Shown here piece after piece: positions 1-64,000 of a stretch of 64,000 bases of DNA (within the stretch, counting starts at the first letter, position 1; each line of letters starts with the position of its first letter). The stretch lies in the NCBI RefSeq assembly GCF_016916835.1, contig NZ_JAFFIX010000007.1, positions 248,001 to 312,000 on the forward strand. The letters run 5' to 3'. The stretch comes from Actinacidiphila bryophytorum (GTDB lineage Bacteria > Actinomycetota > Actinomycetes > Streptomycetales > Streptomycetaceae). The notes under the pieces were generated by a model. It was not told the origin of the DNA and did no database searches. It saw only the letters and a program-made list of their open reading frames with translations. Position numbers and translations under genes: made by a program.

Positions 1-1
1 G

Positions 2-1414
2 GTCGCCGAGGTGGCGGGCGGTGCGGCGGGCGCGCTGCGGGCGGCGCTTGCGGACCTGGACGGCACCGGCACGGTGGTCGTCACCGACGGGCTGACCAGC
101 ACCGCCGTGGCCGACGTCGGCTCGGCCGACGCACCGCTGGCCGACGTGGTGGTACGGGCGGCGGGCGCGGTACGCGCGGTGGTGCGGCTGGACGACAGCG
201 GTGGTCCCTGGGTCTTCCACGGCAGCCCGCCGGGTGCGGAACCGTCGGCCCGGCTGCGGCTCGAAGGCCTGCTGCTGTCGGGCCAGGACATCGTGCTGCG
301 CGGCGGTTTCGCCGACGTCGCCCTGGCGTGCTGCACCGTCGACCCGGGAACGGGCGGCGAGCTGTGCGAGCCCCCGACCATGTGGCAGCCGAGTGCGGAC
401 GGGCGTGACCTGCGGGCCGGCCGGGTCTGGGTCGAGGGCACGGTACGGAGGCTGACGCTCGACCGCTGCGTGACCGGCCCGCTGCGCGAGCGCGGCGGCG
501 GAACGGTCGAGACGCTGTGCGCGGCCGACTCCGTGATCCAGGCGGTGCCGAGCGACACGGGCGGCGCCCTGCGCCCCGAGGCGGTCTTCGATCCGGACGG
601 CCTGCTGCGGCTGCTGCGCGACCGGCGCGACGCGCTGACCGCGTGGCTGCACGGGCGGTTGGGTCCTGCGGCGGCCGTCGTGGACGCCCACGAAGACGGC
701 GCGGCCGTCGCGGCAGACGACCTCGCCGCGGTGGTCGCCGCACTGAACCATGTGCTCGCCGCGCCGATCTGGGACGCCGTGCGCTTCGCCGGCCGCGCCG
801 TCCCCGCGTCGCTGGCCGCGGCGGCCGGGGCGGGACCTGCGGGCGCCGACCTCTTCCGGCTCAACCGCGCCCTGCTGGCGGCCGCCTTCCCGCTCGAACT
901 CCTCGATGCCGCGCTCGCGTTCGGCGACGGCGTGGCCTGCGTCGAGCGCTGCACGGTGATCGGCGCGGGCCACCTGCACCGGCTGGAGGCGAGCGAGTCG
1001 ATCCTGGACGGCCCCGTGCGGGTCGCCGACCCGCAGAGCGGCTGCGTACGCTTCAGCGCCTGGTCCAGCGGCAGTACGCTGCCGCGCCGCTATGAGAGCG
1101 TCGAGATCGCCCCCGGCGCCCCGCTCTTCGCCAGCCGCCGCTTCGGCGAGGCCGGTTACGCGCAACTGGCCGACAACGCCGACGCCCTGGTCGTCTCCGC
1201 CGACGGTGCGGGGCGGCCCGCCATCCGCTCCGGCAGCCGGGAGGGCTCGGAGATGGGCGCCTTCTGCCGGGTCGGCAGCGCGGTCAAGGAGCGCTCCTTG
1301 CTGATCAAGTACCGGGAGTACCTGCCCGTCGGCCTCACCCCGGTCCTCGTCCCCATGCCCGCGCCGGACGCCGACGGGCAGACCCTGAGAGGCAGAGCAT
1401 GGCCACCGATGTGA
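2..1414 (+). CDS. eCIS/phage-tail-associated beta-helix protein (5' partial)
   Basis: The frame is open to the left edge (470 codons visible), so the true start is probably outside; an internal GTG at 11 is only the first possible start. I see no enzyme motif. Two stretches look like turns of a parallel beta-helix: one near codons 95-115 (LRGGFADVALACCTVDPG) and one near codons 310-355, with the pairs SESILDGP and GCVRFSAW followed by a PRRY segment. The C-terminus contains SEMGAFCRVG and EYLPVGLTPVLVPM. I recall this arrangement from uncharacterised proteins encoded beside DUF6519 and phage-tail-like genes, but that is family memory, not a search. The last 16 bases overlap the next gene, which implies translational coupling in one operon with the DUF6519 and eCIS_core genes. 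The role is unknown; a structural or surface-exposed component of an injection system is an inference. Confidence 0.6.
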   Translation, partial: VAEVAGGAAGALRAALADLDGTGTVVVTDGLTSTAVADVGSADAPLADVVVRAAGAVRAVVRLDDSGGPWVFHGSPPGAEPSARLRLEGLLLSGQDIVLRGGFADVALACCTVDPGTGGELCEPPTMWQPSADGRDLRAGRVWVEGTVRRLTLDRCVTGPLRERGGGTVETLCAADSVIQAVPSDTGGALRPEAVFDPDGLLRLLRDRRDALTAWLHGRLGPAAAVVDAHEDGAAVAADDLAAVVAALNHVLAAPIWDAVRFAGRAVPASLAAAAGAGPAGADLFRLNRALLAAAFPLELLDAALAFGDGVACVERCTVIGAGHLHRLEASESILDGPVRVADPQSGCVRFSAWSSGSTLPRRYESVEIAPGAPLFASRRFGEAGYAQLADNADALVVSADGAGRPAIRSGSREGSEMGAFCRVGSAVKERSLLIKYREYLPVGLTPVLVPMPAPDADGQTLRGRAWPPM

Positions 1415-4170
1415 CACGTACCTCCTACGACCCGGGCCGGCGCTACACCGGTGTGGTGGCGCAGCAGGGCCGGGTCTCGCTCGACGCGGAGACCAACGAG
1501 CAGGGCGCGATCGCCGCCCGGGAGCGGGTGCGCGACCTGCTGGACACCGTCGGCGCGGCCGGCACGCCCGACGACGGCTACGCCGTGGCCGCGGGCGGCG
1601 GTTACGACCTGCTGATCGGCGCGGGCACGATGTACGTGGGCGGCGTACGGGTCCGGCTCGACCGGCCGCTGCGCTACGGCGCCCAGCCGGACTGGCGGGA
1701 CGCCGACGGCGACCCGCGGTTCGCCCCCGTGCCATTGACGGTTCCGGGCGGGCGCGAGCTGGTGGTGCTGGAACTGGCCGAGTACGAGGTCACCGCGACC
1801 GAGGACCCGGCGCTGCGCGAACCGGCGCTGGGCGGCCCGGACGGCGCGGCCCGGCTGCGTACCGTCCAGCGGGTGCGCCGGGTGGACACCGACACCTCGG
1901 GCTGCGCGGGCGCCCTGCGCAGCGCGCAGCAGCAGTGGGCGGCCGAGGGCCTGGCCCTCGACCCGGCGACCATGCGGCTGGAATCGACCGCCAGGCTGCT
2001 GGTCGAGCCGGACGCCCCCGACGCGGAACCCGACCCCTGCGAGCCGGGCAGCGCCACCGGATTCCTCGGCGCGGACAACCAGACGATCCGCGTGCAGGTC
2101 GACGGCGTGGACCCGGAGACAGGTCGCTTCGCCCTGCTCTGGGGCTACGACAACGCCTCCTTCCTCTACCGGGTGACGCCCGCAACGGCCGGCGGCCGCG
2201 AAGTGACGCTGGACCGCAGCCCGGTGGACACCCACCACCAGCCGCGCGCGGGCCAGGCCGTGCAGGTCCTGCGGGCGGCGGCCGAGCTGGCGGCGGCGGA
2301 CGGCGAGGTGGAAGGCTGGGCGGCGGCACGGACCGGGGTGAGCGCGGTGCTGGCGGCGCCGTACGACCCGGACACCAGGACCGTCGTCCTGCCGGGGCCG
2401 CTCCCGGCGTACTGCCTGGACCCGGCGGCGACCCCGCAGCTGTACCTGCGGGTCTGGGAGGGTCGGCTGGACGGTGTCGCCCAGGGCGAGGCGGTGCCGC
2501 TGCCGGGCACGGGCCTGCGCGTACGGGTGACCGCCGACGGCGGCGGCCCGCTGCACCCGGGCGACCACTGGAGCTTCTCCGTCCGCCCGGCCACCCCGGA
2601 CACGGTGCTGCCCGCGCGGCTGCTGCGTACCGCACAGCCGCCTGACGGACCGCGCCTGTGGGCGGCACCGCTGGCGGTGATCGGCTGGCCCTTCGGCGCC
2701 TTCCGGGTGCTGGACGACTGCCGCCGGCAGTTCGTGCCGCTGACCGGCATCGAGCCCTGCACCCAGCCGGAACCCACGGGCGACCAGGGCTGCTGCACGG
2801 CGGTGGCCACACCGGACGACGCCGGCGGAAGCGGCCTGCAGGACATCGTCGACCGGGCGGTGCAGGAGCACCGGGGCGACGAGCGGGCCACGCGGGTGAC
2901 CGTCTGCCTGCGGCCCGGCCGCTACGAGCTGGACCAGCCGCTGGTGCTGACGGGGCGGCACGACCGGCTGCACCTGGAGGGCTGCGGCGAGGGCGCGGTG
3001 CTGGCCGTCCGCGGCGAGCCGGACGACGGCCGCTTCGCGCAGGGGCTGGTCACCGTGGTGGGGACCGAGGATCTGCGGATCAGCGGGATCGACTTCCAGC
3101 TGCCCCGCGTGCCGCCTGCCGGGGAAGGCCCGGACGTGCTGGCGGACTCGGTCCGCTCGGTCGGGGTGCGCGTGGCGGGGTGCTCGGGGCTGGAGGTCAC
3201 CGCGTGCACCTTCGGCTTCCCCGAGCTGCCCGAGCACCAGATGTTCGGCGCGGGCGTCTTCGCCTGCGGCGACTGCCGCGGCCTTGAGGTGACCGGGTGC
3301 CGCTTCGAGCGGCAGCTGCGCCGGGGGCAGCCGGCGGGAACGGGCGTCCCGCCGCGGAGCAGCCAGCTGCTGGCCGGGCTGCTGGTGACGACCGTCCCGG
3401 ACGAGGACCCGCAGACGCCGGTCTCCCGGCTCTTCGACATGCTGCTGCGCGACAACGTCTTCCGCGGGCTCTCTGTGGGGGTCGCGGCCAGCGTCGCCCG
3501 CGGCGGCGACCAGCGGATCGAGGACAACCGCGTACGCGGCTGCTTCGGCGGTGTCTGGCTGCTCCCGCCGCCCCTCACAAGCACCCTGGACGAGGAAGCC
3601 GAGCAGCTCAAGGAGGTGGCGGCGGAGCTGGGGATCGAGGTGCGCGGGCAGCTGCTCGCCGGCGGTCCGGACACCTTGCTCGGCGACCTGCTCACCGCGG
3701 CCCGCGCCTACCCGGCGCCCGACCTGTTCACGCAGCCCGAGCCGCCTGCGCCGCCGTGGCTGGAGCCGTCCGTCGTGCTGCGCGACAACCGCGTCGACTG
3801 CGCGGCCTGCGAGGACGAGGAGGACCGGATCTGCGGCCCCGCCGTGGTGGTCTGGGGCCAGCCGCCCCAGCAGACCGAGGACGACGTCGGTGTGCAGATG
3901 CTCACCCTGTACGGCAACGAGCTGACCGCCTGCTGGAACGGGCCGGTCGCGGGGGTTCTGCAGGTGCCGGTGTCCACCGTCACCGGCAACATGGTCGCCA
4001 ACCGGTTCACGGACGGCGAGGGGGCCGCCGCGAACAGCCTGACCGTGCTGAGCCGCGACGACCGGACGGCGGTGACCGGCAACGTCCTGACCGGCCGGCC
4101 CGCCCTCCCGGACCGCCCGCTCACCTCCCCGTTCGACACGTGGCTGCCGCTCAACACCGTCATCCCGTGA
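1399..4170 (+). CDS. DUF6519-domain protein with right-handed beta-helix region
   Basis: This 923-residue protein starts at an ATG 16 bases before the upstream stop, with GAGAGG as a likely ribosome site. Residues 1-60 carry the DUF6519 signature (a DPGRRYTG segment, QQGRVSLDAETNEQ). Residues about 460-910 are a run of hydrophobic beta-helix turns (for example ISGIDFQLP, LEVTACTFGF, LEVTGCRFER, LRDNVFRGLSVG, IEDNRVRGC), as in pectate-lyase-like folds. Several paired cysteines occur in and before the helix (DQGCCTAV, CGDCRG, DCAACEDEED). DUF6519 proteins are known mainly by their association with phage-tail-like loci; their biochemical role is not established. The next gene begins four bases after this stop, so the two are almost certainly cotranscribed. 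A tail-fibre or substrate-binding role is an inference from the fold and neighbours. Confidence 0.75.
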   Translation: MATDVTRTSYDPGRRYTGVVAQQGRVSLDAETNEQGAIAARERVRDLLDTVGAAGTPDDGYAVAAGGGYDLLIGAGTMYVGGVRVRLDRPLRYGAQPDWRDADGDPRFAPVPLTVPGGRELVVLELAEYEVTATEDPALREPALGGPDGAARLRTVQRVRRVDTDTSGCAGALRSAQQQWAAEGLALDPATMRLESTARLLVEPDAPDAEPDPCEPGSATGFLGADNQTIRVQVDGVDPETGRFALLWGYDNASFLYRVTPATAGGREVTLDRSPVDTHHQPRAGQAVQVLRAAAELAAADGEVEGWAAARTGVSAVLAAPYDPDTRTVVLPGPLPAYCLDPAATPQLYLRVWEGRLDGVAQGEAVPLPGTGLRVRVTADGGGPLHPGDHWSFSVRPATPDTVLPARLLRTAQPPDGPRLWAAPLAVIGWPFGAFRVLDDCRRQFVPLTGIEPCTQPEPTGDQGCCTAVATPDDAGGSGLQDIVDRAVQEHRGDERATRVTVCLRPGRYELDQPLVLTGRHDRLHLEGCGEGAVLAVRGEPDDGRFAQGLVTVVGTEDLRISGIDFQLPRVPPAGEGPDVLADSVRSVGVRVAGCSGLEVTACTFGFPELPEHQMFGAGVFACGDCRGLEVTGCRFERQLRRGQPAGTGVPPRSSQLLAGLLVTTVPDEDPQTPVSRLFDMLLRDNVFRGLSVGVAASVARGGDQRIEDNRVRGCFGGVWLLPPPLTSTLDEEAEQLKEVAAELGIEVRGQLLAGGPDTLLGDLLTAARAYPAPDLFTQPEPPAPPWLEPSVVLRDNRVDCAACEDEEDRICGPAVVVWGQPPQQTEDDVGVQMLTLYGNELTACWNGPVAGVLQVPVSTVTGNMVANRFTDGEGAAANSLTVLSRDDRTAVTGNVLTGRPALPDRPLTSPFDTWLPLNTVIP

Positions 4171-4174
4171 GGCG

Positions 4175-7100
4175 GTGATGTACGACGCCGCGCGGGCCGG
4201 CTCGCCCGCCCCCGCCCCCGACGCCGGGCGCAAGCCCGCCCCCGACGTCGGTGCCGCCCGGCCCGACACCGGCCCCGTCCGCGACCTGGTGCACCGGCTC
4301 GCCCCGCAACTCGGCCTCGACCCGGGCCAGGTCAGGGTCGAGGCGGCCGAGTCCGGACTGGGCGGCCGGCTCGGCGGCGCCCGGGCGGCGGCCGGCGAAC
4401 ACGGCCTGCTGCTGCGCCCCTCCGAGATGCTCGACCCCGAACCCGCCCTGGTCGCCCACGAGCTGGCCCACCTCGCGCAGCACCGCAACCGCGCCCGGCC
4501 GCCCTCGGCCACCCTGCCCGCGCGCCCCAGGGCCGCCGCCGACCTCACCGCGGCGGAGGCCGAGGCCGCGGCGGTGGCCGACGCCGCCAGGAGCGGCGGA
4601 GCCCTCTGGCGCCCGCGCGCCGTGCTGCCGGACGGCGTGCTGGCCCGCGACACGGGGGCCAGCGGCATCGCCCCCAGGACCGCCGACCAGCTCGCCGTCG
4701 AACTCACCGAGCGGGTGGCCGCGAACCACCCCGACGAGATCGCCCTGCTCGGCGAGCTGTTCAGCGACGTCTGGACCACCGCGGAGGACCGCGTCGAATC
4801 CGCGCTCACCGTCCTCGACGGCTTCGGCTTCGTGGTGGCCCGCGCCCTGGTGCAGTGCCTGCGTCCGCAGACCCGCGACCGGCTCGCCCGGATCAGCGGC
4901 AGCCAGTACGGTGCCCATCCGCGATCCGCAGCGGCCGTGCTCTCCGTCCTGACGACCCGGCAGCTGACCGCGCTGCGCCACGACCCGGTGTACGACCTGC
5001 CGCAGGCGCTGGCGGGGCTCGCGCCGGGCGCGCTCGGCCCGGCGGAACTGCGCGGTGTCCACGGCACCTTGCACCGGCTGTTCGCCGAGGCCCCCGACGT
5101 GACGGCGGAACTCTTCGACGGGCCGGCCCGTACGGTGCTGCGCGCGCTCATCTCGCTGCCGACGCCCCCCGGCACGGACGCCGACCTGCTGACGACCGCG
5201 CTCGCCGAGGAGCGGCGGGTGAGCGCGGACCGCCGGCAGGTGTACGGCACCGACGGCCCGGTCACCGACCGCTCCACGGCGAGCGGTACCGGCACCCTGC
5301 TGCTGCGCGACCTCACCGGCCGGCTCGCCTCGCCGGGCGCGACGGCCGCCCGCGAGGCCCTCGACCTGCTTGCCGGCCTGGTCGGCGGGCGGGGCGCGGA
5401 GGCCGCCCCCGCAGGCCCGGCCGCCGCGATCCGGCTGCGCCTGCTGGTCGCGGAGCTCGACGCCCGTGGCCTGGTGGACCGCCTGCTCGACCACCTGCCC
5501 GCCGCGGACCGCCACGACCCGGACTACTCCCGGGTCCTGACGGCGGTACTGTCCGTACGCCGTCCCGCGCGGACCCTGGCGCGTATCGAGTCGCTGCTGT
5601 CCTACGGCCTGTTCGACTGGGCCGTCACCGACGAGGACGCCCGCTTCGCGTACCTGCTCGTCCGGAGCCTGCCCCTTGCAGAACAGGACGCCTGGCGGCG
5701 GCTCGACGGCGGAAAGTGGTACCAGCGGCTGGAGGCCAACCTGCCCGCCGGCATGGTGACCGGCGGCGAATACCAGGGCGTGGGCGGCGAGTTCGCGGTG
5801 GCCGGCCCCGGCGTGACCGGGGAGGCCGTCGCGGGACTGCTCAAGGACGTGCTCGTCACCTGGAAGGCCCGCCCCGGAGACGGCGCCACCGCCGTGTCCG
5901 TCGTCCGCCGCCTGCTCGGCCTCGGCCCCGGCGGCGAGGAACCGCCCGGCGGTACGCCCGGCGTCTCCCGGGGCCTGGCCGCGGCCGTCGTCCGGCGGCT
6001 CGACGCGCTCGGCGACCTCCCGGACATCGTCGAGGCGCTGCCCGAGACGTATCTGACGGCGGAGGCGAGCCGGCACGAACTGCTCGACCTCACCGCGCTG
6101 CGCGACCCGGTGAACGTGCAGCGGCAGGCCGCCGCACTGCTCAGGACCGGTCTGTTCAGCTTCGACTGGTGGGTCAGCGCCGCCGAGGCATGGCTCGCCC
6201 ACCAGCTGCTGCGCGCCCTGAGCACCGCGGAGCAGGACCGCTTCGAGGCCGACCACCCCGGTGCCTGGGCCTCGGCGATGTCCGCGATGACCCCGCGGAT
6301 GCTCGCCTCCGCCGCCGTCGGCGCGCTCACCGGGCGCGGCGAGTTCCCGACCCGAGAGCAGTTGCGCGCGCAGTTGCGCGACCAGCGGCTGTGGAAGGAC
6401 CCCGCGCGCCGATTCGTGCTGCGCGCGCTGCTCGATCTGGCCTACCGCTCCGACGACCGGCGCTGGGTGCTGGACCAGATCCACGCCCACCGCGACCTCG
6501 CGGGCCTGGAAGACCTGGCCCAGCGGATCGAGGAGGCCGGCGACATCGCGATCCCCGGCTGGGGCGACGAACTGGTCGCCGCCGCGGGCCGCGGCTTCCG
6601 GCTGCTGGTCGCCGGCGGGGACCTGCTGCTCCAGGTGGCGAGCACGCTGCCCGAGCGCACGCTGCGGGTGGAACTCGACGTCGACGACCTCCGCGAGGCG
6701 GTCCGCGGCCCGCTTGCGGGTGCCGAGGCCGCCCGGCCCGCCGAGCCCGGCGGCAACCGGATCTCGATCGAGCTGGAACCCGAGGCCGGTGCGCTCACCG
6801 TGCGCCTTGCGTCGCTCGACCTGCGGCAGCTGAACGTCTCCCGCCCCGGCGCCTCCTTCCACACCGGGGACGTGCACATCCGCGGCCTGGAGATCCGCGC
6901 CGGCTACTCCGACCGCCGCTACCGCACACCGGTGGGGGTCAGAGCGCAGCTGGGGAGCCTGGACGCGCGGGACGTGGTCGCCGCCGACCCGCAGCTGCTG
7001 CCCGGCGGGGCCGCCGCGCTGGCCCGGCTGCTGATGACATCGCTGACGCTGCACGCCGCCGACGTCACCGGGCGGGCGCTGCCCGCCCCGCGGCCCGGCA

Positions 7101-10100
7101 GCATTCCCGTGCCGCTGTTCGGGCCGCTCTTCCAGGCGCTGGAGAACCTCGTCGCGCTCACCGGCGGGGTGCCCGGCGCGCCCAGCCTCCTCGACCTGGC
7201 AACGCTGCCGTACCCCAGCCCGGTCCCCTCCCCGCTCGACCTGCTCACCGACCGGGTCGTGGGCCACTACGACCCGACCGACTCCCCTGTCGACTACCTG
7301 TGGGGCCTCGCGTCCGAGGGGGGCCTGCGCCCGCCGCACAGCGTCGAGGAGCGGACCCGGGACGCGATCGGCAGGCTGCGCGCACTGGAGGTCACCTTCG
7401 ACGAACTCTCCCTGACCGGCCTGGTCCTGGGCGGCGACCAGCAGGTCGCCTCGGTCACCATCACGGATTTCGGCATCGGCGCCGCCCGCAGCCTGCCCGC
7501 CTACCTGCGGCTGCGCCAGCGCGCCCTGGAACGCACCCGCAAGCGCACACCGGCGGGACCGGAGCACGACCGGATCACCGCCGAGATCCGGGACCTCGAA
7601 AAGCAGCTGGCCCCGCTGCGCGTCCAGGAAGCACGGCTGGAGAGCCTGGAGAGCCGGGACCGGCTGCGCCCCGGATCGCTGGACAAGGCCGAGAGGGAAG
7701 AACTCGCCCGACTTTCCGACCTGCTGCGGGCGGACGCGGGCTTCATCATGGACATCGGCAGCATCACGATCGGCGCCCTGCACGGCCGGGTCACCGCGGC
7801 CGGTGCCGAGATCGGACCGGTCCACGCGCACACCCGCGCCCCCTCAGAAGTCCTCGCCCGCTTCGGACTCGACGCCCGCTACCTCGCGGACCCGGAACTG
7901 ATCGCCCGCTTCCAGGCGGGCGGCCCCCGCCCGGCGGACGCCGGCCTGCTCGCCGACCCGCAGCGTCGGCCGGAGTTCGTCTTCGAAGCCGGCCCGATCC
8001 GGCTGCTGCCCGGGCCGCCGGGACAGCCGGCCCTGCTGATCGCCGCCACCGAAATCCCGCCGGTGGACGCGATCCGGGCGCGGCTCGCGTCCCTGCCGCC
8101 CGGCGCCGACCCTGCCGTGCGCGAGCACCTGGCCCGCGCGGTCCGCCTGGCCGAGCAGATCGACACCTGGCACGTCCGGCCGGACCCGCCCGCCCAGGAG
8201 CTGCTGGAGGCCGAGGACGAACTGCGCGGCCTGCTCGGCTACTCCGCCGACAGCGTGGTCATCGGTGCCGTCAGCGCGGACCCGGTCACCGCGACGCAGG
8301 ACGGTGGGAAGACCGCCGTGCGGGCGGGGTTGCGCGTCTCCGGCATCAAGCTGACCGGTGTCCGCGGCCCGGGCTTCTCGGCCGCGGAGGTCACCGGGGC
8401 GGTCGGCCTGGGCGCCCGTTTCGCCGACGGCACCCTCACGCCCGAGGTGAGCGCCGACCTGACGGCGCACGGCGTCCACGCCGGGCAGGGCACCTTCGGC
8501 ACGCTCGGCGTCACCGGCCTGCGCGGCTCGCTGCGGCGGACCGCCGACGGCTACGCGGTCCCCGACCTGGCAGCGGACCGGGTCGAAGTCCTGGACTTCG
8601 CCGTCGGCGACCAGGCCAACGGAGTCACAGGCCGCCGCGCCACCCTGGTCGGCGTCACCCTCGACGCGGAATACCACCGGGCGGGCACGCAGCAGGAGCA
8701 CGCACGGATCGCCGAGCTGACCGTCGAACGGATCGAGGGCGAAGGGCTCGGCTACCACCGCACCGACGCCCAGGGCAGCCTGCACGCCTCGGTCGAGAGC
8801 GGCGCCCTGGTCGGCGTCCGGGCGACGGACGTCGTGCTGGCCCCGGGCGGCGACGGCTGGCAGCTCGGCTCCGCGGGGCTGACGGTCGGCCGCTTCGAGG
8901 ACGTGCGGTACGAGATCCTCGCCGCCGCGGTGACCGGCGGCGGGCGGCAGGCCGCGCCGGCCCCGTCCACCGGCGGCACGTCGGTCAGGGGCACTCTCAC
9001 GTCGGCGGCCGGCACCGGTCCTGTCGTCACGGCGCACTACGCCCGCGTCGGCGGCGACGACCACACCCTCGAACTCGCCGTGGCAGGCCTGGGAATCCAG
9101 CAGACCGCGGTACGCACCCCCGCCGCCGGCCTGGTCATCACCCGCACCCTGCTGTCCGGGCGGGTGCGCAGCACCGCACGCGACACCGGCCTGTCCCTGG
9201 AGCTGACCGACACCGAACTGCGGGCCATCTCCTGGCACTCCGGCGCCCGCAAGGTGACCGCCCCGGGGCCTGTCACCGTCGGCCGGGTCGAGCTCAGGGA
9301 CGCGGTCCTCACCGAACCGGACCCGCATGCCCAGGACATCGCCCGGCGCGCGCGCCGCCTGACCGTGGCGCAGCTGACCGTCCGGGACATCCGGGCACCC
9401 AGGGTCCACTACACGGACCCGCCGGTCGACCTCCAGCTGGCCGGAAGCGCCGAGCGCGGCTCGGCGGGACCGCGTATCGCCTCCGTCGAACTGCGGGACG
9501 TCGTCCTGCCCTTCACGCCCGCCGGGACACCGGACACCGACGCGGTGGCGGCACAGCTCGACGTCCGGGGCGCCTCCCTGCCCTTCGTACTGTCCGCGGG
9601 GGGGCTGCGCGACGGGCTGCGGGCAGCCGGGCGCCTCGACGTCGGGTCCCTGTCCGTACGGCTGCGGCCCGGCGGGCCGGTCACGGCGCACGCGGCCGGC
9701 GTGGCGGGCGAGGTCGACCTGGCCTCGGGGCACACCGCGGGCAAGGGCGCGGGCCTGCACACCTGGCTCACCTTCGGCGGCCTGGACAGCGGCGAGGTCA
9801 CGATCACCCCGCAGGCCGTCGAGGTCGCCGACCTGCGGCTGCCGAACCTCACCCTGTCCGCCTTCCGGCTGCGCTCGGGCGCCGGCTCCGGCTATGTCGC
9901 CGTCGACATGACCGACGGCGGCGGTGTCGACGTCAGCGGGGTCCGGGTCGCCGCGCGGCTTGAGCGCCCCCGGCCCGGCGCGGCAGGCCCCGGGCAGCCG
10001 GTGTTCACCCGTGTCGTGCTCAGCCGCGCCCGCGCCGACCGGATCGCCTTCGAGGGCCTCGACGCGCAGTTCGGCGCCGGGGCGGAACCGCTGTACGTCA

Positions 10101-11557
10101 GCGTGCCGGTGGTCCCCGGCGGCGCCCCGGCCACCCTCACGGGACTCGACCTCGGCGGCCCCGGCGGCTTCGTGTGGACGCCGGGCGGCGCCGACCCCTT
10201 CCTGGGCACCCTGCACGCCGACCGCCTGTCACTGCCCCGCCTGCGCGTCGAGGCCGCCAATGCCTTCCGCGGCGACCTCACCCTCACCACCGACGCGATC
10301 CACCTCGGACTGCTCCGCCGGGGCCGCAGCGAACTCGACGTCGACCGGCTCGCGCTGCGGCTGCTCGGCAGCGCGACACTCGGCAGCCCGCAGGAGCGGA
10401 TCAGCGTGGGGGCGGCGGGAGCAGAACACCTGCACCGCGCCGACGGCACGACCCGGCTCACCGGCGGCTACGCCGACCTGCTGCACTACGAGCGGCCCGG
10501 TGTGGAGATCGACGTGGAGCACGCCAAGCTGCCCGAGGCCGTCACGGCCCTGCCCGGCTCCCGCAGCATGACCGTGCCCAGGCTCGACCTGAGCGGCGCG
10601 CACCTGCGGATCGACTTCCGAGCGCTGCCGCCGGCCGCGGGCCGGCCGGACCCGCTAACGGTGACGCCCGAGCCGAAGGCGCTGCTGGACTCGCTGAACG
10701 GCACCCTCGGCATCCAGGCGGTCCTGCACGACATGGCGATCCTGCCCAGCGGGACGATCGAGCACACGGAGTACCGCCGGGACGTCGTCATCACCACGCC
10801 TGTCACCCTCGAAGGGGGCGAGGTCGACACCGCCGATCTGGCCGCATCGCTGTCCGCGCCCGGCGCCATCGCCTTCGCACCGGACTCCCTCCTGGACTTC
10901 GCGGTCCGCCATCCGCAGTTCGACGTGCAGGGCAGCCGGCTCTTCCTGTTCGTCATCATTCCCGTCACCTTCCACGGCGTGGGGAAGAACGTCCGCCGCA
11001 ACCTCCTGGCATGGCGGCTCAGGACTCCGGCGGATCTCGACCTGGCCCGCCTCCGGCACCGGGTCCGGCTGCGCACCCTGCTCGACGACATGGTCCAGGA
11101 GTCCGACGAGGCGGCGACCGACAGCGATGCCGAGAAGGCGAAGGTGCAGGCGGCCAAGGACGCGCCGACGGGCATCGACGTGAGCATCAGCCCCGGCAGC
11201 GGCCTGTCCGTCCACAGCCGCGAACCGGTCGGGCTGCAGCTGGCGTCACAGGGCGTCAACGGCCGCATCGGCCTGGGCTCCGATCCCTTCTCCGGGCTGA
11301 GGCTCAGCGGCAGCCTCGTGCTGTCGGCCCGCCCCGGCCACTCCGACCTCGGGAAGCTGGCCTTCCAGGTCGCCGAACTGACCGTCCCCTACGTCGACCT
11401 GACCGTCGAGGGGCACCGCGTGTCGGTCGGGGCGATCGAGATCCACGACCTGCACGACGCGTCAGTGTCCTTCGACGAACTGCGCCCACGCGTCCTGGAG
11501 GCGACGATCCGGCAGGCGACCGCCCGGAACATCGAGTGGTCGCAGCCCGGCAAGTGA
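4175..11557 (+). CDS. giant eCIS_core (DUF4157) domain protein, 2460 aa
   Basis: The start is GTG at 4175, or the ATG directly after it at 4178. Residues about 30-135 form an eCIS_core/DUF4157 domain with the zinc-peptidase-like motif HELAH at 95-99 (AHELAHLAQH). This domain marks proteins encoded with extracellular contractile injection systems, often cargo. Residues about 150-870 look alpha-helical, with two related segments at about 470-510 (GLFDWAVTDEDAR) and 650-690 (GLFSFDWWVSAAEA). Residues about 1100-1190 are strongly charged and probably a coiled coil (DLEKQLAPLRVQEARLESLE). From about 890 to the end, apart from that coil, the protein is a long series of short amphipathic beta-strands ending in D/G turns, reminiscent of AsmA/TamB-type repeats. 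No signal peptide or membrane segment is evident and no C-terminal toxin domain is recognised. The 3' end overlaps the convergent SARP gene by 96 bases. Cargo, scaffold or lipid-handling roles are all possible. Confidence 0.8.
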   Translation: MMYDAARAGSPAPAPDAGRKPAPDVGAARPDTGPVRDLVHRLAPQLGLDPGQVRVEAAESGLGGRLGGARAAAGEHGLLLRPSEMLDPEPALVAHELAHLAQHRNRARPPSATLPARPRAAADLTAAEAEAAAVADAARSGGALWRPRAVLPDGVLARDTGASGIAPRTADQLAVELTERVAANHPDEIALLGELFSDVWTTAEDRVESALTVLDGFGFVVARALVQCLRPQTRDRLARISGSQYGAHPRSAAAVLSVLTTRQLTALRHDPVYDLPQALAGLAPGALGPAELRGVHGTLHRLFAEAPDVTAELFDGPARTVLRALISLPTPPGTDADLLTTALAEERRVSADRRQVYGTDGPVTDRSTASGTGTLLLRDLTGRLASPGATAAREALDLLAGLVGGRGAEAAPAGPAAAIRLRLLVAELDARGLVDRLLDHLPAADRHDPDYSRVLTAVLSVRRPARTLARIESLLSYGLFDWAVTDEDARFAYLLVRSLPLAEQDAWRRLDGGKWYQRLEANLPAGMVTGGEYQGVGGEFAVAGPGVTGEAVAGLLKDVLVTWKARPGDGATAVSVVRRLLGLGPGGEEPPGGTPGVSRGLAAAVVRRLDALGDLPDIVEALPETYLTAEASRHELLDLTALRDPVNVQRQAAALLRTGLFSFDWWVSAAEAWLAHQLLRALSTAEQDRFEADHPGAWASAMSAMTPRMLASAAVGALTGRGEFPTREQLRAQLRDQRLWKDPARRFVLRALLDLAYRSDDRRWVLDQIHAHRDLAGLEDLAQRIEEAGDIAIPGWGDELVAAAGRGFRLLVAGGDLLLQVASTLPERTLRVELDVDDLREAVRGPLAGAEAARPAEPGGNRISIELEPEAGALTVRLASLDLRQLNVSRPGASFHTGDVHIRGLEIRAGYSDRRYRTPVGVRAQLGSLDARDVVAADPQLLPGGAAALARLLMTSLTLHAADVTGRALPAPRPGSIPVPLFGPLFQALENLVALTGGVPGAPSLLDLATLPYPSPVPSPLDLLTDRVVGHYDPTDSPVDYLWGLASEGGLRPPHSVEERTRDAIGRLRALEVTFDELSLTGLVLGGDQQVASVTITDFGIGAARSLPAYLRLRQRALERTRKRTPAGPEHDRITAEIRDLEKQLAPLRVQEARLESLESRDRLRPGSLDKAEREELARLSDLLRADAGFIMDIGSITIGALHGRVTAAGAEIGPVHAHTRAPSEVLARFGLDARYLADPELIARFQAGGPRPADAGLLADPQRRPEFVFEAGPIRLLPGPPGQPALLIAATEIPPVDAIRARLASLPPGADPAVREHLARAVRLAEQIDTWHVRPDPPAQELLEAEDELRGLLGYSADSVVIGAVSADPVTATQDGGKTAVRAGLRVSGIKLTGVRGPGFSAAEVTGAVGLGARFADGTLTPEVSADLTAHGVHAGQGTFGTLGVTGLRGSLRRTADGYAVPDLAADRVEVLDFAVGDQANGVTGRRATLVGVTLDAEYHRAGTQQEHARIAELTVERIEGEGLGYHRTDAQGSLHASVESGALVGVRATDVVLAPGGDGWQLGSAGLTVGRFEDVRYEILAAAVTGGGRQAAPAPSTGGTSVRGTLTSAAGTGPVVTAHYARVGGDDHTLELAVAGLGIQQTAVRTPAAGLVITRTLLSGRVRSTARDTGLSLELTDTELRAISWHSGARKVTAPGPVTVGRVELRDAVLTEPDPHAQDIARRARRLTVAQLTVRDIRAPRVHYTDPPVDLQLAGSAERGSAGPRIASVELRDVVLPFTPAGTPDTDAVAAQLDVRGASLPFVLSAGGLRDGLRAAGRLDVGSLSVRLRPGGPVTAHAAGVAGEVDLASGHTAGKGAGLHTWLTFGGLDSGEVTITPQAVEVADLRLPNLTLSAFRLRSGAGSGYVAVDMTDGGGVDVSGVRVAARLERPRPGAAGPGQPVFTRVVLSRARADRIAFEGLDAQFGAGAEPLYVSVPVVPGGAPATLTGLDLGGPGGFVWTPGGADPFLGTLHADRLSLPRLRVEAANAFRGDLTLTTDAIHLGLLRRGRSELDVDRLALRLLGSATLGSPQERISVGAAGAEHLHRADGTTRLTGGYADLLHYERPGVEIDVEHAKLPEAVTALPGSRSMTVPRLDLSGAHLRIDFRALPPAAGRPDPLTVTPEPKALLDSLNGTLGIQAVLHDMAILPSGTIEHTEYRRDVVITTPVTLEGGEVDTADLAASLSAPGAIAFAPDSLLDFAVRHPQFDVQGSRLFLFVIIPVTFHGVGKNVRRNLLAWRLRTPADLDLARLRHRVRLRTLLDDMVQESDEAATDSDAEKAKVQAAKDAPTGIDVSISPGSGLSVHSREPVGLQLASQGVNGRIGLGSDPFSGLRLSGSLVLSARPGHSDLGKLAFQVAELTVPYVDLTVEGHRVSVGAIEIHDLHDASVSFDELRPRVLEATIRQATARNIEWSQPGK

Positions 11558-12442
11558 CCCGGGCGGCCCGGCGGCCTGCGCCGGTACGTGCGCGGCCGCC
11601 GGCGGGACCTGGGGCGGTACGTGCGAGTCGGCGCGGGCGGCGAGCACCGGCTCGATCAGGCGCCGTATCGCCACCGAGGGCCGCAGGTCCAATTCGGCCG
11701 CCAGCAGCCGGCCGTAGGCGCGGTAGGTGCGCAGCGCCTCCACCGCGTTGCCCTCGCGCAGGTGCACCCGCAGCACCGCCCGGTGCGCGCTCTCCCGCAG
11801 CGGTTCGATGTCGACCGCCGCGAGCCCGGCCTCCAGGGCGTGCCCGTAGCGTCCCTCGGCGGTCAGCCGCTCGCAGAGCCGCTCCAGCGCGTGCAGCCGG
11901 AGCTGGCGGAAGCGCTCGCGCTCCGGCAGCAGCCACTCCTCGTCCCAGCCGGGCAGCAGGTCCCCGCGCAGCACGGCGGGCACCGTCGGCGGGCCCGTGG
12001 CCGCGGCGCCGTCCGGCTCCAGCAGTTCGCCCGCCCGTGCCGAGCCCTGGTGCAGGTCCACCAGGATCGCGGCGTCCAGGGACAGTTGTGTGCCCGCGGC
12101 GGACACCAGCGGGCGTCCCGCGGGCTCGGGCAGCCGCCACAGCGCCGTCCGCAGGCTGGCGGCGGCGCGTTCCGCCGCCGCGTCCGGCCAGAGCGCCGCG
12201 CCGGTCATGCAGCGCGAGACCGGGTGGTGGTGCAGTGCGACGAAGGCCATCAGGCGGCGGCTGCCCGCCGCGACCGGCACCGCGGTGTCACCGCAGCGCA
12301 GTTCGAAGTCGCCGAGCAGCCGGAGCGTGACCTGCGCGCTGCTGCCTGCCTGCGCGGCCTGTCCGGCCCCGCCCGCCTGCCCGGTCCTGTCGGCCTTCCC
12401 GGCCCTGCCGGTCTGTCCGACCGGTCCCGCTCGACCGCTCAC
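11462..12442 (-). CDS. SARP/BTAD-family transcriptional activator
   Basis: The protein has an N-terminal OmpR-like winged helix (VTLRLLGDFELRCGDTAVP, then WPDAAAERAAASLRTALWRL), which binds DNA in SARP regulators. A bacterial transcriptional activator domain of helical repeats follows (RLRLHALERLCERL, ESAHRAVLRVHLREGNAVEALRTY, spanning the middle third). I chose the GTG at 12442 (326 aa) because a GGGGG run lies about eight bases upstream; the frame stays open to a TTG at 12532. The first about 35 residues are Gly/Ala-rich low complexity. There is no NB-ARC or TPR extension, so this is a short SARP. It is convergent with the giant eCIS_core gene, and their 3' ends overlap over 11462-11557. 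SARPs usually activate nearby secondary-metabolite or accessory genes; control of the eCIS-linked operon is a guess from position. Confidence 0.85.
   Translation of the reverse strand: MSGRAGPVGQTGRAGKADRTGQAGGAGQAAQAGSSAQVTLRLLGDFELRCGDTAVPVAAGSRRLMAFVALHHHPVSRCMTGAALWPDAAAERAAASLRTALWRLPEPAGRPLVSAAGTQLSLDAAILVDLHQGSARAGELLEPDGAAATGPPTVPAVLRGDLLPGWDEEWLLPERERFRQLRLHALERLCERLTAEGRYGHALEAGLAAVDIEPLRESAHRAVLRVHLREGNAVEALRTYRAYGRLLAAELDLRPSVAIRRLIEPVLAARADSHVPPQVPPAAAHVPAQAAGPPGSLAGLRPLDVPGGRLPDRRLQDAWAQFVEGH
12345..12430. repeat. GC-rich low-complexity tract inside the SARP N-terminus
   Basis: Degenerate units of about nine bases (variants of CCTGTCCGG, CCTGCCGGT, CCTTCCCGG) are repeated over roughly 85 bases. 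Read on the minus strand they encode a Gly/Ala/Gln-rich linker ahead of the winged helix (GRAG, GKAD, GQAGGAGQAAQAG). Such tracts are prone to length variation by slippage, which also makes the SARP start hard to fix. Confidence 0.6.
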
Positions 12443-12648
12443 CCGTGAACCCCCAGGCCGACCCGTCGACCCGCCGGCCCGCCTGCCGGTCAGTCGCCGC
12501 CCATGCTGGCAGCGGCAAATCGGGCACGTCAAAAACCTCTCACCCGATCAGGGCAGCGCCCGTGCGGCACCATGCTCGCGACCGTACGGCCGGGTGGCGG
12601 CTCCCCGGGCGGGGCGCTGGCACGTACCCCCTGACCGGTCGGAGCCGG

Positions 12649-14805
12649 CTACCCCGTCAGGGCCAGGACCAGTGGGAGGACCTGCGCGGCTCCTGCCTGG
12701 CGCAGCAGGCGCGCGCCGACGGCCAGCGTCCAGCCCGTCTCCGTGTAGTCGTCGACCAGCAGCACCGTGCCCGGAGCGGCGGCCAGGGCGGCGGCGAGGT
12801 CGTCCGGCACCGTGAAGGAGGCGGCCAGGGCGCGCAGCCGTTGGGCCGAGTTGCTGCGGTGCGCGGCGAAGTCACCGGCCTGCGGGGCGTATCCGAGGCT
12901 GCCGAGCAGCGGGAGCCGGCCGACCCTGGCCAGGCCCTCGGCCAGGGAGCCCACCAGCTGGGGCCGGGTGCGCGAGGGCATGGCGACCACGCCCACCGGG
13001 CGGGCCGTCGCGGGTGCGGAGCCGGCCCAGCCGCCCGGCGCGTGCGCCCAGTCGGCGACCACGGTCACCACGGCGGCCAGCACGTCGTCGGGGACCGGGC
13101 CGTCGGGGGCCTGCGCGGACAGCAGCGGGCGCAGGCGGTTGCCCCAGCCGATGTCGGACAGCCGTCCCAGCGCACGCCCGGTGGCCGCCTGCTGGTCCTC
13201 GGGGATGCGGCCCTTGAGGCTGACGCCGACCGCGGCCATCCCCGAGGGCCACATCTTGCGCGGCTCGACCTCCGCTCCCGGCCGCTCCAGTTCACCGGCC
13301 GCGCCAGACAGGGCGGCCGGCGAGACCCCGGGGTCGACCCAGGGGCCTGCGCAGTTGTCGCAGCGCCCGCAGGGTGCCGCCTTCTCGTCGTCGAGCTGGC
13401 GCTGCAGGAACTCCATACGGCACCCGGTGGTGGCCGCGTACTCGCGCATGGCCTGCTGCTCGGCCTTGCGCTGCCGGGCCACCCAGGCGTAGCGCTCCGC
13501 GTCGTACTCCCACGGCTGACCCGTCGCGGTCCAGCCGCCCTTGACGCGCCGGACCGCGCCGTCCACGTCCAGCACCTTGAGCATGGTCTCCAGGCGCGAG
13601 CGCCGCAGGTCCACCAGCGGCTCCAGCGCGGGCAGCGACAGCGGGCGGCCCGCATCCTCCAACGCGCCCAGCGTGCGCCGCACCTGCTCCTCCGGCGGGA
13701 AGCCCACCGAGGCGAAGTAGGCCCAGATCGCCTCGTCCTCGCGCCCCGGCAGCAGCAGCACATCCGCGTGGTCCACCCCGCGGCCGGCGCGGCCGACCTG
13801 CTGGTAGTACGCGATCGGCGACGAGGGCGAGCCCAGGTGGACGACGAAGCCCAGGTCCGGCTTGTCGAAGCCCATACCGAGCGCCGACGTCGCCACCAGC
13901 GCCTTCACCCGGTTCGCGAGCAGGTCCTCCTCGGCCTGGAGGCGGTCGGCGTTCTCGGTCTTGCCGGTGTAGGAGGCCACCGGATAGCCCCGCTGGCGCA
14001 GGAAGGCCGCGACCTCCTCGGCCGCCGCCACGGTCAGCGTGTAGATGATCCCGGAGCCGGGCAGGTCCCCCAGCCGCTCCCCCAGCCACGCCAGCCGGTG
14101 CGCGGCGTCGGGCAGGTCCAGCACGCCCAGCCGCAGGCTCTCCCGGTTCAGCGGCCCCCGCAGCACCAGGGCCTCGTCGCCGCCGGTGCCCAGCTGCTCC
14201 GCCACGTCCGCCGTGACCCTGGCGTTGGCGGTCGCGGTGGTCGCCAGGACCGGCACGCCCGCCGGCAGTTCGGCCAGCATCGTGCGCAGCCGCCGGTAGT
14301 CGGGCCGGAAGTCGTGGCCCCAGTCGGAGATGCAGTGCGCCTCGTCGACCACCAGCAGGCCGGTGGTCGCGGCGAGCCGCGGCAGCACCTGGTCGCGGAA
14401 GTCCACCGAGTTGAGGCGTTCAGGACTTACCAGGAGCACGTCTGTCTCGCCGCGCTGCACCTCCCCGTGGATGGCCTCCCACTCCTCCGGGTTGGCCGAG
14501 TTGATGGTGCGCGCCCTGATGCCGGCCCTGGCCGCCGACTCGACCTGGTTGCGCATCAGCGCGAGCAGCGGCGAGATGATCACCGTGGGTCCTGCGCCGC
14601 GCCTCCGCAGCAGGGCCGTGGCCACGAAGTACACCGCCGACTTGCCCCACCCGGTGCGCTGCACCACCAGCGCCCTGCGGTGTTCCTCGACCAGCGCCGA
14701 CACCGCCTGCCACTGGTCCTCGCGCAGCCGCGCGGTCCCCCCGGGGTCGCCCACGAGGCCCGCGAGTACGGCGTCGGCTTCTGCATGCAGGTCCAGGTTG
14801 TCCAT
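12649..14805 (-). CDS. recQ: RecQ-family ATP-dependent DNA helicase with C-terminal PRTase-like segment
   Basis: This 718-residue superfamily 2 helicase unwinds DNA 3' to 5' during recombination and fork repair. The Walker A region is QRTGWGKSA (about residue 50), the Walker B/DEAH box is VVDEAHCISDWGHDFR, motif VI is QQVGRAGRG, and the RecQ zinc-binding site ends in CGRCDNC. The C-terminal about 200 residues do not look like a standard HRDC domain; they end with VLLVDDYTETGWT, which fits the PRPP-binding loop of type I phosphoribosyltransferases, followed by a ComF-like helix (VGARLLRQAGA). I chose ATG 14805; an in-frame TTG lies four codons upstream. The gene is divergent from the hypothetical gene at 15313. 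No SOS box is visible upstream. Confidence 0.9.
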   Translation of the reverse strand: MDNLDLHAEADAVLAGLVGDPGGTARLREDQWQAVSALVEEHRRALVVQRTGWGKSAVYFVATALLRRRGAGPTVIISPLLALMRNQVESAARAGIRARTINSANPEEWEAIHGEVQRGETDVLLVSPERLNSVDFRDQVLPRLAATTGLLVVDEAHCISDWGHDFRPDYRRLRTMLAELPAGVPVLATTATANARVTADVAEQLGTGGDEALVLRGPLNRESLRLGVLDLPDAAHRLAWLGERLGDLPGSGIIYTLTVAAAEEVAAFLRQRGYPVASYTGKTENADRLQAEEDLLANRVKALVATSALGMGFDKPDLGFVVHLGSPSSPIAYYQQVGRAGRGVDHADVLLLPGREDEAIWAYFASVGFPPEEQVRRTLGALEDAGRPLSLPALEPLVDLRRSRLETMLKVLDVDGAVRRVKGGWTATGQPWEYDAERYAWVARQRKAEQQAMREYAATTGCRMEFLQRQLDDEKAAPCGRCDNCAGPWVDPGVSPAALSGAAGELERPGAEVEPRKMWPSGMAAVGVSLKGRIPEDQQAATGRALGRLSDIGWGNRLRPLLSAQAPDGPVPDDVLAAVVTVVADWAHAPGGWAGSAPATARPVGVVAMPSRTRPQLVGSLAEGLARVGRLPLLGSLGYAPQAGDFAAHRSNSAQRLRALAASFTVPDDLAAALAAAPGTVLLVDDYTETGWTLAVGARLLRQAGAAQVLPLVLALTG

Positions 14806-15312
14806 GCCCCCATGCAACCCGATGGCACGGACAATCAGCCAGTCCGCCGCGTCGCAGCGGGGGCGCCCCGGTCGCTCCGGCCGTGCTCAGGACGGGCTCA
14901 GGACGGGTGTGCCGCCCGTGCCGGGCGCATACGGGCACTGCATGCACCGCGCATCCCGCATCCGGAATTGTTTGAAGCTGTGAAGGCGGCGCCGGTACGT
15001 GTACCGCTCACCGGCCAATTCCCCGGCCACCGCCAGACACTGGCTGTGACCGCGCACACGCTGTGCACGACCGGTGGGCGCAGCGGTGTTCCCGCTGGTC
15101 CCGGGGCGGTTGGGGGTGCCGGGCCGGGGGGCGGCACGGGGGCCGGGATCTATCCGACGGACGGGACCATTCCGGTCGCGGGCGCCAATTGCCCGTTGCC
15201 GCAAAGCAATATGCGGGGAAGAATTGGACGCGGATCCCCGAACGGCTCTCCGAGCCCCCTGACCGGCGCACGCCCGCGGCCGGTCCACGGGTGCATCCGT
15301 GAAGGGAGGACC
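14806..15312. other. 507-base intergenic region between recQ and the 15313 gene
   Basis: This divergent intergenic region presumably holds promoters for both flanking genes, but I could not fix a convincing -35/-10 pair. It contains a perfect 11-base tandem duplication (CTCAGGACGGG at 14886-14896 and 14897-14907), a near-palindrome GGTACGTGTACC at 14993-15004, and several A/T-richer islands unusual for this genome (around 14965-14985 and 15185-15230). No open frame with convincing coding bias or initiation signals was seen. Confidence 0.5.
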
Positions 15313-15903
15313 GTGACCATCGGCTTCGTTCCGGAGACGTCCTCCGCCCTCGCCTCCCCCGCGTCGCGCAGCCTGGAGCCGACCGAGTGGACCGACATCG
15401 GCGTACCGCTGCTCGCCAACCCGCGCGAGGTCGTCAAGGACCTGCACTCCCGGCATCTGCCGCCGCCCGCCACCGCGGTCGTCGCGGTCTACGACCCGGA
15501 CGGCCGGATCAGGGCCAGCGCGTCCTTCGCCGGACGCACCGGCGTCGTGGACGGCTGGGAGCGGCGCAATGCGCTGCTGTCGCACCTGCGCCGCGTCATC
15601 CCGCACGACCTGCGCCTGCGCCGGCCGGTTCGCACCGCGGTGCTGATGATCTGCCGCGACGGCGCCGCCGGGTGGACCCCGGAGGACGGCGCCTGGATGT
15701 GGGGGCTGCGCGACGCCTGCACACTGCACGGGCTGCGCTGCGGGTCCTACGTGACGCTGACCGCCGACGGCTGGCACGTGATCGGTGAGAACCGGGCAGG
15801 GCGGACGCCGAACGCGGCCTCCTGGTCACGCGCCGGCAGCGAACCGCCGCCGGCCGTCGCGAACGGCACACCTGCGCCGCTGCGCCACGCCTCCGCGCGC
15901 TGA
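15313..15903 (+). CDS. conserved hypothetical protein (196 aa)
   Basis: I do not recognise a family with certainty. The start is GTG 15313, preceded by GGGAGGA at 15304-15310, one of the better ribosome sites in this part. The protein has an alpha/beta look: TAVVAVYDPDGRIRASASF and VRTAVLMICRDG are probable beta-strands, with two tryptophans (GWTPEDGAWMWGLRDAC) and a basic middle segment (LRRVIPHDLRLRRPV). It has no signal peptide or membrane segment. It is divergent from recQ and convergent with the next gene, sharing a bidirectional hairpin. From memory, similar small proteins sit near recQ and rnhB in other streptomycetes, so it is probably a lineage-conserved protein rather than an acquisition. 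Confidence 0.7.
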   Translation: MTIGFVPETSSALASPASRSLEPTEWTDIGVPLLANPREVVKDLHSRHLPPPATAVVAVYDPDGRIRASASFAGRTGVVDGWERRNALLSHLRRVIPHDLRLRRPVRTAVLMICRDGAAGWTPEDGAWMWGLRDACTLHGLRCGSYVTLTADGWHVIGENRAGRTPNAASWSRAGSEPPPAVANGTPAPLRHASAR

Positions 15904-15923
15904 GATCGCGGCTGAGTCCGGCC

Positions 15924-15965
15924 GAGCGGCACCGGGCGGACCGTGCGCCCGCCCGGCGGGCGCTC
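15924..15965. terminator. bidirectional hairpin between convergent genes
   Basis: An eight-base inner stem (CCGGGCGG at 15932-15939 with CCGCCCGG at 15949-15956) is reinforced by an outer GAGCG/CGCTC pairing (15924-15928 with 15961-15965). It sits between two converging stop codons and has no T tract, which is common in streptomycete terminators. Confidence 0.55.
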
Positions 15966-16620
15966 AGGCGCTGGCGCCGAGCAGGCTGTTGATACGGGCC
16001 GGGTCGCCGCACACGATCAGCAGCAGGCCGGCCCGGGTCAGCGCGGTGGCCAGCGCCCGCGGCAGCGTGTCGTCGCTGCCGCCGTTGAGGGCCACGATCA
16101 CCACCGGTCGGCCGGTGGCACGGGGAGCGGAGATGTCGGCGTAGAAGACGTCGTCGGCGGCGTCGTGCTGCGCCCAGTAGGACGCCTCGCCGAAGCTCAG
16201 TTCGTGAACGGCCCAGGGGTGCTGCTCGCCGGTGGTGAGCACCAGGATCTCGCCGGGGGCGCGACCGGTGTCGAGCAGCAGGTCGACGGTCTCCTCCGCC
16301 GCGTCGAGCGCGCCCTCGGCCGGGGCGGGGATGAGCTGGATCTGTGCGGCTTCCGGGGTCGCCGGGCGCTGCCGGGGCACCGGCGCGGCCGGGGCCGGCT
16401 GGTTCGCAGCCGTGGGACCGGCGGTGCCGATCTGGCGGCCGGTTCCGGCAGCGCCGGAACCGACGGCGGCAACTGCCCTCGGCGGTGCCGGCCGCGGCGC
16501 GGCGGGCCGGGGCGGGCCTGGGACAGGACGGGGGGTCGACGCACTCCGGCCGCTGGTCGGAGCAGTGCGGGGACCCGGGACGCTCTCGTGAATCTGAGGC
16601 TCCTCGGGGGTGAGAGGCAT
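15964..16620 (-). CDS. hypothetical protein resembling a UvrD-type helicase C-terminus
   Basis: This is a 218-residue protein. The first about 90 residues are Pro/Ala-rich and probably disordered. The remainder resembles the end of superfamily 1 UvrD/Rep helicases: GEILVLTTGEQHPWAVHE, then VFYAD, then VVIVALNGG and ALATALTRAGLLLIVCGD. The last part parallels motif VI (ALTRAR in helicases), but the arginine after ALTRA is replaced by glycine and no Walker A motif exists anywhere in the protein. It therefore cannot be an independent ATPase. It could be a decayed or repurposed helicase module; the resemblance is by eye only. The start is ATG 16620 with a weak ribosome site. It is transcribed in the same direction as rnhB, 54 bases downstream of it. 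Confidence 0.65.
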   Translation of the reverse strand: MPLTPEEPQIHESVPGPRTAPTSGRSASTPRPVPGPPRPAAPRPAPPRAVAAVGSGAAGTGRQIGTAGPTAANQPAPAAPVPRQRPATPEAAQIQLIPAPAEGALDAAEETVDLLLDTGRAPGEILVLTTGEQHPWAVHELSFGEASYWAQHDAADDVFYADISAPRATGRPVVIVALNGGSDDTLPRALATALTRAGLLLIVCGDPARINSLLGASA

Positions 16621-16674
16621 GAGTTGATGTCTATCAAATGCGCACCGAATGCGCAGCGGCGGGTGGGTGCCGGA

Positions 16675-17367
16675 TCAGAAATCGAAACCGAGTTGTTCCC
16701 CTGAGTCGTCCGGGTTGCGGACTTTCTTCAGATGCTGCCAGCGCGGCAGGGAGTCCAGGTACGACCAGGACATCCGGTGCAGCGGCGTCGGCCCCAGCTC
16801 CTCCAGCGCCGAGCGGTGCACGGGCGAGGGGTAGCCCGCGTTGTCGGCGAAGGCGAACGGGGCGTATTCCGCGCCGACTTCGGCCATCTCGCCGTCCCGT
16901 CGCACCTTGGCGATGACGGAGGCCGCGGCGACCGACACACAGGACTGGTCGCCCTTGATCACCGTCCTGACCTGCCACGGGCCGCCGCCGGCCAGGTAGT
17001 TGTGCTTGCCGTCGAGTATCACGGCGTCCGGGGGCTCGGGCAGGCCGTCGAGGGCGCGCAGCGCCGCCAGCCGCAGGGCGGCGGTCATGCCGAGGGCGTC
17101 GATCTCCTCGGGGGAGGACTGGCCGAGCGCGTAGGAGGTGACCCAGCCGGTGAGCACCGCAGCAAGCCGGGTGCGGCGCTTGGGGGTGATGAGCTTGGAG
17201 TCGGTCAGGCCCTCGGGCGGGCGGCGCAGGCCGGTGACGGCCGCGCAAACGGTGACAGGACCCGCCCAGGCGCCGCGTCCCACCTCGTCGATGCCTGCGA
17301 CGGTCCGCACGCCGAGCGTGGCACGCATGGAGCGCTCGACGCTGTGGGTGGGAGGTTCGTACGCCAT
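16675..17367 (-). CDS. rnhB: ribonuclease HII
   Basis: RNase HII (230 aa) cuts the RNA strand of RNA-DNA hybrids and removes misincorporated ribonucleotides. The signature [15 protein letters not shown] near residue 25 carries the first Asp-Glu of the D-E-D-D site; the third acidic residue is in VILDGKHN, and the domain continues with [20 protein letters not shown]. The C-terminus contains the usual [10 protein letters not shown] segment. I chose ATG 17367, which gives a family-typical length; the frame extends further upstream without coding support. It shares an orientation with the ADP-ribosylglycohydrolase gene upstream (98 bases away). Confidence 0.95.
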
Positions 17368-17465
17368 GGCGGGGACCAGCCTACTCGCCGCACTTGCGGC
17401 GGGTGCAGGGCGATGCCGGCTGCCGGCGGCGGGCGGCGTCCCGTGCCCCGCCGGCGCCCCGCCGA

Positions 17466-18371
17466 TCAGGACGCCGTGGCCCAGTCGGGCAGCGCTTCGG
17501 TCCGCTCGGTCCAAGCCGCCGGGGGTTCGCCGCCGGGCCGGGCGGAGACTATGCCGCCGACGATCGCGCAGGTCGTGTCGACGTCGCCGCCGGCCTTCGC
17601 GGTGGCCCAGAAGGCCCGCTCGTAGTCCCCGAGATGGCGGGCCGCCGACCACAGGGCGAAGGGCACGGTGTCGTGGGCGCTCGTGCGACGGCCGCAGCCG
17701 AGCACCGCGGCGACGGTGGCCACGTCGGCGTAGTCGAGCATGTCCCGCGCCCGCCGGATGCCGGCCTGCACGGCGCTGCGCGGCACGACGTCGAGGACCG
17801 CGCCGAGCAGGTCCGAGGGGGCCTGCGGCCCGTCGGGGTCGGCGGCGAGCGCGGCCGCGGCGGCGACCGCCATCGCTCCGGCGACCGCCTCGCGGTGCTG
17901 GTGGGTGGTGTAGGCGGAGATCTCGGCCTGGTGGCTGGCCTGGACGGGGTCGCCCGCGTACCAGGCGCCGAGCGGGGCGACGCGCATGGCGGCGCCGTTG
18001 CCCCACGAGCCCTGCCCGTTGAAGAGGGCCGCCGCCAGCTCACGCCAGTCGGCTCCCTCCTGGCGGATGAGCCGCAGCATGCGGTTGACGGCGGGGCCGT
18101 ACCCGCGGTCGAAGTCGTGCCGCTCGGCGAAGGACAGGGCCAGCGCGTCCTGGTCGATACGCCCGTGGCCGACGAGCACGGCGACGACGGAGCAGGCCAT
18201 TTCGGTGTCGTCGGTCCACTGCCAGGCACCGGGCGGGAGTTCGCCCTTCTGCAGTGCCGTGTAGTGGGCGGGGACGAAGAACTGGGAGCCGAGTGCGTCG
18301 CCGACGGCGAGGCCCCGGAGGCTGGTGAGGGCGCGGGAGACTCGCGCGGAGTGGGTGGTGTGAGCCGTCAT
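17466..18371 (-). CDS. ADP-ribosylglycohydrolase family protein
   Basis: This 301-residue protein belongs to the DraG/ARH family, which hydrolyses ADP-ribose from proteins or related N- and O-glycosidic bonds using two Mg2+ ions. The metal-binding elements are present: [13 protein letters not shown] near the start, [25 protein letters not shown], and [17 protein letters not shown] near the C-terminus. ATG 18371 places the conserved GDALG motif at the usual distance; an upstream extension to 18461 is open but less likely. The physiological substrate cannot be read from the sequence, and no ADP-ribosyltransferase partner is nearby. Confidence 0.9.
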
Positions 18372-18457
18372 GACGTCGAAAACTCTGACATCGCGCCTGT
18401 TCCGGGTCAATCTCCATGTGCCGAAACTCACCATGCCGGCATCCAGCGCGCCGGCAT

Positions 18458-19120
18458 TCACTCGTCCCCGCCGCCGGGCGGTGCCGGGGTGCGCCAGCGT
18501 TCGAACGGCCGGTCCAGCGCGTAGCTCCCGGACCTGCCGAGCAGCAGGGTGCGCGTCTCGGCGTTGTCGGGGTTGGACAGCGCCTCGAACTCCGACACCG
18601 TCCAGTGGAACCAGCGCATGCAGAACAGCCGCATGGTGAGCCCGTGGGTGACGAGCAGGACGTTGGGCGGGAAGTCCTCCTTGTCGAAGGCCCGGTAGAG
18701 GGTCTCGAGGAAGGCCCCGACGCGGTCGTGGACGTCCGCGCCGCTCTCCCCCATCGCGAATCGGTAGAAGAAGTGGCCGTAGGCGTCGCGCGCCTTGCGC
18801 TGCCGCTGGATGTCCTCGATGTCCTGCCAGTTGCCCCAGTCCTGCTCCCGCAGCCGCGGCTCCTCCCGGGCCGCGGTCAGCCGCGGGTCGAGCCGCAGGG
18901 CGCGGAAGGTGTCCCAGGTGCGGCGGTAGGGCGAGACGAACGCCTGCACCCGCTCGTCGCCGAACAGCTCCCGCAGCCGCACACCGGCCTCGGTGGCCTG
19001 GCGCAGACCGGTCGCGGTGAGTTCCAGGGCGTGGTCGGGCACGCGCTCGTAGATCGTGTCGTCCCTGTTGCCCTGGGACTCGCCGTGCCGGATGAGCACG
19101 ATGCGGCGAGGGCGTCCCAT
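18458..19120 (-). CDS. histidine phosphatase family protein
   Basis: This 220-residue protein is a phosphoglycerate-mutase-like histidine phosphatase. The RHG motif (VLIRHGESQGN, His12) provides the phospho-accepting histidine, the conserved arginine is in SPYRRTWDTF, and the second histidine is in LLVTHGLTMRLF. The helical insert containing REQDWGNWQDIEDIQRQ is typical of the small phosphatase branch rather than true metabolic mutases. Start ATG 19120 follows AGGC. The substrate is unknown. It lies upstream of the glycohydrolase in the same orientation with an 86-base gap. Confidence 0.9.
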   Translation of the reverse strand: MGRPRRIVLIRHGESQGNRDDTIYERVPDHALELTATGLRQATEAGVRLRELFGDERVQAFVSPYRRTWDTFRALRLDPRLTAAREEPRLREQDWGNWQDIEDIQRQRKARDAYGHFFYRFAMGESGADVHDRVGAFLETLYRAFDKEDFPPNVLLVTHGLTMRLFCMRWFHWTVSEFEALSNPDNAETRTLLLGRSGSYALDRPFERWRTPAPPGGGDE

Positions 19121-19232
19121 GCCTGTCAGCCTAGGGTGCGGCCAGGTCACCGGCTCGCCGGGGCCGCCGCTACGGGCGCGCCGCGACGGGTCCGCGAGTG
19201 GCCGCGCGACCAGGTCCCGCCACCGGATCCGC

Positions 19233-19964
19233 CTAGAGGCCGGCGGGCCGCAGGCGCGAGCCGCCGTCCACCGGGAGCACCACGCCCGTGGTGAAGGTCG
19301 CGCCTATCAGATAGCCGATCGCACCGGCTATGTCCTCCGGGCGGCCCACCCGTCCCGCGGGTGCGGTCGCGGCGAAGCCGTCGAAGACCTGCTGCCGGGT
19401 CTCGGCGTCCATCCAGTCCCACCACGGGGTGTCGACGATGCCGGGCGAGACGGCGTTGACCCGTATCGGCGCCAGTTCCACGGCCAGGACCGGGACCATC
19501 GCCTCGACGGCCGCGTTGACCGCCGCGAGCCCTGCCGTACCGGGACGGGCCGAGCCAGCCGAGCCTGCCGTGACGAAGGTGATCGAACCGCCCGGGCGCA
19601 GGGCCTTGAGGGCCGCCTGGGCGGCCACGGTCTGGGCCACCAGCTTGCCTTCGGCCGCGGCTCGCAGTTCGGCGATCGGCAGCTCCCCGAAGGGGCCTGC
19701 GGCCGTACTGCCGGTGGCGGCCACGACCACATGGTCGACCGTGCCGAGCCCGGTGAAGAAGTCATGGGTGGCCGTCTCGTCCAGCGCGTCCATCGACACG
19801 CCGGACGCGCCGTCGCCGAGCTGTGCGAGCGCGGCGTCCAGCCTGTTCTTGTCGCGGCCGGTGACGACGACCTCGCGGCCGGCCCGCAGCTGCTCCTGCG
19901 CGGTGGCCAGGCCGATCCCCGATGTGCCGCCGATGACGACGACACGTTCTGTCGATGCGGGCAT
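19233..19964 (-). CDS. SDR-family oxidoreductase-like protein lacking the YxxxK motif
   Basis: This 243-residue protein has a Rossmann fold. The nucleotide-binding glycine motif GGTSGIG lies at 12-18 and an NADPH-favouring basic pair in VTGRDKNR. The structural VNAVSPGIVDTPWW segment and the VLPVDGG C-terminus are classical short-chain dehydrogenase features. Where the catalytic Tyr-x-x-x-Lys should be, the sequence reads GLAAVNAAVEAM, with Leu146 and Asn150 in place of Tyr and Lys. Catalysis by the usual mechanism is therefore doubtful. Start ATG 19964 follows GGGGGAG. The gene is divergent from a tetR gene and carries tandem operators over its promoter, so it is probably the main target of that repressor. 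Confidence 0.85.
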   Translation of the reverse strand: MPASTERVVVIGGTSGIGLATAQEQLRAGREVVVTGRDKNRLDAALAQLGDGASGVSMDALDETATHDFFTGLGTVDHVVVAATGSTAAGPFGELPIAELRAAAEGKLVAQTVAAQAALKALRPGGSITFVTAGSAGSARPGTAGLAAVNAAVEAMVPVLAVELAPIRVNAVSPGIVDTPWWDWMDAETRQQVFDGFAATAPAGRVGRPEDIAGAIGYLIGATFTTGVVLPVDGGSRLRPAGL

Positions 19965-19977
19965 TGCGCTCCCCCAA

Positions 19978-20000
19978 TTACGAGACATGCTGACTCGTAA
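19978..20000. promoter_or_regulatory. TetR operator copy 1
   Basis: This is a perfect seven-base inverted repeat, TTACGAG (19978-19984) and CTCGTAA (19994-20000), with a nine-base spacer. It lies just upstream of the SDR ribosome site and at the inferred transcription start. It shares 17 of 21 bases with copy 2, starting 28 bases further on. Confidence 0.7.
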
Positions 20001-20029
20001 AGAGTATGCGAGACACGGTGCCTTGTAAA
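20001..20029 (-). promoter_or_regulatory. candidate promoter of the SDR gene
   Basis: On the minus strand TTTACA (20029-20024) and TACTCT (20006-20001) are separated by 17 bases, a good match to the main vegetative promoter pattern. The -35 element lies in operator copy 2 and the -10 element touches operator copy 1, so a bound repressor would block polymerase. Confidence 0.55.
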
Positions 20030-20030
20030 G
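20010..20030. promoter_or_regulatory. TetR operator copy 2
   Basis: This direct repeat of copy 1 has the form GAGACAcGgTGccTtGTAAAG, where lower case marks the four differences. Its own dyad symmetry is weaker than that of copy 1. It ends seven bases before the tetR ATG, so binding here should also limit tetR expression. Confidence 0.65.
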
Positions 20031-20037
20031 TGCCCTC

Positions 20038-20700
20038 ATGGACGACACACCCGCACGGGGCAGACCCCGCAGCGAGACGGCAAGGCGCGCCGTGCTCGAC
20101 GCGGCGCTGGAGCTGTGCCAGAGCGGCGGCTACCAGGCGCTGACGATGAAGGGCATCGCCGAGACCGCGGGGGTGGGCCGGCAGACCGTCTACCGCTGGT
20201 GGCCGGCCAAGCAGGACGTGCTGATCGACGCCCTGCGCGACCTGGCGCTGCGCAAGGCGGAGGGCCTGTCCCCGGAGACCGGCGACACGCTGCGCGACGT
20301 CCGCACCCTGCTGGACGCCACCTTCACCCTCACCACCGCCCTCACCGGCAACGCCCTGATCGGGCTGATGGCCGAGGCGCAGCACGACCCGGCGCTGTCG
20401 CACCGCCTGCAGGCCACCGTCATCGGCCCGCGGCGGCAGGCGCTGCGGGCGCTGCTGGCCCGCGGGGTCGCCGACGGTTCGCTCTCCGACGAGGCGGCGT
20501 CGCTCGACCTCGCGGTCGACTTCGCCTTCGGCACCATGTGGTACCGGCTGATCAGCCGGCACGGCGTGGTCGACTCCGCCCTGGCCGGGCAGATCACCGC
20601 GGCCCTGGCGACCCTGCTGCACCCGGGCGCCGCCGCGCTGTCCGGCCCCGTGCCGGGCGCCGCACAGCCGCCCGCGGACCGCCCCGCCGGTTCCGGGTGA
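20038..20700 (+). CDS. TetR/AcrR-family transcriptional regulator
   Basis: This is a 220-residue repressor. The N-terminal helix-turn-helix is clear: ARRAVLDAALELCQSGGYQ, then MKGIAETAGVGRQTVYRWWPAKQDVL at residues about 15-60. The C-terminal ligand and dimer domain is of the TetR_C_11/16 type (LLDATFTLTTALTGNALIGLMAEAQ, FAFGTMWYRLI). A Pro/Ala-rich tail of about 20 residues ends the protein. Start ATG 20038 lies eight bases after a direct-repeat operator, suggesting autorepression. The divergent SDR-like gene is the likely regulated partner; the ligand is unknown. Confidence 0.93.
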   Translation: MDDTPARGRPRSETARRAVLDAALELCQSGGYQALTMKGIAETAGVGRQTVYRWWPAKQDVLIDALRDLALRKAEGLSPETGDTLRDVRTLLDATFTLTTALTGNALIGLMAEAQHDPALSHRLQATVIGPRRQALRALLARGVADGSLSDEAASLDLAVDFAFGTMWYRLISRHGVVDSALAGQITAALATLLHPGAAALSGPVPGAAQPPADRPAGSG

Positions 20701-20710
20701 GGTTGCCGGC

Positions 20711-21316
20711 TCAGACGGTCCAGGCCTGCACGACGTCGACCACGTCGCCGGCGACCGACAGCACATCGCCGTCCAGCCCGGCCCGGTCGGAGAGCCGGGC
20801 GACGGCTGCCTCGCGGTATTTGCCGTGCTCCGTGGCGGAATTCCACGCCGACAGCACCAGGAAGTCGCTGTCCGCGCCCTCCGCGAAGACGCCCCGCAGC
20901 ATCCCGGGTGACCCGGCCATCGCCGGGTTCCAGACCCGCTGCTGCGCCTGGACGAAGTGGTCGGCGCGGTCGGGCCGCACCTTGCACAGCGCGACCCGCA
21001 GCAGGTCGGCGTCGGAGAAGCGCGCCTCGAAACCGACCTTCACGTCCAGCTTTCGGGTGAAGGTGCGCGCCGCCAGCATCTCGAAGGTGCCCGCCTGCGT
21101 CGCCGCGAGACCGGCGTGCGGCCCCGCCATGAAGGCGTCGTAGGGCGCCTGCCCGTCCCAGAAGGCGAAGAGGTGTGCCACGCCGGGCTGGGAACGGCTC
21201 CAGCCGCCGCCCTGGCCGTGGAATCCCGGCTGCTCCCTGAGCGCCGCCCACCTGCGCTGCCCCCGGTCGAAACCGGCCTGGTCGAGGACGCCGCAGCGTA
21301 TCCACTTCACCAACAC
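20711..21316 (-). CDS. YdbC-family (DUF4937) protein
   Basis: This 201-residue protein is built of two related halves, each resembling a dimeric ferredoxin-like alpha/beta barrel (the fold of antibiotic-biosynthesis monooxygenases): residues about 1-90 begin MLVKWIRCGV and include VAHLFAFWD, and residues about 105-200 begin RVALCKVRP and include DFLVLSAWNSATEHGKYR. The family is uncharacterised. The start is GTG 21316; the downstream GTG (codon 3) is an alternative. The gene is convergent with tetR (ten-base gap) and follows the nrdRJ operon behind a strong hairpin, so it is probably transcribed on its own. Confidence 0.8.
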   Translation of the reverse strand: MLVKWIRCGVLDQAGFDRGQRRWAALREQPGFHGQGGGWSRSQPGVAHLFAFWDGQAPYDAFMAGPHAGLAATQAGTFEMLAARTFTRKLDVKVGFEARFSDADLLRVALCKVRPDRADHFVQAQQRVWNPAMAGSPGMLRGVFAEGADSDFLVLSAWNSATEHGKYREAAVARLSDRAGLDGDVLSVAGDVVDVVQAWTV

Positions 21317-21416
21317 CGCGCCATCGTAGTGGCGTCGGGGCCGGAGATCGTCCCCTGTCCGCGACTGCGCCGCCCCCGCCGACCCATGCCCCGCCGATCC
21401 GCCGGCGGACGGCGCA

Positions 21417-21462
21417 GACGGCGGTGGGGAGCGGCCCCGAAGGTCCGCTCCCCACCGCCGTC
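21417..21462 (-). terminator. nrdRJ operon terminator
   Basis: There is a perfect 18-base-pair stem (21417-21434 paired with 21445-21462; arms begin GACGGCGGTGGGGAG) around a ten-base loop, 31 bases beyond the nrdJ stop. No T tract follows. Confidence 0.85.
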
Positions 21463-21492
21463 ATGTGCGGGCCGGCCGGTCAGGCCGTGCCG

Positions 21493-24372
21493 TCAGCTGC
21501 ACCCGCTGGTCGAGCCGCAGCCCTCGCACAGGTAGCAGCTGCCCGCGCGGCGCATCTTGGTGCCGCAGGAGAAGCACAGCGGGGCGTCGGCGTTCAGGCC
21601 GAGCTGGATCTCCAGCAGCTCCGTGGAGTTGTGCGCCTCCTTGGGCGCGGGCGTGGCCGCCGGCGGCTGCGCCACGGTCAGCGGCGTACGGGGTTCGACG
21701 TGCCGCGGTGCGGACTGGGCCAGGCCCTCGACGTCGACCTCGTCGTCTGCGGCCTCGTAGGAGCCGGTGTCCAGGTGCCGCTGTCGCTCGTCGGCCGAGT
21801 GGATGCCGAGCGCCGAGCGGGTCTCGAAGGGCAGGAAATCCAGCGCCAGGCGGCGGAAGATGTAGTCGACGATCGACTGCGCCATCCGCACGTCCGGGTC
21901 GTCGGTCAGTCCCGCCGGCTCGAAGCGCATGTTGGTGAACTTCGAGACGTAGGTCTCCAGCGGGACGCCGTACTGCATGCCCACGGACACCGCGATCGAG
22001 AAGGCGTCCATCATGCCCGCCAGGGTCGAGCCCTGCTTGGACATCTTCAGGAAGACCTCGCCCAGACCGTCGTCGGGGTACGAATTCGCCGTCATGTAGC
22101 CCTCGGCGCCGCCGACGGTGAAGGAGGTGGTGATGCCGGGACGGCCCTTGGGGAGGCGCTTGCGCACCGGGCGGTACTCGACGACCTTCTCGACCTGGGC
22201 GGGTGCCTGCGCGGCGGTCTCGGCCTTGGCCTCGTCCTTCTTCTTGGCCGACAGCGGCTGCCCGACCTTGCAGTTGTCGCGGTAGATCGCCAGCGCCTTC
22301 AGGCCGAGCTTCCAGCCCTCGTAGTAGACCTCCTCGACCTCCTCGACGGTGGCCGACTCGGGCAGGTTCACCGTCTTGGAGATGGCACCCGACAGGAAGG
22401 GCTGGGCGGCGGCCATCATGCGCACGTGGCCCATGGCGGAGATCGCCCGCTCGCCCATGGCGCAGTCGAAGACCTCGTAGTGCTCGGTCTTGAGCCCGGG
22501 CGCGTCGACCACGTTGCCGTGCTCGGCGATGTGGGCGACGATCGCCTCGATCTGCTCGGGCTGGTAGCCGAGCCTGCGCAGCGCGGTGGGGACGGTGTTG
22601 TTCACGATCTGCATCGAGCCGCCGCCGACGAGCTTCTTGAACTTGACCAGGGCCAGGTCGGGTTCGACACCGGTGGTGTCGCAGTCCATCATCAGGCCGA
22701 TCGTTCCGGTGGGCGCGAGGACCGAGGCCTGCGCGTTACGGAAACCGTTCTTCTCGCCGAGCCGGACGACGTCCTGCCAGGCCTCGGTGGCCGCGGCCCA
22801 CACCGGGGTGTCCAGGTCGTCGATTCGGCGGGCGGCGGCGTTGGCGTCGGAGTGCTGCTTCATGACGCGCTTGTGGGCGTCGGCGTTGCGGGCGTAGCCG
22901 TCGTAGGCGCCGACGACCGCGGCCAGCTCCGCCGAGCGCTTGTAGGACGTACCGGTCATCAGCGAGGTGATGGCCCCCGCGAGTCCCCGGCCGCCGTCGG
23001 AGTCGTACGCGTGGCCGGTCGCCATGAGCAGCGCGCCGAGGTTGGCGTAGCCGATGCCCAGCTGGCGGAAGGCGCGGGTGGTCTCACCGATCTTCTCGGT
23101 CGGGAAGTCGGCGAAGGAGATGGAGATGTCCATCGCGGTGATGACCAGCTCGACGACCTTCGCGAAGCGCTCGGCGTCGAAGGACTGGTTGCCCTTGCCG
23201 TCGTCGCGCAGGAACTTGAGCAGGTTCAGCGAGGCCAGGTTGCAGCTGGAGTTGTCCAGGTGCATGTACTCGCTGCACGGGTTGGAGGCGGTGATCCGGC
23301 CCGTCTCGGGCGAGGTGTGCCAGTGGTTGATGGTGTCGTCGTACTGGATGCCTGGGTCGGCGCACGCCCAGGCGGCCTCGGCGAGCTTGCGGAACAGCGA
23401 GCGCGCGTCGACCTCCTCGATGACCTCACCGGTCATCCTGGCCCGCAGGCCGAAGGCCGAACCCGACTCGTACGCCTTCATGAACTCGTCGTTGACCCGC
23501 ACCGAGTTGTTGGCGTTCTGGTACTGGACGGACGTGATGTCGTCGCCGCCCAGGTCCATGTCGAAGCCCGCGTCGCGCAGGGCGCGGATCTTCTCCTCCT
23601 CCTTGACCTTCGTCTCGATGAAGGCCTCGACGTCCGGGTGGTCCACGTCCAGGACCACCATCTTGGCGGCGCGGCGGGTGGCACCGCCCGACTTGATGGT
23701 GCCCGCCGAGGCGTCGGCGCCGCGCATGAAGGAGACCGGACCCGAGGCGTTGCCGCCGGAGGAGAGCAGTTCCTTGGAGGAGCGGATACGGGAGAGGTTC
23801 AGGCCGGCGCCGGAGCCGCCCTTGAAGATCATGCCCTCTTCCTTGTACCAGTCGAGGATCGACTCCATGGAGTCGTCGACGGACAGGATGAAGCAGGCGG
23901 AGACCTGCTGGGGCTGCGCGGTGCCCACGTTGAACCAGACCGGCGAGTTGAAGCTGAAGACCTGGTGCAGCAGCGCGTAGGTCAGCTCGTGCTCGAAGAT
24001 CTCGGCCTCGTCGGGGGAGCTGAAGTAGCCGTGCTTCTCGCCCGCCTTGCGGTAGGTGAGCACCACCCGGTCGATCAGCTGCTTCAGGCTCTTCTCGCGC
24101 TGCGGGCTGCCCACCGCGCCGCGGAAGTACTTGCTGGTGACGATGTTGACCGCGTTCACCGACCAGAAGTCGGGGAACTCGACGCCACGCTGCTCGAAGT
24201 TGATCGAACCGTCGCGCCAGTTGGTCATGACGACGTCACGGTGCTCCCAGACCACCTCGTCGTACGGATGCACGCCGGGGGTGGTGTGGATGCGCTCCAT
24301 GTGCAGGCCCTTGCTCGTCTTGGACCCCTTGGTGCGGGAACCGCGTGCCGGGCCGCTCGTCGTCTCTGTCAT
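21493..24372 (-). CDS. nrdJ: vitamin B12-dependent (class II) ribonucleotide reductase
   Basis: This 959-residue enzyme reduces ribonucleotides to deoxyribonucleotides using adenosylcobalamin to generate the active thiyl radical. Hallmarks include CFILSVDDSM and FKGGSGAGLNLSRIRSS, the active-site segment NPCSEYMHLDNSSCNLASLN, and the barrel segment VLAPTGTIGLMMDCDTTG. The C-terminus has a cysteine-rich metal-binding tail (CFSCGTKM, CYLCEGCG) that re-reduces the active site. ATG 24372 is preceded by GGGAGGCGG. It follows nrdR by 119 bases in one operon. I saw no cobalamin riboswitch; regulation appears to come from the NrdR boxes upstream of nrdR. Confidence 0.97.
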   Translation of the reverse strand: MTETTSGPARGSRTKGSKTSKGLHMERIHTTPGVHPYDEVVWEHRDVVMTNWRDGSINFEQRGVEFPDFWSVNAVNIVTSKYFRGAVGSPQREKSLKQLIDRVVLTYRKAGEKHGYFSSPDEAEIFEHELTYALLHQVFSFNSPVWFNVGTAQPQQVSACFILSVDDSMESILDWYKEEGMIFKGGSGAGLNLSRIRSSKELLSSGGNASGPVSFMRGADASAGTIKSGGATRRAAKMVVLDVDHPDVEAFIETKVKEEEKIRALRDAGFDMDLGGDDITSVQYQNANNSVRVNDEFMKAYESGSAFGLRARMTGEVIEEVDARSLFRKLAEAAWACADPGIQYDDTINHWHTSPETGRITASNPCSEYMHLDNSSCNLASLNLLKFLRDDGKGNQSFDAERFAKVVELVITAMDISISFADFPTEKIGETTRAFRQLGIGYANLGALLMATGHAYDSDGGRGLAGAITSLMTGTSYKRSAELAAVVGAYDGYARNADAHKRVMKQHSDANAAARRIDDLDTPVWAAATEAWQDVVRLGEKNGFRNAQASVLAPTGTIGLMMDCDTTGVEPDLALVKFKKLVGGGSMQIVNNTVPTALRRLGYQPEQIEAIVAHIAEHGNVVDAPGLKTEHYEVFDCAMGERAISAMGHVRMMAAAQPFLSGAISKTVNLPESATVEEVEEVYYEGWKLGLKALAIYRDNCKVGQPLSAKKKDEAKAETAAQAPAQVEKVVEYRPVRKRLPKGRPGITTSFTVGGAEGYMTANSYPDDGLGEVFLKMSKQGSTLAGMMDAFSIAVSVGMQYGVPLETYVSKFTNMRFEPAGLTDDPDVRMAQSIVDYIFRRLALDFLPFETRSALGIHSADERQRHLDTGSYEAADDEVDVEGLAQSAPRHVEPRTPLTVAQPPAATPAPKEAHNSTELLEIQLGLNADAPLCFSCGTKMRRAGSCYLCEGCGSTSGCS

Positions 24373-24491
24373 TCCGCCTCCCTATACGGGCGAAAACGCC
24401 CTGATGTGCGCGGTTCTTCCCGCAGCACGGTGTTGTCCTACGGCCTCGGCGCGCGTCGCGCTCCGGCAGAAGTCTGTGTCCTGCGCGCCGC

Positions 24492-25004
24492 TCAGTCGGC
24501 GGCGGATGCGGGGGCGGGGACACCGAGGTCCTCGTCGAGCCCGCCAGGAGTGGTGGGTGGCAGCTGCTCGCGCAGCTCCGTGATGGCCCTCTCGAAGTCC
24601 TCGAGCGAGTCGAACGCGCGGTAGACCGAGGCGAACCGCAGATACGCGACGAGGTCGAGGTCCTGGAGCGGACCGAGTATGGCCAGTCCCACGTCGTGGG
24701 TCGACAGCTCCGCGCTGCCGGTGGCCCTGACCGCCTCCTCGACCCGCTGCCCGAGCTGGGCGAGGGCGTCCTCGGTGACGGGGCGACCCTGGCATGCCTT
24801 GCGCACGCCGGCGATCACCTTGCTGCGGCTGAACGGTTCAGTCACGCCGCTGCGCTTGATCACCATCAGTGACGCGGTCTCCACCGTGGTGAACCGGCGA
24901 CCGCAGTCGGGACACTGGCGGCGGCGGCGGATCGAGGATCCGTCGTCGGTGGTGCGGCTGTCCACGACACGGCTGTCGGGGTGTCGGCAGAAGGGGCAGT
25001 GCAT
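24492..25004 (-). CDS. nrdR: transcriptional repressor NrdR
   Basis: NrdR (170 aa) senses ATP/dATP and represses ribonucleotide reductase genes. The N-terminal zinc ribbon is CPFC (residues 3-6) and CPDC, around an RRRRQ basic patch. The ATP-cone follows ([24 protein letters not shown], then [19 protein letters not shown]). ATG 25004 is preceded by GGAGGGAG. It is the first gene of the nrdRJ operon, and two candidate NrdR boxes lie 133-178 bases upstream, consistent with autoregulation. Confidence 0.97.
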
Positions 25005-25136
25005 CGTTCCTACTCCCTCCCTCACTCCGTGGTGAGCGCGCGACAAAGACGCTTCCGCGGCGTCGTGCGACCCCGTGAAGCAGTCCCCAAGCATAGGTGA
25101 TTCCTGCGGCGTTGGACCCGCCGGGTCCGCAGTCGG

Positions 25137-25182
25137 ACCACAACCCGTGGGGGCCGGTCCCTATCCAACCACTAGATGTGGT
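25137..25182 (-). promoter_or_regulatory. pair of NrdR boxes upstream of nrdRJ
   Basis: Two dyads share one pattern. Box A is CCAC-AACCC-GTGG (25138-25150) and box B is ACCAC-TAGAT-GTGGT (25168-25182). Their equivalent positions are 31 bases apart, close to three helical turns, which is the spacing known for paired NrdR boxes. Between them, on the minus strand, TAGGGA could serve as a -10 element. Both core arms agree with published NrdR sites as I remember them. Confidence 0.75.
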
Positions 25183-25390
25183 GCGGCGAATCCACCGACT
25201 CGCCGGAGCGCGTCACAAGTCGCCAGCCCGGTGACACACTGGGGCACGCCACTCCCGGAGCGTCACCCCGGAGGGTCGCCCGGTGCGCGGCCGGGCCGAG
25301 GGGCGGCGGCAGGAACTCCGGGGGTCGAACTTCCATTCGATCAATACACCCGGTACCTTGATCGCGTCAGCGGATTTATGCAAATTCACT

Positions 25391-25404
25391 CGAACGTGTG
25401 TTTG
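25391..25404 (+). promoter_or_regulatory. LexA-binding SOS box of lexA
   Basis: CGAACGTGTGTTTG matches the Gram-positive consensus CGAAC-RNRY-GTTYG at every position. It overlaps the -35 region of the lexA promoter, so LexA should repress its own gene. Confidence 0.9.
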
Positions 25405-25431
25405 GCGCAACCTTTCGAAACCCACTACCGT
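25402..25431 (+). promoter_or_regulatory. candidate lexA promoter
   Basis: TTGGCG (25402-25407) and TACCGT (25426-25431) are 18 bases apart. The -35 element overlaps the SOS box, which fits an SOS-repressed promoter. The resulting leader would be about 70 bases. Confidence 0.5.
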
Positions 25432-25507
25432 TGTACTAACTGCCCGCGGCTGCGAAGCGGGCCTCCCGCAGTTCAAGCGGTGGGAGAACATCTCGAAAGG
25501 GGCCGCC

Positions 25508-26287
25508 GTGACCACCGCCGCAGAGAGCGCCACCGCGACATTGACCGCCCATGACCGCTCCCCGGATCGAATCGGCCCGTTGGACGTGATGAACGAAGAG
25601 AACAGCCCGAAGCCCGCGCGCTCACTTCCCGGACGGCCCCCGGGTATTCGCGCCGACAGCTCCGGACTCACCGAACGCCAGCGCCGGGTCATCGAAGTCA
25701 TCAGGGATTCGGTCCAGCGCCGCGGATACCCGCCGTCGATGCGGGAAATCGGCCAGGCCGTCGGCCTGTCGAGCACGTCGTCGGTCGCCCACCAGCTGAT
25801 GGCGCTGGAGCGGAAGGGCTTTCTCCGCCGCGACCCGCACCGCCCCCGCGCCTATGAGGTACGCGCCTCCGACGCCGGACATCCGCAGCCCACGGACACC
25901 TCGGGCAAGCCGTCGGCCTCCTATGTGCCGCTGGTCGGACGTATTGCGGCAGGCGGCCCGATCCTCGCCGAGGAATCGGTCGAGGACGTCTTCCCGCTGC
26001 CTCGCCAACTCGTCGGCGACGGCGAGCTGTTCGTTCTCAAGGTGGTCGGCGACTCGATGATCGAGGCGGCGATCTGCGACGGCGACTGGGTCACCGTCCG
26101 GCGCCAGCCGGTCGCAGAGAACGGCGACATCGTGGCCGCGATGCTCGACGGCGAAGCCACCGTGAAGCGATTCAAGCGGGACAACGGGCATGTGTGGCTG
26201 CTGCCGCACAATGCCGCCTACCAACCCATTCCCGGTGACGAGGCCACCATCCTCGGCAAGGTCGTGGCGGTCCTGCGCAGGGTCTGA
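25508..26287 (+). CDS. lexA: SOS repressor LexA
   Basis: LexA (259 aa) represses DNA-damage genes until RecA filaments trigger self-cleavage. Residues about 50-115 form the winged helix ([32 protein letters not shown]). The cleavage bond is Ala148-Gly149 (GRIAAGGP), and the catalytic pair is Ser183 (GDSMIEA) and Lys220 (EATVKRF). I chose GTG 25508, with GAAAGGGG just upstream and the N-terminal extension usual for streptomycetes; an upstream extension of the frame lacks a ribosome site. It is divergent from nrdRJ and carries its own SOS box. Confidence 0.97.
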
Positions 26288-26304
26288 AAGGCGACTCGTC
26301 CGAG

Positions 26305-26384
26305 CGCCCCGGAATCCGCACGCCGGTTCCGGGGCGGACTCGTGTAAGGCCCCGTGCGCCGCTCATGGCGCCCGGGGCTTTGTT
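26305..26384. terminator. double hairpin between lexA and dinG
   Basis: Hairpin 1 pairs CGCCCCGGAA (26305-26314) with TTCCGGGGCG (26327-26336). Hairpin 2 pairs GCCCCGTGCGCC (26349-26360) with GGCGCCCGGGGC (26367-26378), with one mismatch, and is followed by TTTGTT. The second is a classical intrinsic terminator for lexA; the first could stop the convergent dinG transcript. Confidence 0.8.
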
Positions 26385-26413
26385 CCTGCCCGGGCAGTCC
26401 CCCGGGCGGGCGC

Positions 26414-28384
26414 TCAGACCTTCGCTGCCGCGTCGATGGCGGCCAGCGAGCGCCGCACCTGCTGCCGGTCGGTCGTGTACCAGAGGTCCGGCATCGACGA
26501 GCGCAGGAAGCCGCCGTAGCGGGCCGTCGCGAGCCGCGGGTCGAGCACCGCCACCACCCCGCGGTCGCCCGACGCCCTGATCAGCCGGCCCGCGCCCTGC
26601 GCCATGAGCAGCGCGGCGTGGGTCGCGGCGACAGCCATGAAACCGTTGCCCCCGTGCTCCTCGACCGACTTCTGCCGGGCGCTCATCAGCGGGTCGTCGG
26701 GCCGCGGGAAGGGGATCCGGTCCATCACCACCAGCTGGCAGTTGACCCCCGGCACGTCCACTCCCTGCCACAGCGACAGCGTGCCGAAAAGGCACGTCCT
26801 GGCGTCCTGCGAGAAGGCGCGGATCAGCTCGCCCAGGGTCTCCTCGCCCTGCAGCAGCACCGGGTGGTCCAGCCGCGCACGCATCGCCTCCGCGGCCGTC
26901 TGGGCGCCGCGCATGGACGAGAACAGCCCGAGCGTACGGCCGCCCGCCGCCTCGATCAGCTCGGCGAGTTCGTCCAGCATGTCCTCGCGGCCCGCGTCCC
27001 TCCCGGGCGGCGACAGGTGCTTGGCGACGTAGAGGATGCCCTGCTTGCGGTAGTCGAAGGGCGACCCGACGTCGATGCCCTTCCACCGCGCCACGTCCTC
27101 GCCCTCGGTGCCCTCGGCGGACAGGCCCATGGAGGCCGCCACCCCGTTGAAGTCGCCGCCGAGCTTGAGCGTGGCGGAAGTGAGGACCACCGAGCGGTCG
27201 GTGAACAGTTTCTCGCGCAGCAGCCCCGACACGTTGAGCGGGGCGACCCGCAGCGAGGCGCCGAAGCGGTCGTGGCGCTCGCACCAGACCACGTCGTACT
27301 CCGAGACCGCAACCAGCCGCTCGCTCACCTCGTGCACGTGCTCGACGGCGGCCAGGGCCTGCTTGCGCACCGCGTCCTCGTCCTGCACCGACTTGTCCCG
27401 GGTGTCGCCGAGCGCGGTGATCACCTGGCGGCAGGCGTCCCGCAGCGCCGACAGGACGTACAGCAGGTCCTCGGGGATCTCTTCGAGGCGTCCGGGCAGG
27501 GCCAGCTCCATCACCCGCTCGAAGCCCTCCGCGGCGCTCAGCAGGGCGTCCGCCGCCTTCTCGTTGACCAGCCGGGCGGCGCGCTTGACCGCGCGGTTGA
27601 CGCCGCCCGCGCTCAGCTCACCGGTGGCCACACCGGTGACCCGGGAGACCAGCTCGTGCCCCTCGTCGATGATCAGGACCTCGTGGCCGGGCAGGACCGG
27701 TGTGCCCTCGATGGCGTCGATCGCCAGCAGCGCGTGGTTGGTGACGACCACGTCGGCCAGCTTGGCGCGCTCGCGCGCCGCCTCGGCGAAACACTCGGCG
27801 CCGTATGCGCACTTGGTGGCGCCCAGGCACTCGCGCGAACTGACCGACACCTGCCCCCAGGCGCGGTCGGACACCCCGGGGGTGAGTCCGTCGCGGTCCC
27901 CGGTCTCGGTGTCGTCGGCCCAGTCCCGCATCCGCAGCAGGTCCTGACCGAGCTTGCTGGTCGGCGCCGCCGCCTCGAAGGGGTCGAAGAGGCCCTCTTC
28001 CTCGTCCTGCGGCGCCCCCTCGTGCAGGCGGTGCAGGCACAGGTAGTTGGACCGGCCCTTGAGCATCGCGAACTGCGGCTCGCGGCGCAGCAGCGGCTTG
28101 AGCGCGCTGACCGTGCGGGGCAGGTCGCGCTCCACGAGCTGCCGCTGCAGGGCGAGGGTGGCGGTGGCGACCACAACCCGCTCCCCGTGGGCGAGCGCGG
28201 GCACGAGATACCCGAGGGACTTGCCGGTGCCGGTGCCCGCCTGGACGAGCAGGTGGGACTTGTCGTCCACGGCGGCGGCGACGGCCTCGGCCATGGTGAC
28301 CTGACCGGCCCGCTCCACGCCTCCGACGGCGGTGACGGCGGCGTGCAGCAGGTCGGTGAGTGCGGGTGGGGGCGTGTCAGTCAT
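26414..28384 (-). CDS. DinG/XPD-type ATP-dependent DNA helicase
   Basis: This 656-residue superfamily 2 helicase of the iron-sulfur type probably unwinds DNA or R-loop structures 5' to 3'. The Walker A motif is AGTGTGKS (49-56) and Walker B is IIDEGHEL (DEGH 240-243). Four cysteines between them (116 in NYLCLH; 186, 192 and 198 in ECLGATKCAYGAEC) fit a 4Fe-4S site. Motif VI is QGAGRLIRASGDRG. No exonuclease domain is fused. ATG 28384 has no clear ribosome site. The gene is convergent with lexA and divergent from the NYN-FHA gene. No SOS box is visible upstream despite the name of the family. Confidence 0.92.
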   Translation of the reverse strand: MTDTPPPALTDLLHAAVTAVGGVERAGQVTMAEAVAAAVDDKSHLLVQAGTGTGKSLGYLVPALAHGERVVVATATLALQRQLVERDLPRTVSALKPLLRREPQFAMLKGRSNYLCLHRLHEGAPQDEEEGLFDPFEAAAPTSKLGQDLLRMRDWADDTETGDRDGLTPGVSDRAWGQVSVSSRECLGATKCAYGAECFAEAARERAKLADVVVTNHALLAIDAIEGTPVLPGHEVLIIDEGHELVSRVTGVATGELSAGGVNRAVKRAARLVNEKAADALLSAAEGFERVMELALPGRLEEIPEDLLYVLSALRDACRQVITALGDTRDKSVQDEDAVRKQALAAVEHVHEVSERLVAVSEYDVVWCERHDRFGASLRVAPLNVSGLLREKLFTDRSVVLTSATLKLGGDFNGVAASMGLSAEGTEGEDVARWKGIDVGSPFDYRKQGILYVAKHLSPPGRDAGREDMLDELAELIEAAGGRTLGLFSSMRGAQTAAEAMRARLDHPVLLQGEETLGELIRAFSQDARTCLFGTLSLWQGVDVPGVNCQLVVMDRIPFPRPDDPLMSARQKSVEEHGGNGFMAVAATHAALLMAQGAGRLIRASGDRGVVAVLDPRLATARYGGFLRSSMPDLWYTTDRQQVRRSLAAIDAAAKV

Positions 28385-28487
28385 AGGAGGGCAAGCCTAC
28401 GGGCAGCCACCGACAGCGGCGTCCCGTCGCGCTGTTGCCGCCCGTCCGCGGGACCGGTCCCGCCTGGCGGTGCTAGCTTCTGGTCAC

Positions 28488-29651
28488 ATGCCGTTCGAGC
28501 GCCGACTGACCCTTGACTCCTCGGCCGCCGAGTACGTGATCGACGTCGCCAACGTGGTGCGCGAGCCGGCGCTCGGCGGGACGCGGGCGGCGGACCTGGA
28601 CCGGCTCGCGGGACTGCTCGACGCCCTGGCGGACTTCGCCCGCGACCCGGCGGTGCAGGTCTACGCGATCACCGACCGCTCGCTGCTGACCGACGGGCGG
28701 CTGACGGCGCGGGAGCGGGACCTGCTGGAGGGCTGGTACCGGGGCGGGAAGCTGGAGGTGCTGCCGCGCGCAGACGACCGCATCCTGGAGCTGGCCGACG
28801 CCCTCGGCCTGCGGGTGGTCAGCGCCGACAACTTCCTCGACTTCCACCGCGCCTACCCGTGGATCCCCGGTGACCGCGACCGCTTCCTGCGCCCGGTCCT
28901 GGAGCCCGGCGGGCGCATAGGGGTCCGGCCCAGGATCATGCCGGTGCCCGAGGAGTGGCAGGTGTCCCGCAAGGAGGAGGAGGGCCTGCTGCTGCGTGCC
29001 GGGGTGGTCAGGCGCTGGGAGCACTCGGCTGCGCACCGGGCGGTGCTGAGCCGCGACTGGCGCTGCCCGGAGGCCGGCTGCCCCCTCTTCGGTGCGACCG
29101 GCAGGCCCGGCACCGCCCTGCCGCGGCGCCGCAAGGACCGGGTGCTGTGCCCCACGCACGGTGTGCAGCTGACCGACGCAGGGCCGCTGCGCCCGCGTGC
29201 GCAGGTCAAGGTGGTCATGGACGGGACGGTGCGGGGCCGCTTCATGGTCACCGAGGGCGACCCGGTGGCTGTGGGCCGCGCCCCGGCGGGCGGCGGGGTG
29301 GCGCTCGGCGCCTGGATCGAGGACAGCGCGGTGGAGTCGGTGAGCAGAACCCACGTGGTGCTCAGCTACGAGGGCGGCGCCCTCAGCGTGCTGGACGAGC
29401 GCAGCGCGAACGGCACCTGGGTGCGGCGGCGGCTGCCGGGCGGCGACTCGACGGGCCCGCTGGCGCACGGCGTCACCCGCAGGCTGCGCAGGGGCGAGTC
29501 GGTGGTGCTGCACGACCGGCTGGAACTGCTGCCGAGCGGGCGGCAGTTCGTCTTCGAGGACGACCCGGCGGACGGTACGGTCACAGCGCGGGGCAGCAGC
29601 GCGGCAGCGGAACCCACGATGATGCAGCTGCCGTTGCACGACATGGGCTGA
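28488..29651 (+). CDS. NYN/PIN-like nuclease - zinc site - FHA domain protein
   Basis: This 387-residue protein has three parts. Residues about 10-135 look like a NYN/PIN ribonuclease fold, with acidic positions at Asp19 (VIDVANVV), Asp96-Asp97 (RADDRILELAD) and Asp114/Asp118 (VSADNFLDF). Residues 193-224 hold a probable zinc site (Cys193, Cys198, Cys221, His224; CPEAGCPL and LCPTHG). Residues about 255-345 are a forkhead-associated domain with VGRAP, SRTHV and SANGTWV, which binds phosphothreonine peptides. ATG 28488 begins the protein; 52 codons of open frame upstream are not supported. The kinase gene starts 12 bases after the stop, so the two are cotranscribed and the FHA domain is a likely kinase target or docking site. 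The nuclease assignment is by eye. Confidence 0.8.
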   Translation: MPFERRLTLDSSAAEYVIDVANVVREPALGGTRAADLDRLAGLLDALADFARDPAVQVYAITDRSLLTDGRLTARERDLLEGWYRGGKLEVLPRADDRILELADALGLRVVSADNFLDFHRAYPWIPGDRDRFLRPVLEPGGRIGVRPRIMPVPEEWQVSRKEEEGLLLRAGVVRRWEHSAAHRAVLSRDWRCPEAGCPLFGATGRPGTALPRRRKDRVLCPTHGVQLTDAGPLRPRAQVKVVMDGTVRGRFMVTEGDPVAVGRAPAGGGVALGAWIEDSAVESVSRTHVVLSYEGGALSVLDERSANGTWVRRRLPGGDSTGPLAHGVTRRLRRGESVVLHDRLELLPSGRQFVFEDDPADGTVTARGSSAAAEPTMMQLPLHDMG

Positions 29652-29663
29652 ACGGGGGGCGCA

Positions 29664-30857
29664 GTGGCGGTGGAGATCGGTGTCGGTACGGTCCTGAGCG
29701 GTCGCTACCGGCTGGAGCAGCTGCTCGGCGGAGGCGGGTTCGGGCAGGTCTACGCGGCCCTCGACCAGGGTCTGGGCCGACGGGTCGCGGTGAAGGTGCT
29801 GACGCTGCGCGCCGAGTGGGCCGACGTCGAACGCAGCGAGCGCCAGGGGCGCTTCCGCCGCGAGGCGATCGCGGCCGCCGCGCTGAGCCACCCGAACGTG
29901 GCGACGATCCATGACGCGGGCGAGCACGAGGGGCAGCCCTTCATCGTCATGGAGCTGCTGCCGGGCACCGACTTCCGCAATGTGCTGCTGGACCGGGGCG
30001 GGCTGCCTGTACCCGACGTGCTGGCGTACGGGGCGCAGATCTGCGCCGGGCTGCAGCACGCCCACGAACGCGGCCTGGTGCACCGCGACATCAAACCCGA
30101 GAACCTGATGCTGCTCCCGGACGGCGTCGTCAAGATCTGCGACTTCGGCCTCGTCGCCCCGCAGGACCAGAATGTGACGCGCTATACCGAGCCGCAGGCG
30201 CTGCTCGGCTCGCCGCCGTACTTCACCCCGGAGCAGGCGCAGGGCGGCGAGGTCACCGCGCAGTCCGACCTGTACTCGCTCGGCTGCGTCCTCTACGCCA
30301 TGCTCGCGGAAGGGCCGCCCTTCACCGCGGGGAACTACATCGGCTACGCCTATCTCCACGTACACGAGGAGCCCGAGCCGATCGTGCACCGGCGCCCCGA
30401 GGTGCCCTCGGAGCTGGCGCAGCTGATCCACCAGCTGCTCGCGAAGGCCCCGCGGGACCGTCCGGCCAGTGCCGCGGAGGTGGGCGCGCGCCTGCGGGCG
30501 ATGATGCGGCCCTCGCCCCTGCGGCGGACCCCGACGGCCCTGGACCGCGGCGCCCGGCACCTGGTGTGGACGCTGATCGAGGAGGGTGAGGCGCTGCTCT
30601 CCGCCGGGCGCTTCCACGACGCGGACGACCGGTACTGGCAGGCGCGGCAGCAGATCCTGCGGCAGGGCGCGGACAGCGAACCGGCGTCCTTTGCCGCGCT
30701 TTTCGGCCGGGCGCGGGCGCTGGAGGGCCTCAACGGCGTCGAGTCGACCCGCAGGCAGCTCGAAGAGCTGGCCGCGAGCACGGCGGAGGCGCTGGGCGCC
30801 GACCATCCGCTCTCCCGGTGCACCGCCGCCTACGCGTCGGTCAGGGCAGCACACTGA
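29664..30857 (+). CDS. Hanks-type serine/threonine protein kinase
   Basis: This is a 397-residue soluble kinase. The glycine loop is LLGGGGFGQVY (20-30), the ATP-anchoring lysine is Lys44 (VAVKVL), the catalytic loop HRDIKPEN begins at 140, and DFG is at 160-162, followed by a normal activation segment (LLGSPPYFTPEQ). Kinase homology ends near 280. The last about 105 residues are helical and TPR-like (LIEEGEALLSAGRFHDADDRYWQAR), and there is no transmembrane segment or PASTA repeat, unlike PknB. GTG 29664 is preceded by GGGGGG. It lies between two FHA genes and its last 17 bases overlap the convergent FHA gene. Confidence 0.95.
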   Translation: MAVEIGVGTVLSGRYRLEQLLGGGGFGQVYAALDQGLGRRVAVKVLTLRAEWADVERSERQGRFRREAIAAAALSHPNVATIHDAGEHEGQPFIVMELLPGTDFRNVLLDRGGLPVPDVLAYGAQICAGLQHAHERGLVHRDIKPENLMLLPDGVVKICDFGLVAPQDQNVTRYTEPQALLGSPPYFTPEQAQGGEVTAQSDLYSLGCVLYAMLAEGPPFTAGNYIGYAYLHVHEEPEPIVHRRPEVPSELAQLIHQLLAKAPRDRPASAAEVGARLRAMMRPSPLRRTPTALDRGARHLVWTLIEEGEALLSAGRFHDADDRYWQARQQILRQGADSEPASFAALFGRARALEGLNGVESTRRQLEELAASTAEALGADHPLSRCTAAYASVRAAH

Positions 30858-31482
30858 CGTGGACGTCGGCGGCCAGCCGGAAGGTCTCCCCCGGCCGCAG
30901 TGCCGCCTTGTGGTTCGCGGTGAGCCGGTAGCCGCGCACATAGGTGCCGTTGGTGGAGCCCTCGTCGGTGATCCATGCCGAGCCGTCGGCCTCGACACCG
31001 ACCCGCGCGTGGATACGTGACAGGTTGTCGCGGTCGGCGAGGAAGGTGACCGCGGGGCACAGCTGCGGGTCGCGGCCCAGCCGGATCGAGTAGCCGGGCG
31101 CCACCTCGACGACGTCGCCGCTGGGGAAGTGCAGCCGCAGCGCGTCCACGGGGATGTCCCTGCGGGTCCGCGCTGCCCTGGGCAGGGCGCCGGGGATGAC
31201 GTTGATGACCCGGGTGTGCTCGGTGTCCGCCCGGGCCTCGGGCGGCTCGCCGGCGGCAGGCCCCGGCCCCTGGATGTCGCCCGGCGGCCGGTCCTGCGGG
31301 GGGACTCCCGGGCGGGGCAGCCGCTCGGTCGGGGCGGTCGGCGAGACCGACGGCGCGGCTGCGGCATGTGCCGCGGCCATCAGGGCGAACGGCACGAAGC
31401 AGCCCTGGCAGACCAGTTGGCCGGCGAAGGAGCGGGGCATGCCGCATTCCGGGCAGGATCCGACGCCCGTTTCCTCGCGCAT
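30841..31482 (-). CDS. zinc-ribbon FHA domain protein
   Basis: This is a 213-residue protein. The N-terminus has a zinc-ribbon pattern, Cys10, Cys13, Cys25 and Cys28 (CPECG and CQGC), then a Pro/Ala-rich linker of about 60 residues. A C-terminal FHA domain (residues about 120-210) follows, with the phosphopeptide-binding elements RLGRDPQL, LSRIHARV and STNGTYV. The threonine-bearing linker segment DTEHTRVINVIPG resembles the kinase-target motifs of GarA-type proteins, but the spacing is different. ATG 31482 is the last sensible start; the frame runs open far upstream as a GC artefact. It is convergent with the kinase (17-base overlap) and is a plausible substrate or reader of that kinase. Confidence 0.85.
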   Translation of the reverse strand: MREETGVGSCPECGMPRSFAGQLVCQGCFVPFALMAAAHAAAAPSVSPTAPTERLPRPGVPPQDRPPGDIQGPGPAAGEPPEARADTEHTRVINVIPGALPRAARTRRDIPVDALRLHFPSGDVVEVAPGYSIRLGRDPQLCPAVTFLADRDNLSRIHARVGVEADGSAWITDEGSTNGTYVRGYRLTANHKAALRPGETFRLAADVHVSVLP

Positions 31483-31571
31483 CCGCCCCCATCCCTCCGC
31501 GGTACGACCGGTGCCGCGATCGTATCGGCTGGCGCGTCGGGATGGCGCGATCGGAGGTCGGACCACGCGCG

Positions 31572-33335
31572 TCAGACCACGTGCAGCGGGTTGGGCACAG
31601 TGCCGTGCACGGCGGCGTGCGGCCGCTCGGCGCGGTCGCGGTAGCCGTCCAGGTGCAGCCGGTTGCGGTTGAGGCAGAGCCGGTCGATCCGCGGGGTGAG
31701 CAGGTCGAAGCTGGCGAATCGTTCCTTGAGGTGCGGGAAGCGCTCCTGGTAGCGGATGATCTCGTCGCGCACCAGTGCCCAGAAGTCCGCCTCGGGGACG
31801 TGGAGCTGGTCCCTGCACAGCGGTGCCAGATAGCGCAGGACGCCCACGAAGAGACCCGAATGGATGAACTGCGTGAGGAATCCGGGCTCCTCGGTGAGCA
31901 GCACAGCCCTGACGTCGTCGGGCATGGTGCCGTGCTCGGGCAGCGCCTCGGCGCTGACGTTGACGTCGTCGACGAAGTCCTTGACGGCGAGCCGCACCGG
32001 CACGTCGTGCTCGTCGAAGACCACGATGGCGTTCTCTCCGTGCGGGGAGAAGACCGTGCCGTAGCGGTAGAGGAAGTGCAGCAGCGGCGGCAGCAGCGCA
32101 CAGAACAGGTGCCGCAGCCAGACCGCGGGCGCGACCCCGGATCGCGTGACCAGTTCCGCGGTGAACGAGCGGCCGTAGGTGTCGGTGTGCAGCAGCGCGG
32201 CAAGGGTGCGCGCCCGCTCCCCCGGTTCGAGGTGCGCGGCCAGCGGTTCGCGCCAGATGCAGCCCAGCAGTTCGCGGTATTGGTACGGGACGGTCGGCAG
32301 CCGGTCGTACTGCGGGTGCGCGACGGTCACCGAGGCGACCTCGCCGAGCAGGATCACCCGGGTCTCGTCGCACAGAAACGGATCTTCCGCATGCAGCCGC
32401 TGGACCCACGCGGTGACCGCGGGCGCGGCAAGGGTGCGTTCGGTGGGCAGGCCGCGCCAGACCAGGGTGTTGAGCACCGACAGCGGCAGCTTGACCGTAC
32501 GGCGCTGCGGGCGGCTGGTGTTGAGGAAGGTCCTGACGGACTGCTGGGGCAGCCGGAGGTCGTTGTCGGTGCCCAGGGCGATGATGGACCCGTCGGCGAC
32601 CGCGGGCGCGAAGAGCGGCAGGACGACGTGCTCCCACTGCCAGGGGTGCACCGGCAGCAGCAGGTAGTCCGCCGGGTCCTTGTCGCGGTCGGCGACGGTG
32701 TGCCGGAAGGAGTCGAGCGTGGCGGGCGGCAGCTCGTCCGCGTAGAGCAGATCGGGGGTGGCCAGCGTGTCGACACCGCGGTACTTGGCCAGGCTGTGGT
32801 GCACGGCGATCCACGGCAGGCGGTGCTGCCTGCGGGCCTCGGGCGCCCAGCGGGCCGCGTCGGCGTCCGAGAAGCCGATACGCCCCTTGTTCGCGACCAG
32901 CCACGGGTGCCCGGTCTGGTGCCCTTCCAGCTCCGCGTAGTCCAGGTCCGCCAAGTCGGCGGCTGGCAGCGCCTCCTCGGCAAGGCGCAGGTCGGCGCGC
33001 AGCGTGGTGAGGAGTTCGCGGATGAGGTGCCCCGTGGTGTCGCCGCCCAGGCCGAGCACTGCGTCGTGCGCCTGGCTGACGAAGTGCAGCGGGTCGCCGT
33101 CGGGGCCGATGCTCGCCGGGTCCACCTGCCAGCTGCCGTACGCGCCCCGGCCGGCCTGGAAGCGGTAGGTGAGCGTGTCGCTGATCCGCAGGCGGTAGGC
33201 GGCGGGCCCGGCCGCGGGGTCCGGCTCCGGGACGATGACCTCCTCGTAGGCGAACTCGGCGAGCATCTTCGCCAGCAGGCGCCGGGCCGCGCTCTGCCAG
33301 GCGGACGGGTCGGGGGCGGGAGGGGTGCTGATCAC
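31572..33335 (-). CDS. IucA/IucC family NIS siderophore synthetase (second copy)
   Basis: NIS synthetases adenylate a carboxylate such as citrate and condense it with an amine or hydroxyl. This 587-residue protein has the family motifs VHPWQWEHVVLP, GRSFTAELVTRSG, FSPHGENAIVVFD and VKDFVDDVNV, with the FhuF-like C-terminal helices at the end. Its length and motif set resemble the DesD-type enzymes that finish siderophore assembly. The start is GTG 33335 with GGAG about ten bases upstream. It is the last gene of the four-gene cluster, separated from the acyltransferase by 162 bases that may carry an internal promoter or only a repeat-rich spacer. Confidence 0.92.
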   Translation of the reverse strand: MISTPPAPDPSAWQSAARRLLAKMLAEFAYEEVIVPEPDPAAGPAAYRLRISDTLTYRFQAGRGAYGSWQVDPASIGPDGDPLHFVSQAHDAVLGLGGDTTGHLIRELLTTLRADLRLAEEALPAADLADLDYAELEGHQTGHPWLVANKGRIGFSDADAARWAPEARRQHRLPWIAVHHSLAKYRGVDTLATPDLLYADELPPATLDSFRHTVADRDKDPADYLLLPVHPWQWEHVVLPLFAPAVADGSIIALGTDNDLRLPQQSVRTFLNTSRPQRRTVKLPLSVLNTLVWRGLPTERTLAAPAVTAWVQRLHAEDPFLCDETRVILLGEVASVTVAHPQYDRLPTVPYQYRELLGCIWREPLAAHLEPGERARTLAALLHTDTYGRSFTAELVTRSGVAPAVWLRHLFCALLPPLLHFLYRYGTVFSPHGENAIVVFDEHDVPVRLAVKDFVDDVNVSAEALPEHGTMPDDVRAVLLTEEPGFLTQFIHSGLFVGVLRYLAPLCRDQLHVPEADFWALVRDEIIRYQERFPHLKERFASFDLLTPRIDRLCLNRNRLHLDGYRDRAERPHAAVHGTVPNPLHVV

Positions 33336-33497
33336 GGTGGGCTCCAGCGGGGGGACCGGGGTGCGGGCGGGGGGTGGGGGGTGGGGACCGGTACCTCTCG
33401 GCCGGCACCGCTCGGGGGGGTGCTGCGGGTGGGGTTTCCGGTGGCGTATTTCCGGTCGGGAACTGCGGATCGGGACCTTCCGATCGGGTCCTTCCGG
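33336..33497. repeat. G-rich degenerate repeat spacer in the siderophore cluster
   Basis: The spacer begins with a run of G tracts (about 33345-33390) and continues with imperfect copies of TTCCGRTCGGG (about 33447-33500). It contains no convincing promoter. It could form strong secondary structure in the mRNA between the acyltransferase and the second synthetase. Confidence 0.5.
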
Positions 33498-34208
33498 TCA
33501 GAGCAGGTGGCGCAGAGCGCGGTCGCGGATCATCAGGGCCGCACGCTTGCCCGGCACTTCGGCCTCGGCGGACAGCCGGAAGCCGGCGGCCAGGAAGGCC
33601 GCCACGGAAGGCGTGTTGCGCAGGTCGGGTTCCGCGACGACCCGGACGCACCCGGGGCGGTGGTCGAGGACCAGGTCGGCGACCGCCCTGATCAGGGTGC
33701 CGCCCAGGCCGCGGCCGCGGTCGGCGGCGCCGCCGATGAGCAGGTGGACGCCGGTGTCCTGCGGCCTGGCCGGGTAGCACCTGGCCAGCGGGTCGAGGTC
33801 GGCGCGGTAGACCTCCCAGTAGCTCATCGGGGTGCCGTCGAGCAGGCCGAGGCACGGGACGCTGCGGCCGTCGCCGCCGAGCTGGGCGGCCAGGTGCCGG
33901 GCGGTCACCGCGGGCGCGCCCGCCAGCTCCCAGAAGGCCGCGACCGACGGGTCGTTCATCCAGGCGCTGACGAGGGCAATGTCGCGTTCCGCATCGACGG
34001 GGGCGAGCCGGAAGTGTCCCGCGGGCGTGTCGGCGGTGGCCCAGCCGGCGATGTCCCCGACCAGGGCGGACCCGGCGGCGGAGTGCGGGGACCGCGGGCC
34101 GGGGGTCGCGGGGCGCGGCAGGTCGTCGCGGGCCGCGAAGAGCGCCAGGAAGTCCGGCGGCAGGGTCAGGTCGAGGGTGTCCTCGGTGCCGGAGTCGGCA
34201 GATGGCAA
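33498..34208 (-). CDS. GNAT acyltransferase of the siderophore cluster (IucB/AlcB-like)
   Basis: This 236-residue acyl-CoA N-acyltransferase belongs to the group that acylates hydroxylamino groups in siderophore pathways. The segment FRLAPVDAERDIALVSAWMNDPSVAAFW is typical of the IucB/AlcB branch, and the CoA-binding loop is RGRGLGGTLIRAV. The catalytic region continues with VRVVAEPDLRNTPSVAAFLAAGF. The start is TTG 34208, chosen because GGAGGAGCGACC lies directly upstream; there is no nearby ATG. The first about 65 residues are extra and unassigned. It sits 33 bases after the first synthetase gene. Confidence 0.88.
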   Translation of the reverse strand: MPSADSGTEDTLDLTLPPDFLALFAARDDLPRPATPGPRSPHSAAGSALVGDIAGWATADTPAGHFRLAPVDAERDIALVSAWMNDPSVAAFWELAGAPAVTARHLAAQLGGDGRSVPCLGLLDGTPMSYWEVYRADLDPLARCYPARPQDTGVHLLIGGAADRGRGLGGTLIRAVADLVLDHRPGCVRVVAEPDLRNTPSVAAFLAAGFRLSAEAEVPGKRAALMIRDRALRHLL

Positions 34209-34241
34209 GGTCGCTCCTCCTCTCCCGGGCGGGGCCGCCGG

Positions 34242-36116
34242 TCAACCGGCCAGCGGGTTGGGGATGGTGACGTACACCGACTGGGTGTCGACCGGGCCGA
34301 CGAGTTCGTCCATGCCCTGCAGCCGGGTCAGCAGGTTGGCCTTGCAGCGCAGGTGCGTGCTGTCCAGCAGCAGGCCGGACAGGCCGCTGCGGCCGGTCTG
34401 CGCCTCCCTGGCCAGGAAGCGGCGGAAGGCGGCGAGCAGCACCCGCTCGTCGGCCAGCTGCTGCGACCCGAGGGCGCCGATCAGACCGAGGACGTTGTTG
34501 ATGCCGGCGTAGTAGGCGAAGCGTTCGTCGGCGGTCCGGTCCGCGACGAAGGTGTCGCTGGCGGCGCCGAGGCCCGGCAGCCGCCGCTCCAGGTCCGGGC
34601 GGTGCGACTCGCGGTAGTAGTAGCCCTGGTTGTCCCGGTAGCGGCCGCCGCTGGGCCAGCCGTCCGCGTCGAGCAGCACCAGGGTGTTCTGCTGGTGCGC
34701 TTCGAGTGCGATGCCCGCCTCGCCGTCCAGCCAGAGCAGCGGGCGGACCACCGCGTCGAGGTAGCGCAGGAACCACTCGGTGGCGACGGCGGGCTCCGGG
34801 CGCCCGGTCCGCTCCGCGAGCCTGGTGACGGTCACGGCAAGCCGCGAACGCAGAACGTGCGCGCCGCCGTCGGCGGGCCAGGGCCGCGGTGAGGCGAGCC
34901 CGGCGACGCAGTGCGCATCGTCCCCGGGGCCGAAGGGGTTGTGCCGGAGCACGACGTCCAGGCCCGGTACCGCTTCGCCGTCCGCGGTGTCGACGGCGAG
35001 CCAGGCCGGGTCGCGCACGATGTCGAAGCCGGGGTGGGCGGCGCGCCACTCGGCAGCCAGTCCGCTGCGCAGCAGCCGGTGGACCTCGGTGCCGCGCAGC
35101 AGCTCCTTGCGCAGGTTCTCCCGGCGGGAGTTGGTGATGCGCAGGCCGAGGGACAGCTTGAGCATCGCCGGGGCGTCGTGCCGGTAGACGGTGCGCACCG
35201 ACGAGGTCGGGTGCCATGCCTCGCCGTGCGGGCCGAGGTCGTGCAGCAGCCCGGCGTCGAAGAGCGCCCGTACGCCCGGCCTGTGCCGGATGTCGCGCGC
35301 CTGCCAGGGGTGCAGCGGCAGCAGCGCGGTGCCCTCGGGGCGGGCCGGTCCCGCGCCCGCGAAGGAGCCGATCAGGTCGACCGCGGGGATGGGGCGCCCC
35401 CGTTCGGTCCAGGCCGAGTCGGTGGCGAGCAGGTCCTCGTGCACGGCCAGCCAGTGCAGTTGGAAGGAGCCGCACGCTTCGGGCGAATAGGCCGCGCTCT
35501 CGGCGCTGCTGAGCCCTTCGCGGCTCTTGGGGGTGGGGTGCATCGGGTGCCCGAGCACCAGGGCCTGCTCCGAGTCGAGGAAGGGCAGGTCCGGGTCTGC
35601 GGGTCCGGGACGGCTGCGGCGCTCGGCGATGAAGCCGGCAGTGCGGCGGACCGAGTCGGCCACCCTGGCCACCAGGTCGGCGGACTGTGCGGGTTCGCCG
35701 CCGCCTTCCCTGGCCAGCAGGGCGGACAGCTCCACCGCGGTCAGCGCAGGGCCGCTCACTGCGGGGTGGGCCGGGCCGAAGCGGTGGTGCCCGGTGGGCG
35801 ACCAGTGGATGACCGCAGCCAGGGCCTCGGTGCCGCTGGCGGGAAGCGCCACCCGCAGGACGCCGTCGGCGGGCCGGGGCAGGCCCCGCTCCCGTACCCA
35901 GCAGCGCAGCAGGTTGTCCGTCGCCACGGCGTCGGCGACGCGATAGGCGTCGGGGTGCCGCAGCAGGTCGGCTTCGGCCGCCGCGGAGCCGGGCAGCTGC
36001 GGCCCGGCGGGCTGCGGAAGGTGCGGGCGCTGGGGCGGCACCCCGGCCGGTTCTGCCTCGGGTTCCAGGGCCGGTTCCGCGGCCGGGGCGGTGGCGACTT
36101 CTGCGGGGGCGGTCAT
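34242..36116 (-). CDS. IucA/IucC family NIS siderophore synthetase (first copy)
   Basis: This 624-residue synthetase has HPMHPTPKSREGL (the ATP/citrate region), LHPWQARDIRH, SSVRTVYRHDAPAMLKLSLG, ALEAHQQNTLVLLD and RDNQGYYY. The C-terminal FhuF-like part contains RFAYYAGINNVLGLIGALG. The first about 55 residues are Ala/Pro/Glu-rich and probably disordered. ATG 36116 is preceded by GGAG. With two different synthetases, the pathway can add two amines, one to each end of a dicarboxylate or citrate core, as in aerobactin or rhizobactin assembly. It follows the aminotransferase gene by 55 bases. Confidence 0.92.
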   Translation of the reverse strand: MTAPAEVATAPAAEPALEPEAEPAGVPPQRPHLPQPAGPQLPGSAAAEADLLRHPDAYRVADAVATDNLLRCWVRERGLPRPADGVLRVALPASGTEALAAVIHWSPTGHHRFGPAHPAVSGPALTAVELSALLAREGGGEPAQSADLVARVADSVRRTAGFIAERRSRPGPADPDLPFLDSEQALVLGHPMHPTPKSREGLSSAESAAYSPEACGSFQLHWLAVHEDLLATDSAWTERGRPIPAVDLIGSFAGAGPARPEGTALLPLHPWQARDIRHRPGVRALFDAGLLHDLGPHGEAWHPTSSVRTVYRHDAPAMLKLSLGLRITNSRRENLRKELLRGTEVHRLLRSGLAAEWRAAHPGFDIVRDPAWLAVDTADGEAVPGLDVVLRHNPFGPGDDAHCVAGLASPRPWPADGGAHVLRSRLAVTVTRLAERTGRPEPAVATEWFLRYLDAVVRPLLWLDGEAGIALEAHQQNTLVLLDADGWPSGGRYRDNQGYYYRESHRPDLERRLPGLGAASDTFVADRTADERFAYYAGINNVLGLIGALGSQQLADERVLLAAFRRFLAREAQTGRSGLSGLLLDSTHLRCKANLLTRLQGMDELVGPVDTQSVYVTIPNPLAG

Positions 36117-36171
36117 ACAGGGGCTCCACTGGTCATTGCCGCGGGGCTGCGCGGGATGTCGGGTGCGGGCG

Positions 36172-37590
36172 TCATGCGGCGGCGCCGGATGCGGTGGTGC
36201 GGGCGGCCTCGATGGCTCCTGCGAGGCGTTCGAGTACGGCCTCGGCCTGCTCGTCGGTGATCGTCAGCGGTGGCAGCAGCCGGGCGACGCTGCCGTGCCT
36301 GCCGCCGAGTTCGATGATCAGCCCGCGGCGCAGCGCCTCGCGCTGGATCTGCGCGGCCAGGTGCGGGGCCGCGGGCTGGGCACCGTAGTCGTCCGGCTCC
36401 GCGTCGGCGTCCACGATCTCGACGCCGATCATCAGACCGCGGCCCCTGACGTCGCCGATGCACGCGTGGTGCGCGGCCAGTCCGCGCAGGCGGCTGAGCA
36501 TGCGCGCGCCGATCGAATCGGCCCGCTCGTCCAGGGCGTTGCGGCGGACGAAGCGCAGCGTCGCCGTGCCGGCGGCCATGGCCAGCTGGTTGCCGCGGAA
36601 GGTGCCGGCGTGCGCGCCGGGCAGCCAGCCGTCCAGCTCCTCGCGGTAGACGATGACGGCCAGCGGCAGGCTGCCGCCGATGGCCTTGGACATCACCATG
36701 ACGTCGGGCACGATGCCGCTGCGCTCGACGGCCCAGAAGGTGCCGGTCCTGCCGACCCCGGTCTGCACCTCGTCGACGACCAGCGGGATGCCGCGGTCCG
36801 CGGTGATCGTCCGCATGCGCCGCAGCCAGCCGTCCGGGGCCGGGATCACACCGCCTTCGCCCTGCACCGCTTCGAGCAGCATCGCCGCGGGCGGGCGCAC
36901 ACCGCCCTTGGGGTCGTCCAGCAGGTGTGCTGTCCAGCGCGCGGACAGTTCCGCGCCCCGCTCGCCGCCGACGCCGAAGGGGCAGCGGTAGTCGTACGGG
37001 TAGGGCAGCCGGGTGATCTGTGCGTCGGAGCCGCGGACGGCCGCGCGGACCGCGGTGTCACCCGTTGCGGCGAGTGCCGCGGCGGTCATGCCGTGGTAGG
37101 CGCCGGAGAAGGCGAGCAGCCCGTCGCGGCCTGTGGCGGTCGTGGCGAGTTTGATGGCCGCCTCGACGGCGTCGGTGCCCGCGGGACTGCAGAACTGGAT
37201 GCGGCCGTGGCCGGCCAGTGCGGGCGGCAGCGTCTCGAAGAGGGCCGTGGTGAAGGCGTCCTTGACCGGCGTGGCGAGATCCAGCACATGCAGCGGCGCA
37301 CCGGAGTCGAGGACACCCCTGATGGCCTCCAGCACGACGGGGTGGTTGTGGCCGAGCGCCAGGGTGCCCGCTCCCGACAGGCAGTCCAGGTAGCGGCGGC
37401 CGTCGGCGCCCTCGACGGTCATGCCGCGGGCGCGCACCGGGACCACCGGCAGCGACCGCGCATAAGTGCGGGCCGCCGACTCGCGCTGCGCCTGCCTGCG
37501 CAGGATCCCCTCCGCCGCCGCCATGCCGTTCCGCCCGTCAAAGCCTCCGGCCGCCGCGAGATGTTCCGACGCGCTCGAAATGGCCGCCAC
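36172..37590 (-). CDS. diaminobutyrate--2-oxoglutarate transaminase (class III aminotransferase)
   Basis: This 472-residue PLP enzyme is related to EctB, RhbA and Dat, which make L-2,4-diaminobutyrate from aspartate semialdehyde and glutamate. The PLP lysine is Lys302 (MSKAIGGSLP), the phosphate-binding and ring elements are FCSPAGTDAVEAA and FSGAYHGMT, and the aspartate is in LVVDEVQTGVGRTGTF. The substrate assignment rests on overall similarity and the siderophore setting; other omega-amino acids are possible. The start is GTG 37590 with GGAGAC nearby. It is the first gene of the cluster. The 216 bases upstream, shared with the divergent protease gene, contain no recognisable DmdR/IdeR iron box. 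Confidence 0.9.
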   Translation of the reverse strand: MAAISSASEHLAAAGGFDGRNGMAAAEGILRRQAQRESAARTYARSLPVVPVRARGMTVEGADGRRYLDCLSGAGTLALGHNHPVVLEAIRGVLDSGAPLHVLDLATPVKDAFTTALFETLPPALAGHGRIQFCSPAGTDAVEAAIKLATTATGRDGLLAFSGAYHGMTAAALAATGDTAVRAAVRGSDAQITRLPYPYDYRCPFGVGGERGAELSARWTAHLLDDPKGGVRPPAAMLLEAVQGEGGVIPAPDGWLRRMRTITADRGIPLVVDEVQTGVGRTGTFWAVERSGIVPDVMVMSKAIGGSLPLAVIVYREELDGWLPGAHAGTFRGNQLAMAAGTATLRFVRRNALDERADSIGARMLSRLRGLAAHHACIGDVRGRGLMIGVEIVDADAEPDDYGAQPAAPHLAAQIQREALRRGLIIELGGRHGSVARLLPPLTITDEQAEAVLERLAGAIEAARTTASGAAA

Positions 37591-37806
37591 GTGCTGTCTC
37601 CTCCGAGTCGCCTGCCGTCGCTACGTCCCCCGTCCGTACTAACGACGCGGTGACGGACCGATCACGGGCCGCACACAGAAGTTTCACGGCGGAACCGGTG
37701 AGCAGGCGGTGACCGTCCATCACACCGATGGCGCGAGCTGCGCCGTCCGTGCCGGGCACCCGCAACTGCGGCACCGGCATGCAGACTTCGCAGGGGGCTC
37801 ACGTTC

Positions 37807-38973
37807 ATGTCATCGAAACGCCGTTCGCTGATGGCGGCCGCAGCCGTGGCGGCCCTGGTGGCCACCGCCGGCGCGTGCAAGTCGTCGGACTCCGAGGGCA
37901 CTTCCACGCCCGCGCCGACAAGGACGGCCACGGTGAAGCCGAAGCTCGACCTCTCCCTTCCCACGTCGCTGCCGACCAGCATCGACGACCTGAAGAGATG
38001 GGAGGAGGCGTACAAGCGCGGCGCGTGGAAGAACTGGGACAAGTCCCAGTGGCTGCGCAAGGCGGCGGATTTCGTCAACCCGGTGATCGACGGCCTGTGG
38101 AACGACGACCGGATGAAGGGGGCCGACCCCGAGGACAAGAACGTCCCCGTCGACGTTCCCGCCGACCAGGGCCAGACCGACCGCACGCCCGCCCCCGTGG
38201 TGGCCCGGCCGGTGGCCACGCCGTACCACCAGAGCGCGCCCGCCGTGGGGAAGCTGTTCTTCGACAGCCCCAAGGGCTCGATGGTCTGCTCGGCGACCGT
38301 CATCCAGGACCCGGCGCACCCGGGCAAGTCCAACCTCGTCTGGACGGCCGGGCACTGCGTGCACGCGGGGGCCGACGGCGGCTGGTACCGCAACATCGCC
38401 TTCGTACCCGCCTACAACGACTCCGGCAGGAGCGCCGCGGACCTGAAGAACGCGGGGCGTGACGTCCTGGCGCCCTACGGGGTCTTCTGGGCCGACGGGG
38501 CGAGCACGTCGCAGCAGTGGATAGACACCGGGGCCGAGTCGGGCGGCAGCGGTTCGCCCTACGACTTCGCGGTGCTGCACGTGCAGCCGGAGAAGGGCGG
38601 CAAGTCGCTGGAGGAGACGGTGGGTTCCGCCATGCCGGTGTGGTTCGACGCCCCCGCGACGGCGCAGGTCGGCACGCTGAACGCATGGGGGTATCCCGCG
38701 GCGCCGCCCTACGACGGCCAGCGCATGTTCGACTGCGCGGGCAAGCCCGGGCGGCTGTCCCTCGACGCGCAGCAGCCCACCGAGTACCGCATCGGCTGCA
38801 CCATGACCGCGGGTTCCTCCGGCGGCGGCTGGTTCGCCAAGCGGCCCGACGGCACGACCGCGCTGGTCAGCAACACCTCGATCGGCCCGGTGACAGCGAC
38901 ATGGCTCGCCGGTCCGCGGCTCGGTGCGGACGCCGAGAAGGTCTTCGACGCCGTCAGCAAGAAGTTCAGCTGA
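37807..38973 (+). CDS. secreted trypsin-like serine peptidase (probable lipoprotein)
   Basis: This 388-residue protein has an exported N-terminus: basic SSKRR, a hydrophobic core (MAAAAVAALVAT) and a lipobox-like AGAC with Cys24. A Ser/Thr/Pro-rich spacer and a charged helical region follow. The peptidase domain spans about 140-385, with a chymotrypsin-like triad His183 (TAGHCV), Asp253 (YDFAVL) and Ser338 (AGSSGGG). The pattern fits the V8/trypsin-like family often annotated as glutamyl endopeptidase; its specificity cannot be read. ATG 37807 is the start. It diverges from the siderophore cluster and ends at a strong bidirectional terminator. It is likely displayed on the outer face of the membrane. 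Confidence 0.9.
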   Translation: MSSKRRSLMAAAAVAALVATAGACKSSDSEGTSTPAPTRTATVKPKLDLSLPTSLPTSIDDLKRWEEAYKRGAWKNWDKSQWLRKAADFVNPVIDGLWNDDRMKGADPEDKNVPVDVPADQGQTDRTPAPVVARPVATPYHQSAPAVGKLFFDSPKGSMVCSATVIQDPAHPGKSNLVWTAGHCVHAGADGGWYRNIAFVPAYNDSGRSAADLKNAGRDVLAPYGVFWADGASTSQQWIDTGAESGGSGSPYDFAVLHVQPEKGGKSLEETVGSAMPVWFDAPATAQVGTLNAWGYPAAPPYDGQRMFDCAGKPGRLSLDAQQPTEYRIGCTMTAGSSGGGWFAKRPDGTTALVSNTSIGPVTATWLAGPRLGADAEKVFDAVSKKFS

Positions 38974-39001
38974 GGCCGCAGGCCCGGTAAAAAGAACGAA
39001 G

Positions 39002-39044
39002 AATGGGCGAGGCCCCGTCTCCAGGAGACAGGGCCTCGCCCATT
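39002..39044. terminator. bidirectional terminator between the peptidase gene and hflX
   Basis: A 19-base-pair stem with one mismatch runs from AATGGGCGAGGCCC on the left to GGGCCTCGCCCATT on the right, closed by a CCAGG loop. The A/T ends on both sides give a short U tract in either direction. Confidence 0.9.
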
Positions 39045-39054
39045 GCCGGGTCGG

Positions 39055-40551
39055 TCAGTGGTGCGCGGCGAGGGTGAAGGGGGCGAGTTCCGCCGCCAGC
39101 TCCTCGTGCACCCGGACCTTGAGCAGGGTGCCGTCGCCGGTGTGCTCCTCGGAGAGGACCTCACCGCCCGCGTGCACCCGGGACACCAGCCCGCCGTGCG
39201 TGTAGGGCACCAGGGCCTCCACCTCCACGTCCGGGCGCGGCAGCTCGTCGTCGATCATCTCCAGCAGGGCTTCGATGCCCTTGCCGGTGCGCGCCGACAC
39301 CGCGATGGCGTGCTTCTCGTTGCGCAGCAGCCGCTGCAGGACCATCGGGTCCGCGGCGTCCGCCTTGTTGATCACGACGATCTCGGGCACATCGAGCGCG
39401 CCGACGTCGCGGAACACCTCGCGGACCGCCGCGAGCTGCTCCTCGGGCACCGGGTGCGAACCGTCCACCACGTGCAGGATCAGGTCGGCGTCCGCGACCT
39501 CCTCCATGGTGGAGCGGAAGGCCTCCACCAGGTGGTGCGGCAGGTGCCGGACGAATCCGACGGTGTCCGCGAGGGTGTAGAGCCGCCCGCTGGGCGTCTC
39601 CGCCCTGCGCACGGTCGGGTCGAGGGTGGCGAACAGCGCGTTCTCCACCAGGACTCCGGCACCGGTGAGCCGGTTGAGCAGCGAGGACTTCCCCGCGTTG
39701 GTGTAGCCGGCGATGGCCACCGACGGCACCTTGTGACGCTTGCGCTCCTGGCGCTTGAGGTCGCGGCTGGTCTTCATCTCCGCGATCTCCCGGCGCATCT
39801 TGGCCATCTTCTCGCGGATGCGGCGCCGGTCGGTCTCGATCTTGGTCTCACCGGGACCACGGGTTGCCATGCCGCCGCCGGACGAGCCGGAGCCGCCACC
39901 ACCCATCTGCCGGGACAGCGACTGGCCCCAGCCGCGCAGCCTCGGCAGCATGTACTGCATCTGGGCGAGCGAGACCTGCGCCTTGCCCTCACGGGACTTG
40001 GCGTGCTGGGCGAAGATGTCCAGGATCAGCGCGGTGCGGTCGACGACCTTGACCTTCACCACGTCTTCAAGATGGATGAGCTGGCCGGGGCTCAGCTCAC
40101 CGTCGCAGACCACGGTGTCGGCGCCGCTCTCCAGGACGATGTCCCGCAGCTCCTGCGCCTTGCCCGAGCCGATGTACGTGGCCGGGTCCGGCTTGTCGCG
40201 GCGCTGGATGACGCCGTCGAGGACGAGTGCGCCCGCGGTCTCGGCGAGTGCCGCCAGCTCGGCCAGCGAGTTCTCGGCGTCGTCCACGGTCCCCGAGGTC
40301 CAGACGCCGACGAGCACCACGCGCTCCAGCCGCAGCTGCCGGTACTCGACCTCGGTGACGTCCTCCAGCTCGGTGGACAGTCCCGCGACCCTGCGGAGCG
40401 AAGCGCGCTCGGAGCGGTCGAACTGGTCGCCGTCCCGGTCTTCGTCGATGTGCGCACTCCAGGCGACGTCCTCTTCCATCAGGGCGTCGGCCCGAAGGCT
40501 CTCGGGGAGGCGCTGGCGGTTGTTCGAAGAGGAAGAAGAGGAGGAGGTCAT
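39055..40551 (-). CDS. hflX: GTPase HflX
   Basis: HflX (498 aa) is a ribosome-associated GTPase that splits or rescues stalled ribosomes, often under stress. The N-terminal HflX domain includes YIGSGKAQELRD and DELSP-type DGELSPGQ, then a coiled region (ETDRRRIREKMAKMRREIAEMK). The GTPase motifs are G1 GYTNAGKSSL, G3 DTVGF and G4 NKAD. Glycine-rich GGGGSGSSGGG precedes the GPGETKIE linker. ATG 40551 starts a Ser-rich tail; an upstream frame to 40722 is unsupported. Confidence 0.96.
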   Translation of the reverse strand: MTSSSSSSSNNRQRLPESLRADALMEEDVAWSAHIDEDRDGDQFDRSERASLRRVAGLSTELEDVTEVEYRQLRLERVVLVGVWTSGTVDDAENSLAELAALAETAGALVLDGVIQRRDKPDPATYIGSGKAQELRDIVLESGADTVVCDGELSPGQLIHLEDVVKVKVVDRTALILDIFAQHAKSREGKAQVSLAQMQYMLPRLRGWGQSLSRQMGGGGSGSSGGGMATRGPGETKIETDRRRIREKMAKMRREIAEMKTSRDLKRQERKRHKVPSVAIAGYTNAGKSSLLNRLTGAGVLVENALFATLDPTVRRAETPSGRLYTLADTVGFVRHLPHHLVEAFRSTMEEVADADLILHVVDGSHPVPEEQLAAVREVFRDVGALDVPEIVVINKADAADPMVLQRLLRNEKHAIAVSARTGKGIEALLEMIDDELPRPDVEVEALVPYTHGGLVSRVHAGGEVLSEEHTGDGTLLKVRVHEELAAELAPFTLAAHH

Positions 40552-40827
40552 CGGATCCTTAGGTCGGTCGGAAGAGGTCCGGCACCCGTTCGTGCCGTCA
40601 CTACGATGGTCGCACGCCGGGCGGTCGCGGTCACGCGGGTTTCCCGGCGGGTGCGCAGAACGTGAGGACCACCCGTACGGGTGAGGCCGGCCGGGAACGC
40701 GGTCGCACAGCCACCCGTTCACTCAGAGTAATCATCGAGACGGAACAGCCGGCTCGGTGGCGGATCTGAGGGGGTGGGCGCGGTGCGCGAGCGCAGGACG
40801 GCAGGAGAAGGAAAGGCCGCGGCGAGG

Positions 40828-43035
40828 TCAGCTGCGGCAGGCGGTGACCGCGGGCTTGGCGCGGTAGACGTCGTAGACACCGGGCACCGCCCGCATGGCG
40901 CGCATGAGGCCGGCGAGCGCCTGCGGGTCGGGCAGCTCCACCGTGTACGTGTGGCGAACGCGGTGCTCCTGCGGTGGTTCCACCGCGGCAGAGACGATGC
41001 CGACGCCCTCGGTGGCGATCACCTCGGTGAGGTCGGCGAGCAGCCGCGGGCGGCTCAGCGCCTCGGCGAGCACCGTGGCGCGGTAGCCGCCGGCCGGGGT
41101 GACGTCCCGCCACCCGACGGGTACGGAGGTGCGGCCGGCCGCGGTCATCCGGGCGGTGCTGGGGCACTCGACCCGGTGGACGGTCACGGCCCCACCCCTG
41201 ATGACGAAGCCCGTCACCGCATCGGGCGGGACGGGCGTACAGCAGCGGGCGAGCCGCACCGCGGCACCGGGCAGGTCGGCGACGGCCACCGGCTGGGCGG
41301 ACGGGACGCTGCTGGCCGCCCGGGCGGGCCGGGCGGCGGGGGCGGCGGCCGGCTGGTCGTCGTCCACCGGGGCGGGATGCTCGGCCAGCCAGCGGGTGAT
41401 GGCGATCCGGGCGGCGGGCGTGGTGGCGTGCTCCAGCCACTCCGCGGCCGGGTGCGAGGCCGCCGCGTCGTCCAGCAGCAGCTGCAGGCTGTCGCCGTCG
41501 CGCAGCCGGGTCCCCAGCGGCGCGAGCCGGCCGTTGACCCGTACGCCGATACACCTGCGGCCGCCCTCACCGTGCACCGCGTAGGCGGCGTCCACGCAGC
41601 TCGCACCGGCCGGCAGCCGGATCGTCCCGGAGGCGTCGCCGCCCTCCGCGGTGAAGACGGTGATCTCCCGGTCCTGGGCGAGGTCGTCCCGCAGGGCCGA
41701 CCAGAAGGTGTCGGGGTCGGGTGCGTCACGCTGCCATTCGAGCAGCCGGGCGAGCCATCCGGGCTGGGTCGGGTCCACCCTCCCCCAGGCCTCGGCGACG
41801 GCGGAGCGCGCGGCGGTCCTGCCCGCGCCGCCCGCGGCCGGCGGCGCGGTGCCGTCGGCGGCCTGCAGGTGCTCCGCGGTGGCGTGCGGGTCGCCGAGCG
41901 CGATCACCCCGGCCTCCGCCACCCGGTGCATCTGCCGGGTGCGGACCAGGACTTCGGCGATACGGCCGCGGCCGTCGGCGATGGCGGTGTGCAGCGACTG
42001 GTAGAGGTTGAACTTGGGGGCGGCGATGAAGTCCTTGAACTCGGCGATCACCGGGGTGAAGCAGGTGTGCAGCTCGCCGAGCACCGCGTAGCAGTCGGCG
42101 TCCTCGCCGACCAGGACAAGCAGCCTGCCGAAGTCGCCGCCGCCGAGCTGGGCGCCGCCGCGTTTGAGCAGCAGCCGGTGGACGGAGACCGCGTGCCGGG
42201 GCCTGATGGCCACCTCCGCCGCGATGTCCGCCTCGCGCAGCACCTTGCGCAGGTCCTCGGCGATCGTGGCCAGCAGGTCGGGCCGCTCGGCGTTGGCGGC
42301 GATCATGGCCTGGGTACGGGCGTACTCGGCGGGGTGGAGGATCGCGAAGACCCGGTCCTCCAGCTCGGTCTTGAGCGCCTGCACCCCGAGGCGCTCGGCC
42401 AGCGGGATCAGCACGTCCCGGGTGACCTTGGCGATCCTGGCCTGCTTGTCGGGCCGCATCACCCCGAGGGTGCGCACATTGTGCAGCCGGTCGGCGAGCT
42501 TGATCGACATCACGCGCACGTCGCTGCCGGTGGCGACCAGCATCTTGCGGAAGGTCTCGGGCTCCGCCGCGGCTCCGTGGTCGACCTTCTCCAGCTTGGT
42601 GACCCCGTCCACCAGGTAGGTCACCTCGGCGCCGAACTCCTCGCGCACCTGATCCAGGGTCACGTCGGTGTCCTCGACGGTGTCGTGGAGCAGGGAGGCC
42701 GTCAGCGTGGTGGTCTCGGCGCCGAGTTCGGCGAGGATCAAGGTGACGGCGAGCGGGTGGGTGATGTACGGCTCCCCGCTCTTGCGGGTCTGCCCGCGGT
42801 GCGAGGACTCGGCGAGCACATAGGCGCGGCGCAGCGTCTCGACGGCTTCCGGGCCTGCCTGCGGGTGCCGGGCGCGGTGGACCTTGATGAGGTGCTCGAT
42901 GGCGCCGGGCAGCCGGTCCCTGGTGCCTGGGCCGAGCAGCGCGGCCCGGCCGAGCCGGCGCAGGTCGATGCGCCGCAGACCGCGTCGGCGGGCCTCGGCG
43001 GCGCGCTGGACGTCCATCGCGTTGTCTGCGCTCAT
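40828..43035 (-). CDS. RelA/SpoT-family (p)ppGpp synthetase/hydrolase homologue
   Basis: This 735-residue long RSH protein is probably the second RSH of the genome, like RshA of S. coelicolor. The HD hydrolase domain is intact (His79, His93, and HDTVED at 117-122). The synthetase-like region keeps RPRHAVSVHR and Asp301 (GGGDFGRLLVLV), but the usual D-x-x-A-x-R is DFGRLL, and NGYQSLHT is replaced by FNLYQSLHT. TGS (ITVFTAEGG to DSLQLLL) and ACT (C-terminal) regulatory domains follow. ATG 43035 has GGAGGT five bases upstream, better than the ATG six codons earlier. Hydrolase activity looks secure; synthetase activity is less certain. Confidence 0.93.
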   Translation of the reverse strand: MSADNAMDVQRAAEARRRGLRRIDLRRLGRAALLGPGTRDRLPGAIEHLIKVHRARHPQAGPEAVETLRRAYVLAESSHRGQTRKSGEPYITHPLAVTLILAELGAETTTLTASLLHDTVEDTDVTLDQVREEFGAEVTYLVDGVTKLEKVDHGAAAEPETFRKMLVATGSDVRVMSIKLADRLHNVRTLGVMRPDKQARIAKVTRDVLIPLAERLGVQALKTELEDRVFAILHPAEYARTQAMIAANAERPDLLATIAEDLRKVLREADIAAEVAIRPRHAVSVHRLLLKRGGAQLGGGDFGRLLVLVGEDADCYAVLGELHTCFTPVIAEFKDFIAAPKFNLYQSLHTAIADGRGRIAEVLVRTRQMHRVAEAGVIALGDPHATAEHLQAADGTAPPAAGGAGRTAARSAVAEAWGRVDPTQPGWLARLLEWQRDAPDPDTFWSALRDDLAQDREITVFTAEGGDASGTIRLPAGASCVDAAYAVHGEGGRRCIGVRVNGRLAPLGTRLRDGDSLQLLLDDAAASHPAAEWLEHATTPAARIAITRWLAEHPAPVDDDQPAAAPAARPARAASSVPSAQPVAVADLPGAAVRLARCCTPVPPDAVTGFVIRGGAVTVHRVECPSTARMTAAGRTSVPVGWRDVTPAGGYRATVLAEALSRPRLLADLTEVIATEGVGIVSAAVEPPQEHRVRHTYTVELPDPQALAGLMRAMRAVPGVYDVYRAKPAVTACRS

Positions 43036-43230
43036 CGGCACCTCCGGCAGCATGAACCGGCGGCGGAAGCCCTCACACGACCCGCGGGGCCGCGCCGGTG
43101 ATTGATGCTATCGAGCCCACCACGTGCGGCTGTCGCGCTCTCGCCGAGAGTGATCCCCATCACCCGTTCGAGGGATGGTGTACGGGGATTCCTGGCGTAT
43201 TGTGCTCCGGCGCGAACGGCCGAGCAGGGG

Positions 43231-44139
43231 TCAGCCGGCGGGGTGAGGTGTCCAGAGGGCGGGGTCGATGACGCCCTCGGCGACGATGACCGCCGGCCCG
43301 GTCATCTCGATCAGGCCGTCGGTGTCCTCGGTGATCACCAGCCGGCCGCCGGGGACGTCGACGGTGTAGGTCACCGGGTGGCCGGTGACCGCGGGGTCGA
43401 GGCCGTCACGGCGGGCGGTGGCGACCATCACGGCGCAGGCCCCGGTGCCGCAGGACCGGGTCTCGCCCGAGCCGCGTTCATGGACGCGCATGGCCACGTG
43501 GCGCGGCCCGCGGTCGACCACGAACTCGACGTTGGTGCCTGCGGGGTAGGCCGCTGCGGGGGCGACGGCGGGGGCGCGGAAGAGGTCCCCCGCGTCGTCC
43601 AGGTCGTCGACGAAGACCACGGCGTGCGGATTGCCCATGTTGACGTTCAGCGCGGGCCAGCTGCGGGCGCCGACGGTGACCGTGACCGCGCCCCCGGGCA
43701 GGTTCGCGCGGCCCATGCCCGCGGTGATGCCGCCGGGGGCACCGTCGTCGCCGTCCTTGGCGATGTGGACCTCGCGCACGCCGGCGCGGGTGGCGACGGC
43801 CAGGTCACCCGCTTCGGCGAGGCCGGCCCGCTGCAGGTAGCGGGCGAAGACGCGGACGCCGTTGCCGCACATCTCGGCGATGCTGCCGTCGCTGTTGCGG
43901 TAGTCCATGAACCACTCGGCCCGGTCGGCCAGCGCGGCCGCCTCGGGGTGGGCGGCGGACCGGACGACGCGCAGCAGGCCGTCGCCGCCGATCCCGGCGC
44001 GGCGGTCGCACAGCCGGGCCACCTGGGCCGCGGACAGGTCGAGCAGGCCGTCCGGGTCGGGGACGATCACGAAGTCGTTCTCGGTGCCGTGGCCCTTGAG
44101 GAAGGTCGAGGGGGCGGTGCCGTGGCTCGCATCAGTCAC
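43231..44139 (-). CDS. dapF: diaminopimelate epimerase
   Basis: DapF (302 aa) converts LL- to meso-diaminopimelate for lysine and peptidoglycan synthesis. The two catalytic cysteines are Cys91 (EMCGNGVRVF) and Cys230 (RSCGTGACAV); substrate-binding elements include GTENDFVIV and NMGNPHAVVFV. The start is GTG 44139 with only a weak ribosome site. It stands downstream of the small membrane-protein gene (105-base gap) in the same orientation. Confidence 0.97.
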   Translation of the reverse strand: MTDASHGTAPSTFLKGHGTENDFVIVPDPDGLLDLSAAQVARLCDRRAGIGGDGLLRVVRSAAHPEAAALADRAEWFMDYRNSDGSIAEMCGNGVRVFARYLQRAGLAEAGDLAVATRAGVREVHIAKDGDDGAPGGITAGMGRANLPGGAVTVTVGARSWPALNVNMGNPHAVVFVDDLDDAGDLFRAPAVAPAAAYPAGTNVEFVVDRGPRHVAMRVHERGSGETRSCGTGACAVMVATARRDGLDPAVTGHPVTYTVDVPGGRLVITEDTDGLIEMTGPAVIVAEGVIDPALWTPHPAG

Positions 44140-44244
44140 AGGTCGATCGTACGCGGACCGGCGGTTCCGCCGTCACGGCGGGCAGGTCGGCCGTAAGGGG
44201 AGCGGGCAGGTCGGGCGGTGCAGGGGCCGGGTCCGTGCGCGGGG

Positions 44245-44805
44245 TCAGCGCAGCCGGGCGACGCGCCAGACGGCCAGCGCGGCGAGCACCACCGTCGCGG
44301 CGGCGTATCCGGCGACGAAGCGCCAGTCGACCCGGGCGCCCGAGCCGCGGGCGGGCAGGCCCGGCCAGGTGTAGCCGACCCGGCGGGCCGCGGTCAGGCC
44401 CCAGCCCGCGGAGCAGCAGCACAGCAGCAAGCCGAGCATGGCGACGACCGGTCCCGCGTCGCCGGACTCGAAGGCGAGAGGGAAGGCGAACATGAGCGAC
44501 CCGCCCACCGCGAGCGCGATGATCGGCGCCAGCTGCCAGATCCGCAACCGCCGTTGCGGGCGCAGCTCGCGGAAGGACTGGGCACCGTCGAGCGGCAGGA
44601 CCGGGTCGATGGTGCTCAGCGGGTCCAGCGGGTCGAGCCCGTCGATCGGGTCGCCGAGCGGGTCGAGGGACTCCAAGTGGGCCAGTCCTTCGAGGTGTTC
44701 CGTGCGGTCTCCCGGGACACCGTCGATCTCCTGTGACGCATGGGACTCGTAGGAGTCCGCTGCTGAGTCGCGCCCCTGGGGGGTGTCGCGTGGGCCGGCT
44801 GCCAT
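44245..44805 (-). CDS. hypothetical membrane protein with Asp-Pro-Leu repeats
   Basis: This 186-residue protein is not assigned to a named family. Residues about 35-75 are acidic with repeated D-P-L/I units (LDPLGDPIDGLDPLDPL), encoded by GGGTC-rich repeats at about 44605-44670. Three hydrophobic segments follow: LAPIIALAVGGSLMFAFPLAF, AMLGLLLCCCSAGWGL and FVAGYAAATVVLAALAVW. ATG 44805 was preferred because GGGAGGGC lies upstream. The acidic N-terminus is probably cytoplasmic. It lies between miaA and dapF in the same orientation; no function is implied beyond that. Confidence 0.75.
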   Translation of the reverse strand: MAAGPRDTPQGRDSAADSYESHASQEIDGVPGDRTEHLEGLAHLESLDPLGDPIDGLDPLDPLSTIDPVLPLDGAQSFRELRPQRRLRIWQLAPIIALAVGGSLMFAFPLAFESGDAGPVVAMLGLLLCCCSAGWGLTAARRVGYTWPGLPARGSGARVDWRFVAGYAAATVVLAALAVWRVARLR

Positions 44806-44910
44806 CGCCACGCGCCCTCCCAAGTCTCCGACACCGTAGCTAGATGCTCGATGATGGCACGGTCGGAGTGCTGCTCCTGGACGCCTGAGCGTCCCGATGC
44901 CATCACGTGA

Positions 44911-45834
44911 TCAGGCTGTGACCGCTTCTTCGAGCAACGTCAGCGCATGGTCGGTGAGTTCCGGGTCCGCGGCAGTGAGCCAGTGCACACGTCCGTCGCG
45001 CCGGAACCACGAGTCCTGGCGCCGCGCGAAACGTTTCGTGGCCCGCACGGTGTCCTCGCGCGCCTGCTCCTCGGTGCACTCCCCCGCGAGTGCGGCCAGC
45101 ACCTGCTGGTAGCCCAGGGCGCGGGAGGCGGTGCGGCCCTCGCGCAGCCCGGCCGCCTCAAGGGTGCGGACCTCCTCGACCAGACCCGCCGCCCACATGC
45201 GGTCCACCCGCAAGGCGATGCGCTCGTCGAGCAGCGGCCGCGGGACGTCAAGACCGAGCTGCACGGTGTCATAGACCGACTGCAGCTCCTCGGTCTGCGG
45301 CAGGTTGGCGGTGAAGGGCCGGCCGGTGATCTCGACCACTTCCAGGGCGCGGACGATGCGGCGGCCGTTGCTCGGCAGGATCGCCTGGGCGGCGGCCGGG
45401 TCGACGGCGGCCAGCCGGGCGTGCAGGGCGCCGGGGCCCCGCATGTCGAGTTCGGCTTCCAGCCTGGCCCGCACGGCGGCGTCCGTGCCGGGGAACTCCA
45501 GCGGGTCGATCGCTGCGCGGACGTACAGCCCGGAGCCGCCGACCAGCACCGGGACACGGCCCTCCGCGTGCAGGCGGTCGATCTGGGCGCGGGCCAGCCG
45601 CTGGTAGTCGGCGACGTTCGCGGCCTGCGTCACGTCCCAGATGTCCAGCAGATGGTGCGGGACGCCCTGCCGCTCCTCCGGCGGGAGTTTGGCGGTGCCG
45701 ATGTCCATGCCGCGGTAGAGCTGCATCGAGTCGGCGTTGATCACCTCGCCGCCCAGAGTCCGGGCCAGGGCCACCCCGAGATCCGACTTGCCTGCCGCGG
45801 TGGGGCCGACGACGGCGATCACACGGTTCTTCAC
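44911..45834 (-). CDS. miaA: tRNA dimethylallyltransferase
   Basis: MiaA (307 aa) transfers dimethylallyl to A37 of tRNAs reading UNN codons; MiaB, encoded 1.4 kb upstream in the same orientation, then methylthiolates that base. Motifs are the P-loop GPTAAGKS (10-17), the substrate-binding INADSMQLYRGMDIGTAK, VGGSGLYVRA and the tRNA-recognition region ALGYQQVLAAL. GTG 45834, with GGGAG eight bases upstream, gives the usual length; the frame extends to 46020 without support. Confidence 0.97.
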   Translation of the reverse strand: MKNRVIAVVGPTAAGKSDLGVALARTLGGEVINADSMQLYRGMDIGTAKLPPEERQGVPHHLLDIWDVTQAANVADYQRLARAQIDRLHAEGRVPVLVGGSGLYVRAAIDPLEFPGTDAAVRARLEAELDMRGPGALHARLAAVDPAAAQAILPSNGRRIVRALEVVEITGRPFTANLPQTEELQSVYDTVQLGLDVPRPLLDERIALRVDRMWAAGLVEEVRTLEAAGLREGRTASRALGYQQVLAALAGECTEEQAREDTVRATKRFARRQDSWFRRDGRVHWLTAADPELTDHALTLLEEAVTA

Positions 45835-46049
45835 ACCGCCAGTCTCCCAAACATCCGGTTCCGACCTCGATCGGCCGGGACGGCGGCGGTCAGCGCCGGC
45901 GGCGCGCATTCGCCGGGGCGCGAGTATGGTCGGAGGGAGTAGGGCATTTTGCGATGCTTCTACCGCTCTGCGGTCATATGCCCGCCGGGTGGTGAAGGCC
46001 CGCCGCCCTGGTTGCGTCATCTTCGAGGGAATTCGAGGGAAGGTGCCAG

Positions 46050-46289
46050 ATGAGCTTCATGGACACCATCAAGGACAAGCTCGGCCTGGCCAAGGACAAA
46101 GCCGGTGACATGGCCCGGCAGCACCCTGACAAGGTCGACTCCGGAATCGACAAGGCGGCGCAGACCGCGGACTCGAAGACGGGCGGCAAGTACTCCGACA
46201 AGATCGACACCGGCTCGGACAAGGCGAAGGACGCCATGGGCAAGCTCGGCGACGAGGGCGGCGGCCAGGACTCCGGCGGCACGACCTGA
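46050..46289 (+). CDS. MT0933-like antitoxin family protein
   Basis: This 79-residue protein is highly charged and Lys/Asp-rich: DTIKDKLGLAKDKAGDMA, then HPDKVDSGIDKAAQTADSKTGGKYSDKI, ending in a Gly-rich tail. The pattern fits the MT0933_antitox family named from a mycobacterial toxin-antitoxin pair; it also resembles CsbD-like stress proteins. The start is ATG 46050 with AAGGTG upstream. No toxin-sized gene lies beside it: both neighbours are transcribed away from or toward it on the other strand. It is therefore more likely a stand-alone small protein than a working antitoxin. Confidence 0.8.
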   Translation: MSFMDTIKDKLGLAKDKAGDMARQHPDKVDSGIDKAAQTADSKTGGKYSDKIDTGSDKAKDAMGKLGDEGGGQDSGGTT

Positions 46290-46358
46290 ACGACTGCGCC
46301 TGACGAGGCCGTTGCATCCCTCCGCAATACCGCGGGGATACGGCCGCTGATGCCGGAC

Positions 46359-46385
46359 GGCCGCGGAATTCCACCTTCCGCGGCC
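46359..46385. terminator. bidirectional hairpin after the antitoxin gene
   Basis: A perfect ten-base-pair stem (GGCCGCGGAA with TTCCGCGGCC) surrounds a seven-base loop, between two convergent genes. Confidence 0.75.
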
Positions 46386-46425
46386 TGTCCATGTCTGCCG
46401 CGGACGCGGCCTGCGCTTCCGGAAA

Positions 46426-47148
46426 CTACGTCCAGCCGGCCACGAAGTAGCCGACGCCGTAGGGCGCGTCCTCGTACAGCAGCTGCCCACCGAGGCCCGC
46501 ACCGCCGGCCGCGCCGGCCAGCAGCTGCCAGGGCGCCCGCCCTGCTGCTCTGAGCCGGGCCGCCAGCTCCGGGTCGAGCCCCGCCAGCGCGGAGGTGTCC
46601 GCGGCGGCCAGCGCGGCGGCGACACCGGCGTCGAAGGCCTCGGCGCGCTCGTCCAGGTAGCCGGGCGCCTTGACCGTACGGCACGCGCTGCCGTCGCCCA
46701 TCACCAGCAGGGCGACCCGCCCCGCCGATGCGGCGGCCACCCGCCCGGCAGCCGCACACCGCTCGGGCGCCAGCTGCTCTCCCACTGCCAGGCCCTCCAC
46801 CGGGCACGCCTTCCAGCCGCGCAGCAGCCAGGCGGCGACGGCCAGCGAGGCCGGCAGCTCCACATCGGGCGAAGGCTGCCAGTCGGCGTTCGGCTGCGCC
46901 ATACCCAGCCGTATGTCGAGGGCGACGCCGAACGGGCGGAAGGAGCCGCGCGTACCCGCGGGAAAGGCACTGGTGTCCCGCACCTCGGCGGGCCCCACGG
47001 CGACCAGCAGGTCGGGCCGGGACGCGGCCAGCAAGCGCAGGGCGTCCCCGCAGGCGTCCCGCAGCGCGTCCAGTTCCGGCGCGGCCCCGGCGGCCACCTC
47101 GGGCACCAGCAGCGGCGGGCAGGGGCATACGGCGGCGGCGACCAGCAT
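46426..47148 (-). CDS. LigB-like (class III extradiol dioxygenase fold) protein without histidines
   Basis: This 240-residue protein resembles the catalytic-subunit-B domain of class III extradiol dioxygenases: LVAAAVCPCPPLLVPEVA at the start, LLVAVGPAEV, and VALLVMGDGSACR. Class III enzymes bind Fe(II) through two histidines and a glutamate, but this protein contains no histidine at all, so dioxygenase activity is not expected. ATG 47148 aligns with the family start; a GTG three codons upstream is also possible. It follows miaB by 102 bases in the same orientation, an arrangement I believe is conserved in streptomycetes. Its function is unknown. Confidence 0.75.
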   Translation of the reverse strand: MLVAAAVCPCPPLLVPEVAAGAAPELDALRDACGDALRLLAASRPDLLVAVGPAEVRDTSAFPAGTRGSFRPFGVALDIRLGMAQPNADWQPSPDVELPASLAVAAWLLRGWKACPVEGLAVGEQLAPERCAAAGRVAAASAGRVALLVMGDGSACRTVKAPGYLDERAEAFDAGVAAALAAADTSALAGLDPELAARLRAAGRAPWQLLAGAAGGAGLGGQLLYEDAPYGVGYFVAGWT

Positions 47149-47250
47149 GATCGACACTTTACCGCCGGTGCCGCGGGAAGGGCCGCCGCCTTGGCGCAGC
47201 CGTTGCTCGGCCCCAGCTGGCCCCTGCCCGGCGCCCTTGCCCGGCTTTCC

Positions 47251-48741
47251 TCAGTCGACCGCGCAGCCGCCCGTCGCGGCCATCGGCGCCGGCACGGGCG
47301 CCCCGACGGTGGGCAGCCCGAGCATCACACCGGCCGGCTGCGGCGCGGGTGCGGCGGTCCGCCGCTCCCAGGCGTCGCCCGCCCGGGTCCTGCGCACCGC
47401 CAGCGCGGGCCGCTCGGCCAGCAGGTGGTGCGGGGCCGCGTAGGTGATCTCGACGGTCACCATGTCGCCGGGCCGTGCCTGCTCGCCCTCGGGGCGCTCG
47501 AAGTGCACCAGCCTGTTGTCGGGCGCGCGGCCCGACAGGCGCCTCGTGGCGTCGTCCTTGCGGCCCTCGCCCTCGGCGACCAGCACCTCGACGGTGCGGC
47601 CGACCTGGGTCTTGTTCTGCTCCCAGGAGATCTCCTCCTGGAGCGCCACCAGCCGCTCGTAGCGCTCCTGGACGACGGCCTTGGGGATCTGGCCGTCCAT
47701 CTCCGCGGCGGGGGTGCCGGGGCGCTTGCTGTACTGGAAGGTGAAGGCCTGCGCGAAGCGCGCCTCGCGCACCACGTGCAGGGTCTGCTCGAAGTCCTCC
47801 TCGGTCTCGCCGGGGAAGCCCACGATGATGTCGGTGGTGATGGCGGCGTCCGGCATCGCGGCGCGCACCTTCTCGATGATGCCGAGGTAGCGGTCCTGCC
47901 GGTAGGACCGGCGCATCGCCTTGAGCACCCGGTCGGAGCCCGACTGCAGCGGCATGTGCAGCTGGTGCATCACCGTCGGCGTCTCCGCCATCGCCGCGAT
48001 CACGTCGTCGGTGAAGTCGCGCGGGTGCGGGGAGGTGAAGCGGATCCGCTCCAGGCCCTCGACCGCGCCGGTGGCGCGCAGCAGCTTGCCGAACGCCTCG
48101 CGGTCGCCTATGTCGGAGCCGTAGGCGTTGACGTTCTGGCCGAGCAGGGTGACCTCGATGACGCCCTCGGCGACCAGCGCCTCGACCTCGGCCAGCACAT
48201 CGCCGGGGCGACGGTCCTTCTCCTTGCCGCGCAGCGCGGGCACGATGCAGAAGGTACAGGTGTTGTTGCAGCCCACGGAGATGGCGACCCACGCGGCATA
48301 CGCGGACTCGCGGCGCGAGGGCAGCGTCGAGGGGAAGGTCTCCAGCGACTCGACGATCTCGACCTGTGCCTCTTCGGCGATCCTGGCCCGCTCCAGCAGC
48401 ACGGGCAGCTGCCCGATGTTGTGGGTGCCGAAGACCACGTCGACCCAGGGCGCGCGCTTCACGATCGTGTCGCGGTCCTTCTGCGCCAGGCAGCCGCCCA
48501 CGGCGATCTGCATGCCGGGCCGTGCGGCCTTCTTCGGCACCAGCTGGCCGAGGTTGCCGTAGAGCCGGTTGTCGGCGTTCTCCCGCACCGCGCAGGTGTT
48601 GAAGACGACGACGTCCGCGCCGTCGGCGCCCTCGGGCGCCCGCACATAGCCGGCGCCCTCCAGCAGGCCGGACAGCCGCTCGGAGTCGTGGACGTTCATC
48701 TGGCACCCGTAGGTGCGGACCTCGTAAGTACGCGCGCTCAT
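47251..48741 (-). CDS. miaB: tRNA-2-methylthio-N6-dimethylallyladenosine synthase
   Basis: MiaB (496 aa) is a radical SAM enzyme that adds a methylthio group to i6A37 of tRNA. The N-terminal cluster ligands are Cys13, Cys50 and Cys84 ([21 protein letters not shown]); the radical SAM cluster is Cys158, Cys162 and Cys165 (CNNTCTFC). A TRAM domain follows the radical SAM domain. The last about 50 residues ([12 protein letters not shown] onwards) extend beyond the usual end. ATG 48741 is preceded by GGGGGA. It acts after MiaA, encoded nearby. Confidence 0.97.
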
Positions 48742-48872
48742 AACAATCCCCCAGAGTACGTGCTTCCCGGCCGGTGCCGCCCCGGTGTTGGCGACGTCCG
48801 CCCGCCCCAGGCCCGCGGCCGGCGTCCGCCGGCACTACCGCGTACCTGCGCGGCCTGGCAGGATCCCGGGGC

Positions 48873-49889
48873 ATGGACCTCCCCCGTCTCCGCGCGCTGT
48901 GGCCGCAGGGCCGCCGCGCCCGGCAGCGGCGGGCGCTGCAGACCGTGCTGGCCGCCGGGTCGGCGCTGGCCCTGCTGCTGTGGTGGCTGCTCCCGTCCGG
49001 CGGCCCCGGCTACCCCAAGGCCCCGGTGTCCTTCGCCACGGGCGTCGCCAACGGCGTGTACGAGAAGTACGGCATGCTGCTGCAGAGCGACCTGCGCACC
49101 GCGCTGCCCGGGGTCGACGTCACCTTGGAGCACACCGAGGGGTCCGTCGACAACATCAAGCGGGTCGCATCCGGGCGTGACGACTTCACCATTGCCGCGG
49201 CCGACGCCGTGGCCAGCTACGACGGCCCCGGCAAGTCGCGGCTGCGGGCGGTCGCGCGGCTCTACGACGACTACATGCAGCTGGTCGTGCCGCGGGACTC
49301 CACGGTCCGCTCGATCCGGGACCTGCGCCATATGACGGTCGGGGTCGGGCAGGCCGACTCCGGCGTCAGTCTCATCACCCGGCGGCTGTTCGCCGCGGCG
49401 GGCATGGACATGAACAAGGACGTGACGGCGGAGCCGGTCGGCATCGACCAGGCGCCCGCGATGCTGCTCGACGGCCGGCTCGACGCCTTCTTCTGGTCCG
49501 GCGGGCTGCCGACCGCCGCGGTGTCCGCGATGGCGACCCCGGTGGCGCGCATCAAGCTGGTGCAGCTCGGGGACCTGGTGGCGCCGCTGCACGCGATGGG
49601 CTCCGACATGGCCTACTACCGGCAGGCGGTCATGCCGGCCGACGCCTACCCGGCGGCGCAGGACGGCAAGGCGGTGCCGACCGTCGCGGTGGCCAACCTG
49701 CTCATCACCACGGACCGCGCCGACGACGGCCTCGTCCAGCGGCTGACCCGGGCGGTGATCGACAGCCGGGACACCATCGGCACCGTCGTGCACGCGGCCC
49801 AGCTGGTGGACCTGCGGACCGCCGTCTTCACCGACCCGCTGCCGCTGCATGTCGGCGCCGAACGCTACTACCGGTCGGTCAAGCCGTAG
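48873..49889 (+). CDS. TAXI-family TRAP transporter solute-binding protein
   Basis: This is a 338-residue extracytoplasmic protein. Residues about 22-45 form an N-terminal signal or anchor (LAAGSALALLLWWLLP). The TAXI family pattern follows: VSFATGVANGVYEKYG, TEGSVDNIKRVASGRDDFTIAAADAV, and HMTVGVGQADSGVSLITRRLF. TAXI proteins normally feed a fused TRAP permease, but none is encoded in the window. ATG 48873 is the start. It diverges from miaB and converges on a two-component system gene, suggesting that it may act as a sensor-associated ligand binder; that is an inference. Confidence 0.88.
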   Translation: MDLPRLRALWPQGRRARQRRALQTVLAAGSALALLLWWLLPSGGPGYPKAPVSFATGVANGVYEKYGMLLQSDLRTALPGVDVTLEHTEGSVDNIKRVASGRDDFTIAAADAVASYDGPGKSRLRAVARLYDDYMQLVVPRDSTVRSIRDLRHMTVGVGQADSGVSLITRRLFAAAGMDMNKDVTAEPVGIDQAPAMLLDGRLDAFFWSGGLPTAAVSAMATPVARIKLVQLGDLVAPLHAMGSDMAYYRQAVMPADAYPAAQDGKAVPTVAVANLLITTDRADDGLVQRLTRAVIDSRDTIGTVVHAAQLVDLRTAVFTDPLPLHVGAERYYRSVKP

Positions 49890-49916
49890 CGCCGCCTTTC
49901 GCGGGCGGAGCGCTAC
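49886..49916. terminator. bidirectional hairpin containing both stop codons
   Basis: GTAGCGC (49886-49892) pairs with GCGCTAC (49910-49916), extended by CGCC/GGCG with a small bulge. The TAG stop of the TAXI gene (49887-49889) and the TAG stop of the sensor kinase (49915-49913) both lie in the stem. Confidence 0.7.
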
Positions 49917-51343
49917 GTCGCCACCGCCCGCGCCGTGCGCGGCACGCGGAGGGTGACCTCAAGCCCGGACGGGTCGTGGTGGCCGTAGGCGATGGCGCCG
50001 CCGCCCTGGCTGAGCAGCGCCTTGGCGATGGACAGGCCGAGCCCGGAGCCCTGCACGTTCTGGTGCCGGGCGCTGCGCCAGAAGCGGTCGCCGATCCTGG
50101 CCAGCTCCTCGTCCGCCAGCCCGGGACCGCTGTCGGCGACCACGACCGTGGCGCTGTCGCCCTCCGCCGCCACCACGACCGTGACGGCGGCCCCGGCGGG
50201 CGTGAACTTGATGGCGTTGTCCAGCACCGCATCCAGCGCGCTGGACAGGGCGACGGGGTCCGCCCACCCGGTCACCGCCGCGCCGTCCTGCGGTGCGCTG
50301 AAGTCCACCGCGACACCGGCTCGCTCCGCGTACGGCCGCCAGGCCGCGGTGCGGGTGCGCGCCGTCGCGGCGATGTCCGTCACCTCCAGGTGGCTGCCGG
50401 AACGCTCCGCCAGCGCCAGGCCCAGCAGGTCGTCGAGCACCTGGGCGAGCCGGTGCCCCTCCTCCTTGACCGACTCGGCCTCGGTGTTGCCCTCGGGAAG
50501 CTCCAGGCCGAGCAGTTCGATCCGCAGCAGAAGTGCCGACAGCGGATTGCGCAACTGGTGGGAGGCGTCGGCGACGAAGGCGCGCTGCTGGTCGAGCACC
50601 GCCTCGACGTTGTCGGCCATCTCGTTGAACGACTGGACCAGGCGGCGCAGTTCCGGCGGCCCGCCGGCCGCCCGCACCCGGGACTTCATCCGGCCGGTGG
50701 CGATGTCGTGGGTGACCCGGTCGAGGGTGGCGACCGGCAGCAGCACCCAGCCGGTCAGCCGTACCGCGCACAGCACGGCGATGACCATGGCCGCCAGTTC
50801 GCCCGCCGCCAGCAGCATCCATTCGTGCAGGATGCGCGAGCGCAGGGCGCCGGTCGGGGAGTCGGTGACGACGACCGCCACGACGTCGCCGTCCCGCACG
50901 ATGGGCGACGCGATGGCCAGCCTGCGGTGCTGCCACGGCCACACCTGCGCGGGGTCGTGGGCGCGGCGGCCCAGCAGCGCCGACTCGTAGGCGTCGTACA
51001 GTTCGCCCTCCGCGGGCAGCCGCCAGCTCTTCGGGGCCGCCGCCATGGCGCCGCTGTCACGGTAGAAGACGCCCGCGCTGATGCCGTAGAGCTGCTGGTA
51101 CCTGGCCAGTTCCGTGCGCAGCGTGTGCAGCCGCTCGTCGTCCACGCTGTCCACCACCGAGCGCTGCTCGTCGCGTGCGGTGACGAACTGCGCGAGCGCC
51201 GCGAAACGCGTCGTGTCGTCGATCCGGTCGACCACCACTCGCTGCTGCTGGGCTGCGGCAAGGCTCGCGGCCAGCGGGATGCCCAGGGCCAGCAGGACGC
51301 CCGCCATCAGCACGATCAGCAGCGGGAGGAGTCGGGAGCGCAC
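49913..51343 (-). CDS. two-component sensor histidine kinase
   Basis: This 476-residue membrane kinase has a first transmembrane helix at about 6-29, an extracytoplasmic sensor of about 140 residues, a second helix at about 175-205, then HAMP, a HisKA dimerisation domain with phospho-accepting His262 (DASHQLRNPLSA) and an HATPase domain (N box DNAIKFTPAG, G1 VVADSGPG, G2 GSGLGLSIAKALL). It is the downstream partner of the response regulator gene (24-base gap). It converges on the TAXI gene and shares a terminator stem with it. Confidence 0.95.
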   Translation of the reverse strand: MRSRLLPLLIVLMAGVLLALGIPLAASLAAAQQQRVVVDRIDDTTRFAALAQFVTARDEQRSVVDSVDDERLHTLRTELARYQQLYGISAGVFYRDSGAMAAAPKSWRLPAEGELYDAYESALLGRRAHDPAQVWPWQHRRLAIASPIVRDGDVVAVVVTDSPTGALRSRILHEWMLLAAGELAAMVIAVLCAVRLTGWVLLPVATLDRVTHDIATGRMKSRVRAAGGPPELRRLVQSFNEMADNVEAVLDQQRAFVADASHQLRNPLSALLLRIELLGLELPEGNTEAESVKEEGHRLAQVLDDLLGLALAERSGSHLEVTDIAATARTRTAAWRPYAERAGVAVDFSAPQDGAAVTGWADPVALSSALDAVLDNAIKFTPAGAAVTVVVAAEGDSATVVVADSGPGLADEELARIGDRFWRSARHQNVQGSGLGLSIAKALLSQGGGAIAYGHHDPSGLEVTLRVPRTARAVAT

Positions 51344-51367
51344 GACGCGGGACCTGGTCCGCCCCGG

Positions 51368-52123
51368 TCAGCCGGCCGACGGCACGACGAGGCGGTAGCC
51401 GACCCCGCGCACCGTCTCGATCATGGCCGGGGTGCGCAGCTTGGAACGCAGCGACGCCACATGGACCTCCAGGGTGCGGCCCGTACCCTCCCACGCGGTC
51501 CGCCACACCTCGCTGATGATCTGCTCCCGGCGGAAAACCACCCCGGGCCGCCCGGCGAGCAGCGCCAGCAGGTCGAACTCCTTGCGGGTCAGCACGATCG
51601 GGTCGCCGTCCACGGTGACCCTGCGGGTCGGCAGCTCGATGGCGATCCGGCCCAGCTGCAGCCGGCTGCGCTGCGCGGCGGGCACGGGGGCCTGCGCCGC
51701 GGGAGCCGGGCCGCTGCCGGGCCGCGGCTCCTGCGGTACGGGCTCGGCCTCCCTGAGCGGCGAGCGGCGGCTGACGGCGTGGATGCGGGCGATCAGCTCC
51801 CCGGTGTCGTACGGCTTCACGATGTAGTCGTCGGCGCCCAGGTTGAGGCCGTGGATGCGGGACCTGACGTCGGCGCGCGCGGTGACCATGATCACCGGGG
51901 TGGCCGTCCTGCGCCTGATCCGGCTGCACACCTCGAAGCCGTCCTGGTCGGGCAGGCCCAGATCGAGCAGGACGCAGTCGAAGGCGGGGCCGCCGTCGGG
52001 CAGCAGGGCGTGGATGGCCTCCTCGCCGCTGCGGGCGTGCCTGACCTCGAACCCGTGCTTGCCGAGGAGTGCGGAGACGGCCGCGGCAACACGGTCGTCG
52101 TCCTCCACCAGCAGCAGCCGCAT
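51368..52123 (-). CDS. OmpR-family response regulator
   Basis: This is a 251-residue regulator. The receiver domain has the acidic pocket LVEDDD, phosphorylated Asp54 (VLLDLGLPD) and Lys in IVKPYD. An about 35-residue Pro/Ala-rich linker precedes the winged-helix DNA-binding domain (LTRKEFDLLALLAGRPGVVF, TLEVHVASLRSKL, VRGVGYRL). ATG 52123 has AAGGAGGAG upstream; an earlier in-frame start at 52150 is less likely. It is the first gene of the regulator-kinase operon and diverges from the FAD monooxygenase gene. Confidence 0.95.
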   Translation of the reverse strand: MRLLLVEDDDRVAAAVSALLGKHGFEVRHARSGEEAIHALLPDGGPAFDCVLLDLGLPDQDGFEVCSRIRRRTATPVIMVTARADVRSRIHGLNLGADDYIVKPYDTGELIARIHAVSRRSPLREAEPVPQEPRPGSGPAPAAQAPVPAAQRSRLQLGRIAIELPTRRVTVDGDPIVLTRKEFDLLALLAGRPGVVFRREQIISEVWRTAWEGTGRTLEVHVASLRSKLRTPAMIETVRGVGYRLVVPSAG

Positions 52124-52237
52124 CTGCGGTCTCCTCCTTCGGCCGGTCATCCGCCCGACCTCGTCCGTTCAGCCGGGCGACTCCGCCCGGCCCGTGTGAC
52201 CGAATCCACGCCGATCGGCCGGGGGTGCGTCAAGGGG

Positions 52238-52275
52238 GTACCGGCTCACGGCTCCGACCGTTACCGAGCCGGTAC
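52238..52275. promoter_or_regulatory. 10-base inverted repeat in a divergent promoter region
   Basis: GTACCGGCTC (52238-52247) and GAGCCGGTAC (52266-52275) are perfect inverted copies with an 18-base spacer, in the 295-base gap between the response regulator and the monooxygenase genes. It may be an operator or an RNA hairpin. A second, tighter hairpin (GCCGGGCG-ACTC-CGCCCGGC) lies at 52172-52191. Confidence 0.5.
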
Positions 52276-52418
52276 GCGTCCCTGACGCCCTGCGGTGCAT
52301 ACGGCATGCGCCGGTCGTGCCGTCGCCGCACCGCGCCGACGTGCGACGCTCGCTTGACGTGGGCAGGCGCAGTGGGTTGCATACGCTTTGTGACCGCACT
52401 ACTTCCGGGGGCCGCACT

Positions 52419-54143
52419 GTGGACCCGGTGATCGTCGCGGGGGCCGGCCCTGTGGGCCTGACCCTCGCCCTCGCGCTGGCCCGCCGCGACGTCCCCGTCA
52501 TCCTCCTGGACGAGGCGGAGGTGATCGCCGACGCCGAGGGCCTGCGGCGCTCCCGTACCGCCGTGCTGGGACCCGCGGCGGTGGCGCTGGTCGAGCGGCT
52601 GGGCTCCCCCGGCGTCCGTGCCGAGGGCGCCGCCTGGACCGGCTGGCGTACGGTGCGGCGGCGGGCCGAGGTGGCGCGCATCGAATTCGGCGCGGACGAC
52701 GCGCCCGTGCACATCGCGCAGCACCGGCTGGAGAACGGCCTGCGGCAGGCGCTGCTCGGCTGCGGCTCCGTGCGGATCGTCGCGGGCTGCCGGGTGGACG
52801 CGCTGGAGCAGGACGGGCGAGGGGTCACGGTGCACACCAGCGGGTCGCACGAGACCTGGTGGCGGGGCAGCTACCTGGCGGGCTGCGACGGCCCCCGGTC
52901 CACGGTCCGCAAACTGCTGGGGGTGCGCTTCCCCGGGCGCACCGCGGTGGACCGGCACGCCGTGGCCGTGGTGCGGGCCGAGCTGCCCGAGCCGGGCGTG
53001 GCGCTGCTGCACCGCGACCCGCTGGGCGCACCGGCCGGGCAGGAGGTGACCGCACGGCCGCTCCCCGAGGGGCTGTGGCGCCTCGACTGGCTGCTGCCGG
53101 TGCAGGCGCGTGCGCTGACGCCCGACGCCCTGGTGGAGCGGCTGCGCGGCACCCTCACCGCCTGGTGCGGCAGCGTCGTGCCCTACGAGGTCGTGGGCTC
53201 CGCCGACTACTCCGTCCACCAGCGGCTGGCCAGGCGCTGGCGGTCGGGCCGGGTCTTCCTGGCGGGCGACGCGGCGCACCTGATGGGTGCGCTGGGGGCG
53301 CAGAGCGTCGAGGAGGGGCTGCGGGACGCCGAGAACCTGTCCTGGAAGCTGGCGCTGGCCTGGCACGACGGGGCGTCCAAGCTGCTGCTCAACAGTTACG
53401 AGGCCGAGCGGCGCGGCGCGGTCGGCGCCCGACTGCGGGCCACCGACCAGGTGCTTCCGCTGCTCCGGGCGAGCGGCACCTGGCAGACCGTACGGCAGTC
53501 GCTGCTGTCGGGGTCGGCGCGCGGGCAGGCGGAGATGCTGACCGACAGCCACCTCGGACGGGGGACGGCGGCGGCCTCCCGGGTCTACGGGCGCTCGCCG
53601 CTGACCGTGCCGGCACCGCGCTCGAACGGCGGCAAGTCGGGGGCGTCGCCGCTGGTGGCGGGGTGCGACACCCCGCCGGGCGGGCGGGTCGCCGATGTGC
53701 AGGTGACGGCGCTCGACGGCACGGTCGGGCGGCTGCGGGACCGGCTGGGGCAGGGCCTGGTGGTCGTCCTGGTCGCGCCCGGCACGGGGGTGTGGGAGAG
53801 CAGGCACTGGCTGACGGCAGGTCTGATGCCGCGGCTGGCGTCGGCGGTCGCCGCGCTGCCCACTCCCGCGGAGCTGCTGGTGGCCGAGACCTACCCGGGG
53901 GCCACGGCGCACAGCGTGCTGCTGATCCGCCCCGACGGGCATCTGGTCACGGCCATGGTCGGCTGCCGTCCCGCGGAGCTCTACTCCTACGCCGACCTGG
54001 CCCGCGGCGGTCCGCCGGCCGCGGTCGGCGACGAGGACGACGGGCAGGACAGGGCCGAGGGCGCGGGCGGTCAGCACGACGAGGCCCGCGGGGTGCCGGG
54101 AGGCGGCGCCGCGGGCACCCGGGTCAGCGGGCGTACGCGGTAG
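52419..54143 (+). CDS. FAD-dependent monooxygenase (PheA/TfdB type)
   Basis: This 574-residue flavoprotein has the three FAD motifs of group A aromatic hydroxylases: GAGPVGLTLALALA at the N-terminus, the DG motif GCDGPRSTVRKLLG, and the GD motif VFLAGDAAHLMGALGAQSVEEGLRDAENLSWKL (read in parts). The C-terminal about 150 residues resemble the thioredoxin-like tail of phenol hydroxylases (VVLVAPGTGVWES, VLLIRPDGHLV). GTG 52419, with GGGGG upstream, starts the protein directly at the flavin fold. The substrate is unknown, and no polyketide or aromatic pathway genes are adjacent. It is convergent with recX. Confidence 0.88.
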   Translation: MDPVIVAGAGPVGLTLALALARRDVPVILLDEAEVIADAEGLRRSRTAVLGPAAVALVERLGSPGVRAEGAAWTGWRTVRRRAEVARIEFGADDAPVHIAQHRLENGLRQALLGCGSVRIVAGCRVDALEQDGRGVTVHTSGSHETWWRGSYLAGCDGPRSTVRKLLGVRFPGRTAVDRHAVAVVRAELPEPGVALLHRDPLGAPAGQEVTARPLPEGLWRLDWLLPVQARALTPDALVERLRGTLTAWCGSVVPYEVVGSADYSVHQRLARRWRSGRVFLAGDAAHLMGALGAQSVEEGLRDAENLSWKLALAWHDGASKLLLNSYEAERRGAVGARLRATDQVLPLLRASGTWQTVRQSLLSGSARGQAEMLTDSHLGRGTAAASRVYGRSPLTVPAPRSNGGKSGASPLVAGCDTPPGGRVADVQVTALDGTVGRLRDRLGQGLVVVLVAPGTGVWESRHWLTAGLMPRLASAVAALPTPAELLVAETYPGATAHSVLLIRPDGHLVTAMVGCRPAELYSYADLARGGPPAAVGDEDDGQDRAEGAGGQHDEARGVPGGGAAGTRVSGRTR

Positions 54144-54145
54144 GC

Positions 54146-54179
54146 GCCGGCCGGTGCGGGCGGCATGACGCCGGCCGGC
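54146..54179. terminator. hairpin between the monooxygenase gene and recX
   Basis: GCCGGCCGG (54146-54154) pairs perfectly with CCGGCCGGC (54171-54179) across a 16-base loop between convergent genes. There is no T tract. Confidence 0.5.
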
Positions 54180-54191
54180 CCGGCCGCTCGG

Positions 54192-54782
54192 CTATTCCCA
54201 TGGGTCCAGCTCCCCTTCGCCTGCCCACGGCTCGGCGCCGTCGGGGTCGGTCTCCTTCTCCTGGTCGAGGGCGTCGCGCACCACCTTGAGGGCCAGGCCC
54301 TCGCTGTAGCCCTTGCGGGCCAGCATCCCGGCCAGCCGCCGGATCCGCCGGTCGCGGTCCAGGCCGCGGGTGCCCGGCAGCCGGCGCTGCACGAGGGCGC
54401 GGGCGGTCTCCTCCTCCTGCTCGGAGTCGAGCAGGCCGACGGCCTCGGTCACCAGCTCGGCCTCCACCCCGCGGTGCCGCAGCTCGCGGGCGAGGGCTCG
54501 GCGGGCCAGGCCGCGGCCGCGGTGCCGCGACTCGACCCAGGCGTTGGCGAACGCCTGGTCGTCGATCAGCCCCACGTCCTGGAAGCGCTCCAGGACGTGT
54601 TCCGCGACCTCGTCGGGGATCTCCCGCTTCCGCATGGCGTCGGCGAGCTGCCTGCGGGTGCGGGGGGTCCCGGTGAGCAGGCGCAGGCACAGCGCCCGCG
54701 CCTGCTCCTCGGGATCGAGCGGCGGCTCTCGCGAGGCCCTCGACTCGGAAGAGCCGCCGCGCTCCTGGGACCTGCGCGCCAC
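54192..54782 (-). CDS. recX: regulatory protein RecX
   Basis: RecX (196 aa) binds RecA filaments and limits their growth and activity. Three-helix repeats are visible: ARALCLRLLTGTPRTRRQLADAMRKR, then VLERFQDVGLIDDQAFANAWVESR with RGRGLARRALARELRHRGV, then a third repeat ending GYSEGLALKVVRDAL. I chose GTG 54782, four bases after the recA stop and downstream of AAGG in the recA 3' end, so translation is probably coupled to recA. An upstream open frame inside recA is an artefact. Confidence 0.93.
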   Translation of the reverse strand: MARRSQERGGSSESRASREPPLDPEEQARALCLRLLTGTPRTRRQLADAMRKREIPDEVAEHVLERFQDVGLIDDQAFANAWVESRHRGRGLARRALARELRHRGVEAELVTEAVGLLDSEQEEETARALVQRRLPGTRGLDRDRRIRRLAGMLARKGYSEGLALKVVRDALDQEKETDPDGAEPWAGEGELDPWE

Positions 54783-54786
54783 GGCG

Positions 54787-55899
<1,113 letters not shown>

Positions 55900-56074
55900 G
55901 GGTTCCACCCGGGATGTCTGGTTCGATCGCTTCACGTCCACGACGCTAGCGCCTGCCACTGACAATGCGCTCGGACGTCGCTCCGGCCTGTGGATAACTG
56001 GGGCGGTACCGCCCGGCTTTTTCCCGCCGGAATCCGTGCCGCCGACCCGGAGAATCCGCCCGGCGCTTCCATAT

Positions 56075-56086
56075 GAATGGATGTTC
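56075..56086 (-). promoter_or_regulatory. SOS (Cheo-like) box upstream of recA
   Basis: On the minus strand the site reads GAACATCCATTC, which I recall as the recA damage-box sequence reported in other Streptomyces. It departs from the ideal lexA-type consensus at a few positions, so LexA binding is probably weaker than at lexA. Confidence 0.8.
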
Positions 56087-56116
56087 GAATTCCGTGTCAA
56101 GCGACCCGCCGGGACC

Positions 56117-57304
56117 TCACGCCCGCGGGTCGGTCACGTCGTAGCGCCGCACGTAGGCCGCCAGGAAGCCCTGGAGGGTGGCGGTCGCGGGGATCGCGAT
56201 GAGGGCGCCGACCGCCCCGAGCAGGGCCGTGCCCGCGATGACCGAGCCGAAGGCGACCGCCGGGTGGATGTCCACGGTCCGCGCGGTGATCCGCGGCTGG
56301 AGCAGGTAGTTCTCGAACTGCTGGTAGACCACGACGAAGCACAGGACCCACAGCGCGTCCCACGGGTCCTCGGTGAAGGCGATCAGGACCGGCAGCGCGC
56401 CCGCCAGATACGTGCCGACGGTCGGGATGAACTGCGAGACCAGCCCGACCCAGACGGCCAGCGCGGGCGCGTAGGGCACGCCGAGCACCTGGAGCAGGAC
56501 GTAGTGGGCGACACCGGAGATCAGCGCCATCAGCGCGCGGGAGTAGAGGTAGCCGCCGGTCTTGGCGACCGCGATCTCCCACGCCCGCAGCACCTCGGCC
56601 TGCCGGGCCGGCGGCAGCACCGAGCACAGCGCGCGCCGCAGCCGCGGGCCGTCGGCGGCGAAGTAGTAGGTGAAGAGCAGCACAGTGAAGAGCTGGAAGA
56701 CGGTGCCGATGACGGTGGCGGACAGCCCCCACACGCTGCTGGCGCCGTTCGCGAGGTAGGTGCGCACCCAGTCGGAGTGCAGGACGTTGTCGCGGAGTTT
56801 TCCGGTGTCGAGGTCGGAGTGGAAGGTCTTGTTGATCCACACGACGATGTCGTCCACGTAGTGCGGCAGGTTGCGGACGATGGTGCCGATCTGGTCGACC
56901 AGCAGCGAGCCGAGCGCCAGCACGAAGCCCGCCGCGGCCACCAGCACCACGAGGATGACCAGACCGGTGGCCGCACCGCGGCGGACCCCGCGGGTGGCCA
57001 TCCAGTCCACCGCGGGTTCGATGGCCACCGCGCAGAAGAACGAGATCACGACGTTGACCAGCAGCCCCAGGAGCCGGTCGAAAACCCAGTGCGCGAACTG
57101 GTAGCAGCCGAGGAGCGCGAAGGCGAGCACCAGTGCGCGGGGCAGCCAGCGCGGCATGCGGGCTCGCGGGGCGCCGGGCGTGCCATGGGAAGCGGGTCCG
57201 CCGGGCGGCGGGGCAGGAGGCGTGGCCGGATCGGGGGTGTCGTCACTTCCTGCCACGCGCCAAGTGTCACCTCGGGCGGGGGGAAAGTCCTGATATCGAC
57301 TCAT
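56117..57304 (-). CDS. AI-2E family transporter (UPF0118 membrane protein)
   Basis: This 395-residue integral membrane protein has about eight hydrophobic segments, starting [18 protein letters not shown] and [19 protein letters not shown], and the family signature [21 protein letters not shown] followed by [13 protein letters not shown]. Family members export autoinducer-2 in some bacteria or act as Na+/H+ antiporters; the substrate here is unknown. The N-terminal about 50 residues are Pro-rich and cytoplasmic. ATG 57304 is the start. It is transcribed toward recA with about 217 bases between them, which include the recA SOS box. Confidence 0.9.
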
Positions 57305-57384
57305 TCGGCGCAGCAGGTAGGCCTGCTGCGGCCTGGCCCGCGCCGCCGGGCGGACACCGCGTCGGCGTCCGCCCGGCAGTCAGG

Positions 57385-57579
57385 TCAGCGGCGGGCGGCG
57401 GGGACGTCCATCGCGGCGCACACGGCGCGCCAGACGTCCTTGGCCTCCCACCCGTCGTCCAGCGCCTGGTGGACCGTACGGCCGCCAAGTTCCGCCATGA
57501 CATGGTCACGTGCGAAGGAGTCGGCGTAGGCGTCACCGAAGTGGGCGCGCATTCGTTCCCAGAAAATCGTCAACCGCAT
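57385..57579 (-). CDS. DUF3046 family protein
   Basis: This small 64-residue protein (MRLTIFWERMRAHFGDAYAD, then HVMAELGGRTVHQALDDGWE and VWRAVCAAMDVP) matches the actinobacterial DUF3046 pattern often found beside recA. Function is unknown. ATG 57579 is the start; the frame extends upstream without coding support. Confidence 0.88.
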   Translation of the reverse strand: MRLTIFWERMRAHFGDAYADSFARDHVMAELGGRTVHQALDDGWEAKDVWRAVCAAMDVPAARR

Positions 57580-57626
57580 GGCTGCCAGTATCGCGCGCCC
57601 GCCGCGTGGATCCCGCCCGGCCGCCG

Positions 57627-57953
57627 TCACATGCCGGACAGAGCGCGTACTGCCGCGGTCACGAGCACCGCCGCCGCGATGACCACCAGGAAGGGCGCCC
57701 GCAGCAGCACCGCGGCCCAGGCCGCCGCCAGCCCGGCGGCGCGTGCGTCGAGGGTGAGCCGCAGCTGGTCGGTGCCGAAGGTCTGCAGTGCGGTGAGCGC
57801 GGCGAGCAGCGCGATCGGCACCAGCGCCGCGAGCCGCTTGACCAGCGGCCTTTCCAGCAGCCCCGCCGGTACCGACAGGCCCAGCAGCTTCACCGCGTAG
57901 CAGCCTGCCGCGGTCACCGCGATCGCCGTCCAGGAGTCGGCTGCCGTACTCAT
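57627..57953 (-). CDS. azlD: AzlD-family branched-chain amino acid exporter subunit
   Basis: This 108-residue membrane protein has about four hydrophobic helices (IAVTAAGCYAVKLLGL, ALVPIALLAALTALQT, AAGLAAAWAAVLL, FLVVIAAAVLVTAAV). It is the small partner of AzlC in branched-chain amino acid export. Its ATG overlaps the azlC stop (ATGA at 57950-57953), so translation is coupled. Confidence 0.9.
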   Translation of the reverse strand: MSTAADSWTAIAVTAAGCYAVKLLGLSVPAGLLERPLVKRLAALVPIALLAALTALQTFGTDQLRLTLDARAAGLAAAWAAVLLRAPFLVVIAAAVLVTAAVRALSGM

Positions 57954-58726
57954 CGCCCCGCCTCCCCCGATGCCGTACCGGCCTGCCCTGCGCGACCGCC
58001 ACGGCCGTCACGGCCGCGCCGGGTGGCCGCCAGCACCAGTGGCGCGGCGAGCGCGGCGACCAGCACCGGCACCCCGGCCGGCAGCAGCGGCAGCGCGGCC
58101 AGGGCGAGCAGTACGGCGAGCGCGGCCACGGACCGCTCCGTCCGCCCCTTGACCATCGGGGCCAGCAGGGCGAGGAATACGGCAGGACCTGCCGCGTCCA
58201 GGCCCCAGGCCGCGGGATCGCCCAGCGCGGAGGCGCCGAGCGCTCCGCCCAGGGTCGTGAGATTCCACAGGGCGTACAGGCTCGCCCCGGTCACCGTGAA
58301 GCCGAGCCTGGCGCGGGAGCGGTCCCGCTGGGCGAGCGCGACCGCGGACGTCTCGTCGATGACCCACTGCGCCGCGAGCGGCCGCAAGCCCGCCGGGAGC
58401 CGCAGCAGCTGGGACAGCCGCAGCCCGTAGAAGGCGTTGCGGGCGCCCAGGAAGAAGGCTCCGGCGGCGGCAGCGAACGGGCTGCCCCCCGAGCCGAGCG
58501 CGCTGACCAGGGCGAACTGGGAGGCGCCGGTGAAGACCAGCAGCGACAGCAGGCAGCTCTGCAGCACCGTGAGCCCGGCGCCGGCGGAGGTCACGCCGAA
58601 GGCGAATCCTGACAGGCCCACGGCCACGCCGACGCCGAGGGCGTCGCGGACCACGCGTGAGCGGGACGGGTGCGGGGGCTGCGGCCGGTCTGCGTCGGCC
58701 CTGCCGGATATCGGCGGTGCGGTCAT
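57950..58726 (-). CDS. azlC: AzlC-family branched-chain amino acid exporter subunit
   Basis: This 258-residue membrane protein has the AzlC pattern: ALGVGVAVGLSGFAFGVTSAGAGL, SCLLSLLVFTGASQFALVSALG and FFLGARNAFYGLRLSQLL, with several further helices. It works with AzlD to export branched-chain amino acids or analogues. The AraC-type regulator gene ends upstream in the same orientation (nine-base gap), suggesting a regulator-azlC-azlD operon. Confidence 0.92.
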   Translation of the reverse strand: MTAPPISGRADADRPQPPHPSRSRVVRDALGVGVAVGLSGFAFGVTSAGAGLTVLQSCLLSLLVFTGASQFALVSALGSGGSPFAAAAGAFFLGARNAFYGLRLSQLLRLPAGLRPLAAQWVIDETSAVALAQRDRSRARLGFTVTGASLYALWNLTTLGGALGASALGDPAAWGLDAAGPAVFLALLAPMVKGRTERSVAALAVLLALAALPLLPAGVPVLVAALAAPLVLAATRRGRDGRGGRAGQAGTASGEAGR

Positions 58727-58735
58727 CGGCCCAGA

Positions 58736-59584
58736 CTAGGAAGGCGCAGGCGGCGGGTCTTGTACGTTCTTGCGTTCGCGCTGGTACGCCCCGGGCGGGA
58801 CGCCGACGATCCGCGTGAAGTGTCGGTTCAGGTGCGACTGGTCGGTGAAGCCGACGGTGGTCGCGGCGGCGGCCGGCGCGACGCCCGCGTCCAGCAGTCT
58901 GCGGGCCTGCCGGACGCGCTCGCCGGTCAGCCAGGTGTGCGGGGGCAGTCCGTAGGCGGACTTGAACGCCCGCAGGAGCGCGAAGGGGCTGGTGCCGAAG
59001 TCCGCGGCGAGCTGTTCCAGGGTCGGCGGCTGCGCGAGGTCGGCCGTCAGCACGTCGCGGGCGCGGGCGGCGACGGCCTGCCCGGCCGAGCGTCCGCGCA
59101 CCGCGACGGGGCCGGCCCCGTGCCGGGCGAGCACCCGGGCCAGCAGGAGGCGCAGCGCGGTGTCCGCCGCCAGCGCGTTGTCGCCCTCCGCCGCCGCGTG
59201 GACGTCGGCGATCATCCGGGCGGTGACCGGGTCGGCGAGGACGGTGGTGTCAAAGGCAGGCGTGCCGCGTGCCGCGGAGAGGTCGGCGGCCACCGAGGCG
59301 ACCACCTGCCGTGCGGGGTAGAGGACGCGGTAGGCCCAGCCCTCCTCGGTGCCCGCGTACGCCGAATGCGGGGTCTCGGGGTTGATCAGCACGACACCGC
59401 CGGCACCGGCGCGCTCGGCGCCGTCCGGCAGCCCGATGCCCTCCACTCCCGCGGTGACCGCGGCGATCACGTAGCCGTCATGGGCATGCCGGGGGAAGGT
59501 GTGCCGGACGTAACGCGCCCGCAGCAGGTCCACCCCCGGCAGCGCCGGGTGCTCCCAGTGTCTCGCCTGCTCGCGGGCCGTCAT
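58736..59584 (-). CDS. AraC-family transcriptional regulator
   Basis: This 282-residue regulator has an N-terminal cupin-like ligand domain (RYVRHTFPRHAHDGYVIA, LINPETPHSAYAG) and a C-terminal double helix-turn-helix (PTLEQLAADFGTSPFALLRAFKSAYGLPPHTWL, then AAAATTVGFTDQSHLNRHFTRIVGVPPGAY, quoted in two parts). It is the first gene of the azlCD unit and likely controls it in response to an amino acid-like signal. ATG 59584 is the start. Confidence 0.93.
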   Translation of the reverse strand: MTAREQARHWEHPALPGVDLLRARYVRHTFPRHAHDGYVIAAVTAGVEGIGLPDGAERAGAGGVVLINPETPHSAYAGTEEGWAYRVLYPARQVVASVAADLSAARGTPAFDTTVLADPVTARMIADVHAAAEGDNALAADTALRLLLARVLARHGAGPVAVRGRSAGQAVAARARDVLTADLAQPPTLEQLAADFGTSPFALLRAFKSAYGLPPHTWLTGERVRQARRLLDAGVAPAAAATTVGFTDQSHLNRHFTRIVGVPPGAYQRERKNVQDPPPAPS

Positions 59585-59675
59585 GGGGCCATTGTGGCGT
59601 GACCGCGCCAGGAGTTATCCACAGGTGGCGATTCCGGCTCAGCGCGCTGTCGGTGCGGCGAGGCAGGATGGTGGC

Positions 59676-62600
59676 ATGTCCAGTCGCAGCAGCCTCGACG
59701 CCTTCTCCCCCGCCACCCGCGCGTGGTTCACGGGGGCGTTCAGCGAGCCCACACCCGCCCAGGCCGGGGCGTGGACGGCCATCGCCGAGGACTCCGACGT
59801 GCTGGTCGTCGCACCCACCGGTTCCGGCAAGACACTCGCCGCCTTCCTGGCCGCGCTCGACCGGCTGGCCGCCACCCCGCCGCCGGCCGAAGCCCGCAAG
59901 CGCTGCCGGGTCCTGTACGTCTCGCCCCTGAAAGCCCTGGCGGTGGACGTGGAGCGCAATCTGCGCAGCCCGCTGGCGGGCCTGCGCCAGGAGTCGGTGC
60001 GCCTCGGGCTGCCGGAGCCGCAGGTGCGGGTCGGCATCCGCTCGGGCGACACCCCGCCGGCCGAGCGCCGCGCACTGGCCACCAGGCCGCCCGACATCCT
60101 CATCACCACCCCCGAGTCGCTCTTCCTCATGCTCACCTCCGCGGCACGGGACGCGCTGAGCGGGGTGGAGACGGTGATCCTGGACGAGGTGCACGCGGTG
60201 GCGGGCACCAAGCGGGGCGCCCACCTGGCCCTGTCCCTCGAACGACTGGACCACCTGCTGGACCGGCCCGCCCGCCGGATCGGGCTGTCCGCCACCGTGC
60301 GCCCGGTGGACGAGATCGCCCGCTACCTGTCGCCGCAGCGCAGGGTCACCGTCGTCCAGCCGCCGTCGCAGAAGGACTTCCAGCTGTCGGTGGTGGTGCC
60401 CGTCGAGGACCTGGCAGAGCTGGGCGGCTCGCCGGTCGCCGACCAGGCCGAGCACAGCGGCCCCGCCGCGGGTCCCGCCGAGCGGCCGTCGATCTGGCCG
60501 CACGTGGAGGAGCGGATCGCCGACCTCGTGCAGGCCCACCGCTCGACGATCGTGTTCGCCAACTCGCGGCGGCTGGCCGAGCGGCTGTGCAACCGGCTCA
60601 ACGAGATCGGCCACGAGCGGGCGGAGGGCGAGGCGCTGCCCGAGGCCCACTCGCCCGCCCAGGTCATGGCCCAGTCGGGGGCGGCCCGCGGGGCTTCCCC
60701 CGTGCTGGCCAGAGCGCACCACGGCTCGGTGTCCAAGGAGCAGCGGGCGCTGGTCGAGGAGGACCTGAAGGCCGGCCGGCTGCCGGCCGTCGTCGCGACC
60801 TCCAGCCTGGAGCTGGGGATCGACATGGGCGCGGTCGACCTGGTCGTCCAGGTGGAGTCGCCGCCCTCGGTCGCCTCCGGGCTCCAGCGGGTCGGGCGCG
60901 CGGGGCACCAGGTGGGCGCGGTCTCCACCGGCGTGGTCTTCCCGAAGTACCGCGGTGACCTGGTGCAGTCCGCGGTGGTCACCGAGCGGATGCGGGCGGG
61001 GGCGATCGAGTCGCTGCGGGTCCCCGCCAATCCACTCGACGTGCTGGCCCAGCAGATCGTCGCGATGACCGCGCTGGACAGCTGGGACGTCGACGAGCTG
61101 CTGGCGGTGGTGCGGCGCGCGGCACCCTTCGCCTCGCTGCCGCACTCCGCCTACACGGCGGTGCTGGACATGCTCGCCGGGCGCTACCCCTCCGACGCCT
61201 TCGCCGAGCTGCGCCCGCGGCTGGTGTGGGACCGGGTGGCGAACACGCTGACCGGGCGGCCGGGGGCGCAGCGGCTCGCCGTCACCTCGGGCGGCACCAT
61301 CCCCGACCGGGGACTTTTCGGAGTCTTCCTGGCGGGGGCCGACCCGAAGAAGGGCGGCGGGCGGGTCGGCGAGCTGGACGAGGAGATGGTCTACGAGTCC
61401 AGGGTCGGCGACGTCTTCACCCTGGGCACCACGTCCTGGCGGATCGAGGACATCACCAGGGACCGGGTGCTGGTCACACCCGCACCGGGGGCACCGGGGC
61501 GGCTGCCCTTCTGGAAGGGCGACCAGCTGGGCCGCCCGCTGGAGCTCGGCCGGGCGCTGGGCGCGTGGCTGCGTGAGGTCGGGGCGCTCACCGAGGGGCC
61601 GGCCAGAGAGCGGCTGTCGGCGGCGGGCCTGGACACCTGGGCCGCGGACAACGTGCTGGCCTATCTCGCCGAGCAGCGGCAGGCCTGCGGCCACGTCCCG
61701 GACGACCGGACGATCGTGGTCGAGCGCTTCCGCGACGAGCTGGGCGACTGGCGGGTGATCATCCACTCGCCGTTCGGCGCGCAGGTGCACGCGCCGTGGG
61801 CGCTCGCGCTCGGCGCGCGGCTGCAGGAGAAGTACGGCCTGGACGCGCAGGCGATGCACGCAGACGACGGCATCGTGCTGCGGCTGCCGGACGCCGACCT
61901 GATGGGGCTCGACCTGCTGGACGTCGACCCGTCGCGGCAGGGGGCCGAGTTCGACCCCGAGCAGTCGCCGGTCGGGGCCGCCGACGTCGCCTTCGACAAG
62001 GGCGAGGTCGAGCAGCTGGTCACCGACCAGGTGGGCGGGTCGGCGCTGTTCGCGTCCCGCTTCCGCGAGTGCGCGGCCCGGGCGCTGCTGCTGCCGCGCC
62101 GCAGCCCCGGCAAGCGCACCCCGCTGTGGCAGCAGCGCCAGCGTGCCTCGCAGCTGCTGGAAGTCGCCTCCGAGTACGGCTCCTTCCCGATCGTCCTCGA
62201 AGCGGTGCGCGAATGCCTCCAGGACGTCTTCGACGTGCCGGGGCTGGTGGAGCTGATGGGCGACATCGAGGCGCGCAGGGTGCGGCTGGTGGAGGTGACC
62301 ACGACCGAGCCGTCGCCCTTCGCCAGGTCGCTGCTGTTCGGCTATGTCGCGCAGTTCCTCTACGAGGGGGACTCGCCGCTGGCGGAGCGGCGGGCGGCTG
62401 CGCTGTCGCTGGACTCGCGGCTGCTGGCCGAGCTGCTGGGTCAGGCGGAGCTGCGCGAGCTGCTCGATGCCGAGGTGCTGGCCGAACTGGACCGCGAGCT
62501 GCAGTGGCTGACCGAGGACCGCAGGGCCAGGAGCGCGGAGGGCGTGGCGGACCTGTTGCGGCTGCTCGGGCCGCTGACCGGGGCCGAGCTGTCCGCCAGG

Positions 62601-64000
62601 GGTGCGGACCCGGCGTGGGCGGCCGAGCTGGAATCCGCCCGGCGGGCGATCCGGGTGCGGATCGCCGGGGCCGAGCACTGGGCTGCGGTGGAGGACGCGG
62701 GGCGGCTGCGGGACGCGCTGGGCACCGCCCTGCCGGTGGGGGTGCCGGTGGCCTTCACCGAGCCGGTGAAGGACCCGCTGGGGGATCTGCTGGCCCGCTA
62801 TGCCCGCACGCACGGGCCGTTCACGACCGGGGAGGCGGCGGCGCGCTTCGGGCTGGGGGCGGCGGTGGCCGACGGCGTGCTGCACCGGCTGGCCGCGGCG
62901 GGGCGGGTGGTGCAGGGCGAGTTCAGGCCCGGCGGGGCGGGCCAGGAGTGGTGCGACGCGGCAGTGCTGCGCCGACTGCGCCGCAGGTCGCTCGCGGCGC
63001 TGCGGCAGGAGCTGGAGCCGGTGCCGCCGGCGACGCTGGGCGTCTTCCTGCCGCAGTGGCAGCACATCGGCACGCACAGTCTGCGCGGAATGGACGGACT
63101 GGCGCGGGCCGTCGAGCAGTTGCAGGGCGCGTCGGTGCCGGCCTCCGCGCTGGAGAAACTGGTCCTGCCGTCCCGGGTGGCCGGCTACACCCCGGCGATG
63201 CTGGACGAGCTGACCTCCTCAGGCGAGATCCTCTGGGCGGGCGCCGGTGCGCTCCCCGGCAAGGACGGCTGGGTCTCGCTCTACCTCGCCGACACCGCAC
63301 CGCTGCTGCTCCCCCACCCGCAGCCGCTGGAGCTGACCCCGCTCCACCAGGCGGTGCTGACCGCGCTGTCCGGCGGGTACGGGCTGTTCTTCCGGCAGAT
63401 CGCCGACCAGGTGCGGGCCAGTGGCCTGGAGGTCGGCGAACCGCAGCTCGCAGAGGCCGTGTGGGACCTGGCGTGGTCGGGCCGGCTCACCAACGACACA
63501 CTGGCACCGCTGCGCGCGCTGCTCGGCTCCGGCCGCACGGCGGGGGCGACCGCGCACCGGGCGCCTCGCTCGGTGCCACGCGGCCGGTACAGCTCGCTCG
63601 CCGCCCGGGCCGTGCCCCGCGCGACCGCGTCGCGCAACGGTCCGCCGACCGCCGCGGGGCGATGGTCGCTGGTGCCGGAGGCCGAGCAGGACCCGACGCT
63701 GCGCGCCCACGCCCTCACGCACTCGCTGCTCGACCGGCACGGCGTGGTGACCAGGGGTGCGGTGGCCGCGGAGGGCGTCGAGGGCGGCTTCTCCGCGGCC
63801 TACCGGGTGCTGGCGGCGCTGGAGGAGACCGGCCAGGCGCGGCGCGGCTATGTGATCGAGGGGCTGGGCGCGGCGCAGTTCGCGATGGACGGGGCGGTGG
63901 ACCGCCTCCGTGCGCTGAGCACGGCCCGGGAGCGGGAGGAGGAGCAGGCAGGCCGCGCCAGGACCGTCGTGCTGGCCGCGGCGGACCCGGCCAACCCCTA
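59676..64000 (+). CDS. lhr: Lhr-type large ATP-dependent helicase (3' partial)
   Basis: At least 1441 residues lie in the window and the frame is open to the right edge. Superfamily 2 motifs are clear: Walker A APTGSGKT (46-53), DEVH (170-173), SAT (205-207) and QRVGRAGH (404-411). The Lhr core is followed by the winged-helix and beta-barrel elements typical of bacterial Lhr and a long C-terminal region of the Lhr-CTD type. Lhr translocates 3' to 5' on single-stranded DNA and unwinds RNA-DNA hybrids, with a role in DNA repair in mycobacteria. ATG 59676 is the start. A long open frame on the opposite strand (59478-63077) is an artefact of composition. Roughly 100-200 residues are probably missing. 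Confidence 0.93.
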   Translation, partial: MSSRSSLDAFSPATRAWFTGAFSEPTPAQAGAWTAIAEDSDVLVVAPTGSGKTLAAFLAALDRLAATPPPAEARKRCRVLYVSPLKALAVDVERNLRSPLAGLRQESVRLGLPEPQVRVGIRSGDTPPAERRALATRPPDILITTPESLFLMLTSAARDALSGVETVILDEVHAVAGTKRGAHLALSLERLDHLLDRPARRIGLSATVRPVDEIARYLSPQRRVTVVQPPSQKDFQLSVVVPVEDLAELGGSPVADQAEHSGPAAGPAERPSIWPHVEERIADLVQAHRSTIVFANSRRLAERLCNRLNEIGHERAEGEALPEAHSPAQVMAQSGAARGASPVLARAHHGSVSKEQRALVEEDLKAGRLPAVVATSSLELGIDMGAVDLVVQVESPPSVASGLQRVGRAGHQVGAVSTGVVFPKYRGDLVQSAVVTERMRAGAIESLRVPANPLDVLAQQIVAMTALDSWDVDELLAVVRRAAPFASLPHSAYTAVLDMLAGRYPSDAFAELRPRLVWDRVANTLTGRPGAQRLAVTSGGTIPDRGLFGVFLAGADPKKGGGRVGELDEEMVYESRVGDVFTLGTTSWRIEDITRDRVLVTPAPGAPGRLPFWKGDQLGRPLELGRALGAWLREVGALTEGPARERLSAAGLDTWAADNVLAYLAEQRQACGHVPDDRTIVVERFRDELGDWRVIIHSPFGAQVHAPWALALGARLQEKYGLDAQAMHADDGIVLRLPDADLMGLDLLDVDPSRQGAEFDPEQSPVGAADVAFDKGEVEQLVTDQVGGSALFASRFRECAARALLLPRRSPGKRTPLWQQRQRASQLLEVASEYGSFPIVLEAVRECLQDVFDVPGLVELMGDIEARRVRLVEVTTTEPSPFARSLLFGYVAQFLYEGDSPLAERRAAALSLDSRLLAELLGQAELRELLDAEVLAELDRELQWLTEDRRARSAEGVADLLRLLGPLTGAELSARGADPAWAAELESARRAIRVRIAGAEHWAAVEDAGRLRDALGTALPVGVPVAFTEPVKDPLGDLLARYARTHGPFTTGEAAARFGLGAAVADGVLHRLAAAGRVVQGEFRPGGAGQEWCDAAVLRRLRRRSLAALRQELEPVPPATLGVFLPQWQHIGTHSLRGMDGLARAVEQLQGASVPASALEKLVLPSRVAGYTPAMLDELTSSGEILWAGAGALPGKDGWVSLYLADTAPLLLPHPQPLELTPLHQAVLTALSGGYGLFFRQIADQVRASGLEVGEPQLAEAVWDLAWSGRLTNDTLAPLRALLGSGRTAGATAHRAPRSVPRGRYSSLAARAVPRATASRNGPPTAAGRWSLVPEAEQDPTLRAHALTHSLLDRHGVVTRGAVAAEGVEGGFSAAYRVLAALEETGQARRGYVIEGLGAAQFAMDGAVDRLRALSTAREREEEQAGRARTVVLAAADPANP

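Follow-up and report, generated by a model that had tools for sequence, protein, structure and literature searches.

A candidate phospho-gated NYN ribonuclease module in Actinacidiphila

Actinomycetes encode many Ser/Thr protein kinases (the 8.05-Mb genome considered here has about 40 kinase genes), though few of their outputs are known. In the soil actinomycete Actinacidiphila bryophytorum, a gene for a putative ribonuclease with its own FHA domain lies beside genes for a Ser/Thr kinase and a second FHA protein, and a first-pass annotation proposed that these genes mediate phosphorylation-controlled RNA cleavage. Does this locus encode a nuclease, and is that nuclease linked to the kinase? 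We addressed these questions by computational analysis of the window, i.e. the whole stretch of 64 000 nucleotides that was analyzed, and of related genomes.

The three-gene locus and its distribution in Actinacidiphila

All three reading frames were open at the positions first annotated (Table 1; genes 1–3 are hereafter called the nuclease gene, after its predicted activity, the kinase gene and the zinc-ribbon gene), and the kinase and FHA domains matched Pfam models. The kinase gene lies downstream of the nuclease gene after a gap of 12 nt, and the second FHA protein is encoded convergently, as had been noted, with the 3' ends of its gene and the kinase gene overlapping by 17 nt. The trio is flanked upstream by a divergent dinG-type helicase gene and downstream by a siderophore-type IucA/IucC cluster; other neighbours in the window are lexA, nrdR, nrdJ, and GNAT and aminotransferase genes. 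The closest named orthologue of the nuclease gene is that of A. cocklensis (91% identical). Compared with four congeners, dN/dS values were 0.14–0.22 for the nuclease gene, 0.09–0.17 for the kinase gene and 0.27–0.33 for the zinc-ribbon gene, indicating that purifying selection acts on each. Because these values are low and 18 of 35 Actinacidiphila genomes have intact orthologues at this position, we regard the trio as real genes rather than chance open reading frames.

Table 1. Positions in the window of the genes and features discussed in the text
Feature	Coordinates	Strand	Basis
Divergent intergenic region, 103 bp	28385..28487	+	12 orthologous upstream regions aligned
Gene 1, NYN-zinc-FHA protein, 387 aa	28488..29651	+	Open frame, purifying selection
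NYN/PIN-like predicted ribonuclease domain, residues 1–175; acids D19, D63, D96, D114	28488..29012	+	AF2, Foldseek, VIA, conserved columns
Zinc-binding motif C193-C198-C221-H224, between NYN and FHA	29064..29159	+	Alignment
FHA domain, residues 234–355	29187..29552	+	Pfam FHA; FHA structures, Z about 12–13.5
Disordered C-terminal tail with Thr377 (codon 29616–29618)	29553..29648	+	pLDDT <50; alignment
Gene 2, soluble Ser/Thr protein kinase, 397 aa, GTG start	29664..30857	+	Pfam Pkinase
Gene 3, zinc-ribbon/FHA protein, 213 aa, convergent	30841..31482	-	Pfam FHA, alignment
Zinc ribbon C10-x2-C13 ... C25-x2-C28	31399..31455	-	Conserved in genus
Thr90 in E-x-T-R-[VI]-[IL] motif, otherwise variable linker	31213..31215	-	Genus orthologues aligned
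Block absent from close relative	28461..31570	.	Clean empty site, dinG to IucA/IucC gene

When the regions upstream of the nuclease gene were aligned for 12 orthologues, a conserved 'TGCTAgcTTCTGGtCAcATG' resembling an extended -10 element was found 8 nt before the ATG, and a leaderless transcript is possible. We also considered SOS control through the adjoining lexA and dinG genes, and rejected it after a by-eye scan of the intergenic region showed no LexA-box-like sequence.

Within the genus, the nuclease gene was intact in 18 of the 35 genomes, always in the same slot, and broken in three (G010, G022 and G030). The kinase gene was present in 24 genomes and the zinc-ribbon gene in 25, the flanking dinG and IucA genes being found in 35 and 31, respectively. 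All 18 genomes with an intact nuclease gene also carried the other two genes, and ten genomes carried none of the three. In one close relative (G024, locus L166; DinG 97% identical), an empty site joins window positions 28460 and 31571 with about 16 nt between them. Deletions removing different portions of the nuclease gene were found in G030 (window positions about 28480–29098) and G010 (about 28596–29549); the kinase and zinc-ribbon genes of both genomes are intact, with kinase dN/dS values of 0.10–0.13. Furthermore, a clade of four genomes (G006 and G018–G020) has the kinase and zinc-ribbon genes and no nuclease gene, G022 has a broken nuclease gene and a kinase fragment, and remnants of the zinc-ribbon gene persist in G011 and G021. 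Presence and absence of the three genes within the genus thus mostly go together, and the nuclease gene has also been lost alone with the kinase gene intact. No intact nuclease gene without its kinase gene was found among the 35 genomes; that the reverse occurs fits an effector dependent on its regulators, given a small number of events.

We considered a mobile-element origin for this patchy presence and rejected it, because the phage and plasmid collections contained no homologue and the trio's slot, flanked by dinG and the IucA/IucC gene, does not vary within the genus. The fixed slot and the zinc-ribbon gene remnants make the presence/absence pattern look like loss within the genus. A conditional rather than a housekeeping role is suggested by this patchiness and by the nuclease being the part of the set most easily lost; this would most likely be conditional RNA degradation under stress or phage attack.

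The predicted nuclease domain

Among Pfam and other library models, PF11977 included, none matched the N-terminal 166–175 residues of the nuclease protein. VIA rows for a full-length model were mostly FHA proteins. Since FHA proteins were also the significant matches when the full-length profile was searched against PDB sequences, we built a homologue-based AlphaFold model of residues 1–175 alone, for which pLDDT was 93. NYN-clade ribonucleases filled the 26 best Foldseek rows for this model; in VIA, every one of the 19 rows at Z ≥ 8 (8.0–11.7) was an NYN RNase, and a FEN/XPG row at Z 6.8 came next. The top structural match of the predicted model was PRORP2 (5diz; Z 11.7, 137 aa, rmsd 3.5), with further matches to ZC3H12C (7ndk; Z 10.8), MCPIP1/Regnase (3v33; Z 10.7) and KHNYN (8wzc; Z 10.1); as a whole, the NYN-clade matches comprise plant PRORP1/2, ZC3H12A/B/C (Regnase/MCPIP1), KHNYN and human MRPP3. 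A nuclease fold, whose absence would have counted against the annotation, was thus confidently predicted, with NYN RNases as all of the best PDB matches.

A profile search of PDB sequences also ranked PRORP2 first, with a weak score (E 0.03), and its alignment covered acidic motifs one, three and four, pairing D19, D96 and D114 with acidic motifs of PRORP2. In PRORP1, D399, D474, D475 and D493 coordinate two metal ions (PMC4477676), and D19, D96 and D114 would be the equivalents of this metal site by motif. D97 is not conserved within the family, and D63 is an additional conserved acid. Asp19 and Asp114, singled out in the first-pass annotation, are real and conserved residues, beside which Asp63 and Asp96 belong. 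A Streptomyces paralogue encoded in a six-gene operon (L100) scored above the PF11977 (Zc3h12a) cut-off (23.3 versus 23 bits) and could be aligned with the nuclease protein (E 3e-6) across these motifs. From the predicted fold and the conserved acids, we predict that the N-terminus is an NYN-type ribonuclease domain, with a putative active site at these acids, and that it would cleave RNA.

The predicted fold and the order of the acidic motifs are common to this protein and to ZC3H12/Regnase (PF11977), PRORP, KHNYN and MRPP3. In contrast to these RNases, it is bacterial, shares about 17% identity with them and carries an FHA domain and a threonine-containing tail in the same polypeptide. A zinc motif comes after the NYN domain, as it does in ZC3H12, although its pattern is C-x4-C...C-x2-H rather than CCCH. 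C193, C198, C221 and H224 are invariant in all aligned homologues, and the motif may help to hold RNA.

These likenesses raise the possibility of a kinase-tuned enzyme for the processing or decay of a specific RNA target, acting in normal growth or development as Regnase or PRORP would. The nearest folds are those of RNases with defined RNA targets, the zinc motif is placed as in ZC3H12 proteins, and the retention of the kinase without the nuclease implies that the kinase has other jobs. However, a housekeeping RNase would not be missing or broken in 17 of the 35 genus genomes, and we consider this explanation quite unlikely.

Could the NYN domain instead be a non-catalytic RNA-binding module or scaffold in a purely signalling system? 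Homologues from Micromonosporaceae, which have no kinase neighbour, retain the zinc motif, the FHA domain and T377, and have lost most of the acids (D63 always, and D96 or D114 in most). This pattern suggests that the FHA part can function where no nuclease is involved; the loss is restricted to one lineage and hence represents one or few events. Against a non-catalytic domain in the window protein, D19, D63, D96 and D114 are retained in every kinase-linked homologue examined and dN/dS of the NYN domain is 0.14–0.19, which makes this explanation improbable.

Kinase, FHA domains and candidate phosphothreonines

Signalling through FHA domains and kinases is classical. The kinase of the trio matched Pfam Pkinase (E 6e-49) over residues 15–268, and its kinase domain is complete, with both HRD and DFG present. 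We found no TM-like stretch in this protein, and its score against the PknB/PASTA kinase family (NF033483) was 303.8 bits, below the cut-off of 450. The C-terminal region is helical-looking and conserved as far as S. scabiei and Actinomadura, and had no Pfam match. PADLOC labelled the protein PD-T4-6, an anti-phage kinase to which its kinase domain is similar. PD-T4-6 consists of one gene and is not known to have a nuclease or FHA partner, and we set the label aside as uninformative because the PADLOC models match any Ser/Thr kinase.

The FHA domain of the nuclease protein exceeded the Pfam gathering score (E 8e-5) and retains G263-R264, S286-R287-x-H289 and N308-G309; N308 is replaced, mostly by Tyr, in several kinase-linked homologues from Streptomyces and Frankia. 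The tail overall drifts (dN/dS about 1, compared with two congeners), and T377 is kept in 76 of the 78 homologues aligned. T-x-hydrophobic motifs occurred in 11 of 17 tails, a modest enrichment over the 6.3 expected by simple shuffling. As this shuffling test is weak, it is the alignment-based conservation that identifies the near-invariant Thr377 as a candidate phosphosite.

In the zinc-ribbon protein, the FHA domain (residues 134–203; Pfam E 1.7e-10) has the GR, SxxH and NG motifs, and the versions from Streptomyces and Actinomadura also possess this ribbon, its first knuckle being shorter. Its long linker is variable, and the motifs P-T-x-x-L-P (T52) and E-x-T-R-[VI]-[IL] (T90) persist in most genus orthologues; T90 and T52 are thus candidate phosphothreonines.

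GarA and OdhI, with PknB and PknG, offer the closest parallel for such an arrangement: an actinobacterial kinase and an FHA protein with a Thr motif outside the FHA domain, as in the trio. In GarA, a Thr motif targeted by a kinase lies outside the FHA fold (PMC12321487). By analogy, phosphorylated Thr377 might fold onto the FHA domain of its own protein and open or close the NYN active site, the zinc-ribbon protein being a separate substrate. The tail threonine is kept wherever the FHA domain is present, also in homologues lacking the zinc-ribbon partner, the FHA structures of GarA and OdhI are among the structural matches, and the GarA phospho-motif ETTS is likewise outside the FHA domain and kinase-controlled (PMC12321487). 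However, the GarA site is N-terminal whereas T377 is C-terminal, and we consider such a cis switch possible but somewhat unlikely. GarA also differs from the nuclease protein in acting in trans on metabolic enzymes and in having no nuclease domain, and both FHA proteins of the trio scored far below the OdhI equivalog cut-off of NCBIfam (13.5 and 12.3 versus 200 bits).

Linkage outside the genus and relation to known systems

Homologues of the nuclease protein with 30–50% identity were found beyond Actinacidiphila in Streptomyces, Frankia/Parafrankia, Nocardiopsis, Microbispora, Actinomadura, Micromonospora and Actinoplanes. A Ser/Thr kinase gene immediately adjoins 17 of the 24 acid-intact homologues outside the genus; with about 40 kinase genes in the window genome, a kinase neighbour is expected for about 1% of genes. 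The linked kinases vary in architecture (soluble, membrane or WD40-fused), and the whole trio recurs at other genomic sites in S. scabiei, S. coacervatus and Actinomadura sp. CNU-125. Because neighbourhoods are conserved at unrelated sites and candidate phosphothreonines are near-invariant, a functional link between nuclease and kinase is supported at the level of sequence. Phosphorylation-controlled RNA cleavage, as first proposed, thus stands with respect to the predicted fold and the kinase link, and its cleavage, phosphorylation and FHA-binding steps are presumed. The conserved threonine tail, the linkage in other genera and the block-wise presence of the trio are additions to what that annotation noted.

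On balance, we slightly favour the reading that the trio is a chromosomal phospho-gated NYN ribonuclease module. The catalysis, phosphorylation, FHA binding, direction of control and role that we infer for it would be as follows. The output of the module would be a metal-dependent NYN-type ribonuclease. The kinase would phosphorylate threonines in flexible regions, namely Thr377 in the nuclease tail and, within the zinc-ribbon protein, the linker residue Thr90 and perhaps also Thr52. The FHA domains would read these phosphothreonines, either in cis as in GarA/OdhI or across both proteins, and this reading would assemble or release the nuclease. The cis switch, the RNA-processing enzyme and the defence effector discussed below can all be compatible with phospho-gating of the nuclease.

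A defence role would make the nuclease an abortive-infection effector, the kinase sensing infection and licensing RNA degradation that stops growth. The block is patchy and the nuclease selectively lost, CHAT/caspase or WD40-kinase genes adjoin related homologues, and polypeptides combining PIN and FHA domains are reported as effectors in the vWA-MoxR-VMAP ternary conflict systems of multicellular bacteria (Kaur et al. 2020, PMC7159879). However, we found no defence-island context around the trio, no mobile element and no phage or plasmid copies; the genus neighbourhood consists of housekeeping (dinG, lexA, nrdR) and siderophore genes; and the PADLOC PD-T4-6 matches would suit any Ser/Thr kinase. 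We therefore hold the defence role to be a tentative explanation, and a rather doubtful one.

Two Streptomyces and Microbispora carry the NYN-zinc-FHA gene in divergent orientation to an operon encoding a PP2C/SpoIIE phosphatase, a vWA protein, an NYN-FHA paralogue and a kinase-like protein. TerY-P comprises vWA, PP2C and kinase components. Gene sets for kinases, PP2C and vWA proteins have already been described in actinobacterial conflict systems (PMC7159879). With the VMAP ternary systems, the trio shares an actinobacterial host, a PIN-type RNase and FHA domain in one polypeptide, and the involvement of kinases, which are among the effectors of those systems. It differs in that its other two products are a stand-alone soluble kinase and an additional FHA protein, and no vWA, MoxR or VMAP gene lies beside the window trio. 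In the literature searched here, we found nothing specific on the combination of NYN, FHA and kinase. The earlier statement that no described system has this exact set thus holds for the exact trio, which is new relative to that literature, and does not extend to PIN-FHA effectors or kinase/PP2C/vWA sets, both of which are already known (PMC7159879).

We more tentatively entertain the broader reading that this is an undescribed bacterial phosphothreonine-gated RNase, in which a Regnase/PRORP-like NYN domain with its own FHA domain and phospho-tail, a soluble kinase dedicated to it and a further FHA protein as adaptor would form an immunity or stress module that has spread through actinomycetes. 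If so, direct control of an RNase by a kinase through FHA domains would tie phosphosignalling to RNA decay, and the locus would provide a tractable bacterial counterpart, with named residues, of Regnase-type NYN ribonucleases. The three trios at other genomic sites also include a second kinase gene, which encodes a membrane protein of 784–824 aa and directly follows the zinc-ribbon gene on the same strand.

Leader region of the NYN-zinc-FHA gene

Between positions 28440 and 28490, a conserved extended -10-like element lies 8 nt ahead of the ATG of the NYN-zinc-FHA gene, and no obvious Shine-Dalgarno sequence was found in this interval; together, these features suggest that the mRNA is leaderless. 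A palindrome, GCGGGACCGGTCCCGC, directly 5΄ of the element region is only partially conserved.

A pseudonuclease subfamily

The homologues of Micromonospora, Actinoplanes and Phytohabitans (L111-L165), which adjoin an aminotransferase gene, have lost most of the conserved acidic residues of the NYN domain and retain an intact zinc motif, FHA domain and 'APTM' tail. They constitute a pseudonuclease subfamily. Their conservation is wide.

Associated operons and other genes

The operon divergent from a NYN-zinc-FHA gene in Streptomyces/Microbispora looks like a larger nuclease system under phospho-control. In Streptomyces and Actinomadura versions, the zinc-ribbon FHA gene is joined to a second kinase, and an rpoC-type RNA polymerase subunit gene adjoins the set in the two Streptomyces. 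Within the window, the DUF6519 and 2459-aa proteins may belong to an extracellular contractile injection system.

Coordinates of associated loci in other actinomycetes (L-numbers, own numbering) and of window genes
Feature	Coordinates	Details
Divergent operon	L099:1855-7896, L100:1716-7846, L101:1761-7717	PP2C/SpoIIE phosphatase, vWA, NYN-FHA paralogue, degenerate kinase, coiled-coil protein
Second kinase	L096:10866-13220, L097:10452-12926, L098:5265-7631	membrane-anchored, 784-824 aa
DUF6519 protein gene, then 2459-aa protein	1399-11557	DUF6519 gene, 1399-4170
ADP-ribosylglycohydrolase family protein	17466-18371	Pfam E 5.6e-53
Siderophore-type cluster	31572-37524	two IucA/IucC synthetases, GNAT acetyltransferase, class III aminotransferase
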